DNA from: Nitrospiraceae bacterium
GTDB taxonomy: Bacteria > Nitrospirota > Nitrospiria > Nitrospirales > Nitrospiraceae
Length of the DNA: 64,000 nucleotides
NCBI GenBank assembly: GCA_019637075.1
Contig: JAHBWI010000005.1
Coordinates: 186,001-250,000, forward strand
Direction of reading: 5' to 3'
Shown: positions 1 to 64,000 of the stretch, one piece after another
Numbering within the stretch: position 1 is the stretch's first letter
Layout of the letters: every line of letters starts with the position of its first letter
Program-made: the position numbers and the translations under genes
The notes under the pieces: generated by a model
Databases searched by the model: none
Told to the model about the DNA's origin: nothing
What the model saw: the letters and a program-made list of their open reading frames with translations, nothing else

Positions 1-946
1 CGCGAATGAACGTTTGGTTCCGCTCGCTCTGGCCGTGGAAGATCGAATGTCCGAGCGTCGGCGGCTCGATCCCGCGATTCGTCGCCGTATGGCTGTTCAG
101 GATGTAGAAGCGGAACTTTTCGCCAACCGTACCGCCATATTCGAACGATGGGTTGATCGTCTGATTCGATCCCCCCATCATCTGCACCGATCCAAAGGAA
201 GGCTTGCTCCCGCTCTTCGTGGTGATGTCCAGTACCGCTGCGGTCTTATTCCCATACTGGGCCTCCATCCCGCCCAGGATAATGTCCGCCCGTTCCCAGG
301 CTCGCGGGGAGATGACGTCGGAGAAGGTCGAAGAGACCGTCTCGGGAATCGGCACGCCGTCCACGCGAAGCTGGAGGTTTGCATGGTCCTGCCGAAGGTG
401 CACCTGCTTCAACGACCCATACACGGCACCAGGCACCGTCGCCAGGACATCCTGCAACTCGACGTTGTTGCCGCGCGGCAGAGCTTCGATCTCCTTCCGG
501 CCGAGGGCGTAGGTTTCGCTCGAAACCTTATATTGAATCGGCGCCAGCGGCGAACGAATCTCCAGCGCGATCTCCTTGGTCTTCGAGAGCGTCAGCTTGA
601 CGGAAGCCGGAGGGTCCTCCCCGATTCGGATCACGACGTACTCGCTGCGATAGGGGTCCTGCCCGGCGCTGACCGAGTAGGTACCATCCTCCGGCGCAGT
701 CAGGACAAACCCACCGGCCGAGTTGGATACCGTACTCGCCACTGTGTTCCCTTCCTGATCCCTCAGTTCAACGATCGCCTGCGGCACTGCTCGAAGATCT
801 TGATGCTGGACGGTCCCGACAATGGTCCGCGCCGCCGGACCGGATTGGGCCGGCTGTTGCGCCATCCCCTCTGATGGCACGACTGGCAAACTTCCCAGCC
901 CCAATACGAGTAGGCAAGTCCTGACGAGACTGACAACGCGAGGCAT
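1..946 (-). CDS. TonB-dependent receptor, N-terminal part (cut by window edge)
   Basis: The gene runs off the left edge, so only the first 315 residues are visible. They start at an ATG (944-946) preceded by a GGGGAGGAG ribosome binding site. Residues 1-29 form a signal peptide ending near GMAQQ. Residues about 35-115 look like a carboxypeptidase-regulatory-like beta domain (TIVGTVQH...SAGGFVLTAPEDGTYSV). Residues about 140-260 form the plug domain, with LPRGNNVELQDVLATVPG, LRVDGVPIP and GGMEAQYGNKTAAVLDITT, the usual end of a plug. The family sits in the outer membrane and takes up metal chelates or other large substrates with energy from TonB. The substrate cannot be read here, but the small His-rich exported protein 105 bases upstream hints at a metal. 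Confidence 0.9.
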   Translation of the reverse strand, partial: MPRVVSLVRTCLLVLGLGSLPVVPSEGMAQQPAQSGPAARTIVGTVQHQDLRAVPQAIVELRDQEGNTVASTVSNSAGGFVLTAPEDGTYSVSAGQDPYRSEYVVIRIGEDPPASVKLTLSKTKEIALEIRSPLAPIQYKVSSETYALGRKEIEALPRGNNVELQDVLATVPGAVYGSLKQVHLRQDHANLQLRVDGVPIPETVSSTFSDVISPRAWERADIILGGMEAQYGNKTAAVLDITTKSGSKPSFGSVQMMGGSNQTINPSFEYGGTVGEKFRFYILNSHTATNRGIEPPTLGHSIFHGQSERNQTFIR

Positions 947-1051
947 GCACTCCTCCCCACAAATTCCATAACGGCTCTCCGCACCAAGGCCAAGCCCGGG
1001 ACGACGCCGATCCACACACAGTTTCATCAATTGTGAGAAACGCCGCGGAAC

Positions 1052-1363
1052 CTAGCTCAAGGGAGGCGCACGGGAGGCACGGGACGAGGGAGATGACTGT
1101 GAAGAAAAAGTCGGGACATGCGCCACCTGGGGCGGCGCATCAGCTAGGAAGGCGCAGGGAACCGGGACATCGCCCGAGAGCGAGTGGCCTGTGTGGTACT
1201 GAACCCACTGACAGAGATCGGTATCCGAATGCTCATGGCCGTCATGGTCGGCAGCCGCCAATTCGTGGTGAATTTCCAGGGCGGCGGCGAAGGGTGCCAT
1301 CGTCACCAGAAGGCAGGTCACGAGCAGAGCAAGAAGACTGCGGCGCGATTTGACGAGCATCAT
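1052..1363 (-). CDS. Small exported histidine-rich protein (DUF2946-like)
   Basis: 103 residues. Residues 1-28 are a signal peptide (two Arg and a Lys, then LLALLVTCLLVTMAPFAAA). The mature part carries a His/Asp cluster (HHELAAADHDGHEHSDTD) followed by CQWVQYHTGH and a second Cys. This layout resembles short DUF2946-type periplasmic proteins found beside metal-related TonB receptors. The gene lies just upstream of the TonB receptor on the same strand, so co-transcription is likely. A role in binding or sensing a transition metal such as copper is inferred from the His cluster only; I do not recognise the protein with certainty. A second in-frame ATG directly follows the first. Confidence 0.6.
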   Translation of the reverse strand: MMLVKSRRSLLALLVTCLLVTMAPFAAALEIHHELAAADHDGHEHSDTDLCQWVQYHTGHSLSGDVPVPCAFLADAPPQVAHVPTFSSQSSPSSRASRAPPLS

Positions 1364-1513
1364 TGCGTGCTGAAGTTCTTATAGGTAAAACGCGGTTAGT
1401 CTTACCAAACCTGGTGCTTGAACACAACTCTCCCGCCGGCACTGGACTTTCCCCCCGTGATTCCGCTATCTTAGTGGCCATTTCTAAAACATTGCTTAAC
1501 CAAGGACCCCACG

Positions 1514-2572
1514 ATGAGCAGGCCGATCGACAACCAGCACGTCATTGAAATTAAGCCGCTGCCCTCTCCCCGGGAGGTGAAGACCAGCCTGCCGATCACC
1601 GACAACGTTGCCGAGTTGGTGTTTCAAACACGCCGAGCCATCCGAGACATCCTGCATGGCCGCGACACGGAGCGGCTGATCGTCATCGTCGGCCCCTGCT
1701 CGATCCACGACCCTGGCGCTGCCTATGAATACGCCGACCGTTTGAGGCCGATCGCCGAGGCCGTACAAGACAAGCTCCTGGTCGTCATGCGCACATACTT
1801 CGAAAAGCCGCGCACGACGGTGGGATGGAAAGGCCTGATCAACGATCCGCATCTGGACGGCACCTGCGACATCGCAATGGGAATCCAGCTGGCACGCACC
1901 ATCCTGCTCAACATCAACGGCAAGGGGCTCCCCTGCGCGACGGAACTGCTCGACCCCGTCACACCGCAATACATCGCCGACCTCTTGAGTTGGACCGCCA
2001 TCGGCGCTCGTACGACCGAGAGCCAGACACATCGTGAAATGGCCAGCGGCCTCTCGATGCCGGTCGGTTTCAAGAACGGCACGGAAGGAAGCCTCCAGGT
2101 CGCCGTGAACGCCATGATCACGAGCCGTTCCCCGCACCATTTTGTCGGGGTGAATGCCGACGGGGTCACCTCCATTATCAAGACGACCGGCAACCCGGAC
2201 CATCACATCGTGCTCCGCGGCGGCGGGGGTCGGACCAACTACAGCGTCGAGGACATCAGCAAGGCCGAAGCGACGGTGGCGAAGGAAGGGCTCGCACGAG
2301 GGATCATGGTGGATTGCTCCCACGACAACTCGGGCAAGAACCACCAGCGCCAGGTCGAGGTGGCCGGTGAGGTTGTGAAGCAATTCCGCGAAGGCCGTCG
2401 TTCGATCATGGGCCTGATGCTCGAGAGCCATCTGCAGGGCGGCCGGCAGACCTGGGAGCCCAACAAGGCCTTGGCCTACGGCATGTCGATTACCGACTCC
2501 TGCCTTGGCTGGACAGAGACGGCTGATCTCTTGCTAGGGATGGCCGACTCGCTCGCGACCAAGACCGTCTAG
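1514..2572 (+). CDS. aroF: 3-deoxy-7-phosphoheptulonate synthase (DAHP synthase, class I)
   Basis: 352 residues, the normal length for the AroF/G/H family. It condenses phosphoenolpyruvate with erythrose 4-phosphate, the first step of the shikimate pathway, in the cytoplasm. Visible signatures are VGPCSIHDP (residues about 59-67), the AroFGH-type segment RTTESQTHREMASGLSMPVG, VGFKNGTEG and the C-terminal MVDCSHDNSGK. The ATG is preceded by AAGGA. Which isoenzyme type (Tyr-, Phe- or Trp-regulated) cannot be told, so the symbol stands for the family. It stands alone on the plus strand, divergent from the His-rich protein gene; the 150-base gap must hold both promoters. Confidence 0.95.
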   Translation: MSRPIDNQHVIEIKPLPSPREVKTSLPITDNVAELVFQTRRAIRDILHGRDTERLIVIVGPCSIHDPGAAYEYADRLRPIAEAVQDKLLVVMRTYFEKPRTTVGWKGLINDPHLDGTCDIAMGIQLARTILLNINGKGLPCATELLDPVTPQYIADLLSWTAIGARTTESQTHREMASGLSMPVGFKNGTEGSLQVAVNAMITSRSPHHFVGVNADGVTSIIKTTGNPDHHIVLRGGGGRTNYSVEDISKAEATVAKEGLARGIMVDCSHDNSGKNHQRQVEVAGEVVKQFREGRRSIMGLMLESHLQGGRQTWEPNKALAYGMSITDSCLGWTETADLLLGMADSLATKTV

Positions 2573-2749
2573 CAGCATATCGGCTATGCTCGCCGGTTTG
2601 CTTCTCGCATGCATTGAGGATTCGCACCCATCCGCGCGTGTACGTCACGTCCCCGCTCCCCGCGATCATGAGAGGCACCCATACCGAACACACTGAGGGT
2701 ATGCCTGGCCGGCCCCTCGCTGAGGCGCCTGACCGCTGACGACCACACC

Positions 2750-3532
2750 ATGCTCATCGACACCCACACCCACTTGGACGACGCCAAGTACGACACGGAC
2801 CGCGACGCGATGATGGCGCGCGCCCAGGCCGCCGGTATTGCACACATGATTACGATCGGTTGCGACCTCGCAACCAGCCGCTCTGCGGTGGCACTGGCCG
2901 ACCGATATCCCCATGTCTTCGCGTCCGTGGGCGTCCACCCGCATGAGGTCAAGCACATCACGGACGACTGGTACGACGAGTTTCGCGGGCTGGCGCAGGG
3001 CAATCCGAAAGTGGTCGCCTACGGTGAGATCGGCCTCGACTACCACTACAACCACTCCTCGCCGCAGGAGCAACGTGCGCGGTTTCGGGAACAGGTCCGA
3101 TTGGCCAAAGAGTTGCGGCTGCCGGTGATCATCCACACGCGCGAGGCGCAGGAAGATACTATTGCAATCCTTCGCGAGGAGCGGGCCTCGGAAATCGGCG
3201 GGGTGTTCCACTGTTTTTCAGGAGATGCCTGGCTGGCGAAGGATGCGCTGGAACTGGGGTTCTACCTGTCTTTTTCCGGCATCGTCACGTTCCAAAATGC
3301 CACGGTGCTGCGGGAGATCGCCCGCACGGTCCCGATGGACCGGCTCCTGGTCGAAACCGATTGTCCCTACCTCACGCCGGTACCGCACCGGGGGAAACGC
3401 AACGAGCCGGCGTTTGTGGCCCACGTGGCACATCAGCTCGCAGCCATCAAAAGCACCGACCAGGCTTGCACGGCTGAAGACATCGGCCGCATCACGACCG
3501 AAAACGCCCGCCGCCTGTTCAGAATTCCTTGA
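2750..3532 (+). CDS. tatD: TatD family metal-dependent hydrolase
   Basis: 260 residues, full length for TatD/YcfH-type nucleases. Metal ligands typical of the amidohydrolase-like TIM barrel are visible: DTHTHLDD at residues 4-11, GEIGLDYHY, VIIHTREA, GVFHCFSGD and VETDCPYLTP followed by HRGKRNEP. These proteins are cytoplasmic and act as 3'-5' exonucleases or DNases; the true in vivo substrate of this subgroup is uncertain. It reads in the same direction as the DAHP synthase gene after a 177-base gap, and its last 14 bases overlap the end of the convergent NYN gene. Confidence 0.93.
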   Translation: MLIDTHTHLDDAKYDTDRDAMMARAQAAGIAHMITIGCDLATSRSAVALADRYPHVFASVGVHPHEVKHITDDWYDEFRGLAQGNPKVVAYGEIGLDYHYNHSSPQEQRARFREQVRLAKELRLPVIIHTREAQEDTIAILREERASEIGGVFHCFSGDAWLAKDALELGFYLSFSGIVTFQNATVLREIARTVPMDRLLVETDCPYLTPVPHRGKRNEPAFVAHVAHQLAAIKSTDQACTAEDIGRITTENARRLFRIP

Positions 3533-4052
3533 GCTGCTGAAAGCGTTTACGCTGTGCTTTTGGGAGCTTGCGGGGGTTGCCGCGCTTGTCGGGTCGTCGG
3601 AAATCCCGTCCGTCGTCCCCACGATCCAGTTCCTTATACGCGGAAGGCGACGGCGGTGCTGGGCGCTCGCTCAGTTTCGCCCGAAACTCAGCGGCTCCCA
3701 TGACAAATGCCCCGGCAGCACGGGCAGCGTTGATGATTTCGTGATCGGACGAGACCACGGCGCAATCACGCCCGTGTTGTCGGGCGAGTCGTTGAATGAC
3801 TTGGTCGGCCCGCTCACCCCGCCGCGAATAGATGACCTCGATACCTGAGCGGAACTCTCGGTGCTCACTGCCCACTCCTCCTTGCCACCCATCGAATACG
3901 ACCGTCACGGCATGGCCTTTTCGTTGGCGGTAGCCGACGAGGGAAAGGATCAGGCTGTCACGGGCCGATTCCAGTTTGGCTGCGCCGGTTTGGAAACCCA
4001 TATTCGCGCGGCCCAGAAGGTTGTACCCGTCGACAAGAAGGTAGTGCGGCAT
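3519..4052 (-). CDS. NYN-domain protein (YacP-like putative ribonuclease)
   Basis: 177 residues. The start LLVDGYNLLG (residues 5-14) holds the first acidic residue of the PIN-like NYN fold. VTVVFDGWQGG and the segment CAVVSSDHEI supply the further conserved Asp positions. B. subtilis YacP/Rae1 belongs to this family and cleaves mRNA on the ribosome; NYN proteins in general are predicted RNases. The C-terminus is basic (PDKRGNPRKLPKAQRKRF), suitable for RNA binding. The gene converges on tatD with a 14-base overlap and is divergent from the amidase gene. Ribonuclease activity is inferred from the family. Confidence 0.85.
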   Translation of the reverse strand: MPHYLLVDGYNLLGRANMGFQTGAAKLESARDSLILSLVGYRQRKGHAVTVVFDGWQGGVGSEHREFRSGIEVIYSRRGERADQVIQRLARQHGRDCAVVSSDHEIINAARAAGAFVMGAAEFRAKLSERPAPPSPSAYKELDRGDDGRDFRRPDKRGNPRKLPKAQRKRFQQLKEF

Positions 4053-4145
4053 TTAGAATCTGAGGGTTTGAGGCCTTTTCTTGACAATACCATAAACATC
4101 TGAGAAAAGGCCTATGATGTGCTCGCGACACGGGGAGTACGGCTT

Positions 4146-5504
4146 TTGATTCGCTTCTCCTATCTGGCTCGCGCCCTCTGCTTCCTCGTCCCCCTGGCAA
4201 GCACCCATTCGGCCTTTGCCGACCTTCCCGCGCTTGCGCCTTGGACTCCGTTACCTCACGCCGAGGCGATCGATAGCAAGGATACCTTCGTCCAGCTGAT
4301 CAAGCAGGACGCGTCCAGCTCCTCCCGCTATCCGATCGTGGTCCGCGACCTGCGAACCTGGAGCACCACAGACGCCACGCGACTCGTGCTGGACGTCAAT
4401 CGCAAGGTCACCTTCACCGAAACCAAGCTTCACAACCCGGACCGCATCGTCATCGAAATCGGCAATACAATCCTCGGCAAGTCCGCCCGCCAACGGGTTT
4501 CCGGAGGCAGCTTGCCGCAACCCTTTCAAGTCTCGCAGAGTCACCCGCGCGTCGTGGCCGTTACGCTGCCCAAAAGCCAGGTTGCGCGCTACAAAGTCTT
4601 CGCGCTCGCGGACCCGGACCGTTTGGTAGTGGACGTCTACCGCCCGTCGAAAAATCAGGTTAAGCAAGTCGGCGACCAGTCAATCCCACAACCCACCACG
4701 CCGGTAACGGTCGCACCGGCTCAGCCCGCCGCCGCCCTGCCGACCACGCCGACGATTCCGAGCCCGACGGTTACCGAACCGGCCAAGCCCATCACGCCGA
4801 AGCCAGCTGCCCCGACCACACAGGTCCGAACGATCGTCATCGACCCTGGCCATGGCGGTAAAGACCCCGGTACCGTCGGACGGCACGGCACGACCGAGAA
4901 AGACGTGACGCTGAAGGTTGCCTTGCTGGTGCGCGATCTGCTCACCAAGCTACCCAACACCCGCGTGCTGATGACGCGAGAGAAGGACGTGTTCATCGAA
5001 TTGGAGGACCGCGCGAAGTTCGCCAACGGGAAGGATGCAGATCTCTTCGTGTCGATTCACGTAAACTCGCACCCGCACAAGGGTGTTCGCGGCCTGGAGA
5101 TCTATCACTTCGGAGAGGCGAAGGACCAGCGTGCCCTTGAAGTGGCCGCTCGTGAAAACGGTACGCCGCTGAACAGCACCGGCGTGGGATGGGAATATCT
5201 CGTGGCCGACCTCCTGACCACCAAGAAAATCGAGGACTCGCTGGAACTGGCCTGGACCGCCAAGCAGGCCATGGTCTCGCACCTCAACGGCCACTACAGC
5301 ACGATCGACCACGGTGTGAAAACCGCTCCGTTCTATGTCTTGCGATTCACAACGATGCCCAGCATCCTCGCCGAAATCGCCTTCATGTCGAATCCGACCG
5401 AAGAAGAGCAAATGCGCACACCGGCCTTCCTCAGCCAGGTGGCGGAATCGATCGTCGACGGGGTGAAAACCTACCTGCAGCCGACCCATCCGAACGGCAG
5501 ATGA
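4146..5504 (+). CDS. amiC: N-acetylmuramoyl-L-alanine amidase with AMIN domain
   Basis: Periplasmic zinc amidase that cleaves the stem peptide from peptidoglycan during cell separation. I place the start at TTG 4146 because GGGGAG lies 8-9 bases upstream; a GTG at 4119 would add nine residues and has no such site. A signal peptide (ARALCFLVPLASTHSAFA) is followed by an AMIN domain (IVVRDLRTWSTTDATRLVLD... to DPDRLVVDVYRP). A Pro/Thr-rich linker of about 45 residues comes next, then the Amidase_3 domain. Zinc-site and catalytic motifs are VIDPGHGGKDPGTVG, SIHVNSHPHKGVRGLEIYHF and ILAEIAFMSNPTEE. The AMIN domain normally targets septal peptidoglycan. Confidence 0.93.
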   Translation: MIRFSYLARALCFLVPLASTHSAFADLPALAPWTPLPHAEAIDSKDTFVQLIKQDASSSSRYPIVVRDLRTWSTTDATRLVLDVNRKVTFTETKLHNPDRIVIEIGNTILGKSARQRVSGGSLPQPFQVSQSHPRVVAVTLPKSQVARYKVFALADPDRLVVDVYRPSKNQVKQVGDQSIPQPTTPVTVAPAQPAAALPTTPTIPSPTVTEPAKPITPKPAAPTTQVRTIVIDPGHGGKDPGTVGRHGTTEKDVTLKVALLVRDLLTKLPNTRVLMTREKDVFIELEDRAKFANGKDADLFVSIHVNSHPHKGVRGLEIYHFGEAKDQRALEVAARENGTPLNSTGVGWEYLVADLLTTKKIEDSLELAWTAKQAMVSHLNGHYSTIDHGVKTAPFYVLRFTTMPSILAEIAFMSNPTEEEQMRTPAFLSQVAESIVDGVKTYLQPTHPNGR

Positions 5505-5545
5505 CAGACGCCCTCCCTGTCGGCTAGAGTCAGCGTCTCGCGTCT

Positions 5546-6319
<774 letters not shown>

Positions 6320-6346
6320 GAGGAAGAACGGGAATGCATGCGGGAT

Positions 6347-6697
6347 TTACGAAATGGCCTGTGCCGGTGAGGTCCCTGTTTCGGCCACCGGCTTCGCACG
6401 GCCGGGACGCCCATCGACATACCCGAACAGGTAGGTGACCACCACCACGAAAAAGATACCGACGAACCGGGAGATGTCTTCTTCATCATGCCCAACCAAG
6501 AGGCCTTCATCCGGATAGTCGGTGCCGAACATCGCGACCGTTACCATGAAGCCCAACAGCAGCGCGATGCTGCGCCAGGTTTGCAACTTGATCCCCTGCT
6601 CGGCGGCATTATTGAATCCGAAACGGTAGACGAGGTAGAGGATCCCACCACTGAACATCCAGCTAAGTCCGGTCCAAAGCGCCAAGTACCAGTCCAT
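6347..6697 (-). CDS. Small three-helix membrane protein of unknown function
   Basis: 116 residues from the ATG at 6697, which has an ideal GAGGAGG site 5 bases upstream; a longer frame up to 6727 is possible but lacks this signal. Three hydrophobic helices are visible: about residues 5-25 (WTGLSWMFSGGILYLVYRFG), 42-58 (IALLLGFMVTVAMFG) and 78-97 (VGIFFVVVVTYLFGYVDG). Between helices 2 and 3 lies an acidic stretch (DYPDEGLLVGHDEEDI). I do not recognise a family. It is transcribed alone, converging with truA and divergent from the PsiF gene. Confidence 0.7.
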   Translation of the reverse strand: MDWYLALWTGLSWMFSGGILYLVYRFGFNNAAEQGIKLQTWRSIALLLGFMVTVAMFGTDYPDEGLLVGHDEEDISRFVGIFFVVVVTYLFGYVDGRPGRAKPVAETGTSPAQAIS

Positions 6698-6993
6698 GGG
6701 GCCTCCTCGTTCCTCGGTTCCGCTCAAGTATAGCCGTCACACCCCCCCTGTCAAACGAGGGGAAGCCCCCCAATGACAGCCAGCAAATCCAACGACATAG
6801 CAGGACTTCCCCCGGGGATTCGGCCTGCGCTTGTCCCACGTCGAACTACGCGACTCGGAGACGTTTTCCCATTCGGCCGGGACATCGAATGGAATGGAGC
6901 CGGCAAATCTAGGTAAATCTCCCCTGAGACTCGTGCCGGACATTCTGGTATAGTTCGGCGAAACGTTGGCCCACGCTCTCAAAGGAGGATCCC

Positions 6994-7314
6994 ATGGCGA
7001 AATGGTCTCGTGTCACTCTGACTGCCCTGCTCGGGCTCGTGCTGCTCACCCCGGCCGTCTCCTTCGCCGGCGCGCAACAAAACAAGATGAAGACCTGCAA
7101 TGCCGACGCCGATGCCAAGGGACTCAGCGGTGAGGGGAAAGGTGAAGAGCGGAAGGCGTTTATGAAGGAATGTTTGTCAGCCAAGGCACCGGCCAAAGCT
7201 GCAGCCGGCAAAACTCAACAAGACAAGATGAAGTCCTGCAACAAGGAAGCGAAAGCGAAGAACTTGAAAGGCGAGGACCGCAAGAGCTTTATGAGCACCT
7301 GCCTCTCGAGCTAG
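6994..7314 (+). CDS. PsiF-repeat exported protein
   Basis: 106 residues with a strong AAAGGAGG ribosome binding site. Residues 1-26 are a signal peptide (TALLGLVLLTPAVSFAGA). The mature protein contains two copies of the PsiF repeat: QQNKMKTCNADADAKGLSG...RKAFMKECLS and QQDKMKSCNKEAKAKNLKG..RKSFMSTCLS, each with two Cys. E. coli PsiF is phosphate-starvation induced, but the function of the family is unknown. It is monocistronic, with a convincing terminator right after the stop codon. Confidence 0.88.
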   Translation: MAKWSRVTLTALLGLVLLTPAVSFAGAQQNKMKTCNADADAKGLSGEGKGEERKAFMKECLSAKAPAKAAAGKTQQDKMKSCNKEAKAKNLKGEDRKSFMSTCLSS

Positions 7315-7326
7315 TCTCACGGTGCG

Positions 7327-7364
7327 CCGGCGCGGTTCGACGAGAGCCGCGCCGGTCATCTTTT
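7327..7364 (+). terminator. Rho-independent terminator after the PsiF gene
   Basis: A perfect 9-bp stem CCGGCGCGG / CCGCGCCGG (7327-7335 and 7347-7355) with an 11-base loop is followed by TCATCTTTT. It lies 13 bases beyond the PsiF stop. The opposite strand has no T-run after the hairpin, so it probably works only in the plus direction. Confidence 0.65.
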
Positions 7365-7380
7365 CAAGGCATCGCCCCGG

Positions 7381-8031
7381 TTAGGTCCGCGGCTCTCGAT
7401 CCCGACTCTCCAACTTCTTCCGCAACACAATCAGTTCCTGCTCCAGAGCTGTGAACCGATCGGCAATGGGGTCTGGCAGATTGGTGTGGTCCATCGTGGC
7501 ATCGGGTACCCGTTCTCCTTCGCTCTTGATGATACGCGCGGGAATGCCGATGACCGTCGAATTGGGCGGAACGGATTTCAGGACGACCGAGTTGGCACCG
7601 ATCTTCACATTGTCGCCGATCCTAATACCCCCGAGAATCTTCGCTCCGGCACCGACGACCACATGGTTACCCAAGGTCGGATGCCGCTTGCCCCGCTCCT
7701 TTCCCGTTCCGCCAAGCGTAACGCCCTGAAACAGAGTGACGAAGTCGCCCACCTCAGCCGTCTCCCCAATCACAACCCCCATGCCGTGGTCGATGAAGAA
7801 CCCCGTGCCGATCTTGGCCGAGGGATGGATTTCGATGCCTGTGATCCATCGCGCGACTTGGGAAATGAACCGGGGAAAGAACGGGATACCGTGGAGTTTC
7901 AGCCAGTGGGCGATGCGGTAGGCCAGGAGCGCGTGGAACCCGGCGTAGGTCAGAATGACCTCCGTCCGACTGGTGGCAGCCGGATCTCGATCAAAGATAG
8001 CTTGAAGGTCTTGCGCGATGGCCTTGAACAT
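7381..8031 (-). CDS. cysE: Serine O-acetyltransferase
   Basis: 216 residues from the ATG at 8031; the longer TTG frame to 8049 adds six residues and is less likely because homologues begin MFK-like. It acetylates serine with acetyl-CoA, the first step of cysteine synthesis. The N-terminal helical part ([28 protein letters not shown]) is followed by the left-handed beta-helix hexapeptide domain: [53 protein letters not shown]. The active-site HPT and DHG motifs are intact. It is the last gene of the minus-strand run that includes ispD and ispF; the 36-base gap to ispF suggests co-transcription. Confidence 0.95.
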
Positions 8032-8067
8032 GGGGCTCGCCTTGGGCAAAGAACCTGGATGATACCG

Positions 8068-8553
8068 TCACGAGGCTCGCTCGATCAAACAAGCGGCTTG
8101 CGCAGCGATCGCCTCCTCATGCCCGATCGCATCAAGCCCTTCCCCGCTCTTCACCTTCACGTTTACGAGGTCCGGGTCGACCTGCAACACCGCTGCCATG
8201 CTCTTCTGCATCGCTGACAAGTGGGAACTCAAGCGCGGAGCCTGGGCGATAATCGTGGAGTCCACATTCACCAGCCGATAGCCTTTCGTGCGGAGCTTGC
8301 CCATGACATCTTCCAGCAGTTTCAGGCTCGAGATGTTCTTATAGCGCTGGTCCGAACTGGGGTAATGCCGCCCCAAATCCCCCTCGCCCATCGCCCCCAA
8401 CAGCGCATCACACACCGCATGCACCAGCGCATCGGAATCGGAATGGCCCTGGAGCCCCTTGTGGTGCGGAATTTCGATCCCACCCAAAATCAATTTTCGC
8501 CCCTCGACCATCGGATGGATGTCCCATCCGCAACCGATCCTCGCCTTGCTCAT
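8068..8553 (-). CDS. ispF: 2-C-methyl-D-erythritol 2,4-cyclodiphosphate synthase
   Basis: 161 residues, full length. It forms the cyclodiphosphate in the MEP pathway to isoprenoids. Metal-binding DIH is seen in RIGCGWDIHPMVEGR (the usual form is GHGYDVH). GLQGHSDSDALVHAVCDALLGA and GDLGRHYPSSD are family-defining. Its ATG overlaps the TGA of ispD (ATGA), so the two are translationally coupled. The Tyr of the usual GYD motif is Trp here, an unusual but conservative change. Confidence 0.96.
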   Translation of the reverse strand: MSKARIGCGWDIHPMVEGRKLILGGIEIPHHKGLQGHSDSDALVHAVCDALLGAMGEGDLGRHYPSSDQRYKNISSLKLLEDVMGKLRTKGYRLVNVDSTIIAQAPRLSSHLSAMQKSMAAVLQVDPDLVNVKVKSGEGLDAIGHEEAIAAQAACLIERAS

Positions 8554-9293
8554 CCTTTGCTCCTTGCCGAGGCCCTGCGCTGGAGAATGGCCTCACCGAT
8601 CGAGAGGTCCTCGGGTCTCGTCACTTTGATGTTTTCGCCGCTGCCTTCTACCACCACCACGGTCTTCCCGATCAACTCGACCAAGTGGGCATCATCGGTC
8701 GCGTGGATCCCTTCCAGTTGCGCCTTGCGATGCCCCTCATCCAACCAGTCCTTCCTGAACGCTTGCGGCGTCTGCGCCAGCCAGAGGGGCCGGCGATCCA
8801 CGGTCCGCTCGATGATATGCCCCTGCCCCACATGCTTCACCGTATCCCGCATCGGGAGGGCGATGATGGCCCCCCCATGCTGCTGAGCGGCGGCAACCAC
8901 CTCGCGGATCATAGCCTGGGTCAGAAACGGCCGGACCGCATCGTGCACCAAAACAAACTCCGTCTCGGCATCCACTTCGGCCAGCGCGTGACGCACCGAA
9001 TCCTGCCGCTGCTCACCGCCCGAAACTACCTTGGTCACCTTGGTGAAATGCCCCGGGCTCACAATCCGATCGAGACAGTTCCGGCGTTCGGCTTCCGGCA
9101 CGGCCAGGATGATTTCGTGAATGACGGGCGAGTCCTGCAGTGCCCGCAGCGAATGCGCCAAGATCGGCAGCCCCCCGAGAAGGAGAAACTGCTTGGGAAT
9201 GTGGCCGCCCATCCGCAGCCCACGGCCGGCAGCCGGCACCAATGCGACGGTTTTCGGGCCGGTCACCGGCCCTTTCGCCTCACGACGAGACAC
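8550..9293 (-). CDS. ispD: 2-C-methyl-D-erythritol 4-phosphate cytidylyltransferase
   Basis: It activates MEP with CTP in the isoprenoid pathway. I choose the GTG at 9293 (GGGAGA five bases upstream), giving 247 residues, close to the family norm. A TTG at 9365 that overlaps the stop of the upstream gene would add 24 residues with no resemblance to the family. The nucleotide-binding start VALVPAAGRGLRMGG, then PKQFLLLGGLPILAHSL, LVHDAVRPFLTQ and DTVKHVGQG are typical. The C-terminus ends ...KVTRPEDLSIGEAILQ. It is coupled to ispF by a 4-base overlap. Confidence 0.94.
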   Translation of the reverse strand: MSRREAKGPVTGPKTVALVPAAGRGLRMGGHIPKQFLLLGGLPILAHSLRALQDSPVIHEIILAVPEAERRNCLDRIVSPGHFTKVTKVVSGGEQRQDSVRHALAEVDAETEFVLVHDAVRPFLTQAMIREVVAAAQQHGGAIIALPMRDTVKHVGQGHIIERTVDRRPLWLAQTPQAFRKDWLDEGHRKAQLEGIHATDDAHLVELIGKTVVVVEGSGENIKVTRPEDLSIGEAILQRRASARSKG

Positions 9294-9361
9294 GATTCTC
9301 CCTCGCTGCCACGGGCTGCTCGGAAATACAGGCCGTATGCGACTCGCGAGGGCGCAACACC

Positions 9362-10387
9362 TCAACCACGTGCAACCTGAAACTCCTCCCGCTCCGGCTC
9401 TTCCTTCAGGCGGGTAAAGATCATCCGCCCGGCGGTGGTCTGGAGCACGCTGGTGACCGTCACGTCCACGTTCCGCCCAATGCAGCGGCGGGCGTTGTCC
9501 ACCACGATCATCGTGCCGTCATCCAGATAGGCCACACCCTGCCCCGCTTCCTTGCCTTCCTTCAACACGAATACCCGGATCGTCTCGCCGGGCAACACGA
9601 CCGGCCGCAACGCATTGCAGAGCTCATTGATATTCAGCACCCGCACACCCTGCAGCTCGGCCACCTTATTGAGGTTCAGGTCGTTGGTGACAATGCGTCC
9701 GCCCACCTTCTTCGCCAACACCACGAGTTTTGCATCGACCTCTTTGACGTTCGGAAAATCCTCTTCGCTGATCCGTACGTCGAGGTCGGCCATCTTCTGA
9801 ATCTTGTTCAGAATATCCAGACCTCGGCGCCCCCGTGCCCGCTTCAAGGAATCGGATGAATCCGCAATGTGCTGCAACTCGTTCAGAATGAAATGCGGCA
9901 CGAGGAATGTGCCTTCCAGAAATCCAGTCTCGCAAAGATCCGCCACCCTACCGTCAATGATCACACTGGTATCCAAGACCTTGATACTGACGCCGCTCGC
10001 GTTGTACGTCATCGCCCCCTGCAGGGGAGACGGAAACCGCTCCATGCCAAAACGCGCACCCAACACTAGCCCGAGGTACGGCAGCCCCAAGAGAAAGACC
10101 AGGCCGCCGATGTGAAACAGGAACGTTTCGACGTCGAATACCGCGCTGCCAACCCACTCCACCAACCCCGTGAGCACCAGCCCCGCCGCAACGCCTGCAG
10201 TTCCTCCCACAATGATACCGAATGATAATCTTCGTAGTGCGTGTTCTCCAGCGATGATGAGGCCTCCGGTAACTGCACCAATCGCCAGCCCCGACAGCAG
10301 GAACTGTGTGCTGGGATCTTTCGCGCGCAGAAACAGGGCCATGCCGGCGAGGGCACTGAGAAGGACAAATATGGCCCGTGATACCAT
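9362..10387 (-). CDS. PIN and TRAM domain membrane protein (YacL-like)
   Basis: 341 residues from the ATG at 10387, which has a GAGGAGGG site; the frame is open to 10441 but that would be a poorer start. Residues about 1-125 hold four membrane helices ([33 protein letters not shown] and two more). A PIN domain follows ([57 protein letters not shown]). A C-terminal TRAM RNA-binding domain ([22 protein letters not shown]...) completes it. This is the architecture of B. subtilis YacL. Such genes often sit next to ispD, as here. A membrane-attached RNase role is inferred, not shown. Confidence 0.9.
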
Positions 10388-10437
10388 ACCGCTTCCCTCC
10401 TCTCTGTGATCGACCCTGGGCGGAAGGCCCGAAGCGA

Positions 10438-11988
10438 TCACGGCCGCAACGTGAGGTAGATCGTTCTCCCCTGACGCCTCAACAGAAGCAGAACGGATTG
10501 ATCTTTTGGCAAGCTCGAAGCCAGGCGTTCGTAAGACTTGAGTGACGTCACTGCCTTGCGATTCACTTCCAACACCACATCCCCTTCCTTCACGCCCGCC
10601 TCCTCCGCCGGGCTTCCGGATTTCACTCGGACGACCACGACTCCGCGTTCGCTGGATTTCAAACCAAACCGCTGCGCCAACTCGTCATTCAGCTCGCGGA
10701 CGTCGAGATCCGACAACAACCCGGCAGGGGCCAGCGATTCGCCGCCTTCATCCGATCCGGCCTGTGCGAGGTTCTTGGGCTGCTCGGCGATTACGAGTTC
10801 GATGCTCTTGGACTTCTTCTCGCGAATCATCTTGATCGCGACGCGTTTCCCCACCGGCGTCTGCGCCACTGAGTTGCGCAGATGGGCGGGAGAATCCATG
10901 GCCTTCCCGTCGAATTCGAGGATAACGTCTCCCCGCTCCAGGCCCGCCTTCTTGGCGGGGCTGTCGTCCATGACATCGCTGACGAGAACCCCCTTCGTAT
11001 CCTTCGGCACGCCGAATTGAGAGGACAGCTCCGGCGTCAACTCCTGAATCGACACGCCGAGCCAGCCGCGCACGACTTTGCCGTGCTGCACCAACTGGTC
11101 CATGATCGAATGGGCCATGTTACTCGGCACGGCGAATCCAATGCCCATATTGCCGCCGCTCTGACTGTAGATGGCCGTATTGATCCCGACGAGTTCCCCA
11201 CGAACGTTCACCAGCGCCCCACCCGAGTTGCCGGGGTTGATTGCGGCGTCGGTTTGAATGAAATCCTCGTACTCGGCGATGCCGGCCGCGCGGCCGAGCG
11301 CACTGACGATCCCGAGCGTCACGGTTTGGGTCAGCCCGAAGGGGTTCCCAACGGCCAACACGAATTCTCCCACTTCCAACTTATCGGAATCAGCCCAAGG
11401 AACCGTGGGCAGTTCGGTCGCCTCGATCTTCAGGAGAGCCACGTCGGTTTTGGCGTCCGTTCCCACCAGTTTAGCTTTGAATTCGCGTTTGTCGGACAGG
11501 AAGACCTTGATTTCATCGGCTTTATTCACCACGTGATTGTTCGTGATGATCAGGCCGTTCGGATCCACGATGACGCCCGAACCCAGTCCCCGCTCCTTCC
11601 GCTCCTTCGGAGCCTCGAAGCGCTTCATCCATTCTTCCCCGAAAAATCGCCGGAAGAAAGGATCGTCGAAGGGCATGCTTTGCGAACCTTCGCCACGCCC
11701 CGTTCTGGTCGCAAAGATATTCACGACGGCCGGCTTGACGGACTTCGCCACCTCGACGAAGCTCTGCGTCCCGGCCCCGCCCAATGTCGGTTGCACCGCG
11801 CTCGCCACCGGTCTAGCCGTCGGCGCCGGTGCCGGCTGCGGCTCAGGCACCGCATGACCGGTCGGCAGCCATCCAAGGTCGGACGCCACCAACACCCCGA
11901 TCAGAACCCCGACGATCAGGAGAAGTGCCGGAAAAACCCAGGAACCGCCGCGCCTGGGTCGCTCCTGAACATCGCGAAAATCTTCCAT
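10438..11988 (-). CDS. htrA: Do/HtrA-family periplasmic serine protease with two PDZ domains
   Basis: 516 residues. An N-terminal membrane anchor ([22 protein letters not shown], about 17-38) is followed by a Pro/Ala-rich linker. The trypsin-like domain shows the catalytic triad in [16 protein letters not shown] (His), KTDVALLKI (Asp) and [14 protein letters not shown] (Ser). Two PDZ domains follow ([18 protein letters not shown]... and [20 protein letters not shown]...). Proteases of this kind degrade or refold misfolded envelope proteins. It lies 29 bases downstream of the aldolase gene on the same strand. Confidence 0.95.
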
Positions 11989-12017
11989 GACGTATTCCGA
12001 GAAGCCCCAATCCCGGT

Positions 12018-12941
12018 CTATGGTGTTTGCCCGGCGTAGATACTCATGATCGTGCCAAGGAACTTCACCGCCTCAGCTTTGGGGCGTTGGAACGAATTGC
12101 GGCCGATGATCGACCCGAACCCGCCTCCGTCACGGATCGCCCGGACTTCCTCAAACACGGTCTTCTCATCGCTCTTGGCGCCACCCGAGAAAATCACGAT
12201 ACGGCGACCGTCGAAGGAGCTCTGTACCACGTGTTTCACACGCTCGGCCAGGGTCTTGATCGGCACCTGCTCGGTCTCATACACCTTCTTGGCCGCGGCC
12301 TGCTCCAAATGCGCGGTCGGCAGTTTGACCTTGATGATGTGCGCGCCCAACTGAGCCGCGATCTGCGATGCATAGGCCACGACGTCCATGGCGGTCTCGC
12401 CTTCCTTGCTCAACGCCGATCCCCGCGGATACGACCACACGACCACTGCCAGACCAGAAGCCTTGGCTTCTTCGCTGATCGCTCGCAGCTGCTCGTACAT
12501 AGCGTTGCAATGCGACGAGCCGGGATAGATCGTGAAGCCCACGGCGGAACAGCCCAAACGCAGGGCATCGCGAACGCTGCCGGTCACGGAAGGCAATGGA
12601 TCCTTCTCGTCGTGCAAGACATCGTGATTGTTCAATTTCAGGATCAGGGGAATCTGCCCCGCAAAATGGCTGGCCCCCGCCTCGAGAAACCCCAGCGGGG
12701 CTGCGTAAGCGTTGCATCCGGCGTCGATCGCGAGTTGGAAGTGATAGTGCGGGTTGTATCCAGCCGCATTCGGCGCAAAGCTCCTGGCCGGCCCGTGCTC
12801 AAACCCTTGATCGACCGGCAGGATGACCAGTTTTCCAGTCCCTGCCAGCTTTCCGGAATTCAACAGGCGCGCGATGTTCATCTTCGTGCCCGCGTTGTCG
12901 CTCTCGTACCAGCTCAAAATCTCCTGGACCCGATTGCCCAT
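12018..12941 (-). CDS. fbaB: Class I fructose-bisphosphate aldolase (FbaB/DhnA type)
   Basis: 307 residues with a GGGAGGT ribosome binding site. This Schiff-base aldolase of the archaeal/DhnA family cleaves or forms fructose 1,6-bisphosphate. Motifs seen are ILPVDQGFEHGP, VGFTIYPGSSHCNAM, VVVWSYPRGS, HIIKVKLPTAHLEQ (with the likely Schiff-base Lys) and IVIFSGGAKSDEKTVFEEV. It is paired with fbp (36-base gap), pointing to a gluconeogenic role, as expected for an autotroph. The co-occurrence is seen; the lifestyle is inferred. Confidence 0.94.
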   Translation of the reverse strand: MGNRVQEILSWYESDNAGTKMNIARLLNSGKLAGTGKLVILPVDQGFEHGPARSFAPNAAGYNPHYHFQLAIDAGCNAYAAPLGFLEAGASHFAGQIPLILKLNNHDVLHDEKDPLPSVTGSVRDALRLGCSAVGFTIYPGSSHCNAMYEQLRAISEEAKASGLAVVVWSYPRGSALSKEGETAMDVVAYASQIAAQLGAHIIKVKLPTAHLEQAAAKKVYETEQVPIKTLAERVKHVVQSSFDGRRIVIFSGGAKSDEKTVFEEVRAIRDGGGFGSIIGRNSFQRPKAEAVKFLGTIMSIYAGQTP

Positions 12942-12977
12942 GTTCTACCTCCCAACAATCCTCAATCAGATGACTCG

Positions 12978-13982
12978 CTACACCCGTCCCTGAATGAACG
13001 CTTCCGCCTGATCCACATCGTCCGAGCTGCCGATGACCAGCGGGACCCGCTGGTGCAGCGCCTTCGGCTCAACTTCGAGAATACGCATCGTTCCGGTCGT
13101 CGCCTTCCCACCGGCCTGCTCCACCACCAACGCAAGGGGGTTGCCTTCATAGAGCAACCGCAGTTTGCCCTCCGGCTTGTCCGACTCTCCGGGATAGAGG
13201 TAGATGCCCCCTCCCAATAAAATACGGTGGACATCCGCCACCAGGCAGCCGCAATACCGGCCACTGTAAGGCCTGCCGGTCGCCTTGTCCTTCTCCTTCA
13301 CATGGTCCACGTACTTCTGGGTTCCTGCCGGCCATCGATGGTAATTGCCCTCGTTCGCCGCGTAGACCTTGCCTCGTTTGGGAATGCGAATGTTCTCGTG
13401 AGACAACAGATACTCGCCGATCGACGGCTCCAGGGTAAAACCATGCACCCCCTGCCCGACGGTGAAGACCAGCATGGTGCTGGAACCATACAGAAGATAG
13501 CCGGCCGCTACCTGCTCGACGCCCCGCCGGAGCAGATCGTCGTCGCCCGGTACCCTCGGCCCACCCTTGTGTCGCAATACGGAAAAGATCGCGCCCAGCG
13601 GCATATTCACGTCTGTGTTGGAGGAGCCGTCGAGCGGATCGAACAGGAGCATGTACTTGGCGCGGGCCCCTTGCTGCGGCATGTGGATCGGCTTTTCCAT
13701 TTCTTCGGACGCCAACGCACACACCAAGCCGCTATGTTCGAAGACTCGGACGAATGTGTCGTTGGCGATCTCGTCCAGCTTCTTGACCACCTCTCCCTGC
13801 ACGTTGGTTTCGCCGGTCGTTCCCAAAATATTGATCAAACCGGCCCGACGGAGATCATGAGCGATCATTTTGCCCACGAGACCGATCTGAGTCAGGAGGA
13901 CGGAAAACTCGCCGGTGGCTTCAGGGTAGGCGGCCTGCTGTTCGATGATAAAACGGCTGAGCGTAATGGGAAACTTTGCCAT
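12978..13982 (-). CDS. fbp: Class 1 fructose-1,6-bisphosphatase
   Basis: 334 residues, full length. It hydrolyses fructose 1,6-bisphosphate to fructose 6-phosphate in gluconeogenesis or carbon fixation. Visible are the metal-binding LLFDPLDGSSNTDVNMPLG, CALASEEME and the substrate-site KYVDHVKEKDK...RYCGCLVADVHRILLGGGIYLYP. The ATG has GAAGGA upstream. A near-perfect promoter and a terminator-like hairpin occupy the leader (14005-14095). Fbp is followed by fbaB. Confidence 0.96.
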   Translation of the reverse strand: MAKFPITLSRFIIEQQAAYPEATGEFSVLLTQIGLVGKMIAHDLRRAGLINILGTTGETNVQGEVVKKLDEIANDTFVRVFEHSGLVCALASEEMEKPIHMPQQGARAKYMLLFDPLDGSSNTDVNMPLGAIFSVLRHKGGPRVPGDDDLLRRGVEQVAAGYLLYGSSTMLVFTVGQGVHGFTLEPSIGEYLLSHENIRIPKRGKVYAANEGNYHRWPAGTQKYVDHVKEKDKATGRPYSGRYCGCLVADVHRILLGGGIYLYPGESDKPEGKLRLLYEGNPLALVVEQAGGKATTGTMRILEVEPKALHQRVPLVIGSSDDVDQAEAFIQGRV

Positions 13983-14004
13983 AGCGTCGATGTCCTTCAG
14001 ACAG

Positions 14005-14053
14005 AAAATTCCGACAGCCCGAGAGCATCACTCAGCAACGGGCGTTCTGTCGG
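14005..14053 (-). terminator. Hairpin with T-run in the fbp leader (possible attenuator)
   Basis: On the minus strand CCGACAG (14053-14047) pairs with CTGTCGG (14017-14011), with an inner CCCG/CGGG pair after a 4-base bulge. It is followed immediately by AATTTTCTG. It stands between the candidate fbp promoter and the fbp start at 13982. It may be an attenuator, or a terminator for transcripts arriving from the DUF3108 gene. Confidence 0.4.
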
Positions 14054-14066
14054 CAAACTTGGCGCA

Positions 14067-14095
14067 ATTATAGCGGTTTTGGGACGTGTGAGCAA
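14067..14095 (-). promoter_or_regulatory. Sigma-70-type promoter candidate for fbp
   Basis: On the minus strand TTGCTC (14095-14090) and a perfect TATAAT (14072-14067) are separated by 17 bases. It begins directly after the stop codon of the DUF3108 gene and lies 85 bases before the fbp start. Confidence 0.55.
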
Positions 14096-14881
14096 TCAAG
14101 GAGAGGGGGAAATCGGTGTACCGTATCCCTCGGTCAGCTCCGCAACGATCGACCCGATGACGACCTTCGCCTTCATCCGCACGGGAACCCGCCGATCGTC
14201 CGTCGTGAACCAGACCCGGAGGTTCCCCTCGTTGAGGAAAATGCCCTGAAAAGGCATGATGACCAGCACCCTTGCGGTCTCCTTCTTTCCCCAAGACCCC
14301 TCAAGGGTTTCCAACGCTTCGACCCGCACTTCTAACTTATAGTTCTTCTTGTCGTGGTGTACATTCAGCGCCAGCGAGGCTCCAGGCGAGAGCGGCAGGC
14401 TCTTTCGAACGTAGTACAGACAGGAAATCGCGTCCTGGGCATCGGCCGGAATCTGCAACTCGTCGCTCTTTCCGTCCTTGACGGCCGTCACGAGCCCATC
14501 CCGGTGCCGAAAGGTGTACTCGAAATCGTTCTTCCGCTTGCCTTCCTGCCGATGAAAGGTCATGCGCAGCGGGAGAAAGGACGCGAGATCGACGGTGGAG
14601 GCCACCCGATTGTCGACCGGATAGAACTTCGTCACGACGGGGCTCGACTGCGCCACCGTCTCGAACCGCACCCGAGCCGGCTCATCAGCCGAGGGGTCCG
14701 CCTCCACGGACATCGTCGCCACCCCCGCCCGCATTGCGAGCCAGGTGATGTCGTAGGAAAGACGTTCACCGGTCGCAAACGGTACAGAAGTGACGCGCGG
14801 AGACGTCTCCGCGCGGGCTGGTACCGGCTGAAGGACAAACGCGAAGAGGATGACGAGCAGCCAGGAAACAGCGGCCCGCAC
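14096..14881 (-). CDS. DUF3108 domain exported protein
   Basis: 261 residues if started at the GTG at 14881, which places an ideal signal peptide first (VSWLLVILFAFVLQPVPARA, cut before ETSP). A longer frame to 14971 overlaps the phosphomannomutase gene by 62 bases and would put 30 non-hydrophobic residues before the signal, so I prefer the short form. The mature protein starts PFATGERLSYDITWLAMRAG, typical of DUF3108, and continues with beta-rich sequence (MTFHRQEGKRKNDFEYTF, KKNYKLEVRVEALETLEG, RVWFTTDDRRVPVRMKAKVV). Function of the family is unknown; it is presumably periplasmic or outer-membrane associated. It follows the phosphomannomutase gene. Confidence 0.82.
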   Translation of the reverse strand: MRAAVSWLLVILFAFVLQPVPARAETSPRVTSVPFATGERLSYDITWLAMRAGVATMSVEADPSADEPARVRFETVAQSSPVVTKFYPVDNRVASTVDLASFLPLRMTFHRQEGKRKNDFEYTFRHRDGLVTAVKDGKSDELQIPADAQDAISCLYYVRKSLPLSPGASLALNVHHDKKNYKLEVRVEALETLEGSWGKKETARVLVIMPFQGIFLNEGNLRVWFTTDDRRVPVRMKAKVVIGSIVAELTEGYGTPISPSP

Positions 14882-14909
14882 GAGCCCCGAGGGCAGCGGA
14901 TCGCGGCGC

Positions 14910-16310
14910 TTAGCCGGAAATGGCACGCAGTGCCTGGGCGAGTTCGGTTTCAATCGTGGCGCGAATGACATCCAGCCGTGCCTGTGATGGAGCTTCGAAT
15001 CGGAGCACCAGGGCAGGCTGCGTGTTGGAGGCGCGGATCAGACCCCATCCGTCGTCGAACACGGCGCGAACCCCGTCGATGGTCACCAAGTCCCGCAACC
15101 GGAGGTTCGTGGCACCGATCGGCCGCCCCTCGTTGAAGCAGGCAGCCAACTGCCCTCGCACCCGGTCGACCACCTGAAACTTCACCGTATCGGAACAGTC
15201 GACGCGAATCTCCGGCGTCACGGTCGTCTCCGGCAGGTCGGACACCAGATCGGACAACGGCCGTTTGGTCTTGGCCAAAATTTCAATGAGGCGGCAAGAA
15301 GCGTAGACCGCATCGTCGTACCCGAAATACCGGTCGGCGAAGAACATGTGGCCCGACATCTCTCCGGCCAACACGGCCGACTCTTCCTTCATCTTGGCCT
15401 TCATGAGGGAATGACCGGTCTTCCACATGATCGGGCGCCCGCCGCGCTTCGCAATATCGTCATAGAGGCACTGTGAAGCCTTGACCTCGGAGATGAACGT
15501 CGTGCCGGGCTGCCGCTCCAGGATGTCACGCGCATACACGACCATCAATCGATCGCCCCAAAGGATCTGCCCGCGCTCGTCGACGGCGCCGATACGATCG
15601 GCGTCGCCGTCATACCCGATCCCGACATCGGCCTTGTGCTCACGGACGGCCCGCATCAGATCCTCGAGGTTTTCCACGACCGTCGGGTCGGGATGATGGT
15701 TCGGGAACCGCCCGTCCAATTCGCAATAGAGGCCGGTCACCCGGCAGCCCAACAATTCCAATGCCTGCTTGGCCACCAGCGACGCCGCCCCATTGCCGCA
15801 ATCGATCACCACGTGCAGATGGTCGGCGCGCACCCCGGCGAAGTTCTGCGCAAGATGTTGGAGGTAGTCGGGAATAATGGCGTGGGAGGACAATTGCCCC
15901 TGGCCCTCGACGAATCGGCCCGATTCCATAATGCGCCGCAACCGCTGAATTTCCTCCCCGTGAATCGCCTCTCGGCCGATGCAGATCTTGAAGCCGTTAT
16001 ACTGGGCGGCATTGTGACTGCCTGTAATCATGATCCCACCCTGTACCGGCAGGTGAAACAAGGAGAAGTACAGCAAGGGCGAGGCACATTGGCCCAGGTC
16101 GATGGCATTCAAGCCGCCGGCCAGCAACCCGCTGACCAGGGCGTCCCGGAGGGCCGGAGAGCTCAACCGTCCATCCCGTCCGATGCTGACCGTCGACACT
16201 CCGCGCTCGCTGGCCATGGTCGCGTAAGCCCGGCCGACCAGCTGCGCGATCTCTTCCGTCAGTTCTTTGCCGACGATACCGCGAAGATCATACTCGCGAA
16301 ACAAGCCCAT
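14910..16310 (-). CDS. algC: Phosphomannomutase/phosphoglucomutase
   Basis: 466 residues from the ATG at 16310 (GGAG 6 bases upstream). It interconverts hexose 6- and 1-phosphates, supplying mannose 1-phosphate to the ManC enzyme encoded just upstream. Four-domain alpha-D-phosphohexomutase features are visible: FREYDLRGIVGKEL, phosphoserine loop MITGSHNAAQYNGFKI, metal loop GIGYDGDADRIGAVDE, sugar loop LAGEMSGHMFF and phosphate loop DDGWGLIRASNTQPALVLRFEA. The phosphoserine loop has TGSHN where TASHN is usual. Products: GDP-mannose and glucose-based nucleotide sugars for the glycan island. Confidence 0.94.
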   Translation of the reverse strand: MGLFREYDLRGIVGKELTEEIAQLVGRAYATMASERGVSTVSIGRDGRLSSPALRDALVSGLLAGGLNAIDLGQCASPLLYFSLFHLPVQGGIMITGSHNAAQYNGFKICIGREAIHGEEIQRLRRIMESGRFVEGQGQLSSHAIIPDYLQHLAQNFAGVRADHLHVVIDCGNGAASLVAKQALELLGCRVTGLYCELDGRFPNHHPDPTVVENLEDLMRAVREHKADVGIGYDGDADRIGAVDERGQILWGDRLMVVYARDILERQPGTTFISEVKASQCLYDDIAKRGGRPIMWKTGHSLMKAKMKEESAVLAGEMSGHMFFADRYFGYDDAVYASCRLIEILAKTKRPLSDLVSDLPETTVTPEIRVDCSDTVKFQVVDRVRGQLAACFNEGRPIGATNLRLRDLVTIDGVRAVFDDGWGLIRASNTQPALVLRFEAPSQARLDVIRATIETELAQALRAISG

Positions 16311-16401
16311 GCATGACTCCAATCAAGAAATTCGATGTCGTGATTGCGTGGCGAGGCGAAGGCTCGGCCGAATCACCGACAGGATCACGGGATCACGACA
16401 T

Positions 16402-17850
16402 TCACTTCTGCGTTCGTCCGTAATCGTCCTGGAAACGCACGATGTCATCCTCGCCGAGGTACGGCCCGTTCTGTACCTCGATGATGTGGAGCGTGTCCTT
16501 GCCCGGATTTTCCAAACGATGCGGCGTTCGCACCGGAATCGCCGTACTCTGCCCGACGCTGAGGTCGAAAACCTCCTCGCCCCTGGTCACGCGGGCGAGC
16601 CCGGAGATGACCACCCAATGCTCGCTGCGCTTGTGATGCATCTGCAGGGACAACCGTCCCCCCGGCTTCACCGTCACGCGCTTGACTTTGTACCCGGCCG
16701 ATTCCTCCAGCACCGTGTACGACCCCCAGGGCCGATGCACGGTCAGATGCTCGAGATGCTCCGGTGCTCCCTGCTGTTTGAGAATCTCGACTACTTTCTT
16801 CACGTCCTGCGAACGGGACTTCGGACAAACCAGCGTCGCATCCGGCGTGTCTACGACCACCATGTCGGTCAATCCGATCGTGGCAACGACCCGGCGATCG
16901 GCATACAACACGGAATTGGCGCTGCCCACGTCGATGACGCGGCCGCTCACGACGTTTCCCGCTTTGTCGCGCGGGGCGACTTCCTCGAGGCTGCTCCAAT
17001 TGCCGACGTCGGACCATGAAAATGTGACCGGAATCATCACCGCCCGATCCGAACGTTCCATCACCCCGTTGTCGATCGACACCGAAGGTACCTTGGCATA
17101 CGCCGCCTCGATGGCCTTCGGCGACGCACTCGAAGCCCGCAGATGGTTGACCTGCACCATGGCCTTCGCGACTTCCGGTTGATGGCGAGCGATCTCTCCC
17201 AAAATCGTGGCGGCTTTCCAGACGAACATGCCGCTGTTCCAGAAATAGTTGCCGCTCTTGAGATATTGCGCAGCCTTGGCGGCATTGGGCTTTTCGACGA
17301 ATCGCGCGACCGGATGCCCCACCAGCTTTCCGCGCTTCGCCAGCGCGGATCGGCGATTCGGCTGAATATAGCCGTAACCGGTTTCGGGGCGGATCGGCTT
17401 GATCCCGAACGTCACCAAGTAATCCTGCTTTGCAAGCCGTGCCGCAAGCTCCACCGCCGCGATAAAGGCCTTCTCGCCCCGCACCACATGGTCAGCGGGC
17501 AGCACCACCATGACGGCCTCGGGATCCCGCCGCACGAGCTCAGCGGCTGCCAGCGCAATGGCCGGCGCCGTGTTGCGTCCAAGCGGCTCAACGACATAAT
17601 TGTCCTTGAGCTGGTCCTTCCAATGGCTCAATTGCACACGGATCGAATCCGCCTGGCCCGGGTTGGTGGAGATCAATACCCGGTCGGCAGACGCGCAGGC
17701 CAGCACCCGCCGCATGGTCTGCTGGATCAATGTTTCGTTACCGATGATGCGGAGCAACTGCTTCGGATACAAATGCCGGCTCAGGGGCCAGAAACGCGTA
17801 CCGCTGCCCCCTGCCAAAATCACCGGATAGAGATGTGATGCGCCCCGCAT
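16402..17850 (-). CDS. manC: Mannose-1-phosphate guanylyltransferase / mannose-6-phosphate isomerase
   Basis: 482 residues from the ATG at 17850, which has AAGGAG five bases upstream; the frame extends to 17955 without support. This is the bifunctional type II enzyme that makes GDP-mannose. The N-terminal nucleotidyltransferase shows VILAGGSGTRFWPLSRHLYP and VVLPADHVV. The C-terminal cupin isomerase begins at VHRPWGSYTVLEES and has LSLQMHHKRSEHWVVISG and TPHRLENPGK. It is 91 bases upstream of the phosphomannomutase gene and downstream of a KdsC-like phosphatase. GDP-mannose made here would be used by Gmd encoded at 49418. Confidence 0.95.
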   Translation of the reverse strand: MRGASHLYPVILAGGSGTRFWPLSRHLYPKQLLRIIGNETLIQQTMRRVLACASADRVLISTNPGQADSIRVQLSHWKDQLKDNYVVEPLGRNTAPAIALAAAELVRRDPEAVMVVLPADHVVRGEKAFIAAVELAARLAKQDYLVTFGIKPIRPETGYGYIQPNRRSALAKRGKLVGHPVARFVEKPNAAKAAQYLKSGNYFWNSGMFVWKAATILGEIARHQPEVAKAMVQVNHLRASSASPKAIEAAYAKVPSVSIDNGVMERSDRAVMIPVTFSWSDVGNWSSLEEVAPRDKAGNVVSGRVIDVGSANSVLYADRRVVATIGLTDMVVVDTPDATLVCPKSRSQDVKKVVEILKQQGAPEHLEHLTVHRPWGSYTVLEESAGYKVKRVTVKPGGRLSLQMHHKRSEHWVVISGLARVTRGEEVFDLSVGQSTAIPVRTPHRLENPGKDTLHIIEVQNGPYLGEDDIVRFQDDYGRTQK

Positions 17851-17890
17851 ACGCTCCTTCGCTGTCGATTCCCGACTGTGACCGTCTTCC

Positions 17891-18430
17891 TCAGCCGTCC
17901 TGCTGGGCGTCCAGAATGAGATCGGCCAGTTCCCGTACGGCGCCTTCGCCGCCATTCTTGCGGCAGATATACCGGACGACGCTATGCACGACAGGCATGC
18001 CGTCGGCCGGTGAGGCCGACAATCCCACGGCCTTCAACGCCGGGAGATCGTTGACGTCATCGCCGATGTAGGCCACTTGTTCCAATGTAATGCCGTGTCT
18101 CGCGACCAAGTCGTGCAAGACGGAGAGCTTGTCGTACGCCCCTTGATGGACTTCGGGGATGGTGAGCTTCTGCGCCCGCCTCATCACCATCTTTGTCGAC
18201 TCCTGGGTGATGATGGCCGTGATGATGCCGGCCTTCTGCAGAAGTTTGATCCCCATGCCGTCCCGAGTGTGGAATTTTTTGAACTCGTCGCCCGATTCCG
18301 AGTAGTACATGCCCGCGTCGGTCAAGACTCCATCGACGTCCGTGGCGAACAATCGGATCCCTCGGAGAATCCGCTGCAAGGCAGGCCGAGAAGGAGCGGC
18401 GTGGGTTGTGCGGCGACGTGTGCTGGGCAT
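17891..18430 (-). CDS. kdsC: KdsC-like HAD-IIIA phosphatase
   Basis: 179 residues from the ATG at 18430. HAD motif I is FATDVDGVLTDAGMYY, motif II lies in GIITAIITQES, and motif IV is GDDVNDLPALKAVG, followed by GGEGAVRELADLIL. In KdsC these residues dephosphorylate 3-deoxy-octulosonate 8-phosphate before CMP activation for lipid A core synthesis. Here the usual ITGR sequence is ITQE. The C-terminal GEGAVREL.DLIL is nearly repeated in the HAD half of the fusion protein at 28641, so the two are paralogues. The substrate could be KDO 8-phosphate or a nonulosonate 9-phosphate. Confidence 0.85.
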   Translation of the reverse strand: MPSTRRRTTHAAPSRPALQRILRGIRLFATDVDGVLTDAGMYYSESGDEFKKFHTRDGMGIKLLQKAGIITAIITQESTKMVMRRAQKLTIPEVHQGAYDKLSVLHDLVARHGITLEQVAYIGDDVNDLPALKAVGLSASPADGMPVVHSVVRYICRKNGGEGAVRELADLILDAQQDG

Positions 18431-18453
18431 GAACCGGTTGTGAATTTCCGGCG

Positions 18454-18482
18454 ATGTTAGCAATCCTGCGGGGGAAACTCAA
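18454..18482 (-). promoter_or_regulatory. Promoter candidate for kdsC-manC-algC
   Basis: On the minus strand TTGAGT (18482-18477), 17 bases, then TAACAT (18459-18454). Four of six bases match in each box. It lies in the 72-base gap between the WcaJ-type gene and kdsC. Confidence 0.35.
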
Positions 18483-18502
18483 GAACGGATGGTGCGGACG
18501 CC

Positions 18503-19897
18503 TCAGTAGGCATGCCGATGAACGAATCCTTTCCAGATCGTGAGCAGCATGATTCTAATATCAAACCAGATCGACCAGTGCTCGATGTAGTACAGGTCAT
18601 GCTCAATCCGCTTTTCCAAGGACGTGTTGCCACGCCACCCATTCACCTGTGCCCACCCCGTAATCCCGGCCTTCATCTTGTGCTTGAGCATGTAGAGGGG
18701 AATCTGCTTACGAACCTCTTCAACGACCCAGGATCGCTCTGGCCTGGGGCCCACGATGCTCATATCTCCCATCAGCACGTTCCAGAACTGAGGCAGTTCA
18801 TCGATGCTCGTACGACGCAACAGACGCCCCAGGGGCGTCACACGGGGATCGTCTTGGGGAGTCAACAAGACTGTATCGCCGGGGTGATCAACCCTCATCG
18901 TTCTGAACTTGAGCATCATGAACGGTCTTCCATCCAGCCCCATTCGCTCTTGCCGGTAAAAAATCGGGCCCGACGAGGACGCTTTAACGAGAGCCGCGAC
19001 CACTAACAGCAAAGGCCCCGTCAGCAACAGGGCCAGGCTTGCGCCCACGATGTCCGCTGCCCGTTTCAGGACGATATTCCAGCCATGCAACGGCGTGCCC
19101 TGAAGTGTGATCACGGGAAGCCCATCGAACATCTCAGCTTCGGCTCGCAAGGTGATGAACTCGTAGATCGAAGGGGTGACCTTCACTTCAAGAGTCGTCG
19201 TGGCAAGGAACTGGAGCAGTTTTTCAGTGGATGCCTCGGCACTCGGCGGAACACAGATAAAGACGATGTCGAGGCCTGGGGCGTATTTCTCCAGGTCTTC
19301 ATAGAGCCCCACCACCTCCACTCCCTCGAACCGGCGACCAAGTTTGCCGGGGTGCCGCGTCAAGTATCCATGAACCTTGATGCCAAATTCCGTGTGCAAC
19401 GACAAAGAGTGAGCCACCCGCTGTCCCAATTTGCCCGCTCCGACGATCATGCAATGTCGCAGATTGTGGCCCCTGCGACGGATGAGACGAAGTCCCTCCC
19501 GGAAGGCCATCCGCGAGAACCCTAGCGCCACGACATTCAAAATCCAGAAATAGACGAACACGAGACGGGAATACTCGAATTGCCGCACGAAAAAGGTCAG
19601 TGCGACGAGGATCAACACCGACAAGGTATTCGCCTTGGCGATGTCGAAAAACTCTGCGGCGTGGGTACCCATGCGGCGGGGCCGATAGAGATTGAACGCA
19701 CGGAACGAGACTCCCCAGACGAGCACGATGGGGATCAGCAAAGCCAGGTAGAGATCAAGCGGCGGGATTCCCATGTCGATCGGCGCAAGCCCTTCGAGGA
19801 AACGCACATAGTAGGCTAACATCCAACAACAGCAGATCACCGTCAGGTCGAAGATGAAGAGCAGACTTTGAAGAAATTGGGAGTGACGCTTCAACAT
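18503..19897 (-). CDS. WcaJ-type polyprenyl-phosphate sugar-1-phosphate transferase
   Basis: 464 residues. It starts glycan synthesis by moving a sugar phosphate from a nucleotide sugar to undecaprenyl phosphate at the inner membrane. Four N-terminal helices (LFIFDLTVICCCWMLAYYV, LYLALLIPIVLVWGVSF and two more) are followed by a Rossmann-like CoA-binding-type domain (CMIVGAGKLGQRVAHSLS). A further helix (IVGASLALLLTGPLLLVVAAL) leads into the catalytic region: FYRQERMGLDGRPFMMLKFR, RRTSIDELPQFWNVL and GDMSIVGPRPE. This is the bacterial sugar transferase family. It lies 117 bases after the long operon; that gap contains a weak promoter-like pair, TTGCGG-17-TAAGAT. Confidence 0.93.
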   Translation of the reverse strand: MLKRHSQFLQSLLFIFDLTVICCCWMLAYYVRFLEGLAPIDMGIPPLDLYLALLIPIVLVWGVSFRAFNLYRPRRMGTHAAEFFDIAKANTLSVLILVALTFFVRQFEYSRLVFVYFWILNVVALGFSRMAFREGLRLIRRRGHNLRHCMIVGAGKLGQRVAHSLSLHTEFGIKVHGYLTRHPGKLGRRFEGVEVVGLYEDLEKYAPGLDIVFICVPPSAEASTEKLLQFLATTTLEVKVTPSIYEFITLRAEAEMFDGLPVITLQGTPLHGWNIVLKRAADIVGASLALLLTGPLLLVVAALVKASSSGPIFYRQERMGLDGRPFMMLKFRTMRVDHPGDTVLLTPQDDPRVTPLGRLLRRTSIDELPQFWNVLMGDMSIVGPRPERSWVVEEVRKQIPLYMLKHKMKAGITGWAQVNGWRGNTSLEKRIEHDLYYIEHWSIWFDIRIMLLTIWKGFVHRHAY

Positions 19898-20014
19898 AGG
19901 TTGCTATTTGACCATTCGAGCGAGATGTTTCCCTTTCCACCGCCGGGTACGCTGATACATCTTAGCTGGAGGCACTCTGCGCCGCAAATCGCCTCTGCCG
20001 TTCGTACCCCAGTA

Positions 20015-21049
20015 TCAGGCTTGTGTCGGAGCATTGTTCTTGGACATGACCGTCGAGCTCAGTGCCGCCATCGCTCCTGCGCAGGCCTGAACGACCGCTT
20101 TCGCGATCAGGTAGGCGGGGCTGGCAAGCGTGGCCACCGGATCCTTCGCTGCGGACCGTGCCATGAAAGGCAATAGTGTGGCCATCAACATGGTCCACAG
20201 TGCAATTGGGATCCACAGCAGGGTGCCGGCCAGGACTGGAATCCCCAAGCTCGCGATTGCCAGAGGCGCCAGGAGAACTTGAAGTCGCTGGCTGTGAGGT
20301 GTGTAGGAGTTCCGAATCGCCTTTTCCGGAAACCGGCGCACGACCAACATTCCCCAATAGGCGTACCGAAATTTTCGTTTGAGATAATCCGCCACGCCGG
20401 CCGGATGCCGGTGGAACACGTAGGCCGAAGGGTTGAAGACCAGCAGGTGGCCTTTGGCGGCGACACGAAAAGACAGGTCGATGTCTTCCGTGGAAGGAAC
20501 GGGAAACGCCGTATCGAATCCCCCGAACTCGAGAAAGACGGCACGGCGGTACCCGGCCGAATAGGTATCGATGAAATCGATCGCGGATTGGGCAGCGAGC
20601 TTTCGATATTTGTATTCAAATTCGAGTTGGATCACTCGGGCGGTCAGTTCGCGTTGTTTCGTTCGATAGACCCCTTTGACGCCCATCACCAGAGGATCCC
20701 CAAAACTGCGAAGCATCTCGCGCAACCATCCCTCACCCGGCACGCAATCGGCATCCGTGAACAGGATGATGTCGCCCGTCGCTTCCCGTGCGCCGCGGTT
20801 GCGCGCGGCGGCCGGTCCGGCATTCACCTCCTGTCGGATGGCTCGCACCAGGGGATAGCGGGCCACGACGGTCGGCGTCGAATCACGCGATGCGTCATCC
20901 ACGACCAGGATTTCGCACGCGGGCCCCTGTTCGCTTTGCCGCAGCAGACTTTCGAGACATTCCCCGATCGTGTCCGCGCCGTTATAGACCGGCACGATCA
21001 CGGTCACCCGCGGTGCGGTTGGATCGCTGCTGCCACGTTCATTCGCCAT
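20015..21049 (-). CDS. Family 2 glycosyltransferase with C-terminal membrane helices
   Basis: 344 residues. The GT-A domain shows VTVIVPVYNGADTIGECLES, ILVVDDASRDST, the DXD-like ILFTDADCVPGEGWL and the STEDIDLSFRV loop. After about residue 240 come two or three hydrophobic helices (VLLAPLAIASLGIPVLAGTL and IALWTMLMATLLPFM), so it is anchored to the inner membrane with its active site in the cytoplasm. It is the last gene of the 26-gene minus-strand unit, 14 bases after the 847-residue membrane protein gene. Donor and acceptor sugars cannot be read. Confidence 0.9.
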   Translation of the reverse strand: MANERGSSDPTAPRVTVIVPVYNGADTIGECLESLLRQSEQGPACEILVVDDASRDSTPTVVARYPLVRAIRQEVNAGPAAARNRGAREATGDIILFTDADCVPGEGWLREMLRSFGDPLVMGVKGVYRTKQRELTARVIQLEFEYKYRKLAAQSAIDFIDTYSAGYRRAVFLEFGGFDTAFPVPSTEDIDLSFRVAAKGHLLVFNPSAYVFHRHPAGVADYLKRKFRYAYWGMLVVRRFPEKAIRNSYTPHSQRLQVLLAPLAIASLGIPVLAGTLLWIPIALWTMLMATLLPFMARSAAKDPVATLASPAYLIAKAVVQACAGAMAALSSTVMSKNNAPTQA

Positions 21050-21063
21050 GCCGTCCTCGCCGC

Positions 21064-23607
21064 CTATCGAAATGTGTACGCCGCCAGGTCATTCCCTTCG
21101 GAGTCCGCCGGCAGGAGAATATTCTGCACTCCCCCATCGAGTTCCCAATCCTCACCGGCGTCGAAGTCCGGGAAATAGCCGTCCCGCCCCTGAATCCAGG
21201 AAAGAGTCCTGCGCCGATTCAGGACGACGACGACGTCATCATGGATGGCCTGATGATCCAGGAAAGGCTCACCTCGGCGCTCACGCGCGTAACGGGCTTC
21301 CGGCCACGCGCCGGGGAACTGCCGGAGAAACTCCTCGGTCTGCACGACAAACTGCGACGGCCCGTCGCAGTTCAGCCTGAGCGAAGGACGATACAGACAG
21401 GACAAGACCGTCCGTAATCGATCCCGATACCACGGCTCCATCACTCCCAGATTCGAGAATGTGACCAGTCCGTTCAAGCCCGTCAGCGCCTGCATGATAC
21501 TCAGAGTATACGGATCCGACAAGAGAAGTGTGCGCCCGGTGCGGGCGTTGAGGCGCTGCGCAAGAGACACCTCTTCGGCCGTATAATGAGAGATGGGGCG
21601 CCCTTCGGGATAAGTTCCTCCGTAGGCGTATTGGAACCCATAAGTCACGATGGCGGTCTTATCCGTCAACACCGCCAGCAACAGCGAACCGATCAGTAGC
21701 CTCACGGTGTGGGCCCGCGATCGAGTCACCATGGCTGCCACCCACGCCGCAAACGTTCCTCCGAAGGCGATCAGGAGAAACGGCGACAGCCGACGCAGGT
21801 ATGGGCTCCGGCCATGCCCTGCAAAGTCCGGCACGCCGTACACCAAGGTCATGATGATGAAGAACCCACCGACCAGCGCGCCGGTAGCCATATAAACCCC
21901 TCTTCTTCCCCCTCCTCGAAGAAACGCCTGCAATTCCGACTCGGCGAGTACTCCCACAATCAGGCAAACCATGAGGACGCCGAAATACAGGACGCGATGG
22001 AAATAGGGGAAACCGCTCAAGCTCGGAAACAGAATGAGCATCAGGATCAGCCAGGCGAATAACAGGATCGGCTGAAACGCCGAATCCTGCACCGAGGTTG
22101 GTACGGCTCCTGATTTCAGCCGAGCCACCATCGGAACCCGCCGAACTGCGGCGGCGCCGAGAAGCACCGTCCCCACAAGGTGCACGATCGGGGGCGCCAA
22201 CCGCACCCATTCGATCGCGGCGTTGCGGCTACCCTCCGCACCGGTAATGGATTTTCCCAAAAGCCATTCGGCAATTCCCAGGAAACGCGCCGACGGTTTC
22301 TGCCCCGCGAAAAGTTCCGGCAGCAGCGACAAAAGCAGAGCCGTCAACAACACCGTCAAAATCCCCGCCGCCGCAACCCAGATGCGCCCCCCCCGCAGTT
22401 CCTGTCCCGATTGCGTCCCGACGAGACGCAGATACAGGAGGGCAACGCCCAAAGACGTCGTCAAGTACAACAACGACATCGCCGGGTGGAGCGTGACTCC
22501 GACCACCGCAAGCAGAGCGAGAACGGTCACGGAAGGGTCAGGCACCCCACGCCGGAGCAACCAAGCGACGAGGACATACAACGGCAGTACGGCATACCCG
22601 AAATTCCAGACGGCCGTCGCGCGGTACAGCAAGGCACAGCCGGCAAGCACCCCCAACAAGCGGAGTTCGAACCGAACTCCCCCTCCGGTCCGCCGGCCGT
22701 CCATAATCACCAATGACATGAACAACAAACAGAGCGAGAACAGCAGATCGCCGTTCGTCGGTGAGAACAAATTCTGGAGTGCGATCATCGACAAGCCCAA
22801 CGCGATCATCCGGCTGTAGACACCGGGAGCCACCGTCCGCCAAAAGCAGTACAGCGCAGCGATCCGGATTGCCGCATTCAACGGAGGCAGCAGCCATTGT
22901 GAGATGAGGAGATCGAACCCATACCAGCCGTGCAGCATGCCGAGCTGCACCTGCAACATGGGAATATAGGAGTCTGCCGTGTAGGGGTTGAGGATGTGGA
23001 AGCGAGCCAGTTCGACCGCCCCCTTCATGAAATGGGTTTCCTGGAAGATGTCCCTGAGAGGGAATTGTGTAAACTTGAGATAGTAGAAGGAGTACAGCAC
23101 CAGGACCAGTGACAGGAGGCCTCCGACGAGCCACCATTCTTGCGGCGACCGAGGCCGAAACGACATTGACTCACGCCAGCGAATCCACCCCCACCAGGAC
23201 AGGAACAGGTCCAGCGGGAACATGATGCCGTACAGAGTCTGAAGCCAACCGCTCCGCTCGAACACCTGATACACCAGCGTTCTCGCCACGACTCCAAACA
23301 AAAATGCGGACAGGTATAGATACGGCAGGGAGAATTCCGGCATGCGCCATCGGTGCCCACAGACGGAGAGGTAGGCCAAGCCCCATCCGACCGGAACCAG
23401 CAGGAACAGCGGTGCCACAGCCACGTCGGTGACCGGATGCGCCGCGGGCAGCAAACAGAAGAATGCTGCTCCCCCCAAGTACCAGAGCACTATGTGCCGG
23501 ATGGTCAACATCAATGGATGTGAGCGGAGCAGGCGTTGCGGCGCGCTTCGGGAACGGAGGAACAGACGGTGTCCCTCCCGGCATCCCGCTGCCGATGCAC
23601 CGGTCAC
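21064..23607 (-). CDS. Large polytopic membrane protein of unknown function
   Basis: 847 residues from a GTG that overlaps the stop of the upstream gene (GTGA); an ATG at 23511 is another possible start. Many hydrophobic segments cover residues about 36-640, for example HIVLWYLGGAAFFCLLPA, GGLLSLVLVLYSFYYL, VTVLALLAVVGVTLHPAMSL, ILLFAWLILMLILFPSL and LLIGSLLLAVLTDKTAIV. A soluble tail of about 180 residues faces one side of the membrane. The size and shape recall GT-C glycosyltransferases or dolichyl-mannosyltransferase-like proteins, but I see no diagnostic acidic motif in the first loop. It is coupled to glycan genes on both sides, so a role in glycan transfer, polymerisation or export is likely. 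No firm family. Confidence 0.8.
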   Translation of the reverse strand: MTGASAAGCREGHRLFLRSRSAPQRLLRSHPLMLTIRHIVLWYLGGAAFFCLLPAAHPVTDVAVAPLFLLVPVGWGLAYLSVCGHRWRMPEFSLPYLYLSAFLFGVVARTLVYQVFERSGWLQTLYGIMFPLDLFLSWWGWIRWRESMSFRPRSPQEWWLVGGLLSLVLVLYSFYYLKFTQFPLRDIFQETHFMKGAVELARFHILNPYTADSYIPMLQVQLGMLHGWYGFDLLISQWLLPPLNAAIRIAALYCFWRTVAPGVYSRMIALGLSMIALQNLFSPTNGDLLFSLCLLFMSLVIMDGRRTGGGVRFELRLLGVLAGCALLYRATAVWNFGYAVLPLYVLVAWLLRRGVPDPSVTVLALLAVVGVTLHPAMSLLYLTTSLGVALLYLRLVGTQSGQELRGGRIWVAAAGILTVLLTALLLSLLPELFAGQKPSARFLGIAEWLLGKSITGAEGSRNAAIEWVRLAPPIVHLVGTVLLGAAAVRRVPMVARLKSGAVPTSVQDSAFQPILLFAWLILMLILFPSLSGFPYFHRVLYFGVLMVCLIVGVLAESELQAFLRGGGRRGVYMATGALVGGFFIIMTLVYGVPDFAGHGRSPYLRRLSPFLLIAFGGTFAAWVAAMVTRSRAHTVRLLIGSLLLAVLTDKTAIVTYGFQYAYGGTYPEGRPISHYTAEEVSLAQRLNARTGRTLLLSDPYTLSIMQALTGLNGLVTFSNLGVMEPWYRDRLRTVLSCLYRPSLRLNCDGPSQFVVQTEEFLRQFPGAWPEARYARERRGEPFLDHQAIHDDVVVVLNRRRTLSWIQGRDGYFPDFDAGEDWELDGGVQNILLPADSEGNDLAAYTFR

Positions 23608-25322
23608 ACATTCGTGGCCGGCGCGACCGTGCCTCCCGGCTTCTCGAACGAGGTGCCGTGCAGAATGCCCTCACAGATGAGGTCAAGAATCGGACTGGCG
23701 CCGGGCTTGAGTTCTCCCAATGAGGAATAAGCCACAATGGGTCTGGCTTCGGCCGGCTCCGTCAACACGGTCATCGGGTACATGCGGCGGAGAAAAAAGA
23801 CATACGCATATTGCAGGGCCGATTCTCGATTGCGCTCGCGTCGTCCGGCATGGACTCCCTCCATCGCCTCCGTAATGTACCGCCGGAACTCCGCGCGATC
23901 GGTCGGGTCCAAGGTAAAACCACGACGACTGTAATGCGCGTCGCCTGCGACCACCACGGGGACACCGGCAGCGGCCATTTCGAGGCCGACGGTTGAGGCG
24001 TAGACACAGCCGACGGTGGCCATTCGCATCAGGACATAGGAGTCGATCGGCTCCTCCGGCAAAATGATCCTGACATTGTCGGGAAGCCGGTCAAATGCTT
24101 CGCCGACCCAATCGGCGACCCGATCATGAGATTCTCGCCCGAGCACCTGCGTTTCGGCCGGATGAATCCTGATGACGAGGTCCCATTGCGGATGTGCCTG
24201 AAACAATCGGATGGTTTCGGTGATCCAATCGAACATGCCCGAAAACAGGGTATCGCGGTCTTGCATCGCCGTATCCCAGACGACATTGCTGAACAACACG
24301 GCCAGCGGCCGGTTCGGACTCAAGCGAAGTTGCGCGCGAATTTTGGCTTCGTCGGACTGTTTGGTCTCCCAGTATGTCTCCACCATCTGCTCTCCCCGTG
24401 CGCGGCGATCGAGGAGGCCCACGATCCGATGGCGTTCCGTCTCCGAAAGCGGTACCTCAGCCACCTGCTTCCAAGTGTCGGTGATATCGTAGCGCGGGGC
24501 GGATTGATCATGAGAAAGAAAGACGGTGCCGGCGTCACGGCCACGCTCGAAAAACACACAGCGTATTCCACGCCGCTGAGCGATAGCCCAGGTCACCCGT
24601 TCGGCCATGAACAGCCCATTCAGCATGACCAGGACGTTGGGCCGAAACGCGTCGAGCACGGATTCAATCGCGGTCGCCCAGCGGATGCCCCCGCGGATAA
24701 AATCACGGAGCACCGCTTCGCCGTCCGGATGGCGCCCGATCTCGTGGGAACGCAACCGCCACCTGGTCGGAGGAACCGCAAAGCGGCCCAGAGGCAGACC
24801 GTTCCATTCATACGCCTGCAGCGAGGCCGCCGGCAGGGCGGCCACCTCACGGTCGGCCGTTCCGGCAACCGCAGCATCTTCATGCGCGTGGAGATCGAAC
24901 AACCGTACGCCGGCCGCCGCGGCTAATTCCGTCACATACTCCCGACAACGTGCGCAACGAGGCCACGTTTCCTTCTCCGCCCAGGTGACCTCGCACACCG
25001 GCATCGCCCCGCCGCAAGTGGCCACCGCACACTCAGCCCCGCGTTGTCCCAAGGCTTGCGCGATCCCGATCTGAAACGTTGCATGAGTTCGGAAGTTCCG
25101 CGGAGTCACGAGCAATATGCGGGTCCGTTCGGAGGAGGAAGCTGCCGCTCCCGGCGCCCCCGCGCGGGCCACACGGGACAAATCCTCCAGTTCGCGCCCC
25201 AAGATGCCTCGATACCCGAAGAGGGAAGCCAACCGATGCAGATATACCGCCGGTGCGCCCTGATAGAGCGCCTTGGTCAAGGGGTGCCCATAAACCCACT
25301 TCTTGAGGACAGCGGCGTTCAC
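23604..25322 (-). CDS. Capsule-type glycosyltransferase-like protein
   Basis: 572 residues from the GTG at 25322 that overlaps the SDR stop codon (GTGA); the longer frame to 25538 runs back over the SDR gene and is a shadow. The protein starts NAAVLKKWVYGHPLTKALYQG. A Cys-rich segment follows (ATCGGAMPVCEVTW, then RCARCREY), possibly a metal site. The C-terminal half has ILLVTPRNFRTHATF-type Rossmann features, VIRIHPAETQVLG, and YASTVGLEMAAAGVPVVVAG followed by HYSRRGFTLDP. The last two are typical of GT-B-like capsule polysaccharide biosynthesis proteins. It probably adds a sugar to a surface glycan. Coupled by overlaps to its neighbours. Confidence 0.8.
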   Translation of the reverse strand: MNAAVLKKWVYGHPLTKALYQGAPAVYLHRLASLFGYRGILGRELEDLSRVARAGAPGAAASSSERTRILLVTPRNFRTHATFQIGIAQALGQRGAECAVATCGGAMPVCEVTWAEKETWPRCARCREYVTELAAAAGVRLFDLHAHEDAAVAGTADREVAALPAASLQAYEWNGLPLGRFAVPPTRWRLRSHEIGRHPDGEAVLRDFIRGGIRWATAIESVLDAFRPNVLVMLNGLFMAERVTWAIAQRRGIRCVFFERGRDAGTVFLSHDQSAPRYDITDTWKQVAEVPLSETERHRIVGLLDRRARGEQMVETYWETKQSDEAKIRAQLRLSPNRPLAVLFSNVVWDTAMQDRDTLFSGMFDWITETIRLFQAHPQWDLVIRIHPAETQVLGRESHDRVADWVGEAFDRLPDNVRIILPEEPIDSYVLMRMATVGCVYASTVGLEMAAAGVPVVVAGDAHYSRRGFTLDPTDRAEFRRYITEAMEGVHAGRRERNRESALQYAYVFFLRRMYPMTVLTEPAEARPIVAYSSLGELKPGASPILDLICEGILHGTSFEKPGGTVAPATNV

Positions 25323-26152
25323 CAACAGCTGCGTCCCCCGTCCATGACCAGCACCGATCCCGTCATGTAGGAGGAGGCGTCCGACGCGAGAAACGCGATC
25401 GCTCCCTTGTATTCGTCCTTCCCGGCCATTCGTCCCAACGGGATCAGCGCCGACAACTTGGTCACAAACTCCTCCGGCTGGTTCGTCCGTACCCCTCCCG
25501 GCGCGAAAGCATTGACGCGGACGTTCCGGTCGGCCCAATAAGTCGCGAGGTAGCGCGTCAACCCGATCAGACCGTGCTTGATGACGGAATAGGTCACCGG
25601 CTTCACCGGTTGCTCGTGTTCAGGCAAACCCGATTTGCGGTACAGCCGTTGATCCGGCGCAATCAGGCCGAGATCGGAAGCGATGTTGATGATGACGCCG
25701 GAACCCCGCTGGGCCATCGACGCCCCAAAGACCTGGGCGCACAACATGGCTCCCGTCAGCCCGACTGACAGTTCCAAATTCCATTGGTCGACGCTGAAAT
25801 GTTCGAAGCGACTGCCGGACACCGTCCCCGCCGCCTGCACTTTGGGGTCGATGGCCGCATTGTTGACGAGTACATCGACTTGTCCGAACCGATCGACGAG
25901 CGCCTTCATCGCCCAGTTGAGCGATGCAGGATCGGTGACGCTGGCTTGAATGCCCATAGCCGGCACGCTGTACTCCCGGGCCAGACGCTGGGCGATGGTC
26001 TCTGCCTCCGCCCCACGCACATCTATAAGCACGGGAATGCCCCCGGCTTCCGCGACGGCCTCCGCGTGCATCGTCCCCAGCAACCCGGCTCCCCCGGTAA
26101 TCACGGCGACCCGTCCATCCAAACGCCACAGCGCACGACAATTCGGCTTCAT
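25319..26152 (-). CDS. SDR family oxidoreductase (PtmA-like)
   Basis: 277 residues from the ATG at 26152, five bases after TAGGA. Classical short-chain dehydrogenase: cofactor loop AVITGGAGLLGTMHAEAV (residues about 14-31), NNAAIDP, catalytic Ser in IINIASD, and YSVIK. Between Ser and Tyr lies an insertion with the pattern LIAPDQRLY, shared with the SDRs at 27800 and 45397, so these three are paralogues of the PtmA type found in legionaminic loci. The C-terminus has SYMTGSVLVMDGG. Substrate unknown, presumably a sugar or sugar precursor of the adjoining cassette. The stop overlaps the start of the next gene. Confidence 0.88.
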   Translation of the reverse strand: MKPNCRALWRLDGRVAVITGGAGLLGTMHAEAVAEAGGIPVLIDVRGAEAETIAQRLAREYSVPAMGIQASVTDPASLNWAMKALVDRFGQVDVLVNNAAIDPKVQAAGTVSGSRFEHFSVDQWNLELSVGLTGAMLCAQVFGASMAQRGSGVIINIASDLGLIAPDQRLYRKSGLPEHEQPVKPVTYSVIKHGLIGLTRYLATYWADRNVRVNAFAPGGVRTNQPEEFVTKLSALIPLGRMAGKDEYKGAIAFLASDASSYMTGSVLVMDGGRSCW

Positions 26153-26157
26153 ATGTC

Positions 26158-26934
26158 CTACCACGCTTTCGACTGTCCGCCATCCACGAGCAGACAGGCA
26201 CCGGTTATGAAGGACGCCCGAGGGGAACTTAGAAACGCGACGGCATCGGCGATTTCCTCAGGGCGGCCCAGCCGTTTCATCGCGACCTGCGCCTCCAGAT
26301 ACTGCGCGACCCCCTCCGGGTCTTCCTGCACTTTCCGGTCCCAGACACCGCTCGTGCAACGGATGTTGCCAGGCGCCACCGTATTGACTCGGATCCCGTC
26401 AGCCGCCAGTTCCTTCGCCAACATTTTGCTGAGCGCGAGCAAGCCCGACTTGGCGCTGGCGTAGGGAATGGGAGCCGGAAGGGATTCCACCCCGGCTAAG
26501 GACCCGATGAACGTCAGACTGCCCCCGCCTCGAGTCCGCAGCAACGGTACCGCATGGGTCGCAAACAGAGAGGCGGCGATGAGGTTGATCGACAGCGCCT
26601 CCATCCATTCGCGCTCAGATACATTCCACCCCTTGGTGCCGCGCCCGAGTCCGAGATTGGCGACCGCAATATCGAGACCGCCCCACCGAGTCTCGGCCTG
26701 CTGTAGGCATCGGGCAATCTCCTCCTCCCTCGTCAGATCCCCGCAAAAGGCGATCACCCCATCGGCACCCCACCGATTGGTCAGTTCGCTCAAGGCCTGC
26801 CGCACAGCCGCCTCGTCTCGTCCCGTCAGCACGACACGCGCGCCTTCCTGCAGGAAGGTTTCGGCAATCGCCCGCCCGATCCCTCGGCTGGAGCCGGTGA
26901 TGCAGACGGTTTTTCCGGACAGTGCGAGATCCAT
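26158..26934 (-). CDS. SDR family oxidoreductase (FabG-like)
   Basis: 258 residues from the ATG at 26934; the frame is open to 27099 but this covers the end of the isomerase gene. Cofactor motif CITGSSRGIGRAIAETFLQ, NLGLGRG in place of NNAG, catalytic Ser in FIGSLAG and YASAKSG. The C-terminus is FITGACLLVDGG. Unlike the two flanking SDRs it lacks the PD..LY insertion, so it belongs to a different subgroup. It lies between the isomerase gene (13-base gap) and the PtmA-like SDR gene (5-base gap). Substrate unknown. Confidence 0.88.
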   Translation of the reverse strand: MDLALSGKTVCITGSSRGIGRAIAETFLQEGARVVLTGRDEAAVRQALSELTNRWGADGVIAFCGDLTREEEIARCLQQAETRWGGLDIAVANLGLGRGTKGWNVSEREWMEALSINLIAASLFATHAVPLLRTRGGGSLTFIGSLAGVESLPAPIPYASAKSGLLALSKMLAKELAADGIRVNTVAPGNIRCTSGVWDRKVQEDPEGVAQYLEAQVAMKRLGRPEEIADAVAFLSSPRASFITGACLLVDGGQSKAW

Positions 26935-26947
26935 TCGGGTGACGGCG

Positions 26948-27778
26948 CTACGTGAAGTGGACTGCGAGGTAAGATTGCACCAGGTTCCGGTAGCGAATCG
27001 CGACTCCCACATCATCGGGATCACGCGCGGTTTGAAGAATGAACGGCCCGCGATACCCGATCTTCGCCAGCGTGGAAAAGATCGCGGGAAAGTTGGCATT
27101 CCCCGTTCCCAGCGGAACGGTCGTTCCGTGGAGGACGCGGTCCTTGATGTGGATATTGCTGATCAGACCACCGAGCGTGCTCAGCTCGTGCACCGGCTCG
27201 AATCCCAATGCCGCGCTGTTCCCGGAATCGAAGTTGGCCAGCACGAGCGGATGCCGGAAACGCTCCAAAAACTCCCGAAATTCCTCCGGAGGGAGGGAGG
27301 TCTCAAACACGACTTCAATCCCCCTCTGTTCGGCGCGAGGCAGACATCTGCTCACTGCCGTCACAACCTGTCGCTTGTCCGCTTCGGTGCAAAGCGACGC
27401 ATGATCCACGCAAGGGATTTCCACCCGTTTGGCGCCGACTTCGGCGGCGGCCTCGATCAACCGATCAAGAAGGTCGACACTGTGCTGTTGCTGATCAGCC
27501 GAAACGCCGTGGAAGGGGTGATCCATAAAGTGATCCGCGCAGATCGCCGAGACCGGCACCTGGGTCGTGGCAATTAGGTCTTTGAGCTCAGCCCGTCCTT
27601 GTGGCGAGTACAGCGGATTCTCCTGATACCGTTCGCTGTCGAAAATGAACTCGATCGACCGAAAGCCATTCGCGCGGGCCAGCGCAAACTCATCCCGCCA
27701 TCGTTCCCAGGGAAACGCCTGAATGCGCCCGTTGATTTGCGGAACCAATCGTCCCTGCATGAATCCGATTTCGTGCAT
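26948..27778 (-). CDS. Sugar phosphate isomerase/epimerase-like TIM-barrel protein
   Basis: 276 residues. The sequence reads as a xylose-isomerase-like (AP endonuclease 2 fold) TIM barrel: GFMQGRLVPQ at the start, ANGFRSIEFIFDSE, VPVSAICADHF, RVEIPCVDHASL, IEVVFETSLPPEEF, ANFDSGNSAALG, NIHIKDRVLHGTTVPLGTGN. The Glu, Asp and His residues are at the places where these enzymes bind a divalent metal. Such proteins isomerise or epimerise sugars, inositols or their phosphates. In this setting it would prepare the sugar used by the nearby SAF-less NeuB. The exact reaction is unknown. Confidence 0.85.
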   Translation of the reverse strand: MHEIGFMQGRLVPQINGRIQAFPWERWRDEFALARANGFRSIEFIFDSERYQENPLYSPQGRAELKDLIATTQVPVSAICADHFMDHPFHGVSADQQQHSVDLLDRLIEAAAEVGAKRVEIPCVDHASLCTEADKRQVVTAVSRCLPRAEQRGIEVVFETSLPPEEFREFLERFRHPLVLANFDSGNSAALGFEPVHELSTLGGLISNIHIKDRVLHGTTVPLGTGNANFPAIFSTLAKIGYRGPFILQTARDPDDVGVAIRYRNLVQSYLAVHFT

Positions 27779-27799
27779 CGCCCTAATCCACCGTCTCCT

Positions 27800-28648
27800 T
27801 CAACGCACCGTCCATCCGCCGTCCACCGACAACGCCTGGCCTGTGACGTACGCGCTGGCCGACGACGCGAGAAAAATCATCGCCCCCTTGAGATCCCTCG
27901 GCTCGCCGCAACGCCCCACCAGGGTCCGATCCCGAAGCCGCTGCAAGAACGCCTCGTCTTTGGGAGGCGCGTTGTACGAATCCCCCTGGAGATTCGGAAA
28001 AGCCCCAGGCAACAACGCGTTGCATCGTACGCCTCGCTTGCCGTAAAAGGCCGCGGTATAGCGGGTCAGTGCCAGCAACGCGGCTTTCGTAGCTCCATAG
28101 ACCGGAGGATTGAATATCGTCGTCCCCTCATAAAGTGCCGGATCAGGACTGACCAGCGCATACATCGAACTGATATTGATGATCGCCCCTTCGCCCTGCC
28201 TCGCCATTGATTCCGCCAATACCTGCGTCGCCAACGCGTGCCAATAGACCCCCGACTCCAAAGCCCGCATCCATTGATGCCTGGAGATCGTCTCCATCCT
28301 GCCCGACGGATCGTTGAACCCCGTCTCCTTGCTGAATTCAAATGCGTTGTTGACGAGAATATGGACGGGGCCGCGCCCAGTGACCGCCTCGAGCGCCCCT
28401 CGAAAGGCCTCGGTATCGTAACAGTCCACTGCGGCGGGCTCGACGGCGTCGGGGCCGTAGCTTTCCCGCAGTCGCGCCACCACTCGTTGCAGCTTCTCCC
28501 CGCGGCCCATCAACACGACACGAGCCCCGGCATCCAGGAGAGCCTCGGAAAACACCCGGCCCAAATAGCCGGCGGCGCCGGTCACGATCGCGGTCTTGCC
28601 CGACAGGGAAAACAGCCGGTCGAGGGCGGAACGTCCTGCGTCAGCCAT
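27800..28648 (-). CDS. SDR family oxidoreductase (PtmA-like)
   Basis: 282 residues, overlapping the upstream NeuA-HAD gene by 8 bases. Cofactor loop AIVTGAAGYLGRVFSEALL, NNAFEFS, catalytic Ser in INISSMYALV, an insertion PDPALYEGTTIFNP, then YGATK. The insertion is almost the same as in the SDR at 45397 (PDTRLYEGTAMGNP). The C-terminus is AYVTGQALSVDGGW. In C. jejuni PtmA, an SDR of this sort, belongs to the legionaminic acid gene set. Having one copy in each of the two cassettes here suggests parallel roles. Confidence 0.88.
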   Translation of the reverse strand: MADAGRSALDRLFSLSGKTAIVTGAAGYLGRVFSEALLDAGARVVLMGRGEKLQRVVARLRESYGPDAVEPAAVDCYDTEAFRGALEAVTGRGPVHILVNNAFEFSKETGFNDPSGRMETISRHQWMRALESGVYWHALATQVLAESMARQGEGAIINISSMYALVSPDPALYEGTTIFNPPVYGATKAALLALTRYTAAFYGKRGVRCNALLPGAFPNLQGDSYNAPPKDEAFLQRLRDRTLVGRCGEPRDLKGAMIFLASSASAYVTGQALSVDGGWTVR

Positions 28649-29828
28649 TGTGGCGGCCCTCCGCAGCCAGATGCCGAAGGATCAGATCGCACAGCTCCCG
28701 AACCGCCCCTTCGCCTCCCCGACTCGACAGCGTGATCGAGGCGAGTTCACGGACGTCGGGATGGGCATCGGCAACGACGATCCCGCAACCAGCGCTGCTC
28801 AAGCACTCCCGGTCGTTCACATCGTTGCCGACATAGACAACGGACGAGAGGGCGATCCCTCGTTCCGCTGCGAAATCCTTCAACGCCGCCCCCTTGTCTC
28901 GAATGCCCTGGCGACACTCCAACTGCAGTTTCCGACAACGTGCCGCCACCACCGGGTTACGTTCGGTCGACAACACCACAAGCGGAATGCCGGTTTCCCT
29001 CAGATAATCGAGACCCAACCCATCGCCTCGAAAGCACGACACGGCCTCGCGTCCGTCCTCCCCGACCAGAACCCGATTGTCGGTGAACACTCCGTCGAAA
29101 TCGAACACCACGGCGCCGATCGTCTTCGGTAAGACGCCGGCCCGCTCGGTGCGCGCCTGACGGCGCAGAATCCAGTCCGCCAGTTCGATGTCTTCCGGAT
29201 GGTCGACCTGGAATGAAGCCCAATACCCCATCGGATAGACGGCGATCTTCCCGCCGAGGCGATTGTGGTGGGTTCGGAGTATCGAGGGGCGGAAGACATA
29301 GATGGAGCCGTTCTCTCGCCACTCCACGGCCATGTCCTGCTCCCGCTTGCGATGGCGAAAGTCGTAGTTGAACGAGGTGACCTGTCCTGCCTGGGCACGC
29401 CATAGGAGCCACGTGGATTCGGTCGCGGAGAACAGCGAATCGGCTTGCTCCTTGAGGAGGTGTGCGACTGCCCCATCGATGTCCGTACGGGAACGGACCG
29501 GAGACGTGCACTGCAGAAACACGAGCAAATCAGGACGGTAGCCTTCGGATGCGGCCAACGACTCGACGACATGTTCCAGAGCCGACTCGGAAGTTGCAGA
29601 ATCCACCGACAGCTCCGGTGGGCGCACGACTACCTCCGCCCCGGCCTGCCGGCTGACCTGGGCGATCTCCTGATCATCCGTGGATACCACGGTTCGGGTC
29701 ACCGCCCGGGACTCCACGGCATGACGGACACTATGGACGATCAGCGGTTTCCCTCCGCAGGGCAATAGATTCTTCCGCGGCAGTCGCTTCGATCCCCCTC
29801 GGGCGGGGATGATGCACAGCACCTCCAT
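28641..29828 (-). CDS. Fused acylneuraminate cytidylyltransferase and HAD phosphatase
   Basis: 395 residues from the ATG at 29828, one base past the NeuB stop. Residues 1-230 are a CMP-sugar synthetase: IIPARGGSKRLPRKNLLPCG with the CTP-binding loop, VVSTDDQEIAQ, FLQCTSPVRSRTDID. Residues about 237-395 are a KdsC-like HAD phosphatase: VVFDFDGVFTDNRV, LVVLSTERNP, YVGNDVNDRECL and GGEGAVRELCDLIL. Vertebrate CMAS has the same order of domains. A phosphatase joined to the CMP-transferase suggests that the partner NeuB makes a 9-phosphorylated nonulosonate which must be dephosphorylated before activation. Confidence 0.92.
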   Translation of the reverse strand: MEVLCIIPARGGSKRLPRKNLLPCGGKPLIVHSVRHAVESRAVTRTVVSTDDQEIAQVSRQAGAEVVVRPPELSVDSATSESALEHVVESLAASEGYRPDLLVFLQCTSPVRSRTDIDGAVAHLLKEQADSLFSATESTWLLWRAQAGQVTSFNYDFRHRKREQDMAVEWRENGSIYVFRPSILRTHHNRLGGKIAVYPMGYWASFQVDHPEDIELADWILRRQARTERAGVLPKTIGAVVFDFDGVFTDNRVLVGEDGREAVSCFRGDGLGLDYLRETGIPLVVLSTERNPVVAARCRKLQLECRQGIRDKGAALKDFAAERGIALSSVVYVGNDVNDRECLSSAGCGIVVADAHPDVRELASITLSSRGGEGAVRELCDLILRHLAAEGRHNG

Positions 29829-29829
29829 C

Positions 29830-30705
29830 TTATTTTCCGACACGTCGGAGTTTCTCGATGATCGGCTTTTCCGCGTCGTACACGCGCTTCACCCCATCAC
29901 CCAGCGCCGCTTCCACCGCCCGGATATCCCGCACCATACGATGGAAACCCTGCGGTTCGACCGAAGCCGCCTGGTCGCTTCCCCACATCGCACGATCCAG
30001 CGTGATGTGGCGTTCCACGATGCAGGCTCCCAGCGCCACGGCGGCCACGGATGTTTGCAGACCGACTTCGTGCCCGGAATAGCCGATGGGATGATGAGGA
30101 AATTCCTTGATCAGCGTCCGGATGGTCAGGAGGTTCAGCTCCTCGGGCTTGCTGGGATAGGTGCTCGTACAATGGAGAAGAATCAGGTCGTCGGTGTCGA
30201 GGACCCGTACCGCATGCCGGATCTGCTCCATCGTGCTCATGCCGGTCGACAGAATAATCGGCCGCCCCGTCTTGTGATGGTGCCGCAACAAGTTGTCGTC
30301 GGTGAGAGAGGCGGAGGCAATCTTGTAACAAGGCGGGTCGAACTGCTCCATGAAATCCACCGAGGCTTCATCCCAACACGAGGCCAGCCAGAGCAACCCT
30401 TTCTCCCGGCAATGGCGATCGATCGCGGCATACTCCTCACGCCCGAATTCCAGGCCGCGCTTCAATTCACCGTTGGTTTTCCCGAACGGACTCTCGCGCG
30501 GGCGAGCCAGTTCTTCAGCGGTATAGACCACATCCACCGTCCGCTTTTGAAATTTGACGGCATCGGCCCCCGCCTCCTTTGACGCGTCGATCAGCTGCTT
30601 GGCCAGCTCCAGATTTCCATTGTGGTTGATGCCGATCTCGGCGATGACGAAGGCGGGATGTCCGTCTCCGACTTCCCGATTTCCGATGCGAACCGTGCGA
30701 CCCAT
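29830..30705 (-). CDS. neuB: NeuB-family synthase lacking the SAF domain
   Basis: 291 residues with AAAGGAGG upstream. The NeuB TIM barrel is complete: FVIAEIGINHNGNLELAKQL, ADAVKFQKRT, YKIASASLTDDNL, IILSTGMSTMEQI, LLHCTSTYPSKPEELN, IGYSGHEVGLQ and IVERHITLDRAMWGSDQ. It condenses PEP with a hexosamine or mannose-type sugar. The protein stops just after the barrel, so the C-terminal antifreeze-like SAF domain present in the second NeuB (44351) and in most family members is missing. That domain helps hold the substrate across the dimer, so the acceptor is probably different here. Confidence 0.92.
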   Translation of the reverse strand: MGRTVRIGNREVGDGHPAFVIAEIGINHNGNLELAKQLIDASKEAGADAVKFQKRTVDVVYTAEELARPRESPFGKTNGELKRGLEFGREEYAAIDRHCREKGLLWLASCWDEASVDFMEQFDPPCYKIASASLTDDNLLRHHHKTGRPIILSTGMSTMEQIRHAVRVLDTDDLILLHCTSTYPSKPEELNLLTIRTLIKEFPHHPIGYSGHEVGLQTSVAAVALGACIVERHITLDRAMWGSDQAASVEPQGFHRMVRDIRAVEAALGDGVKRVYDAEKPIIEKLRRVGK

Positions 30706-30733
30706 AGCATGCCTCCTTTGTATTATCCCCGGT

Positions 30734-32158
30734 CTATTCAGTAGTTTCGCAGCTCCCCCTCAGGGAGATTTCGACCGCATTGGAGCCTCGGAACGGCCAA
30801 TAGGATGCCAGCGGGCGATTCGCCACCGTGATGCCGCGATCGCGGAACAATGCGGCTACCCCGGCAAGATCTTTCGCATCAAATCGTTTCGATGCGCGGT
30901 TCCGCATACCTGTTCGATTCCATCCCTGCTTCAGCCACACTTTAGCGATGTAGTAAACCAACACATAACCGAATCTGAAGAGCCATTTCAAATCTTTTCG
31001 AGGCACGGATCTCTGGCCCTGTAGGGCCTTCGCAATATATTCGGCGACGCGAACGGCGGCTTGGCCGTCATTGCGATAGGTCCATTCGGCAACGGTCTCT
31101 GCCGCAGCCTCCCTTGCGCGGGCCAGTTGGCGTTCCATTTCAGGATCCGACGTTCCGCCGAGGATCGTCCGCAGGAGGGCGACGAGGGATTCGCGGCTCC
31201 CGGCCTTGAGGCTGCAGCGGGATGCCACCGCCACCTCCAGCAGCGGGTGCTGAAACAGCTCCAACGAAATCACCGGCTTCCTCCAGAGCGCCGCCTCGAA
31301 CGCGACCGAGGAGTTCAACTGAACGACCGCCGCACAGCCTTTCAGCCATGAGGCCACCACGCCCTCCTGCGTAAGCGTCAGGTTGGAGATCCCGCGTAGC
31401 GGTTCGTAGGTCGAGGCATTCTCGAAAGGATGCGGCCGCAACACGAACGGCACGGAGGGAAACGTCGCGCAGAGCCAACGCACGAGGTCCAGGAATCCGG
31501 TCAATGCGCGATCAGCGGCCGCCCGGGCCTCTTCTAACTCGTTCTGGGCCAGCCCCATCGTCTCCATCAGGTTGCGGATCTCCTGCTCCGGCGTGGCAAA
31601 CCGAGGGTTGTTCAAAGGAAAGCTACTCGTCAACAACACGTAGGGCCGGTGCTCGAATGGGGGATCGGGAACCAAGGCCCTCCAGTCCTCATGGTACACG
31701 TCAAACCGGGGACATCCCGCCAGATGCAGAACAGTTCCAGGACTGCCCAAGTCCTTTTGAAACGCCGCATACTGCCGGTTCCCCCAGAGAAAGTAGTCGT
31801 CGATCCGCGCTTTGACTCCGCTCTCCTTTACGATATTCAGCAGCTCACGGTACTCACAGCGGAGCACCCCTCCCTCGGTATCCAGGACCCCGACGCGGAT
31901 CCCCATCCCACGGTAGCGAGCGATGGCCGGCGCATTGGCTTTGCGGGCGTAGTTCACTAGGACGTAGTTCGGACACCACTTGATCACATGCTGCTGCTGA
32001 TCGTACATCGGGACGAGCAGGACTCGAAACCCGCGCAGGGCAAGCTGCGAGGCCAGCAGCCCGAGCCCGAGCAAGTCGCGTCCCGGATTGTCCAGCACCA
32101 GACAGGCAACTTTTCGGTCGGTTCCCGCTGGTTCGGCGTTCAGCATGGGCTCCGTCAT
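30734..32158 (-). CDS. Surface carbohydrate biosynthesis protein (capsule-transferase-like)
   Basis: 474 residues from the ATG at 32158, which overlaps the flippase stop (ATGA). A frame that continues to 32524 lies over the flippase gene and is a shadow. Features are ACLVLDNPGRDLLGLGLLA at the start, the Rossmann-like LVPMYDQQQHVIKW, YVLLTSSFPLNNPR, FVLRPHPFENASTYEPL and the sugar-nucleotide site-like CAAVVQLNSSVAFEAALWRK. This matches the pattern of proteins annotated as surface carbohydrate biosynthesis, related to KpsS/CDP-glycerol-type transferases. It probably attaches a charged sugar, perhaps the product of the NeuB just downstream. The function is inferred from pattern and place. Confidence 0.78.
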   Translation of the reverse strand: MTEPMLNAEPAGTDRKVACLVLDNPGRDLLGLGLLASQLALRGFRVLLVPMYDQQQHVIKWCPNYVLVNYARKANAPAIARYRGMGIRVGVLDTEGGVLRCEYRELLNIVKESGVKARIDDYFLWGNRQYAAFQKDLGSPGTVLHLAGCPRFDVYHEDWRALVPDPPFEHRPYVLLTSSFPLNNPRFATPEQEIRNLMETMGLAQNELEEARAAADRALTGFLDLVRWLCATFPSVPFVLRPHPFENASTYEPLRGISNLTLTQEGVVASWLKGCAAVVQLNSSVAFEAALWRKPVISLELFQHPLLEVAVASRCSLKAGSRESLVALLRTILGGTSDPEMERQLARAREAAAETVAEWTYRNDGQAAVRVAEYIAKALQGQRSVPRKDLKWLFRFGYVLVYYIAKVWLKQGWNRTGMRNRASKRFDAKDLAGVAALFRDRGITVANRPLASYWPFRGSNAVEISLRGSCETTE

Positions 32159-33654
32159 TCGGGCACCCGCGCGGCGGTTCCTCGCCGCAAGACGGCAGCC
32201 AGAGGCCCATCCTGCATCCGCAACAGCTGGAAGGCCAAGAGGGCAAATGCCATCAACATGAGGCAATTTTCGATGACCCGCCCCTGCGACCATCGGACTC
32301 CCAATAACGCGACCAACCCGCCGACAAGCATGAGGCCCCACATACGCCCCCATGGCACGATCACGGAATAGGCGCGCTGTCCGGCCAGAAGATACAAGCC
32401 CGCCAGTGCTCCGTAGCACACGGTAAGCGCCCAGGCCGCGCCCCAGGCGCCATAGGTTTTGGTCAACAAGACGTTGGCCGTCACCACGATGCACACATGG
32501 ACGAGTTGAATCATCGGTTGCCATTTTGTCTTTTCGCCGACCTGCACCGCGGCACTGCCCAGCGGCGCCAACCCGAAGAGGAAATAGCCGAAGACAAATA
32601 CCGGCACGAGCGGCGCGGCCTCAGCGTAGCGGGATTCGAACCCGAACCAAGTCAGCACCGGAATCGCAAATAACAACACGCCGAGCGCGGCGAGCATCAA
32701 CACCGCTACATAGACCGCGATGGCGCTGCCGAGGAGACTGCGCGCGTCGGCGCGCTCTCCCGCGACCCGCACATAGAACGGAAACCAGGCCGGCTTGACG
32801 GAATCGTAAAACAGTTTCACGGCCTGACCGACTTGATTCGCCAGCGAATACAGACCGATCTCGTGGAGCGTCGTCCATTTATCGAGAAAGAACCGGTCTG
32901 CGCGGTTCGCCACGGCTTCGAGCACCGCCGAGGGCACCAAAGGCAGCGCAAACCGCAGGGCTTGAGCCAGCGGCGGCCAGGACAGGGACCAGCTCGTCTG
33001 CGAGAGAAACCAGACGGTCGTGCAGACAGACACCACCGCCGCACCGACCAGCTGCACTCGGACGATCCCCGGCACACCCCATCCCCCGTAGATCGCGACC
33101 AAGGTGAGACCGACCGTGAAGAGGGCCGTCGCGAGTGAAACCGCCAGCAGCAGCTTGCTCCGCTCCATCACGCGAAGCAGGAACATCGGGCATAATCCGA
33201 CGCCCGACCAAAACGCCCACCAAATCCCCAGACGCAAGTTGGGTTCGAACGACACACGCGTCACCATCGATTCGAGCAGCGGCCGTCCGAATTGATCGAG
33301 CAGGACGGTGCCGACCAGCAGCGACCCGACGCAGACCAGCCACACCGAACCTAAGGCCGCGGCGGCATGCCCCTGCCGATGCCACTCATGATAATAGCGA
33401 AGGATCGCGTGCGGCAGGCCAAGCGACAGGACGGCGGGCAACACGAACGGTAGCAGAGAGATCAATGCCAATTCGCCGAACTCGTCCGGAGTGAGCTGCG
33501 AGACATAGGCCGGCAGGAGGAGGACCGCACTGGCGCGTTGGAGAAGGTTGCCGAGGCCGTAGATGCCGACGTGCCCCGCCAGCCTACGTAGGGCTTGGGC
33601 AGAACTCAAACCGCTGTAACCGGGATGTCCGGCGGTTGAGTCGGGAATCCCCAT
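32155..33654 (-). CDS. Polysaccharide flippase (Wzx-like, MOP superfamily)
   Basis: 499 residues with about 12-14 membrane helices. It starts at the ATG 33654 whose A is the last base of the upstream TGA. The N-terminal region (HVGIYGLGNLLQRASAVLLLP, YVSQLTPDEFGELALISLLP) is the typical beginning of Wzx/RfbX flippases. Further helices include VLLFAIPVLTWFGF, PVFVFGYFLFGLAPLG and LMLVGGLVALLGV. These proteins move lipid-linked glycan units across the inner membrane. It is the only exporter-type gene in the 26-gene unit; there is no ABC transporter in the window. Confidence 0.9.
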   Translation of the reverse strand: MGIPDSTAGHPGYSGLSSAQALRRLAGHVGIYGLGNLLQRASAVLLLPAYVSQLTPDEFGELALISLLPFVLPAVLSLGLPHAILRYYHEWHRQGHAAAALGSVWLVCVGSLLVGTVLLDQFGRPLLESMVTRVSFEPNLRLGIWWAFWSGVGLCPMFLLRVMERSKLLLAVSLATALFTVGLTLVAIYGGWGVPGIVRVQLVGAAVVSVCTTVWFLSQTSWSLSWPPLAQALRFALPLVPSAVLEAVANRADRFFLDKWTTLHEIGLYSLANQVGQAVKLFYDSVKPAWFPFYVRVAGERADARSLLGSAIAVYVAVLMLAALGVLLFAIPVLTWFGFESRYAEAAPLVPVFVFGYFLFGLAPLGSAAVQVGEKTKWQPMIQLVHVCIVVTANVLLTKTYGAWGAAWALTVCYGALAGLYLLAGQRAYSVIVPWGRMWGLMLVGGLVALLGVRWSQGRVIENCLMLMAFALLAFQLLRMQDGPLAAVLRRGTAARVPE

Positions 33655-34544
33655 CAAATCCCATTCAGCAGGTAACTCTGCGTGGGACGAGTATGCTCAA
33701 TGGCCATAGTGGAGCCGTCGCGCGACCGCAGCACCGTGATCCCCGCCAACGTATAATTCTGCACGCGCGTCACCGTTGTTCCCAACCCGCCGCTCGGGCG
33801 AAGAAACTCACGGACGGTTACTCCAAATAGATCTTCCAGCGACCGCTCGATCCCGCCGAATGCCGGCACGGGCCCGAAGTCGGCGTCCAGAAACCGTCCG
33901 TCCGGCCGGTAGAGCCGCACGGTGGGATGGACGGTATCGGAATACTGGGGATTCGACGAATGATTGATCAGCATGAGCCCGGTGAGGTGAGTATCCGAGA
34001 CCAACACTTTGGGATTCACGCTCATGAACCCGACATGTTTCTTCTTGGAGAAATCGTTGAGCGTCCGCGCGAAGGCTCCCGTCCGGTAGTTGGTGAAAAA
34101 CCGGTCTCCTTCGTAACTCATCGAAAAAATATTGATATCGGACAGGGCATGCGCATGCTCGCCGATGTCCATGACCATCATGAACATGCCGTCCTCCACG
34201 GGAAGGCCTCGTGCTTCGCAGAGCTCATTCACATTGATCTCGAAGGTCTGCCCCGCCGACCAGGCACCGATCTCGCCGAAGTCGCAGAGAAATCGACCGT
34301 CGCGCGCCGTCAAGCCTCCTCGGACCGTCATCCGCTGAGCCCGACCGATCAACAACGGGATGAACATCCCCACATCCGGCATACGACCCTGCCGAATCCC
34401 GGCAAGGGTTTGCTTCGCGGCTTTTTTCCAGCTGAACTGACAGAAGTCCAGCCGCACGGCCTGACTCACCCTATTGGTACAGCCGCGAAAGATCGGAAAC
34501 CCAAACCGCGGCTCGTGCTCTTTCCAATACGACGTAGGAAACAT
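33654..34544 (-). CDS. Unrecognised protein with internal repeat, partner of the 34551 gene
   Basis: 296 residues, no signal peptide or membrane helix. I do not recognise a family. Two segments resemble each other: residues 80-95 (ARDGRFLCDFGEIGAW) and 213-229 (RPDGRFLDADFGPVPAF). Each is preceded by an alternating beta-like stretch (MTVRGGL, PTVRLY) and followed by a hydrophobic L-x-x-L segment (INVNELCEARG; SLEDLFGVTV). The same plan occurs twice in the protein encoded just upstream. The predicted make-up is mostly beta. It lies 6 bases after that gene and its stop overlaps the flippase start, in a block that also contains a sulfotransferase. A role in glycan modification or control is only a guess. 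Confidence 0.75.
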   Translation of the reverse strand: MFPTSYWKEHEPRFGFPIFRGCTNRVSQAVRLDFCQFSWKKAAKQTLAGIRQGRMPDVGMFIPLLIGRAQRMTVRGGLTARDGRFLCDFGEIGAWSAGQTFEINVNELCEARGLPVEDGMFMMVMDIGEHAHALSDINIFSMSYEGDRFFTNYRTGAFARTLNDFSKKKHVGFMSVNPKVLVSDTHLTGLMLINHSSNPQYSDTVHPTVRLYRPDGRFLDADFGPVPAFGGIERSLEDLFGVTVREFLRPSGGLGTTVTRVQNYTLAGITVLRSRDGSTMAIEHTRPTQSYLLNGI

Positions 34545-34550
34545 TGTCTT

Positions 34551-35300
34551 TCAGAAGTGATGAATGTTGAAGTCGCCGCCGACGTGTCGGGACAACGTCA
34601 GCGGCTGGTTGATGTGCCGACCCGACACGTGAACCGAACCAGGCTGCCCCTTGAGCTGTGCCCGCAAGTCGGGGACCAACTCAGCCAAGGGCAACACCAC
34701 CGAGGCCCGGGGCCGCAACGTGAACGCCTTCCGATAAATCGACGTCCCGTCGCCTCGCCGGATGTCGACGTGGAACGTGCCGTCGCATTGGGCCGGATCT
34801 TCTCCGAAATAACTGTTCTGCACGATCACCGAAACGTCCACCGAAGAAGAGGACGGGATGACCGCCGGTTCGTATTGGATCCGGTGATCGTCCTCATACC
34901 GCATGCGGTCGGTTTCGTGTGTGAAATCCGCATGCCCCCGGGTATCCCAGTAGGTGGCGAAGAACAAAGTGCCCACGTACTTTTGATGCCGTAAGGGAGG
35001 CATTGCATGAGGAACCAATTGCACTCCGATGCTTCCCTGAAAACGCGCCACGAGATCGGACAGCCGGCATTGCCATTGTCCCAACGAAGCGAGCTGGTGC
35101 GTCGCCCGTGCGACTTCCTCCCCTTGTTCGTCGAAGAGATAGACATGGGCGGTCGATTCCACGGGGCGGTCCTCGGTCAGAAGACTGTAATAATTGAAGA
35201 GCGAGATCCTGGTGTGGAAGGAGTCGTCCTCCCGTCCCCAGATCAGCGTCGGGACCGTCCGGTCGAGCACGTAGGGATGGGTGTTTAACTGGGCGCTCAT
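34551..35300 (-). CDS. Unrecognised protein with repeated beta-type modules
   Basis: 249 residues, cytosolic by sequence. No known family comes to mind. Two modules are visible: residues 50-97 (TAHVYLFDEQGEEVAR ... CRLSDLVARF) and 173-227 (FHVDIRRGDGTSIYRKAF ... LPLAELVPDL). Both follow a plan of hydrophobic strand, D/E-x-G turn, strand, then an L-x-x-L segment. This plan is also present twice in the protein encoded downstream. The C-terminus is His-rich (RHINQPLTLSRHVGGDFNIHHF, here split by a few other residues in the module). The start ATG overlaps the sulfotransferase stop (ATGA), so the three genes are coupled. Confidence 0.75.
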   Translation of the reverse strand: MSAQLNTHPYVLDRTVPTLIWGREDDSFHTRISLFNYYSLLTEDRPVESTAHVYLFDEQGEEVARATHQLASLGQWQCRLSDLVARFQGSIGVQLVPHAMPPLRHQKYVGTLFFATYWDTRGHADFTHETDRMRYEDDHRIQYEPAVIPSSSSVDVSVIVQNSYFGEDPAQCDGTFHVDIRRGDGTSIYRKAFTLRPRASVVLPLAELVPDLRAQLKGQPGSVHVSGRHINQPLTLSRHVGGDFNIHHF

Positions 35301-36415
35301 AACGTCAACGCGGCCCTGTGAAACATGTTAGTGGTAAGCCGCGCGTCGGCGCCGCTCTGCCGGTTCAACAACGTCCTGGCAATCCACAAGCGGCGGGTCA
35401 CATAGTTCCACTGTAGCGCCTGTACGAGCCGCTTGGCCAGGGGCATGGTGGCGGAGGGTCTTCCCACCCGCGTTTCACGCGCAAAGGGCTGCGCCAAGGC
35501 CAGGAGACGAGCGGCGCCGTCCGTCTTCCGGGTGAGGGGATATTCCCGTTCCAGCCGATAGGCCTCGATGATCCACTCCAGTATAGTCACTTCCTGCTCA
35601 GACAGCGCTTCCTTCCAGCGTCCGATCGGACGCTGGTCGAACGGCTTCAACCGGTCACGCAAATCCGACGCCAACGAATTACCCCGCCACAACTCACCGC
35701 CGTACGAGGGGATCAACAGTGCCTCGTGCCAGGCAAGTCCCAACCAGGCCGCAATTTCCCTGATGACCGGCTCGCCCAGCTGAATCATGTGCTCGTAATA
35801 CACCAACCGGTACTGCTGCGGATACTTCGCCACATTGGCGTAGGCACTTTCCAAACTCGCCAACAGGCGGTCGCGAATGAAATTGGTGGCGTGGTAGCCG
35901 ATGCCTTGATACTCAGGCTCGTCCATCATGCGTTTCAGCGCCAGATAATTGTCGCGGGGATCACGCAGCACGTGCAGAATCTTCGCCCGAGGAAAATTAT
36001 CAAGGATCCGCGCGACCGAATCGTAATGGCGCGGAGTCTTTTCGATGACATGCGTGACGCGTTCGTGCGCTTCCTCCGGCAGACTGTCCTGCGCGAGCGA
36101 AGCAAATATGGACCACAGGCGTCGCGGCAACGCGGGATCGGTCGGATCACTATCCAGTGCGGCCAGACGCCGGTCGAATGTCTCCGGCGTCACGCCTGCA
36201 TGAATAGTATGCTGCGACATCAGTTTGCCGTAGAACGTACGAAGTCGTTCCGCCAACACCTCCCGGCCGCTCACCCCTCTCAACGGCAAGTGGAACACCG
36301 CCGACTCAAGCAGCGTGACCACGTTCGGATGGGAATCGAACAGGGACAAGAGAAACGTCGTGCCTGACTTCGGCGTCCCGACGATGAACACCGGCTGAAC
36401 CGATTCTGAATTCAT
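35297..36415 (-). CDS. Sulfotransferase family protein
   Basis: 372 residues from the ATG at 36415 (GAGGG upstream); the frame to 36502 overlaps the aminotransferase end and is not supported. The PAPS 5'-phosphosulfate loop is FIVGTPKSGTTFLLSLFDSH (residues about 9-28). The second PAPS motif is KILHVLRDPRDNYLALKRMM. It would transfer sulfate from PAPS to a hydroxyl of a carbohydrate. PAPS could come from CysC encoded at 50470. The position between legionaminic genes and the flippase suggests sulfation of the surface glycan in the cytoplasm before export. Confidence 0.9.
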   Translation of the reverse strand: MNSESVQPVFIVGTPKSGTTFLLSLFDSHPNVVTLLESAVFHLPLRGVSGREVLAERLRTFYGKLMSQHTIHAGVTPETFDRRLAALDSDPTDPALPRRLWSIFASLAQDSLPEEAHERVTHVIEKTPRHYDSVARILDNFPRAKILHVLRDPRDNYLALKRMMDEPEYQGIGYHATNFIRDRLLASLESAYANVAKYPQQYRLVYYEHMIQLGEPVIREIAAWLGLAWHEALLIPSYGGELWRGNSLASDLRDRLKPFDQRPIGRWKEALSEQEVTILEWIIEAYRLEREYPLTRKTDGAARLLALAQPFARETRVGRPSATMPLAKRLVQALQWNYVTRRLWIARTLLNRQSGADARLTTNMFHRAALTL

Positions 36416-36449
36416 ACCGCTGCCCTCGCTCCGGATGCGTGCGCTGCGT

Positions 36450-37655
36450 TCATACGCGTCCTCCTGCCCCGCACAACGCCTCTCTGAACGTCCGAATGAC
36501 ACGGGTTTGATCCTCCTCGCTCAGTCCCACCGAGGATGGGAGACTCAATGCGCGCTCGTACAGCCGGTCCGCCGTGTCACAGGCATAGGCGGGACAGTCA
36601 CGATGGGCGGGCGACCGATGCAGAGGCTGCCACAGCGGACGCGTTTGAATGCCGTGCCGTTGGCAAAAGGTCAGTACCTCGCGCCGGCTTCTTCCGGCGC
36701 CGACCCCCTCGACGAGTACCGAATAGAGCCACCACGCGCTCCGCGCCTTCGGGGATTCCTCCATCGCGCTCACACCGTCCAGGCCGGAAAATGCCTCGGT
36801 ATAGCGGGCGGCGATCCGGCGCTTGGCGTCGAGAAACGCCTGAATCCGCTCAAGCTGCGCACATCCGATGGCAGCCTGCACGTTCGTCAGCCGGTAATTG
36901 AATCCCACTTCGTGGTGGATGTATTCGACGGGATCGTCCTTGGCTTGGGTCGTCAGATACTTCGCCTTTCCGGCCCAGTCCTCGCGATCCGTGACGAGCA
37001 TACCGCCCCCGCCGGTAGTCAGCAGCTTGTTGCCGTTGAAACTGAAGCAGGCCGCATCGCCCCACTGGCCAACCGCCCGTCCTTCATAGGACGCCCCCAA
37101 GCTTTCCGTCGCGTCTTCGATCACCGGCACGTCATACTCGCGCGCGAGCGCACAAATGGTCTCGATGTCACAGGGATGCCCCAGGATGTGAACGGGAAGA
37201 ATCGCCCGCACCCGACGACCGGTCCGCTTGTTTCTCAGGTGCCCCTGACTCCGGTCGCACTCCGTCCGCAAGAACTCAGCCAACTTGTCGGCATCCATCT
37301 GCCAATAGCGAGGCTCCGCATCGATGAAAAGCGGCCACGCCCCCAAATAGCGCACCGCGTTGGCCGGGGCGATGAACGTCAGCGTCGACACCAGCACCTC
37401 ATCGTCCGGCTGAACCCCGGCAACTTTGAGCGCGACGTGCAATGCGGCGGTACCGCTGGAGGTTGCGACCCCATACGTGGTCCCCACGTACGACGCCACC
37501 GCCTGCTCGAACCGATCGACATAGGCGCCGACCGATGATACCCATCCGCTGTCCAAGCAGTCTTTGACATATTCCCACTCACGACCGCGAACTTCCGGTT
37601 CGGACAGCGGAATGAACGGCTGCGAGACGGTCGGCGGTTGGCGATCAGACGGCAT
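36450..37655 (-). CDS. legC: LegC-type sugar aminotransferase (DegT/DnrJ family)
   Basis: 401 residues from the ATG at 37655, overlapping the dehydratase gene by 11 bases. PLP-dependent aminotransferase that adds an amino group at C4 of the 4-keto-6-deoxy sugar nucleotide made by LegB. Seen are SSGTAALHVALKVAGV, PVIEDATESLGASYEGR, the Schiff-base Lys segment CFSFNGNKLLTTGGGGMLVT, and LTTQAKDDPVEYIHHEVG with NYRLTNVQAAIGCAQLE, which are characteristic of the LegC subgroup. The N-terminus PFIPLSEPEVRGREWEYVKD also fits. Confidence 0.92.
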   Translation of the reverse strand: MPSDRQPPTVSQPFIPLSEPEVRGREWEYVKDCLDSGWVSSVGAYVDRFEQAVASYVGTTYGVATSSGTAALHVALKVAGVQPDDEVLVSTLTFIAPANAVRYLGAWPLFIDAEPRYWQMDADKLAEFLRTECDRSQGHLRNKRTGRRVRAILPVHILGHPCDIETICALAREYDVPVIEDATESLGASYEGRAVGQWGDAACFSFNGNKLLTTGGGGMLVTDREDWAGKAKYLTTQAKDDPVEYIHHEVGFNYRLTNVQAAIGCAQLERIQAFLDAKRRIAARYTEAFSGLDGVSAMEESPKARSAWWLYSVLVEGVGAGRSRREVLTFCQRHGIQTRPLWQPLHRSPAHRDCPAYACDTADRLYERALSLPSSVGLSEEDQTRVIRTFREALCGAGGRV

Positions 37656-38628
37656 ACACACCTGGTCGATAGCGGTCGAGATGCCCCTGCATCCACTCGA
37701 TCGTCCGACGAAGCCCCTCTTCAAGCGTGACCGACGGAGTCCAACCCAACAGAGTCTGCGCCCGTCGGTTATCGGCCAGCAGTCGCTCCACCTCGCTGGT
37801 CGCAGGACGAAACCGCCGCTCGTCGGTCACCAATTCGATCGACCTCCCCACCAGGGATCCGATCAGCAGCGCCAAATCCCGAATCGCGATCTCCCGTCCG
37901 GAGCCTAGGTTCACGGTGTGCCCCACCGCGTCCGGCGCGACGGCGGCCCGTACGAATCCTTCGACGGTATCGGCCACGAAATTCAGGTCGCGCGTCGGAT
38001 CGAGGTTTCCCAGCCGAACCTGCGTGCCGGTCAAACACTGCGTGATGATCGTGGGAATCACGGCGCGAGCGGACTGCCTGGGGCCATAGGTATTGAAGGG
38101 GCGCACCGTCACGACCGGCACACCGAAAGACAGATGACAGGCTTCGGCAATCTTGTCGGCGGCGATCTTGCTCGCCGCATAGGGTGACTGCGCCTGCAGG
38201 GCATGGGTTTCGGGGATGGGCACCACGCGGGCCGTGCCGTAGACTTCGCTCGTGGAGGTATGCACGACGCGCCGTACCCCGTTGGCGCGCGCCGCCTGCA
38301 TCACATTCAAGGTTCCCTCGACGTTCGTTCTCACGAAGGATAGCGGCGCCTGATACGAATAGGGAATCGCGATCAAGGCGCCGAGATGAAACACCACGTC
38401 GCAGTCGCGCACCGCCTCGGCGACGAGATCGCGATCCGTGAGATCTCCCGCAAGCACTTCCATGTGCTGCGCGTGGGGAGACCGGTCGAGCCATCCCCAG
38501 GACCCGTCGGCCCGGTAATGCACCAAACAGCGGGTCTTGGCGCCGAGCTCCGTCAACCGCTCGCTTAAGTGGCTGCCGATGAACCCCCCGGCCCCCGTGA
38601 CCAGCACCCGCGTCCCAGACCAGTTCAT
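37645..38628 (-). CDS. legB: LegB-type NDP-GlcNAc 4,6-dehydratase
   Basis: 327 residues from the ATG at 38628, which overlaps the stop of the upstream nucleotidyltransferase gene (ATGA). Extended SDR with VLVTGAGGFIGSHLSERLTE, active-site TSTSEVYG and YAASKIAADK, and VRPFNTYGPRQSARAVIPT, typical for LegB/GDP- or UDP-sugar 4,6-dehydratases. In C. jejuni LegB acts on GDP-GlcNAc. The CBS-nucleotidyltransferase upstream suggests the same GDP-linked substrate here. Confidence 0.92.
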   Translation of the reverse strand: MNWSGTRVLVTGAGGFIGSHLSERLTELGAKTRCLVHYRADGSWGWLDRSPHAQHMEVLAGDLTDRDLVAEAVRDCDVVFHLGALIAIPYSYQAPLSFVRTNVEGTLNVMQAARANGVRRVVHTSTSEVYGTARVVPIPETHALQAQSPYAASKIAADKIAEACHLSFGVPVVTVRPFNTYGPRQSARAVIPTIITQCLTGTQVRLGNLDPTRDLNFVADTVEGFVRAAVAPDAVGHTVNLGSGREIAIRDLALLIGSLVGRSIELVTDERRFRPATSEVERLLADNRRAQTLLGWTPSVTLEEGLRRTIEWMQGHLDRYRPGVYAV

Positions 38629-39701
38629 TTGTCCTGTTGCCATTCTTTGATGAGTTCCTGTGCCTGCTCGTAATCCGCCGGCTGCCCGATGTCCAGCCAC
38701 CCTTCCCGGATCGGGAAACTTGCCACGCGGCGCCCCTCTCGGAGCAATTGCTGGATGAGATCCGTCATGTCCGTCCGCTCACCGGGCGCCAGCAGCCGGT
38801 ACACGCTCGGCTCGAGCAGGTAGATTCCGGCATTCACAAAGAAATTGAAAACCGGCTTTTCCGTCACCCCGCGCACCATGACGCCGTCGGACTCGATGAC
38901 GCCGAACGGCACCTGCACATCGTATTGGCGCACCGCCACGGTCAAGTCCGCCTGTTGAGCTCGATGGAACTGGAGCATCGCCTGAAAATTCACCTGGGTC
39001 AGAATATCCCCGTTGATGACCAGCGTCGTCTCGGTGGGAGCCTCGATGAGACCGAGGCAACCGGCGGTCCCCAGCGGGCGATCCTCCGTGACATACGATA
39101 AATCGACCCCGAACTCCCGTCCGTCTCCGAAATGGGATTCAATCTTCTCCCGCTGGTGGTGGGTGCTGACGTTGACGCGTTTGATGCCGGAATCGCGCAA
39201 GTGCGAGATGATGATCTCGAGCAGCGGCTTGTCCCCGACCGGCAGCATCGGTTTCGGAGTCTGCTCGGTGAGGGGGTAGAGCCTGGTGCCTTTTCCCCCC
39301 GCCATGATGACCGCCTGCAGCGGCAGGACCTGCCGAGGCAGGAACTCATCGCGTGTCACCAATCCGACCACCCGCTGCTCCTGGTCGAGAATCGGCAAAT
39401 GCAGAATGCTGTGCCGTTGGAGCAATTGGAGGTACCAATTGGGATCCTGGCCCAATGCCGCCGAAATCGGTTGCGAAAACACCGACCCGGCCTTTTGTTC
39501 GAGCAGGACTTCGACCGGATTGCCGAGGTCGATCCGTGTCAGCATGGCCCGGCGGAGGTCTCCGTCCGTCACGGTCCCGACCAACCGGTGCCGTTCGTCC
39601 ACGACCAAAACAATCCCCAGGCGGCTGCGATCCATCATCGCCGCCGTCTCGCCGACCGTTGCGGTCCGGGCAATACAGAAACTGTCCGTGTTCGTATTCA
39701 A
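38625..39701 (-). CDS. ptmE: CBS-domain sugar nucleotidyltransferase (PtmE-like)
   Basis: 358 residues from a TTG start; no ATG or GTG with a good site is available. Two CBS domains occupy residues about 1-120 (LGIVLVVDERHRLVGTVTDG, then ILHLPILDQEQRVVGLVTRD). The nucleotidyltransferase domain follows with AVIMAGGKGTRLYPLTEQTP, PKPMLPVGDKPLLE and LVINGDILTQVNF. C. jejuni PtmE with this make-up is a glucosamine-1-phosphate guanylyltransferase, giving the GDP-activated precursor for legionaminic acid. GDP specificity here is inferred from that relation. The CBS pair may bind adenine nucleotides to regulate flux. Confidence 0.88.
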   Translation of the reverse strand: MNTNTDSFCIARTATVGETAAMMDRSRLGIVLVVDERHRLVGTVTDGDLRRAMLTRIDLGNPVEVLLEQKAGSVFSQPISAALGQDPNWYLQLLQRHSILHLPILDQEQRVVGLVTRDEFLPRQVLPLQAVIMAGGKGTRLYPLTEQTPKPMLPVGDKPLLEIIISHLRDSGIKRVNVSTHHQREKIESHFGDGREFGVDLSYVTEDRPLGTAGCLGLIEAPTETTLVINGDILTQVNFQAMLQFHRAQQADLTVAVRQYDVQVPFGVIESDGVMVRGVTEKPVFNFFVNAGIYLLEPSVYRLLAPGERTDMTDLIQQLLREGRRVASFPIREGWLDIGQPADYEQAQELIKEWQQDK

Positions 39702-39735
39702 CGCTTGCGCCGCAAGTCAGTTCGCTCTCACACCG

Positions 39736-40944
39736 TCAGGTTAACGGATGCCGGAGCTGCCACTGATCCCCTTCCTTCTTCCACAAATGAGGCGAGCGGA
39801 ATTCGTCGCACAACTGCATGAACCGTTCGGGGGCAATCCCCAAATACTCCATGACTTCCTTGAAGTATTGGTTCGGGAACTCCCCGTCGAACCGTCGCAC
39901 CAACGCCACCCCTTCTTCCCTCGTGAGGTGACGGTTGCGGATCTCCTGTGACGCATCATACGTCGCCCGGCCGATCCCGAACTTGATGTAGGTCGTGTAG
40001 TAGTGAAAGCCGTCGATTTTGTCGTCGAGGCTGTTGTACTTGCTGTACGTCCCCTCAGTCCGCACCGGATTCGCTTCAAATCCCGTATGTTCGATCGCAT
40101 AGTAATAGCATTCCTGAGGCGTCCACTTCAGGTAGTAGCCCAGATAATGCACCTCGACCTTGCTCCGTTCGAGGTCCTTGTAATCCGCCGGAAGATAGGC
40201 CAACAGGTCGTTGAGACTCAGACCATGCCGCTCGATCAATTCGTCGATCGAGACCCCGCCCAAACTGACATCCGAGAGATTCTGCAGCGTGAAAAAGGAC
40301 TTGTCCCGCAGCGACTGCTGATTGTCCGCGATGGGATTCCCGTACTCAGCCTCGTTCTCGCCGTAAAACACGAGCGGGATCTCGTACCGAATCGCCATCT
40401 TCGGCGCCAGATTCTTTTGCCCGAGAATGAACGACTGGAACGGATGAAGCAGATTCTCGATCGCCAGTTTGGTCAGCAGCCGATGGGCTTTCCCGTTCGG
40501 CTTGAACGTCACGTTGTCGAATCCGCCGACTTCGATCCAGTTGCGAAAATTGCGCAGACCGATATCGGTGTAGAGGATCGGCGGCCACGTTACGGTCAAC
40601 GGATGCATCCCATACTTGTACTTCAGCACATGGGCGGCATACGCGCTGTCCTTTCCGCCACTGCCGGGCACCACGCAATCATAGTATCCGTCCTTTCGGC
40701 GGTATCGATCGAGCAAGCGTAGCAGCTCGTCTTCCCGCTGTTTCCAATCGATGGCTTCCTTGCGCTCCGCGAACCGGCAGGCGTCGCACACGCCCGCCTC
40801 GTCGAAATGCAGCGACCGGTGGCGATGGTTTTTCCCATGCTTGAATTCAACCGAGGAAGCTGGACGCTGATTCGACATCACGCATCGGGCGCAGTAACGG
40901 ACGGTTTCGGGTAGTCCATATTTCGCTTCAAGCTTTTCCTGCAC
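39736..40944 (-). CDS. N-acetyl sugar amidotransferase (WbpG/PseA type)
   Basis: 402 residues from the GTG at 40944 (AGGGAG six bases upstream); a TTG further out is weaker. It turns an acetamido group of a sugar into an acetamidino group, using ATP and ammonia. Visible are the zinc-type Cys pairs CARCVMSNQRP (residues 18-28) and CDACRFAERK, the PP-loop CVVPGSGGKDSAYAAHVLKY, and the family segment FYGENEAEYGNP. Its ammonia should come through HisH and HisF encoded directly upstream; it overlaps hisH by 17 bases. In P. aeruginosa WbpG works with such a pair, and PseA modifies pseudaminic acid in Campylobacter. Confidence 0.92.
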   Translation of the reverse strand: MQEKLEAKYGLPETVRYCARCVMSNQRPASSVEFKHGKNHRHRSLHFDEAGVCDACRFAERKEAIDWKQREDELLRLLDRYRRKDGYYDCVVPGSGGKDSAYAAHVLKYKYGMHPLTVTWPPILYTDIGLRNFRNWIEVGGFDNVTFKPNGKAHRLLTKLAIENLLHPFQSFILGQKNLAPKMAIRYEIPLVFYGENEAEYGNPIADNQQSLRDKSFFTLQNLSDVSLGGVSIDELIERHGLSLNDLLAYLPADYKDLERSKVEVHYLGYYLKWTPQECYYYAIEHTGFEANPVRTEGTYSKYNSLDDKIDGFHYYTTYIKFGIGRATYDASQEIRNRHLTREEGVALVRRFDGEFPNQYFKEVMEYLGIAPERFMQLCDEFRSPHLWKKEGDQWQLRHPLT

Positions 40945-41647
40945 GGTGTGCTCCCTGTTCAAGAGTCATCGCCTTGGCGGCGAAATTTCGATAGATGCGT
41001 AAGCCGGAAGGCCCGCTTCGTTCAGGATGAAACTGGCATCCGGTGACGTTGCCCTCGATAAGGGACGAACAAAACTCGAACGCGCCGTACCGCGTAACGG
41101 ATAGAACCTTGTTCCCTTGCTCCGGGCGACAATAGAACGAGTGGACGAAGTACATGTACTCTCCCGATGCCAGCGTCTGGAGCGCGGTCCCATCCCAGGC
41201 CGGCACCAACTCCCCGCCCGGGACGGCTCCCTGCGGCGGATGCACCGCTTCCCATCCGACGTGCGGGACCTTGGACACCAACTCCCGCTCCGCCTCCATC
41301 GGCAACTGAACGACATCCCCTCGAATAAGATCCAACCCACGGTGGCGCCCGAACTCCCGGCTCTCACTCATCAACAACTGCATCCCCAGGCAGATGCCCA
41401 GCAGCGGCGTGCCGTTTGCCGCAACATCACGTAAAACCGGGATCAAGTCAAGGGCGGCCAAATTGCGCATGGCCTCGCCGAACGCTCCCACGCCGGGAAG
41501 AATGACGCCGGATGCGTCGAGGATATCCTGCTTCTTGTTCGTCACTACGGCATCGACTCCGACGCTTTGGCAGGCACGCAACACGCTGAACAAGTTACCC
41601 ATCCCGTAGTCGACGATGACCACGCTCCCTGTCGACCGATCAGACAT
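40928..41647 (-). CDS. hisH: HisH-like glutamine amidotransferase of the sugar amidination system
   Basis: 239 residues from the ATG at 41647, overlapping hisF by 8 bases. Class I glutaminase: IVDYGMGNLFSVLRAC, ILPGVGAFGEAM, nucleophile Cys in LLGICLGMQLLMSES, and YFVHSFYC and FHPERSGPSGL with the His and Glu of the triad. In histidine synthesis HisH feeds ammonia to HisF. Here no other his gene is near and the pair is coupled to the WbpG-type enzyme, so it most likely supplies ammonia for sugar amidination. Confidence 0.92.
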   Translation of the reverse strand: MSDRSTGSVVIVDYGMGNLFSVLRACQSVGVDAVVTNKKQDILDASGVILPGVGAFGEAMRNLAALDLIPVLRDVAANGTPLLGICLGMQLLMSESREFGRHRGLDLIRGDVVQLPMEAERELVSKVPHVGWEAVHPPQGAVPGGELVPAWDGTALQTLASGEYMYFVHSFYCRPEQGNKVLSVTRYGAFEFCSSLIEGNVTGCQFHPERSGPSGLRIYRNFAAKAMTLEQGAHRAGKA

Positions 41648-42509
41648 GGGGCACCGACTCGCCGACAACGCGGCAGGGAATGTCGGCCTCGCGAAGCACC
41701 CGTTTCACGTCCTTCACGGATGCGCCCTCCACCTTGGAAAAGCCCCGAGCCTGCTTCAGAAACTCCACGTTTCCTTCCTCTCCCGCGCTGTATCCCGCGC
41801 CCGTTCGTTTCAGCAGATCATAGTGCAGCATCGACGCCAAACAGACCGCATCGGCCGCTCCTTCGACCACCACTTCCCGAATGTGTCCGAGGGTGCCGGC
41901 CCCCCCGCAGGCCACCACGGGAATGGTGACGGATCGTGCCACCTGGCGCGTCAATTCGAGGTCGAATCCCTTACCGGTGCCTTCGCGATCAATGGAGGTG
42001 AGCAGAATCTCGCCGGCTCCCAATTCTGCGGCTCGCCGGGCCCACTCCACGGCATCGACGCCCGTCCGCTCTCGGCCGTTGTCCGTATAGGCCTCATACC
42101 CTCCGGCCGGCGTGCGAATGGCTTCGATGGACACGACGACGGTCGAGGAGCCGAACTTCCTGGCCGCTTCCCGTACCAGTTCCGGGCGGGCGATCACGGC
42201 CGTGTTCAGCGAGACCTTATCGGCACCCGCCACCAGGACTTGCCGGATATCTTCGAGCGAACGCACCCCCCCTCCGACCGTCAACGGGATGAAAATGTCG
42301 TGCGCGGTGCGGCGAACGAAATCGATGAGGCTATTTCGCTGGTAGAGACTGGCCACGACATCCATGTACACCAGTTCGTCGATGCCTTCCCGATAGTAGG
42401 CTTGCGCGAAATGTTCCGGACTGCCGAGGACACGGAGTCCTTCCAGATGCACCCCTTTCACAAGATTGGGGCCCTTGATATCCAGCCGCGCGATGACCCT
42501 GACACTCAT
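41640..42509 (-). CDS. hisF: HisF-like cyclase subunit of the sugar amidination system
   Basis: 289 residues, about 30 more than a housekeeping HisF. The barrel motifs are present: RVIARLDIKGPNLVKGV, VYMDVVASL, IPLTVGGGVRSLEDI, GADKVSLNTA, EILLTSIDREGTGKGFDL, VVACGGAGTLGHI. The extra C-terminal part (GNVEFLKQARGFSKVEGASV) probably contacts the amidotransferase. As with HisF2 in P. aeruginosa, it should form the ammonia channel with HisH, not make imidazole glycerol phosphate. The ATG overlaps the stop of the NeuD-like gene (ATGA). Confidence 0.92.
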   Translation of the reverse strand: MSVRVIARLDIKGPNLVKGVHLEGLRVLGSPEHFAQAYYREGIDELVYMDVVASLYQRNSLIDFVRRTAHDIFIPLTVGGGVRSLEDIRQVLVAGADKVSLNTAVIARPELVREAARKFGSSTVVVSIEAIRTPAGGYEAYTDNGRERTGVDAVEWARRAAELGAGEILLTSIDREGTGKGFDLELTRQVARSVTIPVVACGGAGTLGHIREVVVEGAADAVCLASMLHYDLLKRTGAGYSAGEEGNVEFLKQARGFSKVEGASVKDVKRVLREADIPCRVVGESVPHV

Positions 42510-43168
42510 GACCGACTCCGCGACGATAAGGAACAGGCAGGCACGCCGGCGACCGTATCGCCCGCGACCACGTCTCTGATGACGACCGCCCCCGCCGCCA
42601 CCACGGCCCTGGCTCCGATGGTGATCCCTTCACGAACGGTCGCGCCGGCTCCGACATGAGCCGCCTCGCCGACACGGATGCCTCCCGCGAGCGTGGCACC
42701 GGACGCAAGGTGTACATGGTCGGCAACGACGCAGTCATGCTCCAGAATCACGCCGGAGTTGACAATCACGTTCGCACCGATCACGGCGCGAGGCCCGACG
42801 ATGGCACCCGCCAGGACCACGGTCCCGTCCCCCAGCACCGCCGAGGGCGAGACGACAGCCGAGGGATGCCGGAGGCTCCAGGGTTGAAGGCCGCTCGCGA
42901 GGGCCCGCTCGTAGACACGGATACGCGGTCCATTGTCACCCGTTCCCCCGAGGCCCACAAGAAAATGGGTCACGCCCTCCGACCTCAGCTTCGGCATCAG
43001 CTCATCGCCGCCGCGAATCGGAATGCCGAGCAACTCCTTGCCCCATCGAATCGGGTCCGACTCGAGCACGCAGACGATCTCGACCTCCCCTGCCGCCGAA
43101 GCCGCCTCGAGCAACACGGCGCCATGCCCACCGCCGCCCGCGATGACACCACGTGGTTTATCCGCCAT
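42506..43168 (-). CDS. NeuD/PglD-like sugar acetyltransferase
   Basis: 220 residues. The N-terminal Rossmann-like part has GVIAGGGGHGAVLLEAA, typical of PglD/NeuD enzymes. The C-terminal half is a left-handed beta-helix of hexapeptide repeats (AVVSPSAVLGDGTVV, GANVIVNSGVILEHDCVVAD, HLASGATLAGGIRVGE, HVGAGATVREGITIGA). It would use acetyl-CoA to acetylate the 4-amino group introduced by LegC (the LegH step) or decorate the finished nonulosonic acid. The first role fits the cassette because no other N-acetyltransferase is present. It overlaps LegG by 11 bases. Confidence 0.88.
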   Translation of the reverse strand: MADKPRGVIAGGGGHGAVLLEAASAAGEVEIVCVLESDPIRWGKELLGIPIRGGDELMPKLRSEGVTHFLVGLGGTGDNGPRIRVYERALASGLQPWSLRHPSAVVSPSAVLGDGTVVLAGAIVGPRAVIGANVIVNSGVILEHDCVVADHVHLASGATLAGGIRVGEAAHVGAGATVREGITIGARAVVAAGAVVIRDVVAGDTVAGVPACSLSSRSRS

Positions 43169-44354
43169 GCCGCGCAGCTCCCCAATCGGCCCCTTCCGGC
43201 GACGGCTGGTCGTGAAACACCTTCCTCAGCAGCGACGAGTCCAACGGCACATCCCTCAGCTTCGCGAGAATCCGTTCGGCTGCGCGACCGTCTCCGTACA
43301 GATTGGGGCGGCCCGCCAACCGCTGTCGCATCGCCGGCGTCAACGCCTGTTCCAGGCCACGTTCGATGTCCACCGCGTCATACCCGACGTCGATCACGTT
43401 CACATCCCTGAGACGGCCTTCCTGCCTGGTCCCAACGTTGATCACCGGCAGATGAAAGGTCATGGCCTCGATGATGCCGCTGGATGAATTACCCACCATA
43501 GCTCCCGCAACCGCCATCAAACTGAAATACGCCTGCGTCCCCAGGTTCTCGATGAGGCGGCTTCGCGGGACCCGCCGGACGAACGCCTCGATCTCCCGAC
43601 GGATGGAATAGCCGGCGGTATCCGTATTGGGAGCGGTGAATATGATGGGACGATCCACCGTCGCCAACGCCTTGCACAGTTGCTCCGCCTGCCGGGCCGC
43701 GGATTCGTACTCGAGTGTCGTCGGATGCATGGTCACAAGCACCGGAGCGGGATCGAGCGGCAGTCCGACCAAGTTCTCAAGGGCCTGCCGCGACAGCAAC
43801 GGAACGGTTGCAACATTGTCCAGGCCCAGCGCGCCGCTCACCGCGACCCGCCAGGGTGCTTCCCCCATTTGGACAACGCGCCGCGCATAGGCATCCGTCG
43901 CGGTAAAGTGCAGATGGCTCAACTTCGTGAGACTGTGGCGCAGCGCCTCATCGATCGCCCCCAGCGTGAGTTCGCCGCCATGGATATGGGCCAGCGGGAT
44001 CGTGAACGGAACCGCCGCCATGGCGGCGGCGTGCATTTCGAAACGGTCGCCCAACAGGACAAGCAGATCGGGGCGCCGGCGTGAAAAGACCTGCGCAAAT
44101 CCAATGGTGGCCAACCCCATGGCTTTGGCGATTCCGGCCGGCCGGTCGGATGCCAATGCCGCCTCCACCCGCTCGGCGACGCGAAATCCGTCACGCTCAA
44201 TAAGGGTGACGGTCTCGCCGAACGTCGGAGACAGATGGGCGCCGGTCGCATACAGGAGCAGCTCCAGCGAGGGGTCCGCGGCGATGGCGCGCAGCAGCGG
44301 CACGTAGATGCCGTAATCGGCCCGACTGCCCGTGACGACTCCGATCGCCCTCAT
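43158..44354 (-). CDS. legG: Hydrolysing NDP-GlcNAc 2-epimerase (NeuC/LegG type)
   Basis: 398 residues. GT-B-fold epimerase with VVTGSRADYGIYVPLLRAI, LLVLLGDRFEMHAAAM, LAHIHGGELTLGAIDEALRH, LVTMHPTTLEYES, FTAPNTDTAGYSI, MVGNSSSGIIEAMTFHLPV and NVGTRQEGRLRDVNVIDV. It inverts C2 and releases the nucleotide, giving the free 2,4-diacetamido mannose-type sugar used by LegI. Its ATG overlaps the LegI stop codon (ATGA). Confidence 0.93.
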   Translation of the reverse strand: MRAIGVVTGSRADYGIYVPLLRAIAADPSLELLLYATGAHLSPTFGETVTLIERDGFRVAERVEAALASDRPAGIAKAMGLATIGFAQVFSRRRPDLLVLLGDRFEMHAAAMAAVPFTIPLAHIHGGELTLGAIDEALRHSLTKLSHLHFTATDAYARRVVQMGEAPWRVAVSGALGLDNVATVPLLSRQALENLVGLPLDPAPVLVTMHPTTLEYESAARQAEQLCKALATVDRPIIFTAPNTDTAGYSIRREIEAFVRRVPRSRLIENLGTQAYFSLMAVAGAMVGNSSSGIIEAMTFHLPVINVGTRQEGRLRDVNVIDVGYDAVDIERGLEQALTPAMRQRLAGRPNLYGDGRAAERILAKLRDVPLDSSLLRKVFHDQPSPEGADWGAARHGG

Positions 44355-45403
44355 GCCAGGACGTCCTTAGTGATCGGAGTACCGGCCGCAATGGCCTTGC
44401 GCACCCGCCGGCCGATCAAACGCTCGCGCATGTCCGGGGGAAGCCCCGTGCCCGGCCGTCTGATCGCCAGCATATCCGCAGTAAGTAGGCTGCCAGAAGT
44501 AATGTCCCGCGCTGCGACGACGCTCTTCCTCGCAACCGCGGCGATCTCCGCCTCCGCGGGAGCCGGCCTCTTCGCGCCGTGTCCCAACGCCTGTTCGATG
44601 AGACGAATACCCTTCACCATCTGCGTAAGTTCCCCCGGTTCGAGCGAGGCTCGATGGTCGGGACCCGGCAGCGTCCGGTCGATCGTGATGTGCTTCTCGA
44701 TCATGGCGGCCCCGAGCGCGACGGCGGCTAGAGCCACTTCGATCCCCTGCGTATGGTCGGAAAACCCGACCGGATAGGAGAAGGTTCGTCTCATCGTCTC
44801 CATCGCCCGCAAATTCACGTCACGGGGGTCCGTCGGATAGTTACTGACACAATGCAGCAGGACGATCTGCCGATTGCCCGTCTGTTCCACAGCCTGGACC
44901 GCCGCGGACACTTCGTCCATCGTGGCCATTCCCGTGGACAGGATCACGGGCCGTCCCATCCTCGCAACATGGGCAAGAAACGGCACATTCGTCAAATCGC
45001 CCGAAGAGATTTTGAAGGCCGGCAGACCCAATGACTGCAGATCATCCGCGCTGAGCTCATCGAACGGCGTCGAGAGAAAGAGAATATGCCGCAACCCGCA
45101 CGCCGCCTGAAGTTCCGCATGGGCTTCGTCAGGCAATTCCAGGCGACGCAGCAGCTCCAATTGCGACGATTCCCCGCCCGTCGCCTCCCGCTGATACCGT
45201 GCCGTCGGGGCGCCGGCGGTCACGAGACGCTCGGCCCGAAAGGTCTGGAACTTGACGGCATCCACGCCGGCTTCGGCGGCGATGTCGATGAGACGTTTCG
45301 CCATATCCAAGTCGCCGTTGTGATTGACCCCGGCCTCGGCAATCACGAAACAAGGCTGTCCCGAACCGATCGAGCGGCCGGCGATTTCTACGGTGGTTAC
45401 CAC
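44351..45403 (-). CDS. legI: Legionaminic acid synthase-type NeuB (LegI)
   Basis: 350 residues from the GTG at 45403, nine bases after GGAGG; an ATG at 45412 touches that site directly and is less likely. The long frame to 45841 lies over the SDR gene. It condenses PEP with a 2,4-diacetamido-tetradeoxy mannose. Visible are FVIAEAGVNHNGDLDMAKRL, VDAVKFQTFRAERL, FKISSGDLTNVPFL, VILSTGMATMDEV, LLHCVSNYPTDPRDVN, and GFSDHTQGIEVALAAVALGA. The C-terminal SAF domain (RKSVVAARDITSGSLLTADM...IAAGTPITKD) is complete, in contrast with the NeuB at 29830. Confidence 0.93.
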   Translation of the reverse strand: MVTTVEIAGRSIGSGQPCFVIAEAGVNHNGDLDMAKRLIDIAAEAGVDAVKFQTFRAERLVTAGAPTARYQREATGGESSQLELLRRLELPDEAHAELQAACGLRHILFLSTPFDELSADDLQSLGLPAFKISSGDLTNVPFLAHVARMGRPVILSTGMATMDEVSAAVQAVEQTGNRQIVLLHCVSNYPTDPRDVNLRAMETMRRTFSYPVGFSDHTQGIEVALAAVALGAAMIEKHITIDRTLPGPDHRASLEPGELTQMVKGIRLIEQALGHGAKRPAPAEAEIAAVARKSVVAARDITSGSLLTADMLAIRRPGTGLPPDMRERLIGRRVRKAIAAGTPITKDVLA

Positions 45404-46200
45404 GCCGTCCATCCTCCGTCGACGACCAAATTCTGTCCCGTCACGTACGAAGATAGATCGCTGACCAAATAAGCCACCGCCCCTTTCATGTCTTCTTCCG
45501 TGGCCATCCGCCCGAGCGGTGTCCGAGCGTGATAGCGCTCGACGAACGCCTCTGCCTGATGCCGCCATACCCCGCCCGGCGAGAGGGCATTGACGCGGAT
45601 GTTCGGAGCGCACACGGTCGACAGGTACCGCATCAATTGCAGGAGTCCCCCCTTTGAGACGCCATAGGCCGCAGGGTTCCCCATGGCGGTTCCCTCGTAC
45701 AGCCTGGTATCGGGGCCCACCAGCCCGTAAATCGACGACACCAACAATACGCACCCCTTGCCCGAGGCCGCCAGCGACGGCTGAGCCTCCTGCACGATGG
45801 CGAAGGCTGCGGTGACATTCACCCGCATCACGGCATCCCACGGCTCATGGGACTGTTGTTCGAAGGGAACGGCCCACCCGGTCAAGCCGCTGGTTCCCAC
45901 ATAGGCTGCGGCATGAACGACGATGTCCAATCCCCCCAACCGCCCGATGACATCTTGCACCATGCGTCGCGTCGCGGACACATCGTTGAGATCGCATCCG
46001 AAAAACGCCGTTCGCCCTGTGCTTAACGCGGAGAGTTCCGTCGCCCGCCGTTCACAGGTTGCTGCCTCGCGGTCGCACAACGCGACGGTGGCACCGAGTT
46101 CCAACAACGTTTCCGTGATCGCCAGCCCGATATGTCCGGCCGCGCCGGTCACGAGCGCCCTCCGGCCTGTCAGGCTGCTCAATTCGCCGATCGACTTCAT
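45397..46200 (-). CDS. ptmA: SDR family oxidoreductase (PtmA-like)
   Basis: 267 residues. Cofactor loop ALVTGAAGHIGLAITETL, HAAAYVG, catalytic Ser in LLVSSIYGLVG, an insertion PDTRLYEGTAMGNP, then YGVSK; C-terminus SYVTGQNLVVDGGW. Related to C. jejuni PtmA, which belongs to the legionaminic acid gene set and is proposed to take part in making the amino sugar precursor. Overlaps by 4 bases with legF and by 7 with legI, so it is embedded in the pathway operon. The exact reaction is not established. Confidence 0.88.
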   Translation of the reverse strand: MKSIGELSSLTGRRALVTGAAGHIGLAITETLLELGATVALCDREAATCERRATELSALSTGRTAFFGCDLNDVSATRRMVQDVIGRLGGLDIVVHAAAYVGTSGLTGWAVPFEQQSHEPWDAVMRVNVTAAFAIVQEAQPSLAASGKGCVLLVSSIYGLVGPDTRLYEGTAMGNPAAYGVSKGGLLQLMRYLSTVCAPNIRVNALSPGGVWRHQAEAFVERYHARTPLGRMATEEDMKGAVAYLVSDLSSYVTGQNLVVDGGWTAW

Positions 46201-46949
46201 GGCCGGCGCTCCGCCCCGGCCAGCCAGGACAACGTCACCAGCTTGGCCTTGACCAACGCTTCCGCCGCCTCGAATTGCTGCAGGTCGTCGATCGACATGG
46301 CTCGAATTTCCGGGATCTCCAGCATGAGGTGTTTACCCTGTCCCCGCCAGCCTATTTCCTGCCGACGAACGAAATCGGCCCGCCAGATGTACAGTGCGCC
46401 GTTGATCCGATAGACCTTGGGCACATCCTGGCGTCGTGTAAACCCCGAACCGGTCTCCAGCAAATCTTCCATATACCCCCGGCGGTTGACGACACAATGC
46501 CAGATCGGATTGAACGGCGGCTCAGAGACGCTCACAATGCCCACGGCGTCGGCATCCTTCGACAGTTGCCGCAGGCCTTCGGTCACATCAGCCGGCTCTC
46601 TGGCCGGCGACGTGGGGTCCAGCAGCATGAGAAAGTCGAATGCGGGCGATTCCCGTTCCTCGATGAAGCGGAGCGCATGGCGCAGCACCGGCCACATGGG
46701 CGTCTCGCTTCGCGCCAAATCCGCGGGACGAATGAAAGGGACGTCTGCACCGTACGCTCGCGCCACCTGCGCGATCTCCAACGAATCGGTGGACACGACG
46801 ACCCGATCGATCTCCGGACATTGCCTCGCAAACACAATGGAATGGGCGATCAGCGGCAGGCCGGCAAACAGACGGATGTTCTTGCCCGGCAACCCCTGGG
46901 AACCGCCCCTTGCCGGAATGACCGCCAGTACCCGCGCCGGCCTCGTCAT
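46197..46949 (-). CDS. legF: CMP-nonulosonate cytidylyltransferase (NeuA/LegF type)
   Basis: 250 residues. CTP-binding start VIPARGGSQGLPGKNIRLFA, then VVVSTDSLEIAQVARAYGA, FLMLLDPTSPAREPADVTE and YRINGALYIWRADF. It activates the nonulosonic acid as the CMP-sugar for transfer. It has no HAD tail, unlike the cytidylyltransferase at 28641, as expected when the synthase makes an unphosphorylated product. Overlaps by four bases with both neighbours. Confidence 0.92.
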   Translation of the reverse strand: MTRPARVLAVIPARGGSQGLPGKNIRLFAGLPLIAHSIVFARQCPEIDRVVVSTDSLEIAQVARAYGADVPFIRPADLARSETPMWPVLRHALRFIEERESPAFDFLMLLDPTSPAREPADVTEGLRQLSKDADAVGIVSVSEPPFNPIWHCVVNRRGYMEDLLETGSGFTRRQDVPKVYRINGALYIWRADFVRRQEIGWRGQGKHLMLEIPEIRAMSIDDLQQFEAAEALVKAKLVTLSWLAGAERRP

Positions 46950-47950
46950 GCATACTCCACGGGCTCTTCATGGTGCGACAGGTCCGCCTTGCGCGCCGCA
47001 TCACACACGGCCAGCGCGTTGGCTCCTTCTTGCCCCGTAGCCAAGCGATCATCGATATCCCCGGCGGCGCAACGCAGAAACGCCTGAGCTTGCGCGGCGA
47101 ACATCTCCTCACGCGATTGATCGGCCGTCCGTTCCTCGGTCTTGCCGTCCGCCAATTCCAGCCTCACGGACTGCCGAACGGCGTCCCAGTGGAGTGTTCC
47201 CCGCTCGCCGCACACAGTCATCCGTCGTCTCGCAGGCCGCGTCACGTAATCCAGCCTCATCGACACGATCGCTCCGGCCGCCGTCTGCCACAACAGATCC
47301 GCCGCCTCTTCAGCCTCGATCCCGAGTTTCCCCGAATTGTGCAAGCGGGCCTGCAGCGATGCCGGCCAGCCAAAGAGCCATCCGGCATAATCGATTTCAT
47401 GGATCACATCGCGCAACACACCACCTTCTTCACGCCGAGCCGAGTAGGACTCGAGGTAGGAACGAGCCGGTCGCCAATCAGGCAAATAGGACTGGCACTC
47501 GATGCGAACGCTGGCAAGCGCTCCCAGTGTCGGCAGCCAGGAGCGAGCGATCTCCAGCGACTGGGCGAACCGCATGACGCAGGCCACCCAGAGACCGGCC
47601 TCCCCGGCGCGCGCCCGTTTCCGCAACTCCTTGGCCTCAGCCCCATCGACGCAGAGCGGCTTTTCCACCAACGTATGCAGTCCGGATGACAGAGCTGTGA
47701 ATCCGTCGGCCAGATGGCGAGACGTATCGGACGCAATGATGCAGCTGGACAGGGTCCAAGACTTGATGGCATCGGCCAGGGTCGCGGCGGTCGCATACCC
47801 CATCTGTTGCAGATCGGCCTGACGCTCGTGCCGTTTGGGAATCGCGACGGGGACGACCCCGATGCGTTTCAATGCCGTCAGGTGTCGAAGCCCCGCGCTG
47901 CCTGTTCCGATAACCGCGACAACCCGGCTACCGTCGTGAATGGCTTGCAT
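46946..47950 (-). CDS. Gfo/Idh/MocA family oxidoreductase
   Basis: 334 residues from the ATG at 47950; GGAGG is very close to the ATG, so the precise start is uncertain. NAD(P)-binding VVAVIGTGSAGLRHLTALKR at the start, the EKP motif in HTLVEKPLCVDGAEA, and the C-terminal barrel (GGVLRDVIHEIDYAGWLFG). Such enzymes oxidise or reduce sugars with NAD(P). It is the first gene of the 26-gene unit, with a promoter about 120 bases upstream. In other bacteria an enzyme of this family is often found with PtmA and LegF in legionaminic loci. The substrate is not known. Confidence 0.88.
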   Translation of the reverse strand: MQAIHDGSRVVAVIGTGSAGLRHLTALKRIGVVPVAIPKRHERQADLQQMGYATAATLADAIKSWTLSSCIIASDTSRHLADGFTALSSGLHTLVEKPLCVDGAEAKELRKRARAGEAGLWVACVMRFAQSLEIARSWLPTLGALASVRIECQSYLPDWRPARSYLESYSARREEGGVLRDVIHEIDYAGWLFGWPASLQARLHNSGKLGIEAEEAADLLWQTAAGAIVSMRLDYVTRPARRRMTVCGERGTLHWDAVRQSVRLELADGKTEERTADQSREEMFAAQAQAFLRCAAGDIDDRLATGQEGANALAVCDAARKADLSHHEEPVEYA

Positions 47951-48037
47951 GCCTCCGTGTGGAACCCTTTCCGTGAGCCCTGCCCGAACATCGCGCACGG
48001 AGAGCCGACCGATCGTCCTGCCGGCATCCGCACCCAA

Positions 48038-48065
48038 CCCCAGCGGGATCGCTCAGTGGCTGGGG
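48038..48065. repeat. Inverted repeat overlapping the predicted +1 of the long operon
   Basis: CCCCAGC at 48038-48044 and GCTGGGG at 48059-48065 form a perfect 7-base inverted repeat with a 14-base spacer. It abuts the -10 box of the promoter at 48067-48095 and covers the expected transcription start near 48060. Its place fits an operator, but a short leader hairpin is also possible. Confidence 0.4.
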
Positions 48066-48066
48066 C

Positions 48067-48095
48067 ATCATACTCATTTTCCGAACTCAGGGCAA
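48067..48095 (-). promoter_or_regulatory. Promoter candidate for the 26-gene glycan operon
   Basis: On the minus strand TTGCCC (48095-48090, 4 of 6), 17 bases, TATGAT (48072-48067, 5 of 6). It lies between the O-antigen ligase-like gene and the Gfo/Idh gene, in the only gap above 100 bases around the operon head. Confidence 0.5.
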
Positions 48096-48122
48096 ACCAG
48101 GAGGGACCGCGGATCGACCGCG

Positions 48123-49418
48123 CTAGGCTTTGACGGTGGAGCGGCGGACCGCACCACTGAAAGAGATGGAGACACCGAATGCCGCCAAGATCCAAAAAAG
48201 GTAGGACAGGCTTCCGGCAAACATATAATCGAAGATATTGCGCACGGCAAACCCCAGGATAGCCATCGCCGCTCCCAACAAGAGTACGCGTTCATCCCTT
48301 CCCACACCCTCTCCTCGGGGGATTAAGAACTGGCGCAGGATCGCGGCAAACAACCAGATGAACAGCACCAATGCCGGCACCCCGCCCCCTAACGCCACCA
48401 TGATGAACGTGCTGTGCATGGCCGGGAGCACCCGTTCGCGTTCATTTCTCGCCCGCTGGACTTCCGGATCGTACTCCGGGTGTCGCTTCAAGAAACTGTT
48501 GTTTCCATACCCGATGCCGGTCAAGGGGTGCGCCAGCAATTCATCCGCTCCAAGCTTCCAAACGGCAATCCGAGACTCAAAGGTCCAGGGATCCATGGTC
48601 GGCGAGGGTCCCCCCACGCGGGTAAGCAGCATCAATCCGCCGCCGACCAGCGCCAAGCCGATCACCACGATCAGCATCATCCGACGCCCCCATCCCACCA
48701 TCCCCACGGCGATCGCCTGGACGACATGGGCCAGCCACCCAGCCCTGGTGAGCGAAGCAACCTGTGCGAGCGTAGCGACCGCCGCCGTGCCGACGACGAT
48801 GATCCGCTGCCGCCATTCACGATACACGAAGCCGGCGGCAATCAGCATGGGCAACGCCAGTACGATATAGGTGCTCAGCCAATTGTAATCCGATGAAGGC
48901 GCCCCGGCCCGAATCGCGCGACTCTGCCAGGACCCGCCACGGATCACGAACTCCCCGACCGCATAGACCGACATGCCGAGACACCCGGTCACGATCGCCG
49001 CGACCAACAAGGGCTTCCATCTGCCGTCGCGCTGCCGTCCGATGACAGCAGCGGTCCAATAAAACGCGAGCGCATGCGTCACGAACTTTCGCCACTCCGA
49101 CAGGCTGTATCCGGGGTCGGTGGCAAAAGGCACAGTCCCGAGCACCCAGATCACAAACAGCCCGAGCGGCAGATCGACGGCCGACCGATGCAACGGAAGA
49201 GTCCTGTCGCGAATGGAGACGAAGACCACTGCGGCAAGGAGAGAGAACAGCAGATACTCTTGGAGATGGAACCAGCCAGGAAAGAAGCTGGTGAAGGTCA
49301 CTGCGGCAAGCCCATAGAGTTGGACGTCCCAAAACGAAAGTCGTGCGGTCGAAGACGGAGGATCCTGGGAGGAAGGGATCAGTACCGAAGCGGCGGAAGA
49401 TGGATTCTCGTCCCGCAT
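48123..49418 (-). CDS. O-antigen ligase / Wzy-like polymerase
   Basis: 431 residues from the ATG at 49418 that overlaps the Gmd stop codon (TGATG). About 11 membrane helices, for example LLFSLLAAVVFVSI, LPLGLFVIWVLGTVPFA, YIVLALPMLIAAGFV and MLIVVIGLALVGGGLMLL. A large periplasmic loop carries HPLTGIGYGNNSFLKRHPEY, the Wzy_C/WaaL-type loop with conserved Gly and His. The family either ligates O-antigen to lipid A core or polymerises glycan repeats; the two cannot be separated from sequence. Last gene of a cysC-gmd-ligase group. Confidence 0.88.
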   Translation of the reverse strand: MRDENPSSAASVLIPSSQDPPSSTARLSFWDVQLYGLAAVTFTSFFPGWFHLQEYLLFSLLAAVVFVSIRDRTLPLHRSAVDLPLGLFVIWVLGTVPFATDPGYSLSEWRKFVTHALAFYWTAAVIGRQRDGRWKPLLVAAIVTGCLGMSVYAVGEFVIRGGSWQSRAIRAGAPSSDYNWLSTYIVLALPMLIAAGFVYREWRQRIIVVGTAAVATLAQVASLTRAGWLAHVVQAIAVGMVGWGRRMMLIVVIGLALVGGGLMLLTRVGGPSPTMDPWTFESRIAVWKLGADELLAHPLTGIGYGNNSFLKRHPEYDPEVQRARNERERVLPAMHSTFIMVALGGGVPALVLFIWLFAAILRQFLIPRGEGVGRDERVLLLGAAMAILGFAVRNIFDYMFAGSLSYLFWILAAFGVSISFSGAVRRSTVKA

Positions 49419-50407
49419 CACGGCGAAGACTTACCCCGTCCTTCGAGCCAACGAACGTCGGCTTCGACCATTTCCGAGACGAGATCGTTGAAACTCAACC
49501 GGTACGACCAACCCAATGTTGCCTTCGCTTTGGCCGGATCGCCGAGCAACGTCTCCACATCAGCCGGCCGCAGGAACTGCGGATCGATCTGCACATAGTC
49601 CCGATAGTCCAATCCTAAATGCCCGAAGGCCGCTTCGGCGAACGCCCGTACCGTATGCTGTTCGCCGGTCGCGATGACGTAGTCGTCCGGTTCATTCTGC
49701 TGCAGCATCAGCCACATGGCCTTCACGTATTCACGGGCATGCCCCCAATCCCGTTTCGCCTCCAAATTTCCCAGTTTCAGTTCCTTTGCCAACCCTAACT
49801 TGATCCGCGCAGCATGGGACGTGATTTTTCGTGTCACAAACTCATAGCCGCGACGGGGCGATTCATGGTTGTACAAGATGCCCGAGCAGGCGAACAGCCC
49901 GTAGGCCTCCCGATAGTTCCTCGTCAGATCGAAGCCCGCAACTTTGGAAATGCCGTAGGCCGACCGGGGATGGAACGGCGTGCGCTCCGTCTGCGGAACT
50001 TCCTCCACTTTGCCGAACATCTCGCTGGATGCGGCGAAATAGAAGCGGCAGAGGGGAACCACGTCGCGGAGGGCCGCCAGCATATGGTGCGTGCCGTTGA
50101 TATTCGCGTTGAGGGTCGAAAATTCGTCCTCGAAGGAATAGGCGACAAAGCTCTGGGCCGCCAGGTGGTAACATTCCTCCGGACGCACCACATTCAAGAC
50201 CCTATAGAGGCTGGGCAGACTTTCCAGGGAGCCGGCATGCAAATGCAGGCGATCCTTCACATGGGCAATCCGCCACAGGCGGTGTTCAGGGTCCTCCAGC
50301 GCGACACGACGGACGATCCCGTGAACCTCATACCCCTTTTCCAGCAGATACTCGGCCAGGTACGATCCGTCTTGTCCCGTGATTCCCGTAATCAACGCTC
50401 GTTTCAT
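49418..50407 (-). CDS. gmd: GDP-mannose 4,6-dehydratase
   Basis: 329 residues from the ATG at 50407. It converts GDP-mannose into the 4-keto-6-deoxy form, leading to fucose, rhamnose, perosamine or related sugars. Signatures are ALITGITGQDGSYLAEYLLE, FAASSEMFGKVEEVPQTE, YGISKVAGFDLTRNYREAYG and NHESPRRGYEFVTRKI with RDWGHAREYVKAMW. No GDP-fucose synthase or GDP-6-deoxymannose reductase is adjacent, so the end product is open. GDP-mannose would come from ManC (16402). Confidence 0.94.
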   Translation of the reverse strand: MKRALITGITGQDGSYLAEYLLEKGYEVHGIVRRVALEDPEHRLWRIAHVKDRLHLHAGSLESLPSLYRVLNVVRPEECYHLAAQSFVAYSFEDEFSTLNANINGTHHMLAALRDVVPLCRFYFAASSEMFGKVEEVPQTERTPFHPRSAYGISKVAGFDLTRNYREAYGLFACSGILYNHESPRRGYEFVTRKITSHAARIKLGLAKELKLGNLEAKRDWGHAREYVKAMWLMLQQNEPDDYVIATGEQHTVRAFAEAAFGHLGLDYRDYVQIDPQFLRPADVETLLGDPAKAKATLGWSYRLSFNDLVSEMVEADVRWLEGRGKSSP

Positions 50408-50469
50408 GCCCTCGTTCCCCCTGAAAGTCCAAGACTGTACCGTTGCAGCCGACCACACCGCGTCCCGCG

Positions 50470-51006
50470 CTATGCAAACTTCTGCACCGCCTGAAGAATC
50501 AGGCCGACCGACTCGGCGGGCGATTCAATGCTGGTATTCACCACCACCTCCGCGCTGGTCGGCTCCTCATAGGGATCGGAAACCCCCGTGAACTGCTGAA
50601 TCTCTCCACGCAAAGCCTTGGCATACATGCCTTTGACATCGCGCCGGATACATTCTTCGACCGCGCAACGAACCCACACTTCGATGAAGGCCCCCGGGCC
50701 TCCGACCTTCTCGATCATGGCCCGTACCTCGTTCCGGCTCTCCCGATAGGGAGAGACGGCCGCGACGATCGGGGTCACGCCATGTTTCGTCAGCACCTGA
50801 CAGACCCATCCGATACGCAGGACGTTCGTGTCGCGATCCGATCGGGAGAAACCAAGGCCCTTGGAGAGGTGGGTACGCACCACATCACCGTCCAGAACTT
50901 CCAGGCGCTGATGTCCGCGTTCGAGTAAGTGGCGAAACAGATGGTTGGCAAGTGTGGTCTTTCCGGCACAGGGCAATCCGGTCAACCAGATGGTCATGGG
51001 CTTCAT
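50470..51006 (-). CDS. cysC: Adenylylsulfate kinase
   Basis: 178 residues. It phosphorylates APS to PAPS. P-loop WLTGLPCAGKTTLANHLF (residues about 7-24), EVLDGDVVRTHLSKGLGFSR, DRDTNVLRIGWVCQVL, SPYRESRNEVR and VKGMYAKALRGEIQQFTGV are all typical. No ATP sulfurylase gene is in the window. Because it lies inside a glycan island that also holds a sulfotransferase (35297), a dedicated role in glycan sulfation is likely. A good promoter is seen about 115 bases upstream. Confidence 0.94.
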   Translation of the reverse strand: MKPMTIWLTGLPCAGKTTLANHLFRHLLERGHQRLEVLDGDVVRTHLSKGLGFSRSDRDTNVLRIGWVCQVLTKHGVTPIVAAVSPYRESRNEVRAMIEKVGGPGAFIEVWVRCAVEECIRRDVKGMYAKALRGEIQQFTGVSDPYEEPTSAEVVVNTSIESPAESVGLILQAVQKFA

Positions 51007-51126
51007 CGCGGCCCCTTCCGACTCAATCCATTACGACGCACGAACCCACCGGTCTTCCGCGGATGGTGATAGACAGAATGATGCGACGATGCAGGAGCAG
51101 GTGTGAATGTCGGGCTGCACGCCCGG

Positions 51127-51155
51127 AGTATAGAGAAAAGCCGAAGGTTCCACAA
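51127..51155 (-). promoter_or_regulatory. Promoter candidate for cysC-gmd
   Basis: On the minus strand TTGTGG (51155-51150), 17 bases, TATACT (51132-51127, 5 of 6), in the 225-base gap between rmlD and cysC. Just downstream CGGGC-GTGCA-GCCCG could form a short hairpin. Apart from this the gap 51007-51231 shows nothing I can name. Confidence 0.45.
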
Positions 51156-51231
51156 GAACGACATCATTCCGAGGCATGTCCTGCCGCATGCTTCAACGAG
51201 CGCCGATCGAGAAAAGAAACCGATCCGCTGA

Positions 51232-52080
51232 TTAGGAGGCGGATACTCCGACCGATACCGGCTGGAGAAATCGCTTGAGCGCATCCTCCCATGTCGGCAT
51301 ACGCAGCCCCAACTCCAGATGACGATCCGACGCCAGCACGGAATAGGCCGGTCGCCTGGCGAGACGGCCTGCTTCGGCCGTCGTGATCGGCTCGACCGGC
51401 ACGGACCGCCCGGAAAGGGAGACGATTGCAGCGGCAAATTCCCGCCAGGTGCAGGAGCCGGAGTTCGCCACGTGAAGAATCCCCGTCACCGGCCGATCCA
51501 GGAGTTGCCCGATGACGGCCGCCAAGTCCCCCGCGAACGTGGGACAACCGCGCTGGTCCGCAACGACCTTCAACACGGGCCGTTCGGAGGCCAGTTGCAG
51601 GATCGTCTTCACGAAATTCTTACCGTGACTCCCATACAGCCAGGCGGTACGGACGACCAACGCATTGCGGCACATCCCCAACACCCGTTCTTCTCCGGCC
51701 CGTTTCGAGGCTCCATAGACGCTGACCGGATTCGGAGCGTCCTTCTCCACATACGGACGGTGCGCCCGCCCGTCGAACACATAGTCGGTCGAGATATAGA
51801 TCATTCGAGCACCGACCTGCTCTGCCGCTCGGGTCACCCGTTCGGTGCCCGAGGCATTGATCGCCATGGCCAACTCGGGATTCCGTTCCGCCCCGTCGAC
51901 ATCGGTATAGGCGCCGGCGTGCACGATGATCTCCGGTGCCGCATCCAGCATCGCGTCGGCGCAGTCCGGCTTGGTCAAGTCGAACGCCGGAAGATCAAGA
52001 GGAATGAGTTCGTGCTTTGCCAACACCCGCTGCAACTCATGACCCAGCTGTCCCTGTGCCCCCGTCAGCGCGATTCGCAT
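51232..52080 (-). CDS. rmlD: dTDP-4-dehydrorhamnose reductase
   Basis: 282 residues. It makes the last reduction in dTDP-rhamnose synthesis. Seen are IALTGAQGQLGHELQRVL, IVHAGAYTDVDGAERNP, MIYISTDYVFDGRAHRPYVE and VYGASKRAGEERVL (YxxxK). It overlaps the rmlB gene by 16 bases. The 3,5-epimerase gene rmlC that normally acts between RmlB and RmlD is not in the group. Confidence 0.93.
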   Translation of the reverse strand: MRIALTGAQGQLGHELQRVLAKHELIPLDLPAFDLTKPDCADAMLDAAPEIIVHAGAYTDVDGAERNPELAMAINASGTERVTRAAEQVGARMIYISTDYVFDGRAHRPYVEKDAPNPVSVYGASKRAGEERVLGMCRNALVVRTAWLYGSHGKNFVKTILQLASERPVLKVVADQRGCPTFAGDLAAVIGQLLDRPVTGILHVANSGSCTWREFAAAIVSLSGRSVPVEPITTAEAGRLARRPAYSVLASDRHLELGLRMPTWEDALKRFLQPVSVGVSAS

Positions 52081-53096
52081 GCCGTCCCCCGCTGCAAGCG
52101 CTGCTGGTACTGTCGCTGATAATATTCCTTAAACTCACCGGACTTAATGGGCTTCCACCACCGCTCATGCGTCCGGTACCATTCCACTGTCTGCCTGAGT
52201 CCTTCCTCGAACGGCACTTCAGGCCTCCAACCCAATCCCCGCAGACGGGTGCAGTCGATCGCATATCGCCGATCATGGCCCGGCCGGTCCTCGACGAAGC
52301 GAATGAGCGTCCGAGGCTTGTCGAGCGCCGCCAGAATCTGGTCGGCCACCGTCACGTTTTCCCGTTCGTTCCCGCCGCCGACGTTGTAGATCGTGCCCGG
52401 CGCTCCCTGTTCGAACGCGTGCTGGATGCCGGCGGCATGGTCATAGACCGACAGCCAGTCGCGGCGCTGTTTTCCGTCTCCGTACAGCGGGAGCGGTTCG
52501 TTCTCGATCGCATTGGTCACGAACAGCGGGATGAACTTTTCGGGATATTGGTTGGGCCCATAGGTGTTGCTGCCTCGCGTGATGACCACGGGAAAGCGAT
52601 ACGTCGTCCAATAGCTCAGGACCAACAGATCTCCGCCCGCCTTACTGGCGGAATAGGGACTTCTGGGCTCCAATCGGTCCTCTTCAGTGCTACTCCCCTG
52701 CTCGACGCTCCCATAGACCTCATCGGTACTCACCTGAAGGTAGCGCTGCACGCCCTGCTGACGCGCCTCCTCGAGCAAAATACCCGTCCCCACCACGTCG
52801 GTCCTGGCAAAGGCACCGGGATCGAGGATGGAGCGGTCGACATGGGTCTCCGCCGCCAAATTGATGATTCCCTCGATGCGATAATCCCGCAGCACCGCGC
52901 GCACGGCCGGCTGGTCGCAGATGTCCGCCTGCACGAACGTATACCGCGGATGCGCCGCGAGATCCGTCAGGTTGTTCAGGTTGCCCGAATACTTCAGCGC
53001 ATCGAGATTGACCACGCTGTGCCCGCCGTTCTCGATCAACCGGCGCACGAGATGGGACCCGATGAAGCCGGCACCGCCTGTCACCAGAATTCTCAT
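52065..53096 (-). CDS. rmlB: dTDP-glucose 4,6-dehydratase
   Basis: 343 residues. ILVTGGAGFIGSHLVRRLIE, NLDALKYSGNLNNLTDL, LAAETHVDRSILDPGAF, VSTDEVYGSVEQG, YSASKAGGDLL and GSNTYGPNQYPEKFIPLFV are classic RmlB motifs. It forms the 4-keto-6-deoxy intermediate from dTDP-glucose. It starts one base after the rmlA stop codon and overlaps rmlD. Confidence 0.95.
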   Translation of the reverse strand: MRILVTGGAGFIGSHLVRRLIENGGHSVVNLDALKYSGNLNNLTDLAAHPRYTFVQADICDQPAVRAVLRDYRIEGIINLAAETHVDRSILDPGAFARTDVVGTGILLEEARQQGVQRYLQVSTDEVYGSVEQGSSTEEDRLEPRSPYSASKAGGDLLVLSYWTTYRFPVVITRGSNTYGPNQYPEKFIPLFVTNAIENEPLPLYGDGKQRRDWLSVYDHAAGIQHAFEQGAPGTIYNVGGGNERENVTVADQILAALDKPRTLIRFVEDRPGHDRRYAIDCTRLRGLGWRPEVPFEEGLRQTVEWYRTHERWWKPIKSGEFKEYYQRQYQQRLQRGTACESR

Positions 53097-53831
53097 CTAC
53101 ACATCCATTCGGTTCGCGCCGGTCTGCGCGACCAGCTGGTTGGCTTGGTACAGGGACTCGATCGTGCCGGCGTCGGTCCACCAGCCCTCAAGCCCGCTCC
53201 ACGTCAATTCTCCCCGTTCGATGTAGGCGTTATTGACGTCGGTGATTTCCAGTTCGCCGCGCCCGGATGGTTTCAACGTCCGCACGATGTCGAACACCTT
53301 GGCATCGTAAAAATAGATTCCGGTGACCGCATAGGAAGACTTAGGTTGGGCTGGCTTCTCCTCGATCTTCACCACCCGGTTTCCCTCCAACACCGGCACG
53401 CCGAATCGCTGGGGATCCTTGACCTCTTTGAGCAAAATCTTCGCGCCGGTTTTCTGGGCCCTGAACTCCGTGGTCGCCTTGGCGATGTTGCCCTGGATCA
53501 AATTATCCCCCAAGACCACGCACACCGGCCCCTGATCGGCGAAATGTTCGGCCAGGCGTAGGGCATCGGCAATTCCGCCTTCACCCTGCTGATAGGTGTA
53601 GCTCAAATGCTTGAGCCCAAACTCCCTTCCGTTCCCCAGGAGCTTGAGGAAATCTCCGGCGCTGTTGCCTCCCGTCACGATCATCACTTCCAGAATCCCT
53701 GCGTTGACCAGGCTCTGGATCGGGTAATAGATCATGGGCTGGTTATAGACCGGGAGCAGGTGCTTGTTCGTCACTTTGGTGAGGGGCAACAGACGGGTTC
53801 CCAATCCTCCCGCCAACACGACGCCTTTCAT
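53097..53831 (-). CDS. rmlA: Glucose-1-phosphate thymidylyltransferase (short form)
   Basis: 244 residues, shorter than the 290 or so of classical RmlA. VVLAGGLGTRLLPLTKVTNK, LPVYNQPMIYYPIQSLVNAG, VVLGDNLIQGNI and VTGIYFYDAKVF are present, so the catalytic core is complete. It makes dTDP-glucose for RmlB. What is missing is the C-terminal extension that carries the allosteric dTDP-rhamnose site in long forms. It heads the rmlABD group; the ribosome site is in AAGGAGATGAGGTG. Confidence 0.92.
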   Translation of the reverse strand: MKGVVLAGGLGTRLLPLTKVTNKHLLPVYNQPMIYYPIQSLVNAGILEVMIVTGGNSAGDFLKLLGNGREFGLKHLSYTYQQGEGGIADALRLAEHFADQGPVCVVLGDNLIQGNIAKATTEFRAQKTGAKILLKEVKDPQRFGVPVLEGNRVVKIEEKPAQPKSSYAVTGIYFYDAKVFDIVRTLKPSGRGELEITDVNNAYIERGELTWSGLEGWWTDAGTIESLYQANQLVAQTGANRMDV

Positions 53832-54007
53832 TTCGGCACCTCATCTCCTTGGTGCAGTCCGTTCGCCCTGGAGCCAGTGCCCGGCACCGGGCATGCGAAC
53901 GAGCCCCTGCGCAATGTTCTTGAAGAAGGTTTTCGCATGAGACGGTCGCGTTGCATACAGACTGAAGACAGGACAGGGTCAGCGGTCGGCTGTATGTGGG
54001 TCATCCA

Positions 54008-55192
54008 CTATGGGCAGACTTGGAACGACGAAGGATGGAACGTCGGGACAAGTTTCTGTAGGAGCGCCGTCGCGCGGTCTGCCTCACCGTTATGGCAAGA
54101 CCGTTCCACCTCTCGCAGCAGTTCCTCATCCAGATTCGCAGTCTCCACTGACAGGCTGACCGCCCGTTTCACCTTCAGATGCACGGTATTTTCGACCACC
54201 TCGCCCTCGTCGTACAACTGTTCGGCGAGTTTTTCACCAGGCCGCAGACCGATAAAATCAATCTTAACGTCGCGCCCCGGTTGCAGACCAGACATTTCGA
54301 TCATGCTGCAGGCAAGATCGACGATGCGGATCTGTTCGCCCATGTCGAGGACGAAGACCTCCCCGCCCTGCCCGAGTGTGCTGGCTTGCAGCACCAATTG
54401 CACGGCTTGAGAAATGGTCATGAAATACCGTTTGACCTCGGGGTGCGTCACGGTCACCGGACCGCCTCGCCGAATCTGCTCGGCGAACAGCGGGACCACG
54501 CTGCCGCTGCTGCCGAAGACATTTCCGAATCTCACGGCGGAGAGTCTGGTCTCAGCGCCATTCATGCTCTGGATGATGCGTTCCGCCACGCGCTTGGTGG
54601 CGCCCATCACGCTCGACGGATTGACCGCCTTGTCCGTGGAGAGCAGCACCACCCGCGCCGCCCCCACCGCCACAGCGGCCTCAGCCACGATACGGGTCCC
54701 GATGATGTTGTTTCTGACGGCCTCGAGAGGGAACTGCTCCATGAGCGGGACATGCTTATGGGCCGCCGCGTGAAACACCACATCAGGCCGAACTTGCTGA
54801 AACGCGGCCGCTACGGTGTGAGGCTGAGTGATGTCGCCGAGCAAGGGCACAACCGTCCCGCTCGAAAGTCGCTGGCGCAGATCACGTTCGAGATGGTAGA
54901 GCGCGTTCTCCGATCGCTCGAAGAGAACGAGGCGATCCGGAGCCTGTTGGGCAATCTGCCTGCAGAGCTCAGCCCCGATCGACCCTCCGGCTCCGGTCAC
55001 CAGCACCCGCTTCCCCTGCAAAAACGATGGGGCAACTATTGCAGGCTTAGGCGAGAAGCTGGAGTCCAGCAAGGTGTCGGCACTAAGGGATGGAGTGCTC
55101 AGCGTGCTCGCCTCGGCCCGATGGCGGTCGATAAATTGCTGGACCTGTTGGAGAAGCGTGCTGTCCACGGAACGCTCGAGCCTCCGCCACAT
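54008..55192 (-). CDS. Soluble CapD/FlaA1-like NDP-sugar 4,6-dehydratase
   Basis: 394 residues. The extended SDR domain starts near residue 58: VLVTGAGGSIGAELCRQIAQ, VFHAAAHKHVPLMEQFPLEA, LSTDKAVNPSSVMGATKRVAE, VRFGNVFGSSGSVVPLF and DFIGLRPGEKLAEQLYDEGE. It acts on UDP-GlcNAc or a similar sugar. CapD/WbpM proteins usually carry an N-terminal membrane region of about 250 residues; here it is replaced by a short polar stretch. No matching membrane-coding frame precedes it, so the short form seems genuine. A gap of 176 bases separates it from rmlA. Confidence 0.9.
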   Translation of the reverse strand: MWRRLERSVDSTLLQQVQQFIDRHRAEASTLSTPSLSADTLLDSSFSPKPAIVAPSFLQGKRVLVTGAGGSIGAELCRQIAQQAPDRLVLFERSENALYHLERDLRQRLSSGTVVPLLGDITQPHTVAAAFQQVRPDVVFHAAAHKHVPLMEQFPLEAVRNNIIGTRIVAEAAVAVGAARVVLLSTDKAVNPSSVMGATKRVAERIIQSMNGAETRLSAVRFGNVFGSSGSVVPLFAEQIRRGGPVTVTHPEVKRYFMTISQAVQLVLQASTLGQGGEVFVLDMGEQIRIVDLACSMIEMSGLQPGRDVKIDFIGLRPGEKLAEQLYDEGEVVENTVHLKVKRAVSLSVETANLDEELLREVERSCHNGEADRATALLQKLVPTFHPSSFQVCP

Positions 55193-55312
55193 GTCGCTGG
55201 TTCAGGAATTGGAACGCGAGCGCGCCGTCGAGCCACGCAGCTCAGCAGAACTCCTGATCCTGTAGCAGATTGGAGGGAGAAAACTCAACACCCGCGGGCC
55301 AACCGTACGCGG

Positions 55313-57250
55313 CTACCGCGGCAGCCAGGCCTGGAACATCAGCACGTCCCAGAGGTGATACTGCCAATTGGCGGCACCGGACAGATGCTGAATCCACTTT
55401 TCCCTGATCGGAGCGGGATGGAAGTAGCCTTCGCGCCGCAACCGGCCCTCGTCGAGCAAGTCCTCGGCCCACTCCCGCAAGGGGCCGCGCAGCCAGGAAT
55501 CCAACGGCACCCCAAACCCCATCTTCGGCCGTTCGAAGAGCGGCGGCGGAACATAGCGAGCCAGCATCCGTCGCAGCAGATATTTCCCCATATCGCCGGT
55601 GCGGATTTTGAGGGAGAGCGGGAGGCGCCAGGCGAATTCCACCAATTCGTGGTCGAGAAAGGGAATCCTCGCCTCCAAGCCCACCGCCATCGTGGCCCGA
55701 TCCACCTTCACCAGCAGATCGTCCGGGAGGTAGGTAACCGAATCGAGATACATCATCCGCATCGTGAAATCAGGCAAGGTCGGCCAGCGGGTACGGTCAG
55801 TCAGCAGCGTGACAGGCTCCTTTCCGCCGATCACGATCTCCTCCGGATCCTTCCAATGGGACACAAACCCGAAATACAGCTGATCCAGATCGCCGACGTC
55901 CAATGTCTGGGCCAGTTTGTACAGCTTCTCCCCCGGCACCTGTACAGAGGGCAACAGGCCGGCAAATCGTTGGAACCATCGATCCCACCCTTGCGGCGAG
56001 ATCATTCTGATTGCGCGGGCCCCCCACGGGCGGGCGGCCGACGGAATCCATCCAATGCGGTGCCTGAGTGTCCGTCCCCAGAAATACCGGTTGTACCCGC
56101 CGAACAGTTCATCCCCCCCATCGCCCGACAGCGCCACCGTAACGTGCTGCCGTGCCAGTTCCGCGACCAGCGTCGTCGGCACCTGGGATGCGTCCGCGAA
56201 CGGCTCGTCGTACAGAGTCGGCAGCCGGGGAATGACGGCCAGGGCCTGTTCCGGCGTCACGTACAATTCGGTGTGTTCGGTTCCCAGATGACGGGCCACC
56301 TCTTGTGCGTAGGGCGCTTCGTTGTACTCGGGTTCCTGATAGCCGATGGAAAAGGTACGAACCGGCTGGGTGCTCTCTGCCTGCATCAACGCCACAACCG
56401 CCGAGGAATCAATGCCGCCGGACAAGAAAGCCCCCACCGGCACATCCGCCACCATCCGGTTCCGGACGGAGCGTCGAAGCCGATGGTCTAATTCCTCGAC
56501 GGCCTCGGCTTCGCTGCCCTGGAATGGATGGCCAAGCCCGCGCTCGACACCGCTGTTCAGCGACCAATAGGCACGGGATGGCGGCATCGTTCCCGGACTC
56601 ATCGTGGGCCGCGAAAGTGTCACCCAATGCGCAGGCGGAAGCTTTGCGATGCCTTCATAGATGGAATACGGTCCGGGGATACAGTTGTGGCGGAGCAGGA
56701 GCGTCAGGGCAGAACGGTCCACGGATCGATTGAAGCGCGGATGGGCTCGGAGGGCCTTCAACTCCGATCCGAACAGAAACTGCTTCCCCATCCAGCCGTA
56801 ATAGAGCGGCTTCTCCCCCATCCGGTCCCTGGCGAGCATCAAGGCCTTCGCCTCGCGGTCCCACAGCGCCAGCGCAAACATACCGTTGCACCGAACGAGG
56901 GTCGGCTCCAGTCCCCACCGCTCGATACCAGCCAGAAGGACCTCGGTGTCGGAATGGCCTCGAAAGCGATGCCCTGCCGTTTCGAGGTCTTTTCTCAGCT
57001 CGGCAAAATTGTAGATCTCGCCGTTGTAGACAATGACATAGCGACCCGACGCAGAGCGCATGGGTTGATGGCCGTTGGGCGAGAGATCCAGGATCGAGAG
57101 CCTGGCATGTCCCAGGGCAATCCCGCTGGCCGGATCGCGCCAGACACCTGCATCGTCCGGCCCCCGATAGCGAATCGCCTGCACCATCCGATGGATGGTG
57201 TCTTCGGGTTCCGGTACATCCAGGCTGAGAAGGCCGACAATGCCGCACAT
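55313..57250 (-). CDS. asnB: Asparagine synthase (glutamine-hydrolysing)
   Basis: 645 residues. N-terminal glutaminase with the nucleophile Cys2 in MCGIVGLLS, RGPDDAGVWRD and YNGEIYNFAELR. C-terminal synthetase with the PP-loop GAFLSGGIDSSAVVALM, SGDGGDELFGGYNRYFWGR and DLLVKVDRATMAVGLEARIPF. The family makes asparagine, but members in exopolysaccharide islands are thought to amidate other carboxylates. A carboxyl group of a surface sugar is a possible target; that is inference from place. It lies 37 bases after the LhgO-like gene. Confidence 0.93.
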   Translation of the reverse strand: MCGIVGLLSLDVPEPEDTIHRMVQAIRYRGPDDAGVWRDPASGIALGHARLSILDLSPNGHQPMRSASGRYVIVYNGEIYNFAELRKDLETAGHRFRGHSDTEVLLAGIERWGLEPTLVRCNGMFALALWDREAKALMLARDRMGEKPLYYGWMGKQFLFGSELKALRAHPRFNRSVDRSALTLLLRHNCIPGPYSIYEGIAKLPPAHWVTLSRPTMSPGTMPPSRAYWSLNSGVERGLGHPFQGSEAEAVEELDHRLRRSVRNRMVADVPVGAFLSGGIDSSAVVALMQAESTQPVRTFSIGYQEPEYNEAPYAQEVARHLGTEHTELYVTPEQALAVIPRLPTLYDEPFADASQVPTTLVAELARQHVTVALSGDGGDELFGGYNRYFWGRTLRHRIGWIPSAARPWGARAIRMISPQGWDRWFQRFAGLLPSVQVPGEKLYKLAQTLDVGDLDQLYFGFVSHWKDPEEIVIGGKEPVTLLTDRTRWPTLPDFTMRMMYLDSVTYLPDDLLVKVDRATMAVGLEARIPFLDHELVEFAWRLPLSLKIRTGDMGKYLLRRMLARYVPPPLFERPKMGFGVPLDSWLRGPLREWAEDLLDEGRLRREGYFHPAPIREKWIQHLSGAANWQYHLWDVLMFQAWLPR

Positions 57251-57287
57251 GCAGCGGGAGCTCCGGATTCAGGTGTGAGGACGGGAC

Positions 57288-58490
57288 CTATCCCAGCTTC
57301 ATCATGCCGACCACGTGTTCGGCGAAGGGGAGCGAGGAGGTAAAGGCCGGCGAGACGGCATTGAGGACATGGGTTGATCGAGGGCCAGGCTCGATGACGA
57401 AGTCGCTCAGCAGATCGGCCGTGCGGGTATCGATCAGTTGGGCGCGGATGCCCGGCTCCTTCCCCGGCAACAGATCGGCCATTTCGAACCCCACGCCGAG
57501 CGCCTCGGCCTCGCGGTAAAAACCGCCCCTGGTCAGCTTCACCATTTCCGTCAACGCGATCGATCGGAAGTGGTCGCGGTTGCGGCCGAAAAGCCGGATC
57601 AAATACTTGAGCATGGTGAGTCCATCGTGTAGGGTCGCGCCGCCGAGTCCGCGGTATTGCTCTCGTCCCAGCAAGGGCAGCGCCGAGGGACCGATCGTCA
57701 CCTCGCCTTCCGGTCTCCGCGTAAAGTGCACGCCGAGGAATGGGTTACGCAAATCAGGGACCGGATAAATATTCCCTCGCACTTGAAGTTTTGACTCCGG
57801 CCGTAGGCGATAGAACTGCCCCCGGAAAGGAAGGATCTGATAGTGAAGACCGACGCCGTAGACATGCGCGATGCGATCGGCAAAGAGCCCGCCGCAGTTG
57901 ACGAAGTGGCCGTGGGACAGGATGCCTTGGGAAGTCCGAACAGCCCCGTCCCTATCACGTCCCTGCCAGGCACAGCCAAAACGGAACTGGACGCCCTCGT
58001 TCTGCGCATCGAGCACCATAGCTTCCATGACCCGCTGGGGATTCACCACCGCCGTATCCCTGACGTACAGCGCATGCTGCACGGTTTTCGCGCAAGGCTC
58101 AATTTCCTTCAGCGCCTGCTGATCGACCAAGTCCACGCGGACGCCGTTGGCTTGCGAACGCGCATACAACTCCTTCAGCGCCGGCAGTTCAGATTCGGTC
58201 CTCGCGACGATGACTTTACCGTAGGCGTTGAGCTGGATCGATTTGTCCTGGCAGTAGGCCCGCAGGCGTCGATTGCCTTCCACGCACAGCGTCGCCTTCA
58301 GCGTGCCGGCCTTATAGTACACACCGGCATGGAGGACGCCGCTGTTGCGCCCGCTTGCGTGGAAGCCTGCAGTCGGCTCCTTTTCGATCACAGTCACGGA
58401 AGCGCGATGCCGGCGACGCAGTTCACGGGCGATGGCCACACCGATCACGCCGGCACCGGCGATCACAAAATCACTCGTCTCTCCCGCCAT
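57288..58490 (-). CDS. lhgO: L-2-hydroxyglutarate oxidase-like FAD enzyme
   Basis: 400 residues. FAD-binding FVIAGAGVIGVAIARELRRR at the start, ASGRNSGVLHAGVYYKAGTL and FVNCGGLFADRIAHVYG, with PFLGVHFTRRPEGEVTIGPS near the C-terminus, match the LhgO/DAO family. The usual reaction is oxidation of L-2-hydroxyglutarate to 2-oxoglutarate. It appears paired with asnB in a glycan locus, so it may act on another 2-hydroxy acid. A TTGACA promoter candidate lies upstream. Confidence 0.9.
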   Translation of the reverse strand: MAGETSDFVIAGAGVIGVAIARELRRRHRASVTVIEKEPTAGFHASGRNSGVLHAGVYYKAGTLKATLCVEGNRRLRAYCQDKSIQLNAYGKVIVARTESELPALKELYARSQANGVRVDLVDQQALKEIEPCAKTVQHALYVRDTAVVNPQRVMEAMVLDAQNEGVQFRFGCAWQGRDRDGAVRTSQGILSHGHFVNCGGLFADRIAHVYGVGLHYQILPFRGQFYRLRPESKLQVRGNIYPVPDLRNPFLGVHFTRRPEGEVTIGPSALPLLGREQYRGLGGATLHDGLTMLKYLIRLFGRNRDHFRSIALTEMVKLTRGGFYREAEALGVGFEMADLLPGKEPGIRAQLIDTRTADLLSDFVIEPGPRSTHVLNAVSPAFTSSLPFAEHVVGMMKLG

Positions 58491-58561
58491 AGATTCTTTT
58501 CCCCCCGCTCACATCTTGATTCACCGCGTCCGGTCCGAACTCGCCTCAATACCTGCACCTG

Positions 58562-58590
58562 ATCTGAGCATAGGGTCCCGATGCTGTCAA
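58562..58590 (-). promoter_or_regulatory. Promoter candidate for lhgO-asnB
   Basis: On the minus strand a perfect TTGACA (58590-58585), 17 bases, then TCAGAT (58567-58562, 3 of 6). It lies in the 146-base gap upstream of the LhgO-like gene. Confidence 0.4.
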
Positions 58591-58636
58591 GGAACTCTCG
58601 TCGTTGATCGAATCTGTCTCGATCGCGCGAGGCCCA

Positions 58637-59719
58637 TCACCGTTCCAATGCTCGCCGGTAGGCGGCCACGGTTTCCACCGCCGTCCGGTCCCAGGTAAAC
58701 GCGCCTGCCCGCGCAAGGCCACGCTCCCGCAGGTCAGTGCGTCGAGCAGGCGATGTCAGCAGGTCCTCCAGGGCGGCCGTCAACTGTTCCGGCTTCCGTG
58801 GATCGAAGGTCAGCGCGCTGTCGCCCACCACTTCAGGGAGCGACGACGTGTTGGAGCAGACCACCGGAATTCCGCAGGCCATTGCCTCCAGCACCGGCAA
58901 TCCGAATCCTTCATACAGCGACGGAAAACAAAAGATCGTGGCGGCCTGATAGAGCTGAATCAACTCCGTATCCGACACCACGCCCACAAGTCTCGTCTGC
59001 GATTCCAGGCCGGCCCGTTCAACCGCCGCCCGAATGTCCGCACGCTTGCACACATCCCCGGCCAGGACCAGGTCGACTCCGCCGCGTACGTCCTGGGACA
59101 ATCGGCCGAATGCGTCAACCAAACACCCCACATTCTTCGTGGGATCGGACCCGGCGACACACAACACGGACGGCTTTCCCTCCGCCTGCCCACCGGCCAG
59201 CTTGAATCTGGTCGAGTCAAATCCCATCGGCGTGACGGACACCTGATCAGGGCGCAACGGGAACCGCGCGAGAATGTCCTTCCGCGAATGTTCCGAAATC
59301 GTGATGACTTGGTCGATCTTCTTCCAGCGATCCCCAATCAGCCAGGCCTCGAAGCGGCTGGTTAGGTTTGTTTTCGAGCGAAGTTCAGGAAAGAGGAGCG
59401 GCTTGATGTCGTGGATTGTAGTGACGAATCGCCCTCGCTTCCAAACCACGCAGGAATCGTAGGGAAAGTGCAGCAGATCGAATCCGCCGCTGAGCCAGGG
59501 CGCCACCTGCTCCCAGAACCGGCGTCGGAAGAAGGGAAACCGCACGATTCGATACTCGAAGTTCGGTCTCGCCTGGAACGGATGGGTCGGCGACGGAATG
59601 AGAATCCGATACTCGTTCGTCCGATCGACACGGCCGAGCGCATCGATCAGCTCCCGGCAATACCGTCCGATCCCGACGTTTTGATTCTTGAGGTGCCAGG
59701 CGGCAATCGTGATCTTCAT
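58637..59719 (-). CDS. Family 4 glycosyltransferase
   Basis: 360 residues from the ATG at 59719; the frame continues to 59818 over the neighbouring gene. GT-B fold: [18 protein letters not shown] near the start, [13 protein letters not shown] in the middle, and [20 protein letters not shown] with [20 protein letters not shown], the donor-binding E-x7-E region. It adds a sugar from a nucleotide donor to a growing glycan in the cytoplasm. It is the last of the run of glycosyltransferases that starts beyond the right edge. Its sequence pattern is close to the GT4 at 62794. Confidence 0.92.
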
Positions 59720-59771
59720 GCACGGCCCGGCCGGTATTTCACCAGCACGCCCGCCGCCCCGTTGCGGCCCC

Positions 59772-60590
59772 TCATGAGCACCCGATCGGCGCTCTGCCTG
59801 ACGGCGGAAGCTTTTCAACGAGCGTATGGCCGAATCGATGCAGCTCTGATCGCCGGACCCATTTGTTCCTCAGATCGGTCCAGCGTCGTTGAAACCAATT
59901 TCCACGGATGGTCCGCCCCCACTTGCGCGTAAAGTGTGCCATGTTGTGATTCCAATACTGATTGGTTTCATGCCGTGCCACGGCGTCCTGCGTCACTTTT
60001 GAAAAATGATGAATCAGCGCCGAGCCGGTCATCGCCGTCAAAAAGCCGGCGGCGGTCGTCCTCCAGAGAAAGTCCGTGTCTTCGCAGCCGCCGTACTCGA
60101 ACCCTTCATCGAAGAGTCCAATCCGGTCGAAGACCTCGCGCCGGATCAACATGCAGGGCGCGTACAGCTCACGCCTCACCGCTTCCGCGCAGGCTTTGGT
60201 GAAGGTCTTGGCATATTCGGGCAGATCATAGTCAAGCAACCCCTCCCGCGCAGCGGGACAGGCAATGCCCAACTTTTCCTTATCCATGAAGGCCAGGAGC
60301 GCTTCCAACCATCCCGGCGTCACCAGAATGTCATTATTGAGAATCCCAACCACCAACCCACGGCTTGCCATGATTCCCTGATTCCAGGCTTTGGCGCATC
60401 CAAGGTTGGTCGGGTTCAAAATGGTCGTGGCATCGACGGTACGCAGGTAGTCGGCAGTCCCGTCGGTCGAGCCGTTGTCGACCAAAATGAGTTCGACATC
60501 CGCGGGCGAATGTCGCTTGATCGAATCGATGCATTGCCGCGTGTAGCCCAGTTGATTGTAAAGAGCGATGACCAAACTGACTGATGTCAC
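59772..60590 (-). CDS. Family 2 glycosyltransferase
   Basis: 272 residues. GT-A domain with VSLVIALYNQLGYTRQCIDS, LILVDNGSTDGTADYLR, NLGCAKAWNQGI, the DXD-type site in GILNNDILVTPGWLEAL, and GCEDTDFLWRTTAAG. It is soluble, without membrane helices. It lies nine bases after the CgeB-like gene and reads into the GT4 gene. Confidence 0.92.
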   Translation of the reverse strand: MTSVSLVIALYNQLGYTRQCIDSIKRHSPADVELILVDNGSTDGTADYLRTVDATTILNPTNLGCAKAWNQGIMASRGLVVGILNNDILVTPGWLEALLAFMDKEKLGIACPAAREGLLDYDLPEYAKTFTKACAEAVRRELYAPCMLIRREVFDRIGLFDEGFEYGGCEDTDFLWRTTAAGFLTAMTGSALIHHFSKVTQDAVARHETNQYWNHNMAHFTRKWGRTIRGNWFQRRWTDLRNKWVRRSELHRFGHTLVEKLPPSGRAPIGCS

Positions 60591-60599
60591 GGGAAACCT

Positions 60600-61673
60600 C
60601 TAAAGCATTTTCCGACACAAATCCAGCATGTATGTGGCTCGCCGGGCCGACGTATGGTGGGCAAGCACATGGTGATAGGCGGCGTGGGCCAGCCGGTTGC
60701 GTTCCCCTTCATCGTCGCGAAGGCGCCGAACCCATTCCACCAGATCTCCGAGGTCAGGACGGCAGAAGATCGCATGCACGCCATGTTCGAGGTTGTGAGG
60801 AATGAGGATATCCGGCACCTCCGAGATCAGCGGAATTTTCGAAGCCGCAATCTCCCAGTAGCGCAGGGTGTCGAATCCGCCCCCTCGGACAGAGAGGGCC
60901 GTCTTAGACCGGGCCAACAGTGCGCGATAGCCCTCACGTCCGAACTTCGTGATTGATCCCTGCCCCGGAGGATCGCCTCGCAACTTGGCGGCCATCATGC
61001 CGAACCAGGAATCGGTCAGTTTGGAGGCCCGATCCGTCGATTCGGCATAAATACCCCCTTCGAACCGGATGTCGCGAGCCTCGCGCAGGAGCCTGACGGC
61101 ACGGACCCGCTTTCTATGGGAGGCGCGGCCTACGAACGACACGTCGACATCGCGGGCCAGGTCGGGAAGCGGTTCAAGCTCGGCAGACGTCACCGAAAAC
61201 GGCAACGGCTGCACACGCCCTTCCAGCGGCGCCAACCCTTCGCCCGCTTGAGCCCTCCGTTGCTCGTGACCGGTTGATACACTGCTCAACGGAAGTTCTC
61301 GCTTGAAATAGAGGCCGGCATGAATCACCCGAGCCAAGTCTTGCCTGATCCGCCGGTCATCCTCTCCATCCAGCAACACAACCGGGGGCAGGGCCACGCA
61401 ACCGGCAAGATCCCGGCAAGCTTTGACGGCACCCTGCCGCGGAGAAGACACGATGACCAAATCTATGGCCCCTTCGCGAATGAAGCTCGCCTGTTCGTCC
61501 AATGCCAGCTCACACGGACGGCTGGATAATGTTCCCTCGGGCGGTTCCGAGTGATAGATAGGCTTCCGGGGAAAGTCGATCACACCCTCCCGGCCAATGA
61601 CGGCGCACAGACCATCATAGATTTGGTCGGCGAGATAATCCTGCCCCGCATCCGTGAGGTACAGCACCTTCAT
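60600..61673 (-). CDS. CgeB-like glycosyltransferase family protein
   Basis: 357 residues. The C-terminal half has VDVSFVGRASHRKRVRAVRL, then KFGREGYRALLARSKTALSV, GGFDTLRYWEIAASKIPLIS and LRDDEGERNRLAHAAYHHVL. This is the Glyco_trans_1_2/CgeB-type pattern where the protein itself chooses the donor-binding half of a GT-B fold. The N-terminal half begins VLYLTDAGQDYLADQIYDGL. Its stop and the GT9 stop/start overlap (4 bases with the GT9 gene upstream). Substrate unknown. Confidence 0.82.
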   Translation of the reverse strand: MKVLYLTDAGQDYLADQIYDGLCAVIGREGVIDFPRKPIYHSEPPEGTLSSRPCELALDEQASFIREGAIDLVIVSSPRQGAVKACRDLAGCVALPPVVLLDGEDDRRIRQDLARVIHAGLYFKRELPLSSVSTGHEQRRAQAGEGLAPLEGRVQPLPFSVTSAELEPLPDLARDVDVSFVGRASHRKRVRAVRLLREARDIRFEGGIYAESTDRASKLTDSWFGMMAAKLRGDPPGQGSITKFGREGYRALLARSKTALSVRGGGFDTLRYWEIAASKIPLISEVPDILIPHNLEHGVHAIFCRPDLGDLVEWVRRLRDDEGERNRLAHAAYHHVLAHHTSARRATYMLDLCRKML

Positions 61674-62782
61674 CCGATGCTCGGGTCGGAGCTATTCGAA
61701 ACACCTTGGGAGGGAGCCGCGTTGTTCTCGCTCCCTCCTTCGGCCGGTCCCAATCGCCCCGGTCTTCGCCCCAACAGCCTGTCCGCCGCCGCGCAAACCT
61801 CTCCCACCCCGATCTGTCTCAGACAACTGTCATCGCCCCGCAGGCAGGTCGGATGAAAGCAGGCACGGCAATCCAGGCCCTTATACAAAATCTCCGTCGC
61901 ACCGCCGCGCGGCCCCCATCGTTGGGGATAGGTCGGTCCGAACAACGCGACGACCGGTGTTCCCACCGCGGCAGCAATGTGCATCGCGCCCCCATCGTTG
62001 CCGACGAACAGCACGCATCGCTTCAGCAAGGCGGCAAACTGAAGCAGCGTAAACCGTCCCGCCACAACCACCGAAGCCGAGCGGGCCTCGCGCGCGACGG
62101 CCTCCGCCACCGGACGCTCCCGATCATCCCCGCCCAACAATACGCGAAATCCATACCGCTCCGCCAAATGATCGGCCACTTGCGCATAACGCTCCTGCGG
62201 CCACACCTTGAGTGAGTATCGGGCGCCTGGCTGCAACAACACCATCGGCACCGCACGATCTCGAACCGCTTCGCTGGTGCGTAGCCACTCCTCAACCACA
62301 GCTTCATCGGACGACGATGGATACACGCGGGGCTGCCCCGGCTTGGGATCGAGACCGATCTCCCTCAGCGAACAGAGATCGTACTCGACGCGGTGGGAAT
62401 CTGCCGGCCGAGGTTTCGCAACGGAGCTGTAAAGCAGCCCGCGCCAACGATGTTCTCCGTTGAACCCGACTCGCACCGGCGCCCCGGTCACGAGGCTCAG
62501 CATGGCGGACCGATCACCGTCCGTCAGGTCGATGACACAATCGAATTGCCGCGCCCGAAGCTGGCGCAAGAATTCGATCTGCGCCGCGAGCGGCCCCTTC
62601 TGGACGAAGAGCACGTGGTCCAAATCCGGATTGTTGGCCAGCACCGCCTCTGTTCCCCGATTGAGCAAGATCGTCAATCGAGCGGAGGGATAGGCTTGGC
62701 GTATCTCGTGAAGGACAGGAGTCGACAGCAGCACGTCTCCGATATGCCGCAATTTGATGACCAGGATGTTCTGAAATGACAT
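61670..62782 (-). CDS. Family 9 glycosyltransferase (heptosyltransferase-like)
   Basis: 370 residues from the ATG at 62782. GT9 features: ILVIKLRHIGDVLLSTPVLH, DCVIDLTDGDRSAMLSLVTG, VLLQPGARYSLKVWPQERYA, LFVGNDGGAMHIAAAVGTPV and VALFGPTYPQRWGPRGG. Members transfer heptose to the lipid A core; relatives may use other sugars. A Cys cluster after this (CRACFHPTCLRGDDSCLRQI) is common in the WaaQ/WaaF group. It lies 11 bases after the GT4 gene. Confidence 0.92.
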   Translation of the reverse strand: MSFQNILVIKLRHIGDVLLSTPVLHEIRQAYPSARLTILLNRGTEAVLANNPDLDHVLFVQKGPLAAQIEFLRQLRARQFDCVIDLTDGDRSAMLSLVTGAPVRVGFNGEHRWRGLLYSSVAKPRPADSHRVEYDLCSLREIGLDPKPGQPRVYPSSSDEAVVEEWLRTSEAVRDRAVPMVLLQPGARYSLKVWPQERYAQVADHLAERYGFRVLLGGDDRERPVAEAVAREARSASVVVAGRFTLLQFAALLKRCVLFVGNDGGAMHIAAAVGTPVVALFGPTYPQRWGPRGGATEILYKGLDCRACFHPTCLRGDDSCLRQIGVGEVCAAADRLLGRRPGRLGPAEGGSENNAAPSQGVSNSSDPSIG

Positions 62783-62793
62783 CGATCGATCCG

Positions 62794-63897
62794 TCAGGAG
62801 CACAGGGTCCGGTACAACGCACTGGTTCGGACCGCGGCATCGTGCCAGGTAAAATGCGTGGGGCGTGCGGCCCCGCGTCGGCGAAGGTCGTCACGCAGCC
62901 CCTCGTCCGCCAATACCGCCACGATCGCCTGCCCCAATGCCTCGGGGTCTTCCGGGTTCACCAACAACGCGGCGTCTCCCGCCACTTCCGGCAGCGCGGT
63001 TGTCGAAGACGTAATGGTCGGGGCCCCGCAAGCCATCGCCTCGAGTACCGGCATCCCGAAGCCTTCATACAGCGACGGAAAGACGAACACATCCGCCAAG
63101 GTGTAGAGCACACGGAGATCATCCCGATTCATTCTGCCGGGGCAACACACGAGCGACTCGAGCCCGAACTCGTTCGCCGTCTTGCGATAGCTCCCCATGG
63201 CATGCTCCGGATCACCGACCAAGACGACCGCCCGCCCCTTCAACTTGTCTCGACAACGGGCGACGGCCTGAAGAAAGCCGCGATGGTTCTTCCGTGGGTC
63301 GGCCCCCCCCACGAACAGGAGAAACCCCGCTTGCGGGAGTTCCAGCCTGCGTCGTACGTCGGCGCACAGCGCTTCATCCCGCACAGGCGCAAAGTCTTCG
63401 GACACGCCGTTGTGAATCACCACGATCCGTTCGCGCGAAACCCCGTACAAGGCCTCGATCTCACGCGCGGAGAACTCCGAAACCGTCACGACCGCCCGTG
63501 CCCGCCGTGCCGTATCCCGAGCCCGCTGGGTGGAGGCCGCCTGCCCGAACACCTTTGGGGAGTATTCCGGATGCCGCACCAGCCATAGGTCATGGATCGT
63601 GACCACGCCACCGCAGCGGCCGGTCGTATGCATTTTGAAATTGGGGCCGTGATACAGATCGAGCCGATCCCATGCTCCACGCCAGCGCATCAGCCAACGC
63701 GGCACTTCCATCCATTCGATCTTGTCCGAGCTCGCCCACCCTGCCGGCCGACCATCACGGAGAACCCCGGGCCGCACGTACCCGATATAGCGCAGTTCAT
63801 CCGGCAAGAGCAGCAGATTCTGCAGAAGGTGGTGCGTGTGCCAACCCACCCCACCCTTATCGCCGACAATCGAGGACGCATCGATGCCGATCCGCAT
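62794..63897 (-). CDS. Family 4 glycosyltransferase
   Basis: 367 residues. IGIDASSIVGDKGGVGWHTHH at the N-terminus, GGVVTIHDLWLVRHPEYSPK, VIHNGVSEDFAPVRDE, FLLFVGGADPRKNHRGFLQA, and [20 protein letters not shown] with AMACGAPTITSSTTALPEV. The motif set is that of GT4 mannosyl- or glucosyltransferases acting on surface glycans. The start is five bases after the stop of the gene cut by the right edge. Confidence 0.92.
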   Translation of the reverse strand: MRIGIDASSIVGDKGGVGWHTHHLLQNLLLLPDELRYIGYVRPGVLRDGRPAGWASSDKIEWMEVPRWLMRWRGAWDRLDLYHGPNFKMHTTGRCGGVVTIHDLWLVRHPEYSPKVFGQAASTQRARDTARRARAVVTVSEFSAREIEALYGVSRERIVVIHNGVSEDFAPVRDEALCADVRRRLELPQAGFLLFVGGADPRKNHRGFLQAVARCRDKLKGRAVVLVGDPEHAMGSYRKTANEFGLESLVCCPGRMNRDDLRVLYTLADVFVFPSLYEGFGMPVLEAMACGAPTITSSTTALPEVAGDAALLVNPEDPEALGQAIVAVLADEGLRDDLRRRGAARPTHFTWHDAAVRTSALYRTLCS

Positions 63898-63902
63898 CGA
63901 CC

Positions 63903-64000
63903 TTACGTGCCCCCTCTGCCTTCCAACCGGACCTGACTTGCCGGAAGCCTGCCTGCCTCACGGTTTGCCTGCAGCCGCTCCCAAGCCTTCGCATACTTCA
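63903..64000 (-). CDS. C-terminal end of an unidentified protein (cut by window edge)
   Basis: An open frame enters from the right edge and stops with TAA at 63903-63905. The visible 31 residues begin KYAKAWERLQANREAGRLPA and are polar and basic. Being five bases before the next start codon, it probably is the previous gene of the glycosyltransferase run. Too short to identify. Confidence 0.4.
   Translation of the reverse strand, partial: KYAKAWERLQANREAGRLPASQVRLEGRGGT

Follow-up and report, generated by a model that had tools for sequence, protein, structure and literature searches.

O-antigen and capsule clusters often hold genes that nobody can name. Two such genes, here called P1 and P2, lie side by side in the window, the 64,000-nucleotide stretch of a Nitrospiraceae genome analyzed here (contig JAHBWI010000005.1, positions 186,001 to 250,000). 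Are they genuine genes, do their products share a repeated module, and which step of surface glycan assembly might they serve?

P1 and P2 are tightly packed genes

P1 (34551..35300, minus strand, 249 aa) and P2 (33654..34544, minus strand, 296 aa) are packed closely between a sulfotransferase gene on one side and the gene for a Wzx-type flippase on the other, all on the minus strand: the P1 start codon overlaps the sulfotransferase stop codon in an ATGA, P1 and P2 are separated by six bases, and the end of P2 is a possible start point for the flippase. Coordinates, lengths and neighbors had been given correctly by the initial annotation of this DNA.

The GC3 values of P1 and P2 (0.74 and 0.72) are similar to those of their neighbors, and their codon log-odds were 0.15 and 0.20, against 0.04 for a 355-aa ORF on the opposite strand (33927-34994), which was unlike the neighbors and was rejected as coding. 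P1 and P2, which have neighbor-like coding statistics and homologues elsewhere (see below), are real genes. By a simple hydropathy measure (Kyte-Doolittle 19-mer maximum of 0.91 for P1 and 0.79 for P2) neither product contains a signal peptide or a membrane helix, as had been annotated.

The surrounding cluster is of a nonulosonic-acid type

The upstream partner of the pair is the sulfotransferase (35297..36502, minus strand; Pfam PF13469), the ORF start of which is uncertain. The downstream partner is the flippase (32155..33657, minus strand; PF13440/PF01943), followed by a glycosyltransferase-like surface carbohydrate biosynthesis protein of family TIGR04396 (30734..32524, minus strand), whose ORF start is probably placed too far upstream. 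A LegC family aminotransferase (36450..37724, minus strand) and the genes for a WbuX amidotransferase, HisH-like, HisF-like and PglD-like proteins, NeuC and NeuB (together 39736..45841, minus strand) account for nonulosonic acid synthesis and amidination. Scores exceeded the curated cut-offs for LegC (482.9 vs 420), NeuC (427.6 vs 235.9), NeuB (451.5 vs 399.65) and WbuX (373.4 vs 203.2). The window also encodes a PseF-like cytidylyltransferase with a KdsC-like phosphatase domain, a Wzy_C protein and heptosyltransferases.

From the established roles of these families we take the cluster to be an O-antigen-like one for a nonulosonic acid of the legionaminic type, probably amidinated; the gene families suggest that its sugar is probably an amidinated legionaminic-type one. 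NeuB, the PseF-like cytidylyltransferase, NeuC, LegC and the HisF/HisH-like proteins, together with a flippase and a polymerase/ligase-like gene, are common to the window and to the amidinated-legionaminic Wzx/Wzy clusters of Legionella pneumophila; P1, P2, the sulfotransferase, an APS kinase and the TIGR04396 protein are additions of the window. In the available part of PMC3694923, HisF and HisH genes are listed for a Legionella O-antigen cluster, and no equivalent of P1 or P2 was identified there.

The pair matches no described family and is rare within its phylum

Pfam searches up to E=10 gave no match for P1, P2 or either of their homologues. NCBIfam and PHROGs yielded nothing over cut-off (best E 0.2-0.3), NCBIfam produced nothing of note for the homologues either, and nothing notable was found among PDB sequences, either for P1 and P2 or for profiles that included the homologues. 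The earlier statement that the two proteins belong to no recognizable family is borne out by these searches. Literature searches returned nothing on the pair.

A search for P2 in 270 genomes of the class identified one homologue, in genome G460. Profile searches of the class and of 396 genomes of the phylum found no third locus, and the pair is rare within this phylum; weak phylum matches (E about 0.005) were dropped as chance, the inspected ones lying in or against unrelated genes and one of them containing stops. With single sequences as queries, no relative was detected in genome_contigs, viral contigs, plasmids or phages, a weak absence, as pattern scans match exact peptides only. No relative was found by profile scans of viral contigs, by searches using the G460 homologues as queries, or in the sulfotransferase neighborhoods of 20 regions of the family.

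The pair and its neighbors recur in a second genome

G460 belongs to the same family and to another genus. Its P2 homologue (L077:1477-2388) is 34% identical to P2 over residues 4-290 (E 7.7e-47) and adjoins a P1 homologue (L078:6972-7736; 24-26% identity and E 4e-10 against the ORFs of the window). The G460 pair lies inside a LegC/NeuB/NeuC/WbuX/HisF/HisH nonulosonic-acid cluster.

The gene order in G460 is sulfotransferase, flippase, P2, P1 and TIGR04396 glycosyltransferase; in the window it is sulfotransferase, P1, P2, flippase and TIGR04396. The flippase, P2 and P1 are adjacent and on one strand in locus L078 as well, but run in the reverse order there, so that the set stays together despite the changed arrangement. 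Identity between the window and L078 is 29% for the flippases and 34% for the TIGR04396 proteins. A TIGR04396 member, which is a neighbor of P1 and P2 and not a relative, is located beside the pair or one gene away in both loci. Among 60 sampled genomes of the family, TIGR04396 occurred in one, that of the window; G460, which was outside that sample, has both TIGR04396 and the pair. This co-occurrence rests on two loci from one bacterial family.

The sulfotransferases of the two loci have only short motifs in common and, judged by sequence, are not orthologous; because of this, the pair is more closely tied to the flippase and to TIGR04396 than to sulfation as such. The initial annotation had coupled the pair to both neighbors and had proposed looking for it beside sulfotransferases or flippases in other genomes: both partners do accompany it in G460, but a specific tie to sulfation was not upheld.

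A C-terminal module is common to P1 and P2

One module had been described as occurring twice in each protein. A single-sequence comparison of P1 with P2 gave no significant match. When profiles of two sequences each were compared over the whole proteins (hhalign), the probability was 51.7% and E=1.5e-4 for this single comparison, the aligned region covering columns 102-245 of the P1 profile and 142-283 of the P2 profile. The N- and C-terminal halves were then compared with one another and the scores tested against 100 column shuffles per pairing. None of the 100 shuffles scored as high for P1C-P2C or for P2N-P2C, 4 of 100 did so for each of P1N-P1C, P1N-P2N and P1C-P2N, and 37 of 100 for P1N-P2C. 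A two-row MAFFT alignment of P1 and P2 was out of register and was left unused.

Since no shuffle equaled the P1C-P2C match, the profiles identify a C-terminal module common to both proteins. A duplication within P2 is likely from the match of its halves, and a duplication within P1 is marginal, suggested by a marginal score and by the same strand order in a low-confidence model. The proposed plan is partly right: it fits the common C-terminal module, probably the two halves of P2, and marginally those of P1.

P1 module 1 (34911..35219, minus strand; about residues 28-130) was delimited from the strand order in the low-confidence model and from the alignment with the homologue; it terminates in GHADFTHE, of which H123, D125, H128 and E129 are kept in the homologue. 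P1 module 2 (34554..34847, minus strand; about residues 152-249) matches P2 module 2 and terminates in H..GDFNIHH, which is also kept. P2 module 1 (34080..34337, minus strand; about residues 70-155) contains the first DGRFL (34275-34301), and P2 module 2 (33675..34007, minus strand; about residues 180-290) contains LINHSS.P.Y, the second DGRFL (33873-33902) and I.H.RP.

DGRFL occurs exactly at P2 residues 82 and 215, and an exact repeated 5-mer was found in 2.4% of P2 shuffles. At the two places the homologue reads RKGHYIGQ and SPQEYLEEKFG, keeping only G83 and the second FG. P2 does contain the annotated DGRFL...DFG repeat, but its exact letters are not kept in the homologue.

AlphaFold models had a mean pLDDT of 42.9 for P1 and 31.8 for P2. 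In the low-confidence P1 model both halves consist of strands, a short helix and then three strands; residues 171-220 of module 2 form the better-modelled part (pLDDT 63-75). The module 2 model superposed weakly on Ig-like beta-sandwich accessory domains found in GH2 enzymes (65 residues at 2.4 A, Z 5.2). P1 has neither sequence similarity to these domains nor a catalytic barrel, and a likeness at Z about 5 is common. The best VIA Z was 6.1, on this P1 model. Foldseek matches of the same model (TM 0.13-0.23) were given no weight.

Possible roles of the pair

We tentatively favor the reading that P1 and P2 are a co-inherited cytoplasmic pair, each built of two related beta-sandwich-like modules, acting as non-catalytic glycan-binding subunits that help to assemble a surface glycan of the Wzx/Wzy type. 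On this view the shared module would mediate binding between P1 and P2, which together would keep the undecaprenyl-linked repeat unit on the inner side of the membrane until it had been completed by the TIGR04396 transferase (and the sulfotransferase) and could be exported by the flippase. The pair is placed at the cytoplasmic stage because of its packing, its lack of a leader or membrane segment and its co-inheritance with the flippase and TIGR04396. For this reading we count the presence of the pair and its partners, in reversed order, in a second genome, the co-occurrence with TIGR04396, the shared module, the hydropathy, the tight packing and the weak Ig-like likeness. Against it we count the poor models and the base of two loci from a single family, and a Z near 5 may merely reflect a common arrangement. 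In either genome P1-P2 is probably a dedicated part of the machinery for an unusual surface sugar of the legionaminic-acid type. That the pair stays with the flippase through a change of gene order suggests that a step of glycan assembly is still missing from the picture, which can be put to the test now that there are two homologous loci.

A close second, given the polar motifs kept in the middle of P2 and where the P1 modules end, is that P1 and P2 are the two subunits of a single enzyme acting on the sugar or on the lipid-linked unit, which it might modify by acyl or formyl transfer, or as a lyase or hydrolase. GH.D..HE and H..GDF.IHH of P1 and RTG.FAR.LN and NHSS of P2 would be its putative active-site motifs. 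Blocks of identity surround these motifs, although the alignments are only 26-35% identical overall, and many genes of the cluster encode enzymes that modify sugars; the His, Asp and Glu kept at the P1 module ends could equally mark an active site. Of the 14 histidines of P1, 7 are identical, against 26% for all residues (p=0.04, histidine being one of about 20 residue types tested). Neither protein resembles any enzyme family or PDB sequence, however, and from two sequences per family catalytic and structural conservation cannot be told apart.

The proposed sulfation-accessory role, with P1 and P2 serving as specificity subunits for the neighboring sulfotransferase, is rather doubtful. The overlap of the sulfotransferase stop with the P1 start and the occurrence of a sulfotransferase in both loci speak for it, as does an APS kinase gene for PAPS supply in the same cluster (50470..51006, minus strand; over the TIGR00455 and Pfam cut-offs), which makes a sulfated glycan plausible. 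Yet P1 and P2 are orthologous between the loci while the sulfotransferases are not, in L078 the flippase separates the sulfotransferase from the pair, and the pair was not found beside the sampled sulfotransferases of the family. A specific link to sulfation is not supported, and a function in sulfation only is the less likely one.

We consider it unlikely that P1 and P2 are the first members of a family of duplicated beta-sandwich proteins that work in pairs to check or hold the finished, sulfated nonulosonic-acid repeat unit before flipping; we know of no such quality-control step in Wzx/Wzy systems. Least probable is that the pair acts outside the cytoplasm after leaderless export or regulates chain length: beta-sandwich-like modules are frequent among surface proteins, but P1 and P2 have neither leader nor membrane segment, and chain-length proteins of the Wzz type are anchored in the membrane.

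Other genes of the two clusters

Two NeuB-type synthases are encoded in the window cluster: that at 44351-45841 has an additional N-terminal part of about 160 residues, and in that at 29830-30705 (minus strand) the C-terminal region of the NeuB model is missing. A LegC-like aminotransferase of the second locus (L078:14365-15858, minus strand) carries a fused N-terminal CBS-like region; in the window the CBS is found instead on a nucleotidyltransferase (38625-39701). The product of 55313-57250 (minus strand) is asparagine-synthase-like and resembles the XrtA/PEP-CTERM amidotransferase, scoring 582 bits where the cut-off is 817.

Each cluster contains one Capsule_synth protein (PF05159), at 23604-25538 (minus strand) in the window and at L078:4173-5552 (minus strand), the latter adjoining the TIGR04396 protein. 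Each also encodes a multi-pass membrane protein, of 847 aa at 21064-23607 (minus strand) in the window and of 849 aa at L078:1279-3828 (minus strand). These two proteins, which have no Pfam match, nor any NCBIfam match for that of the window, are homologous over 250 residues (31.6%) and are possibly a new polymerase or transferase.
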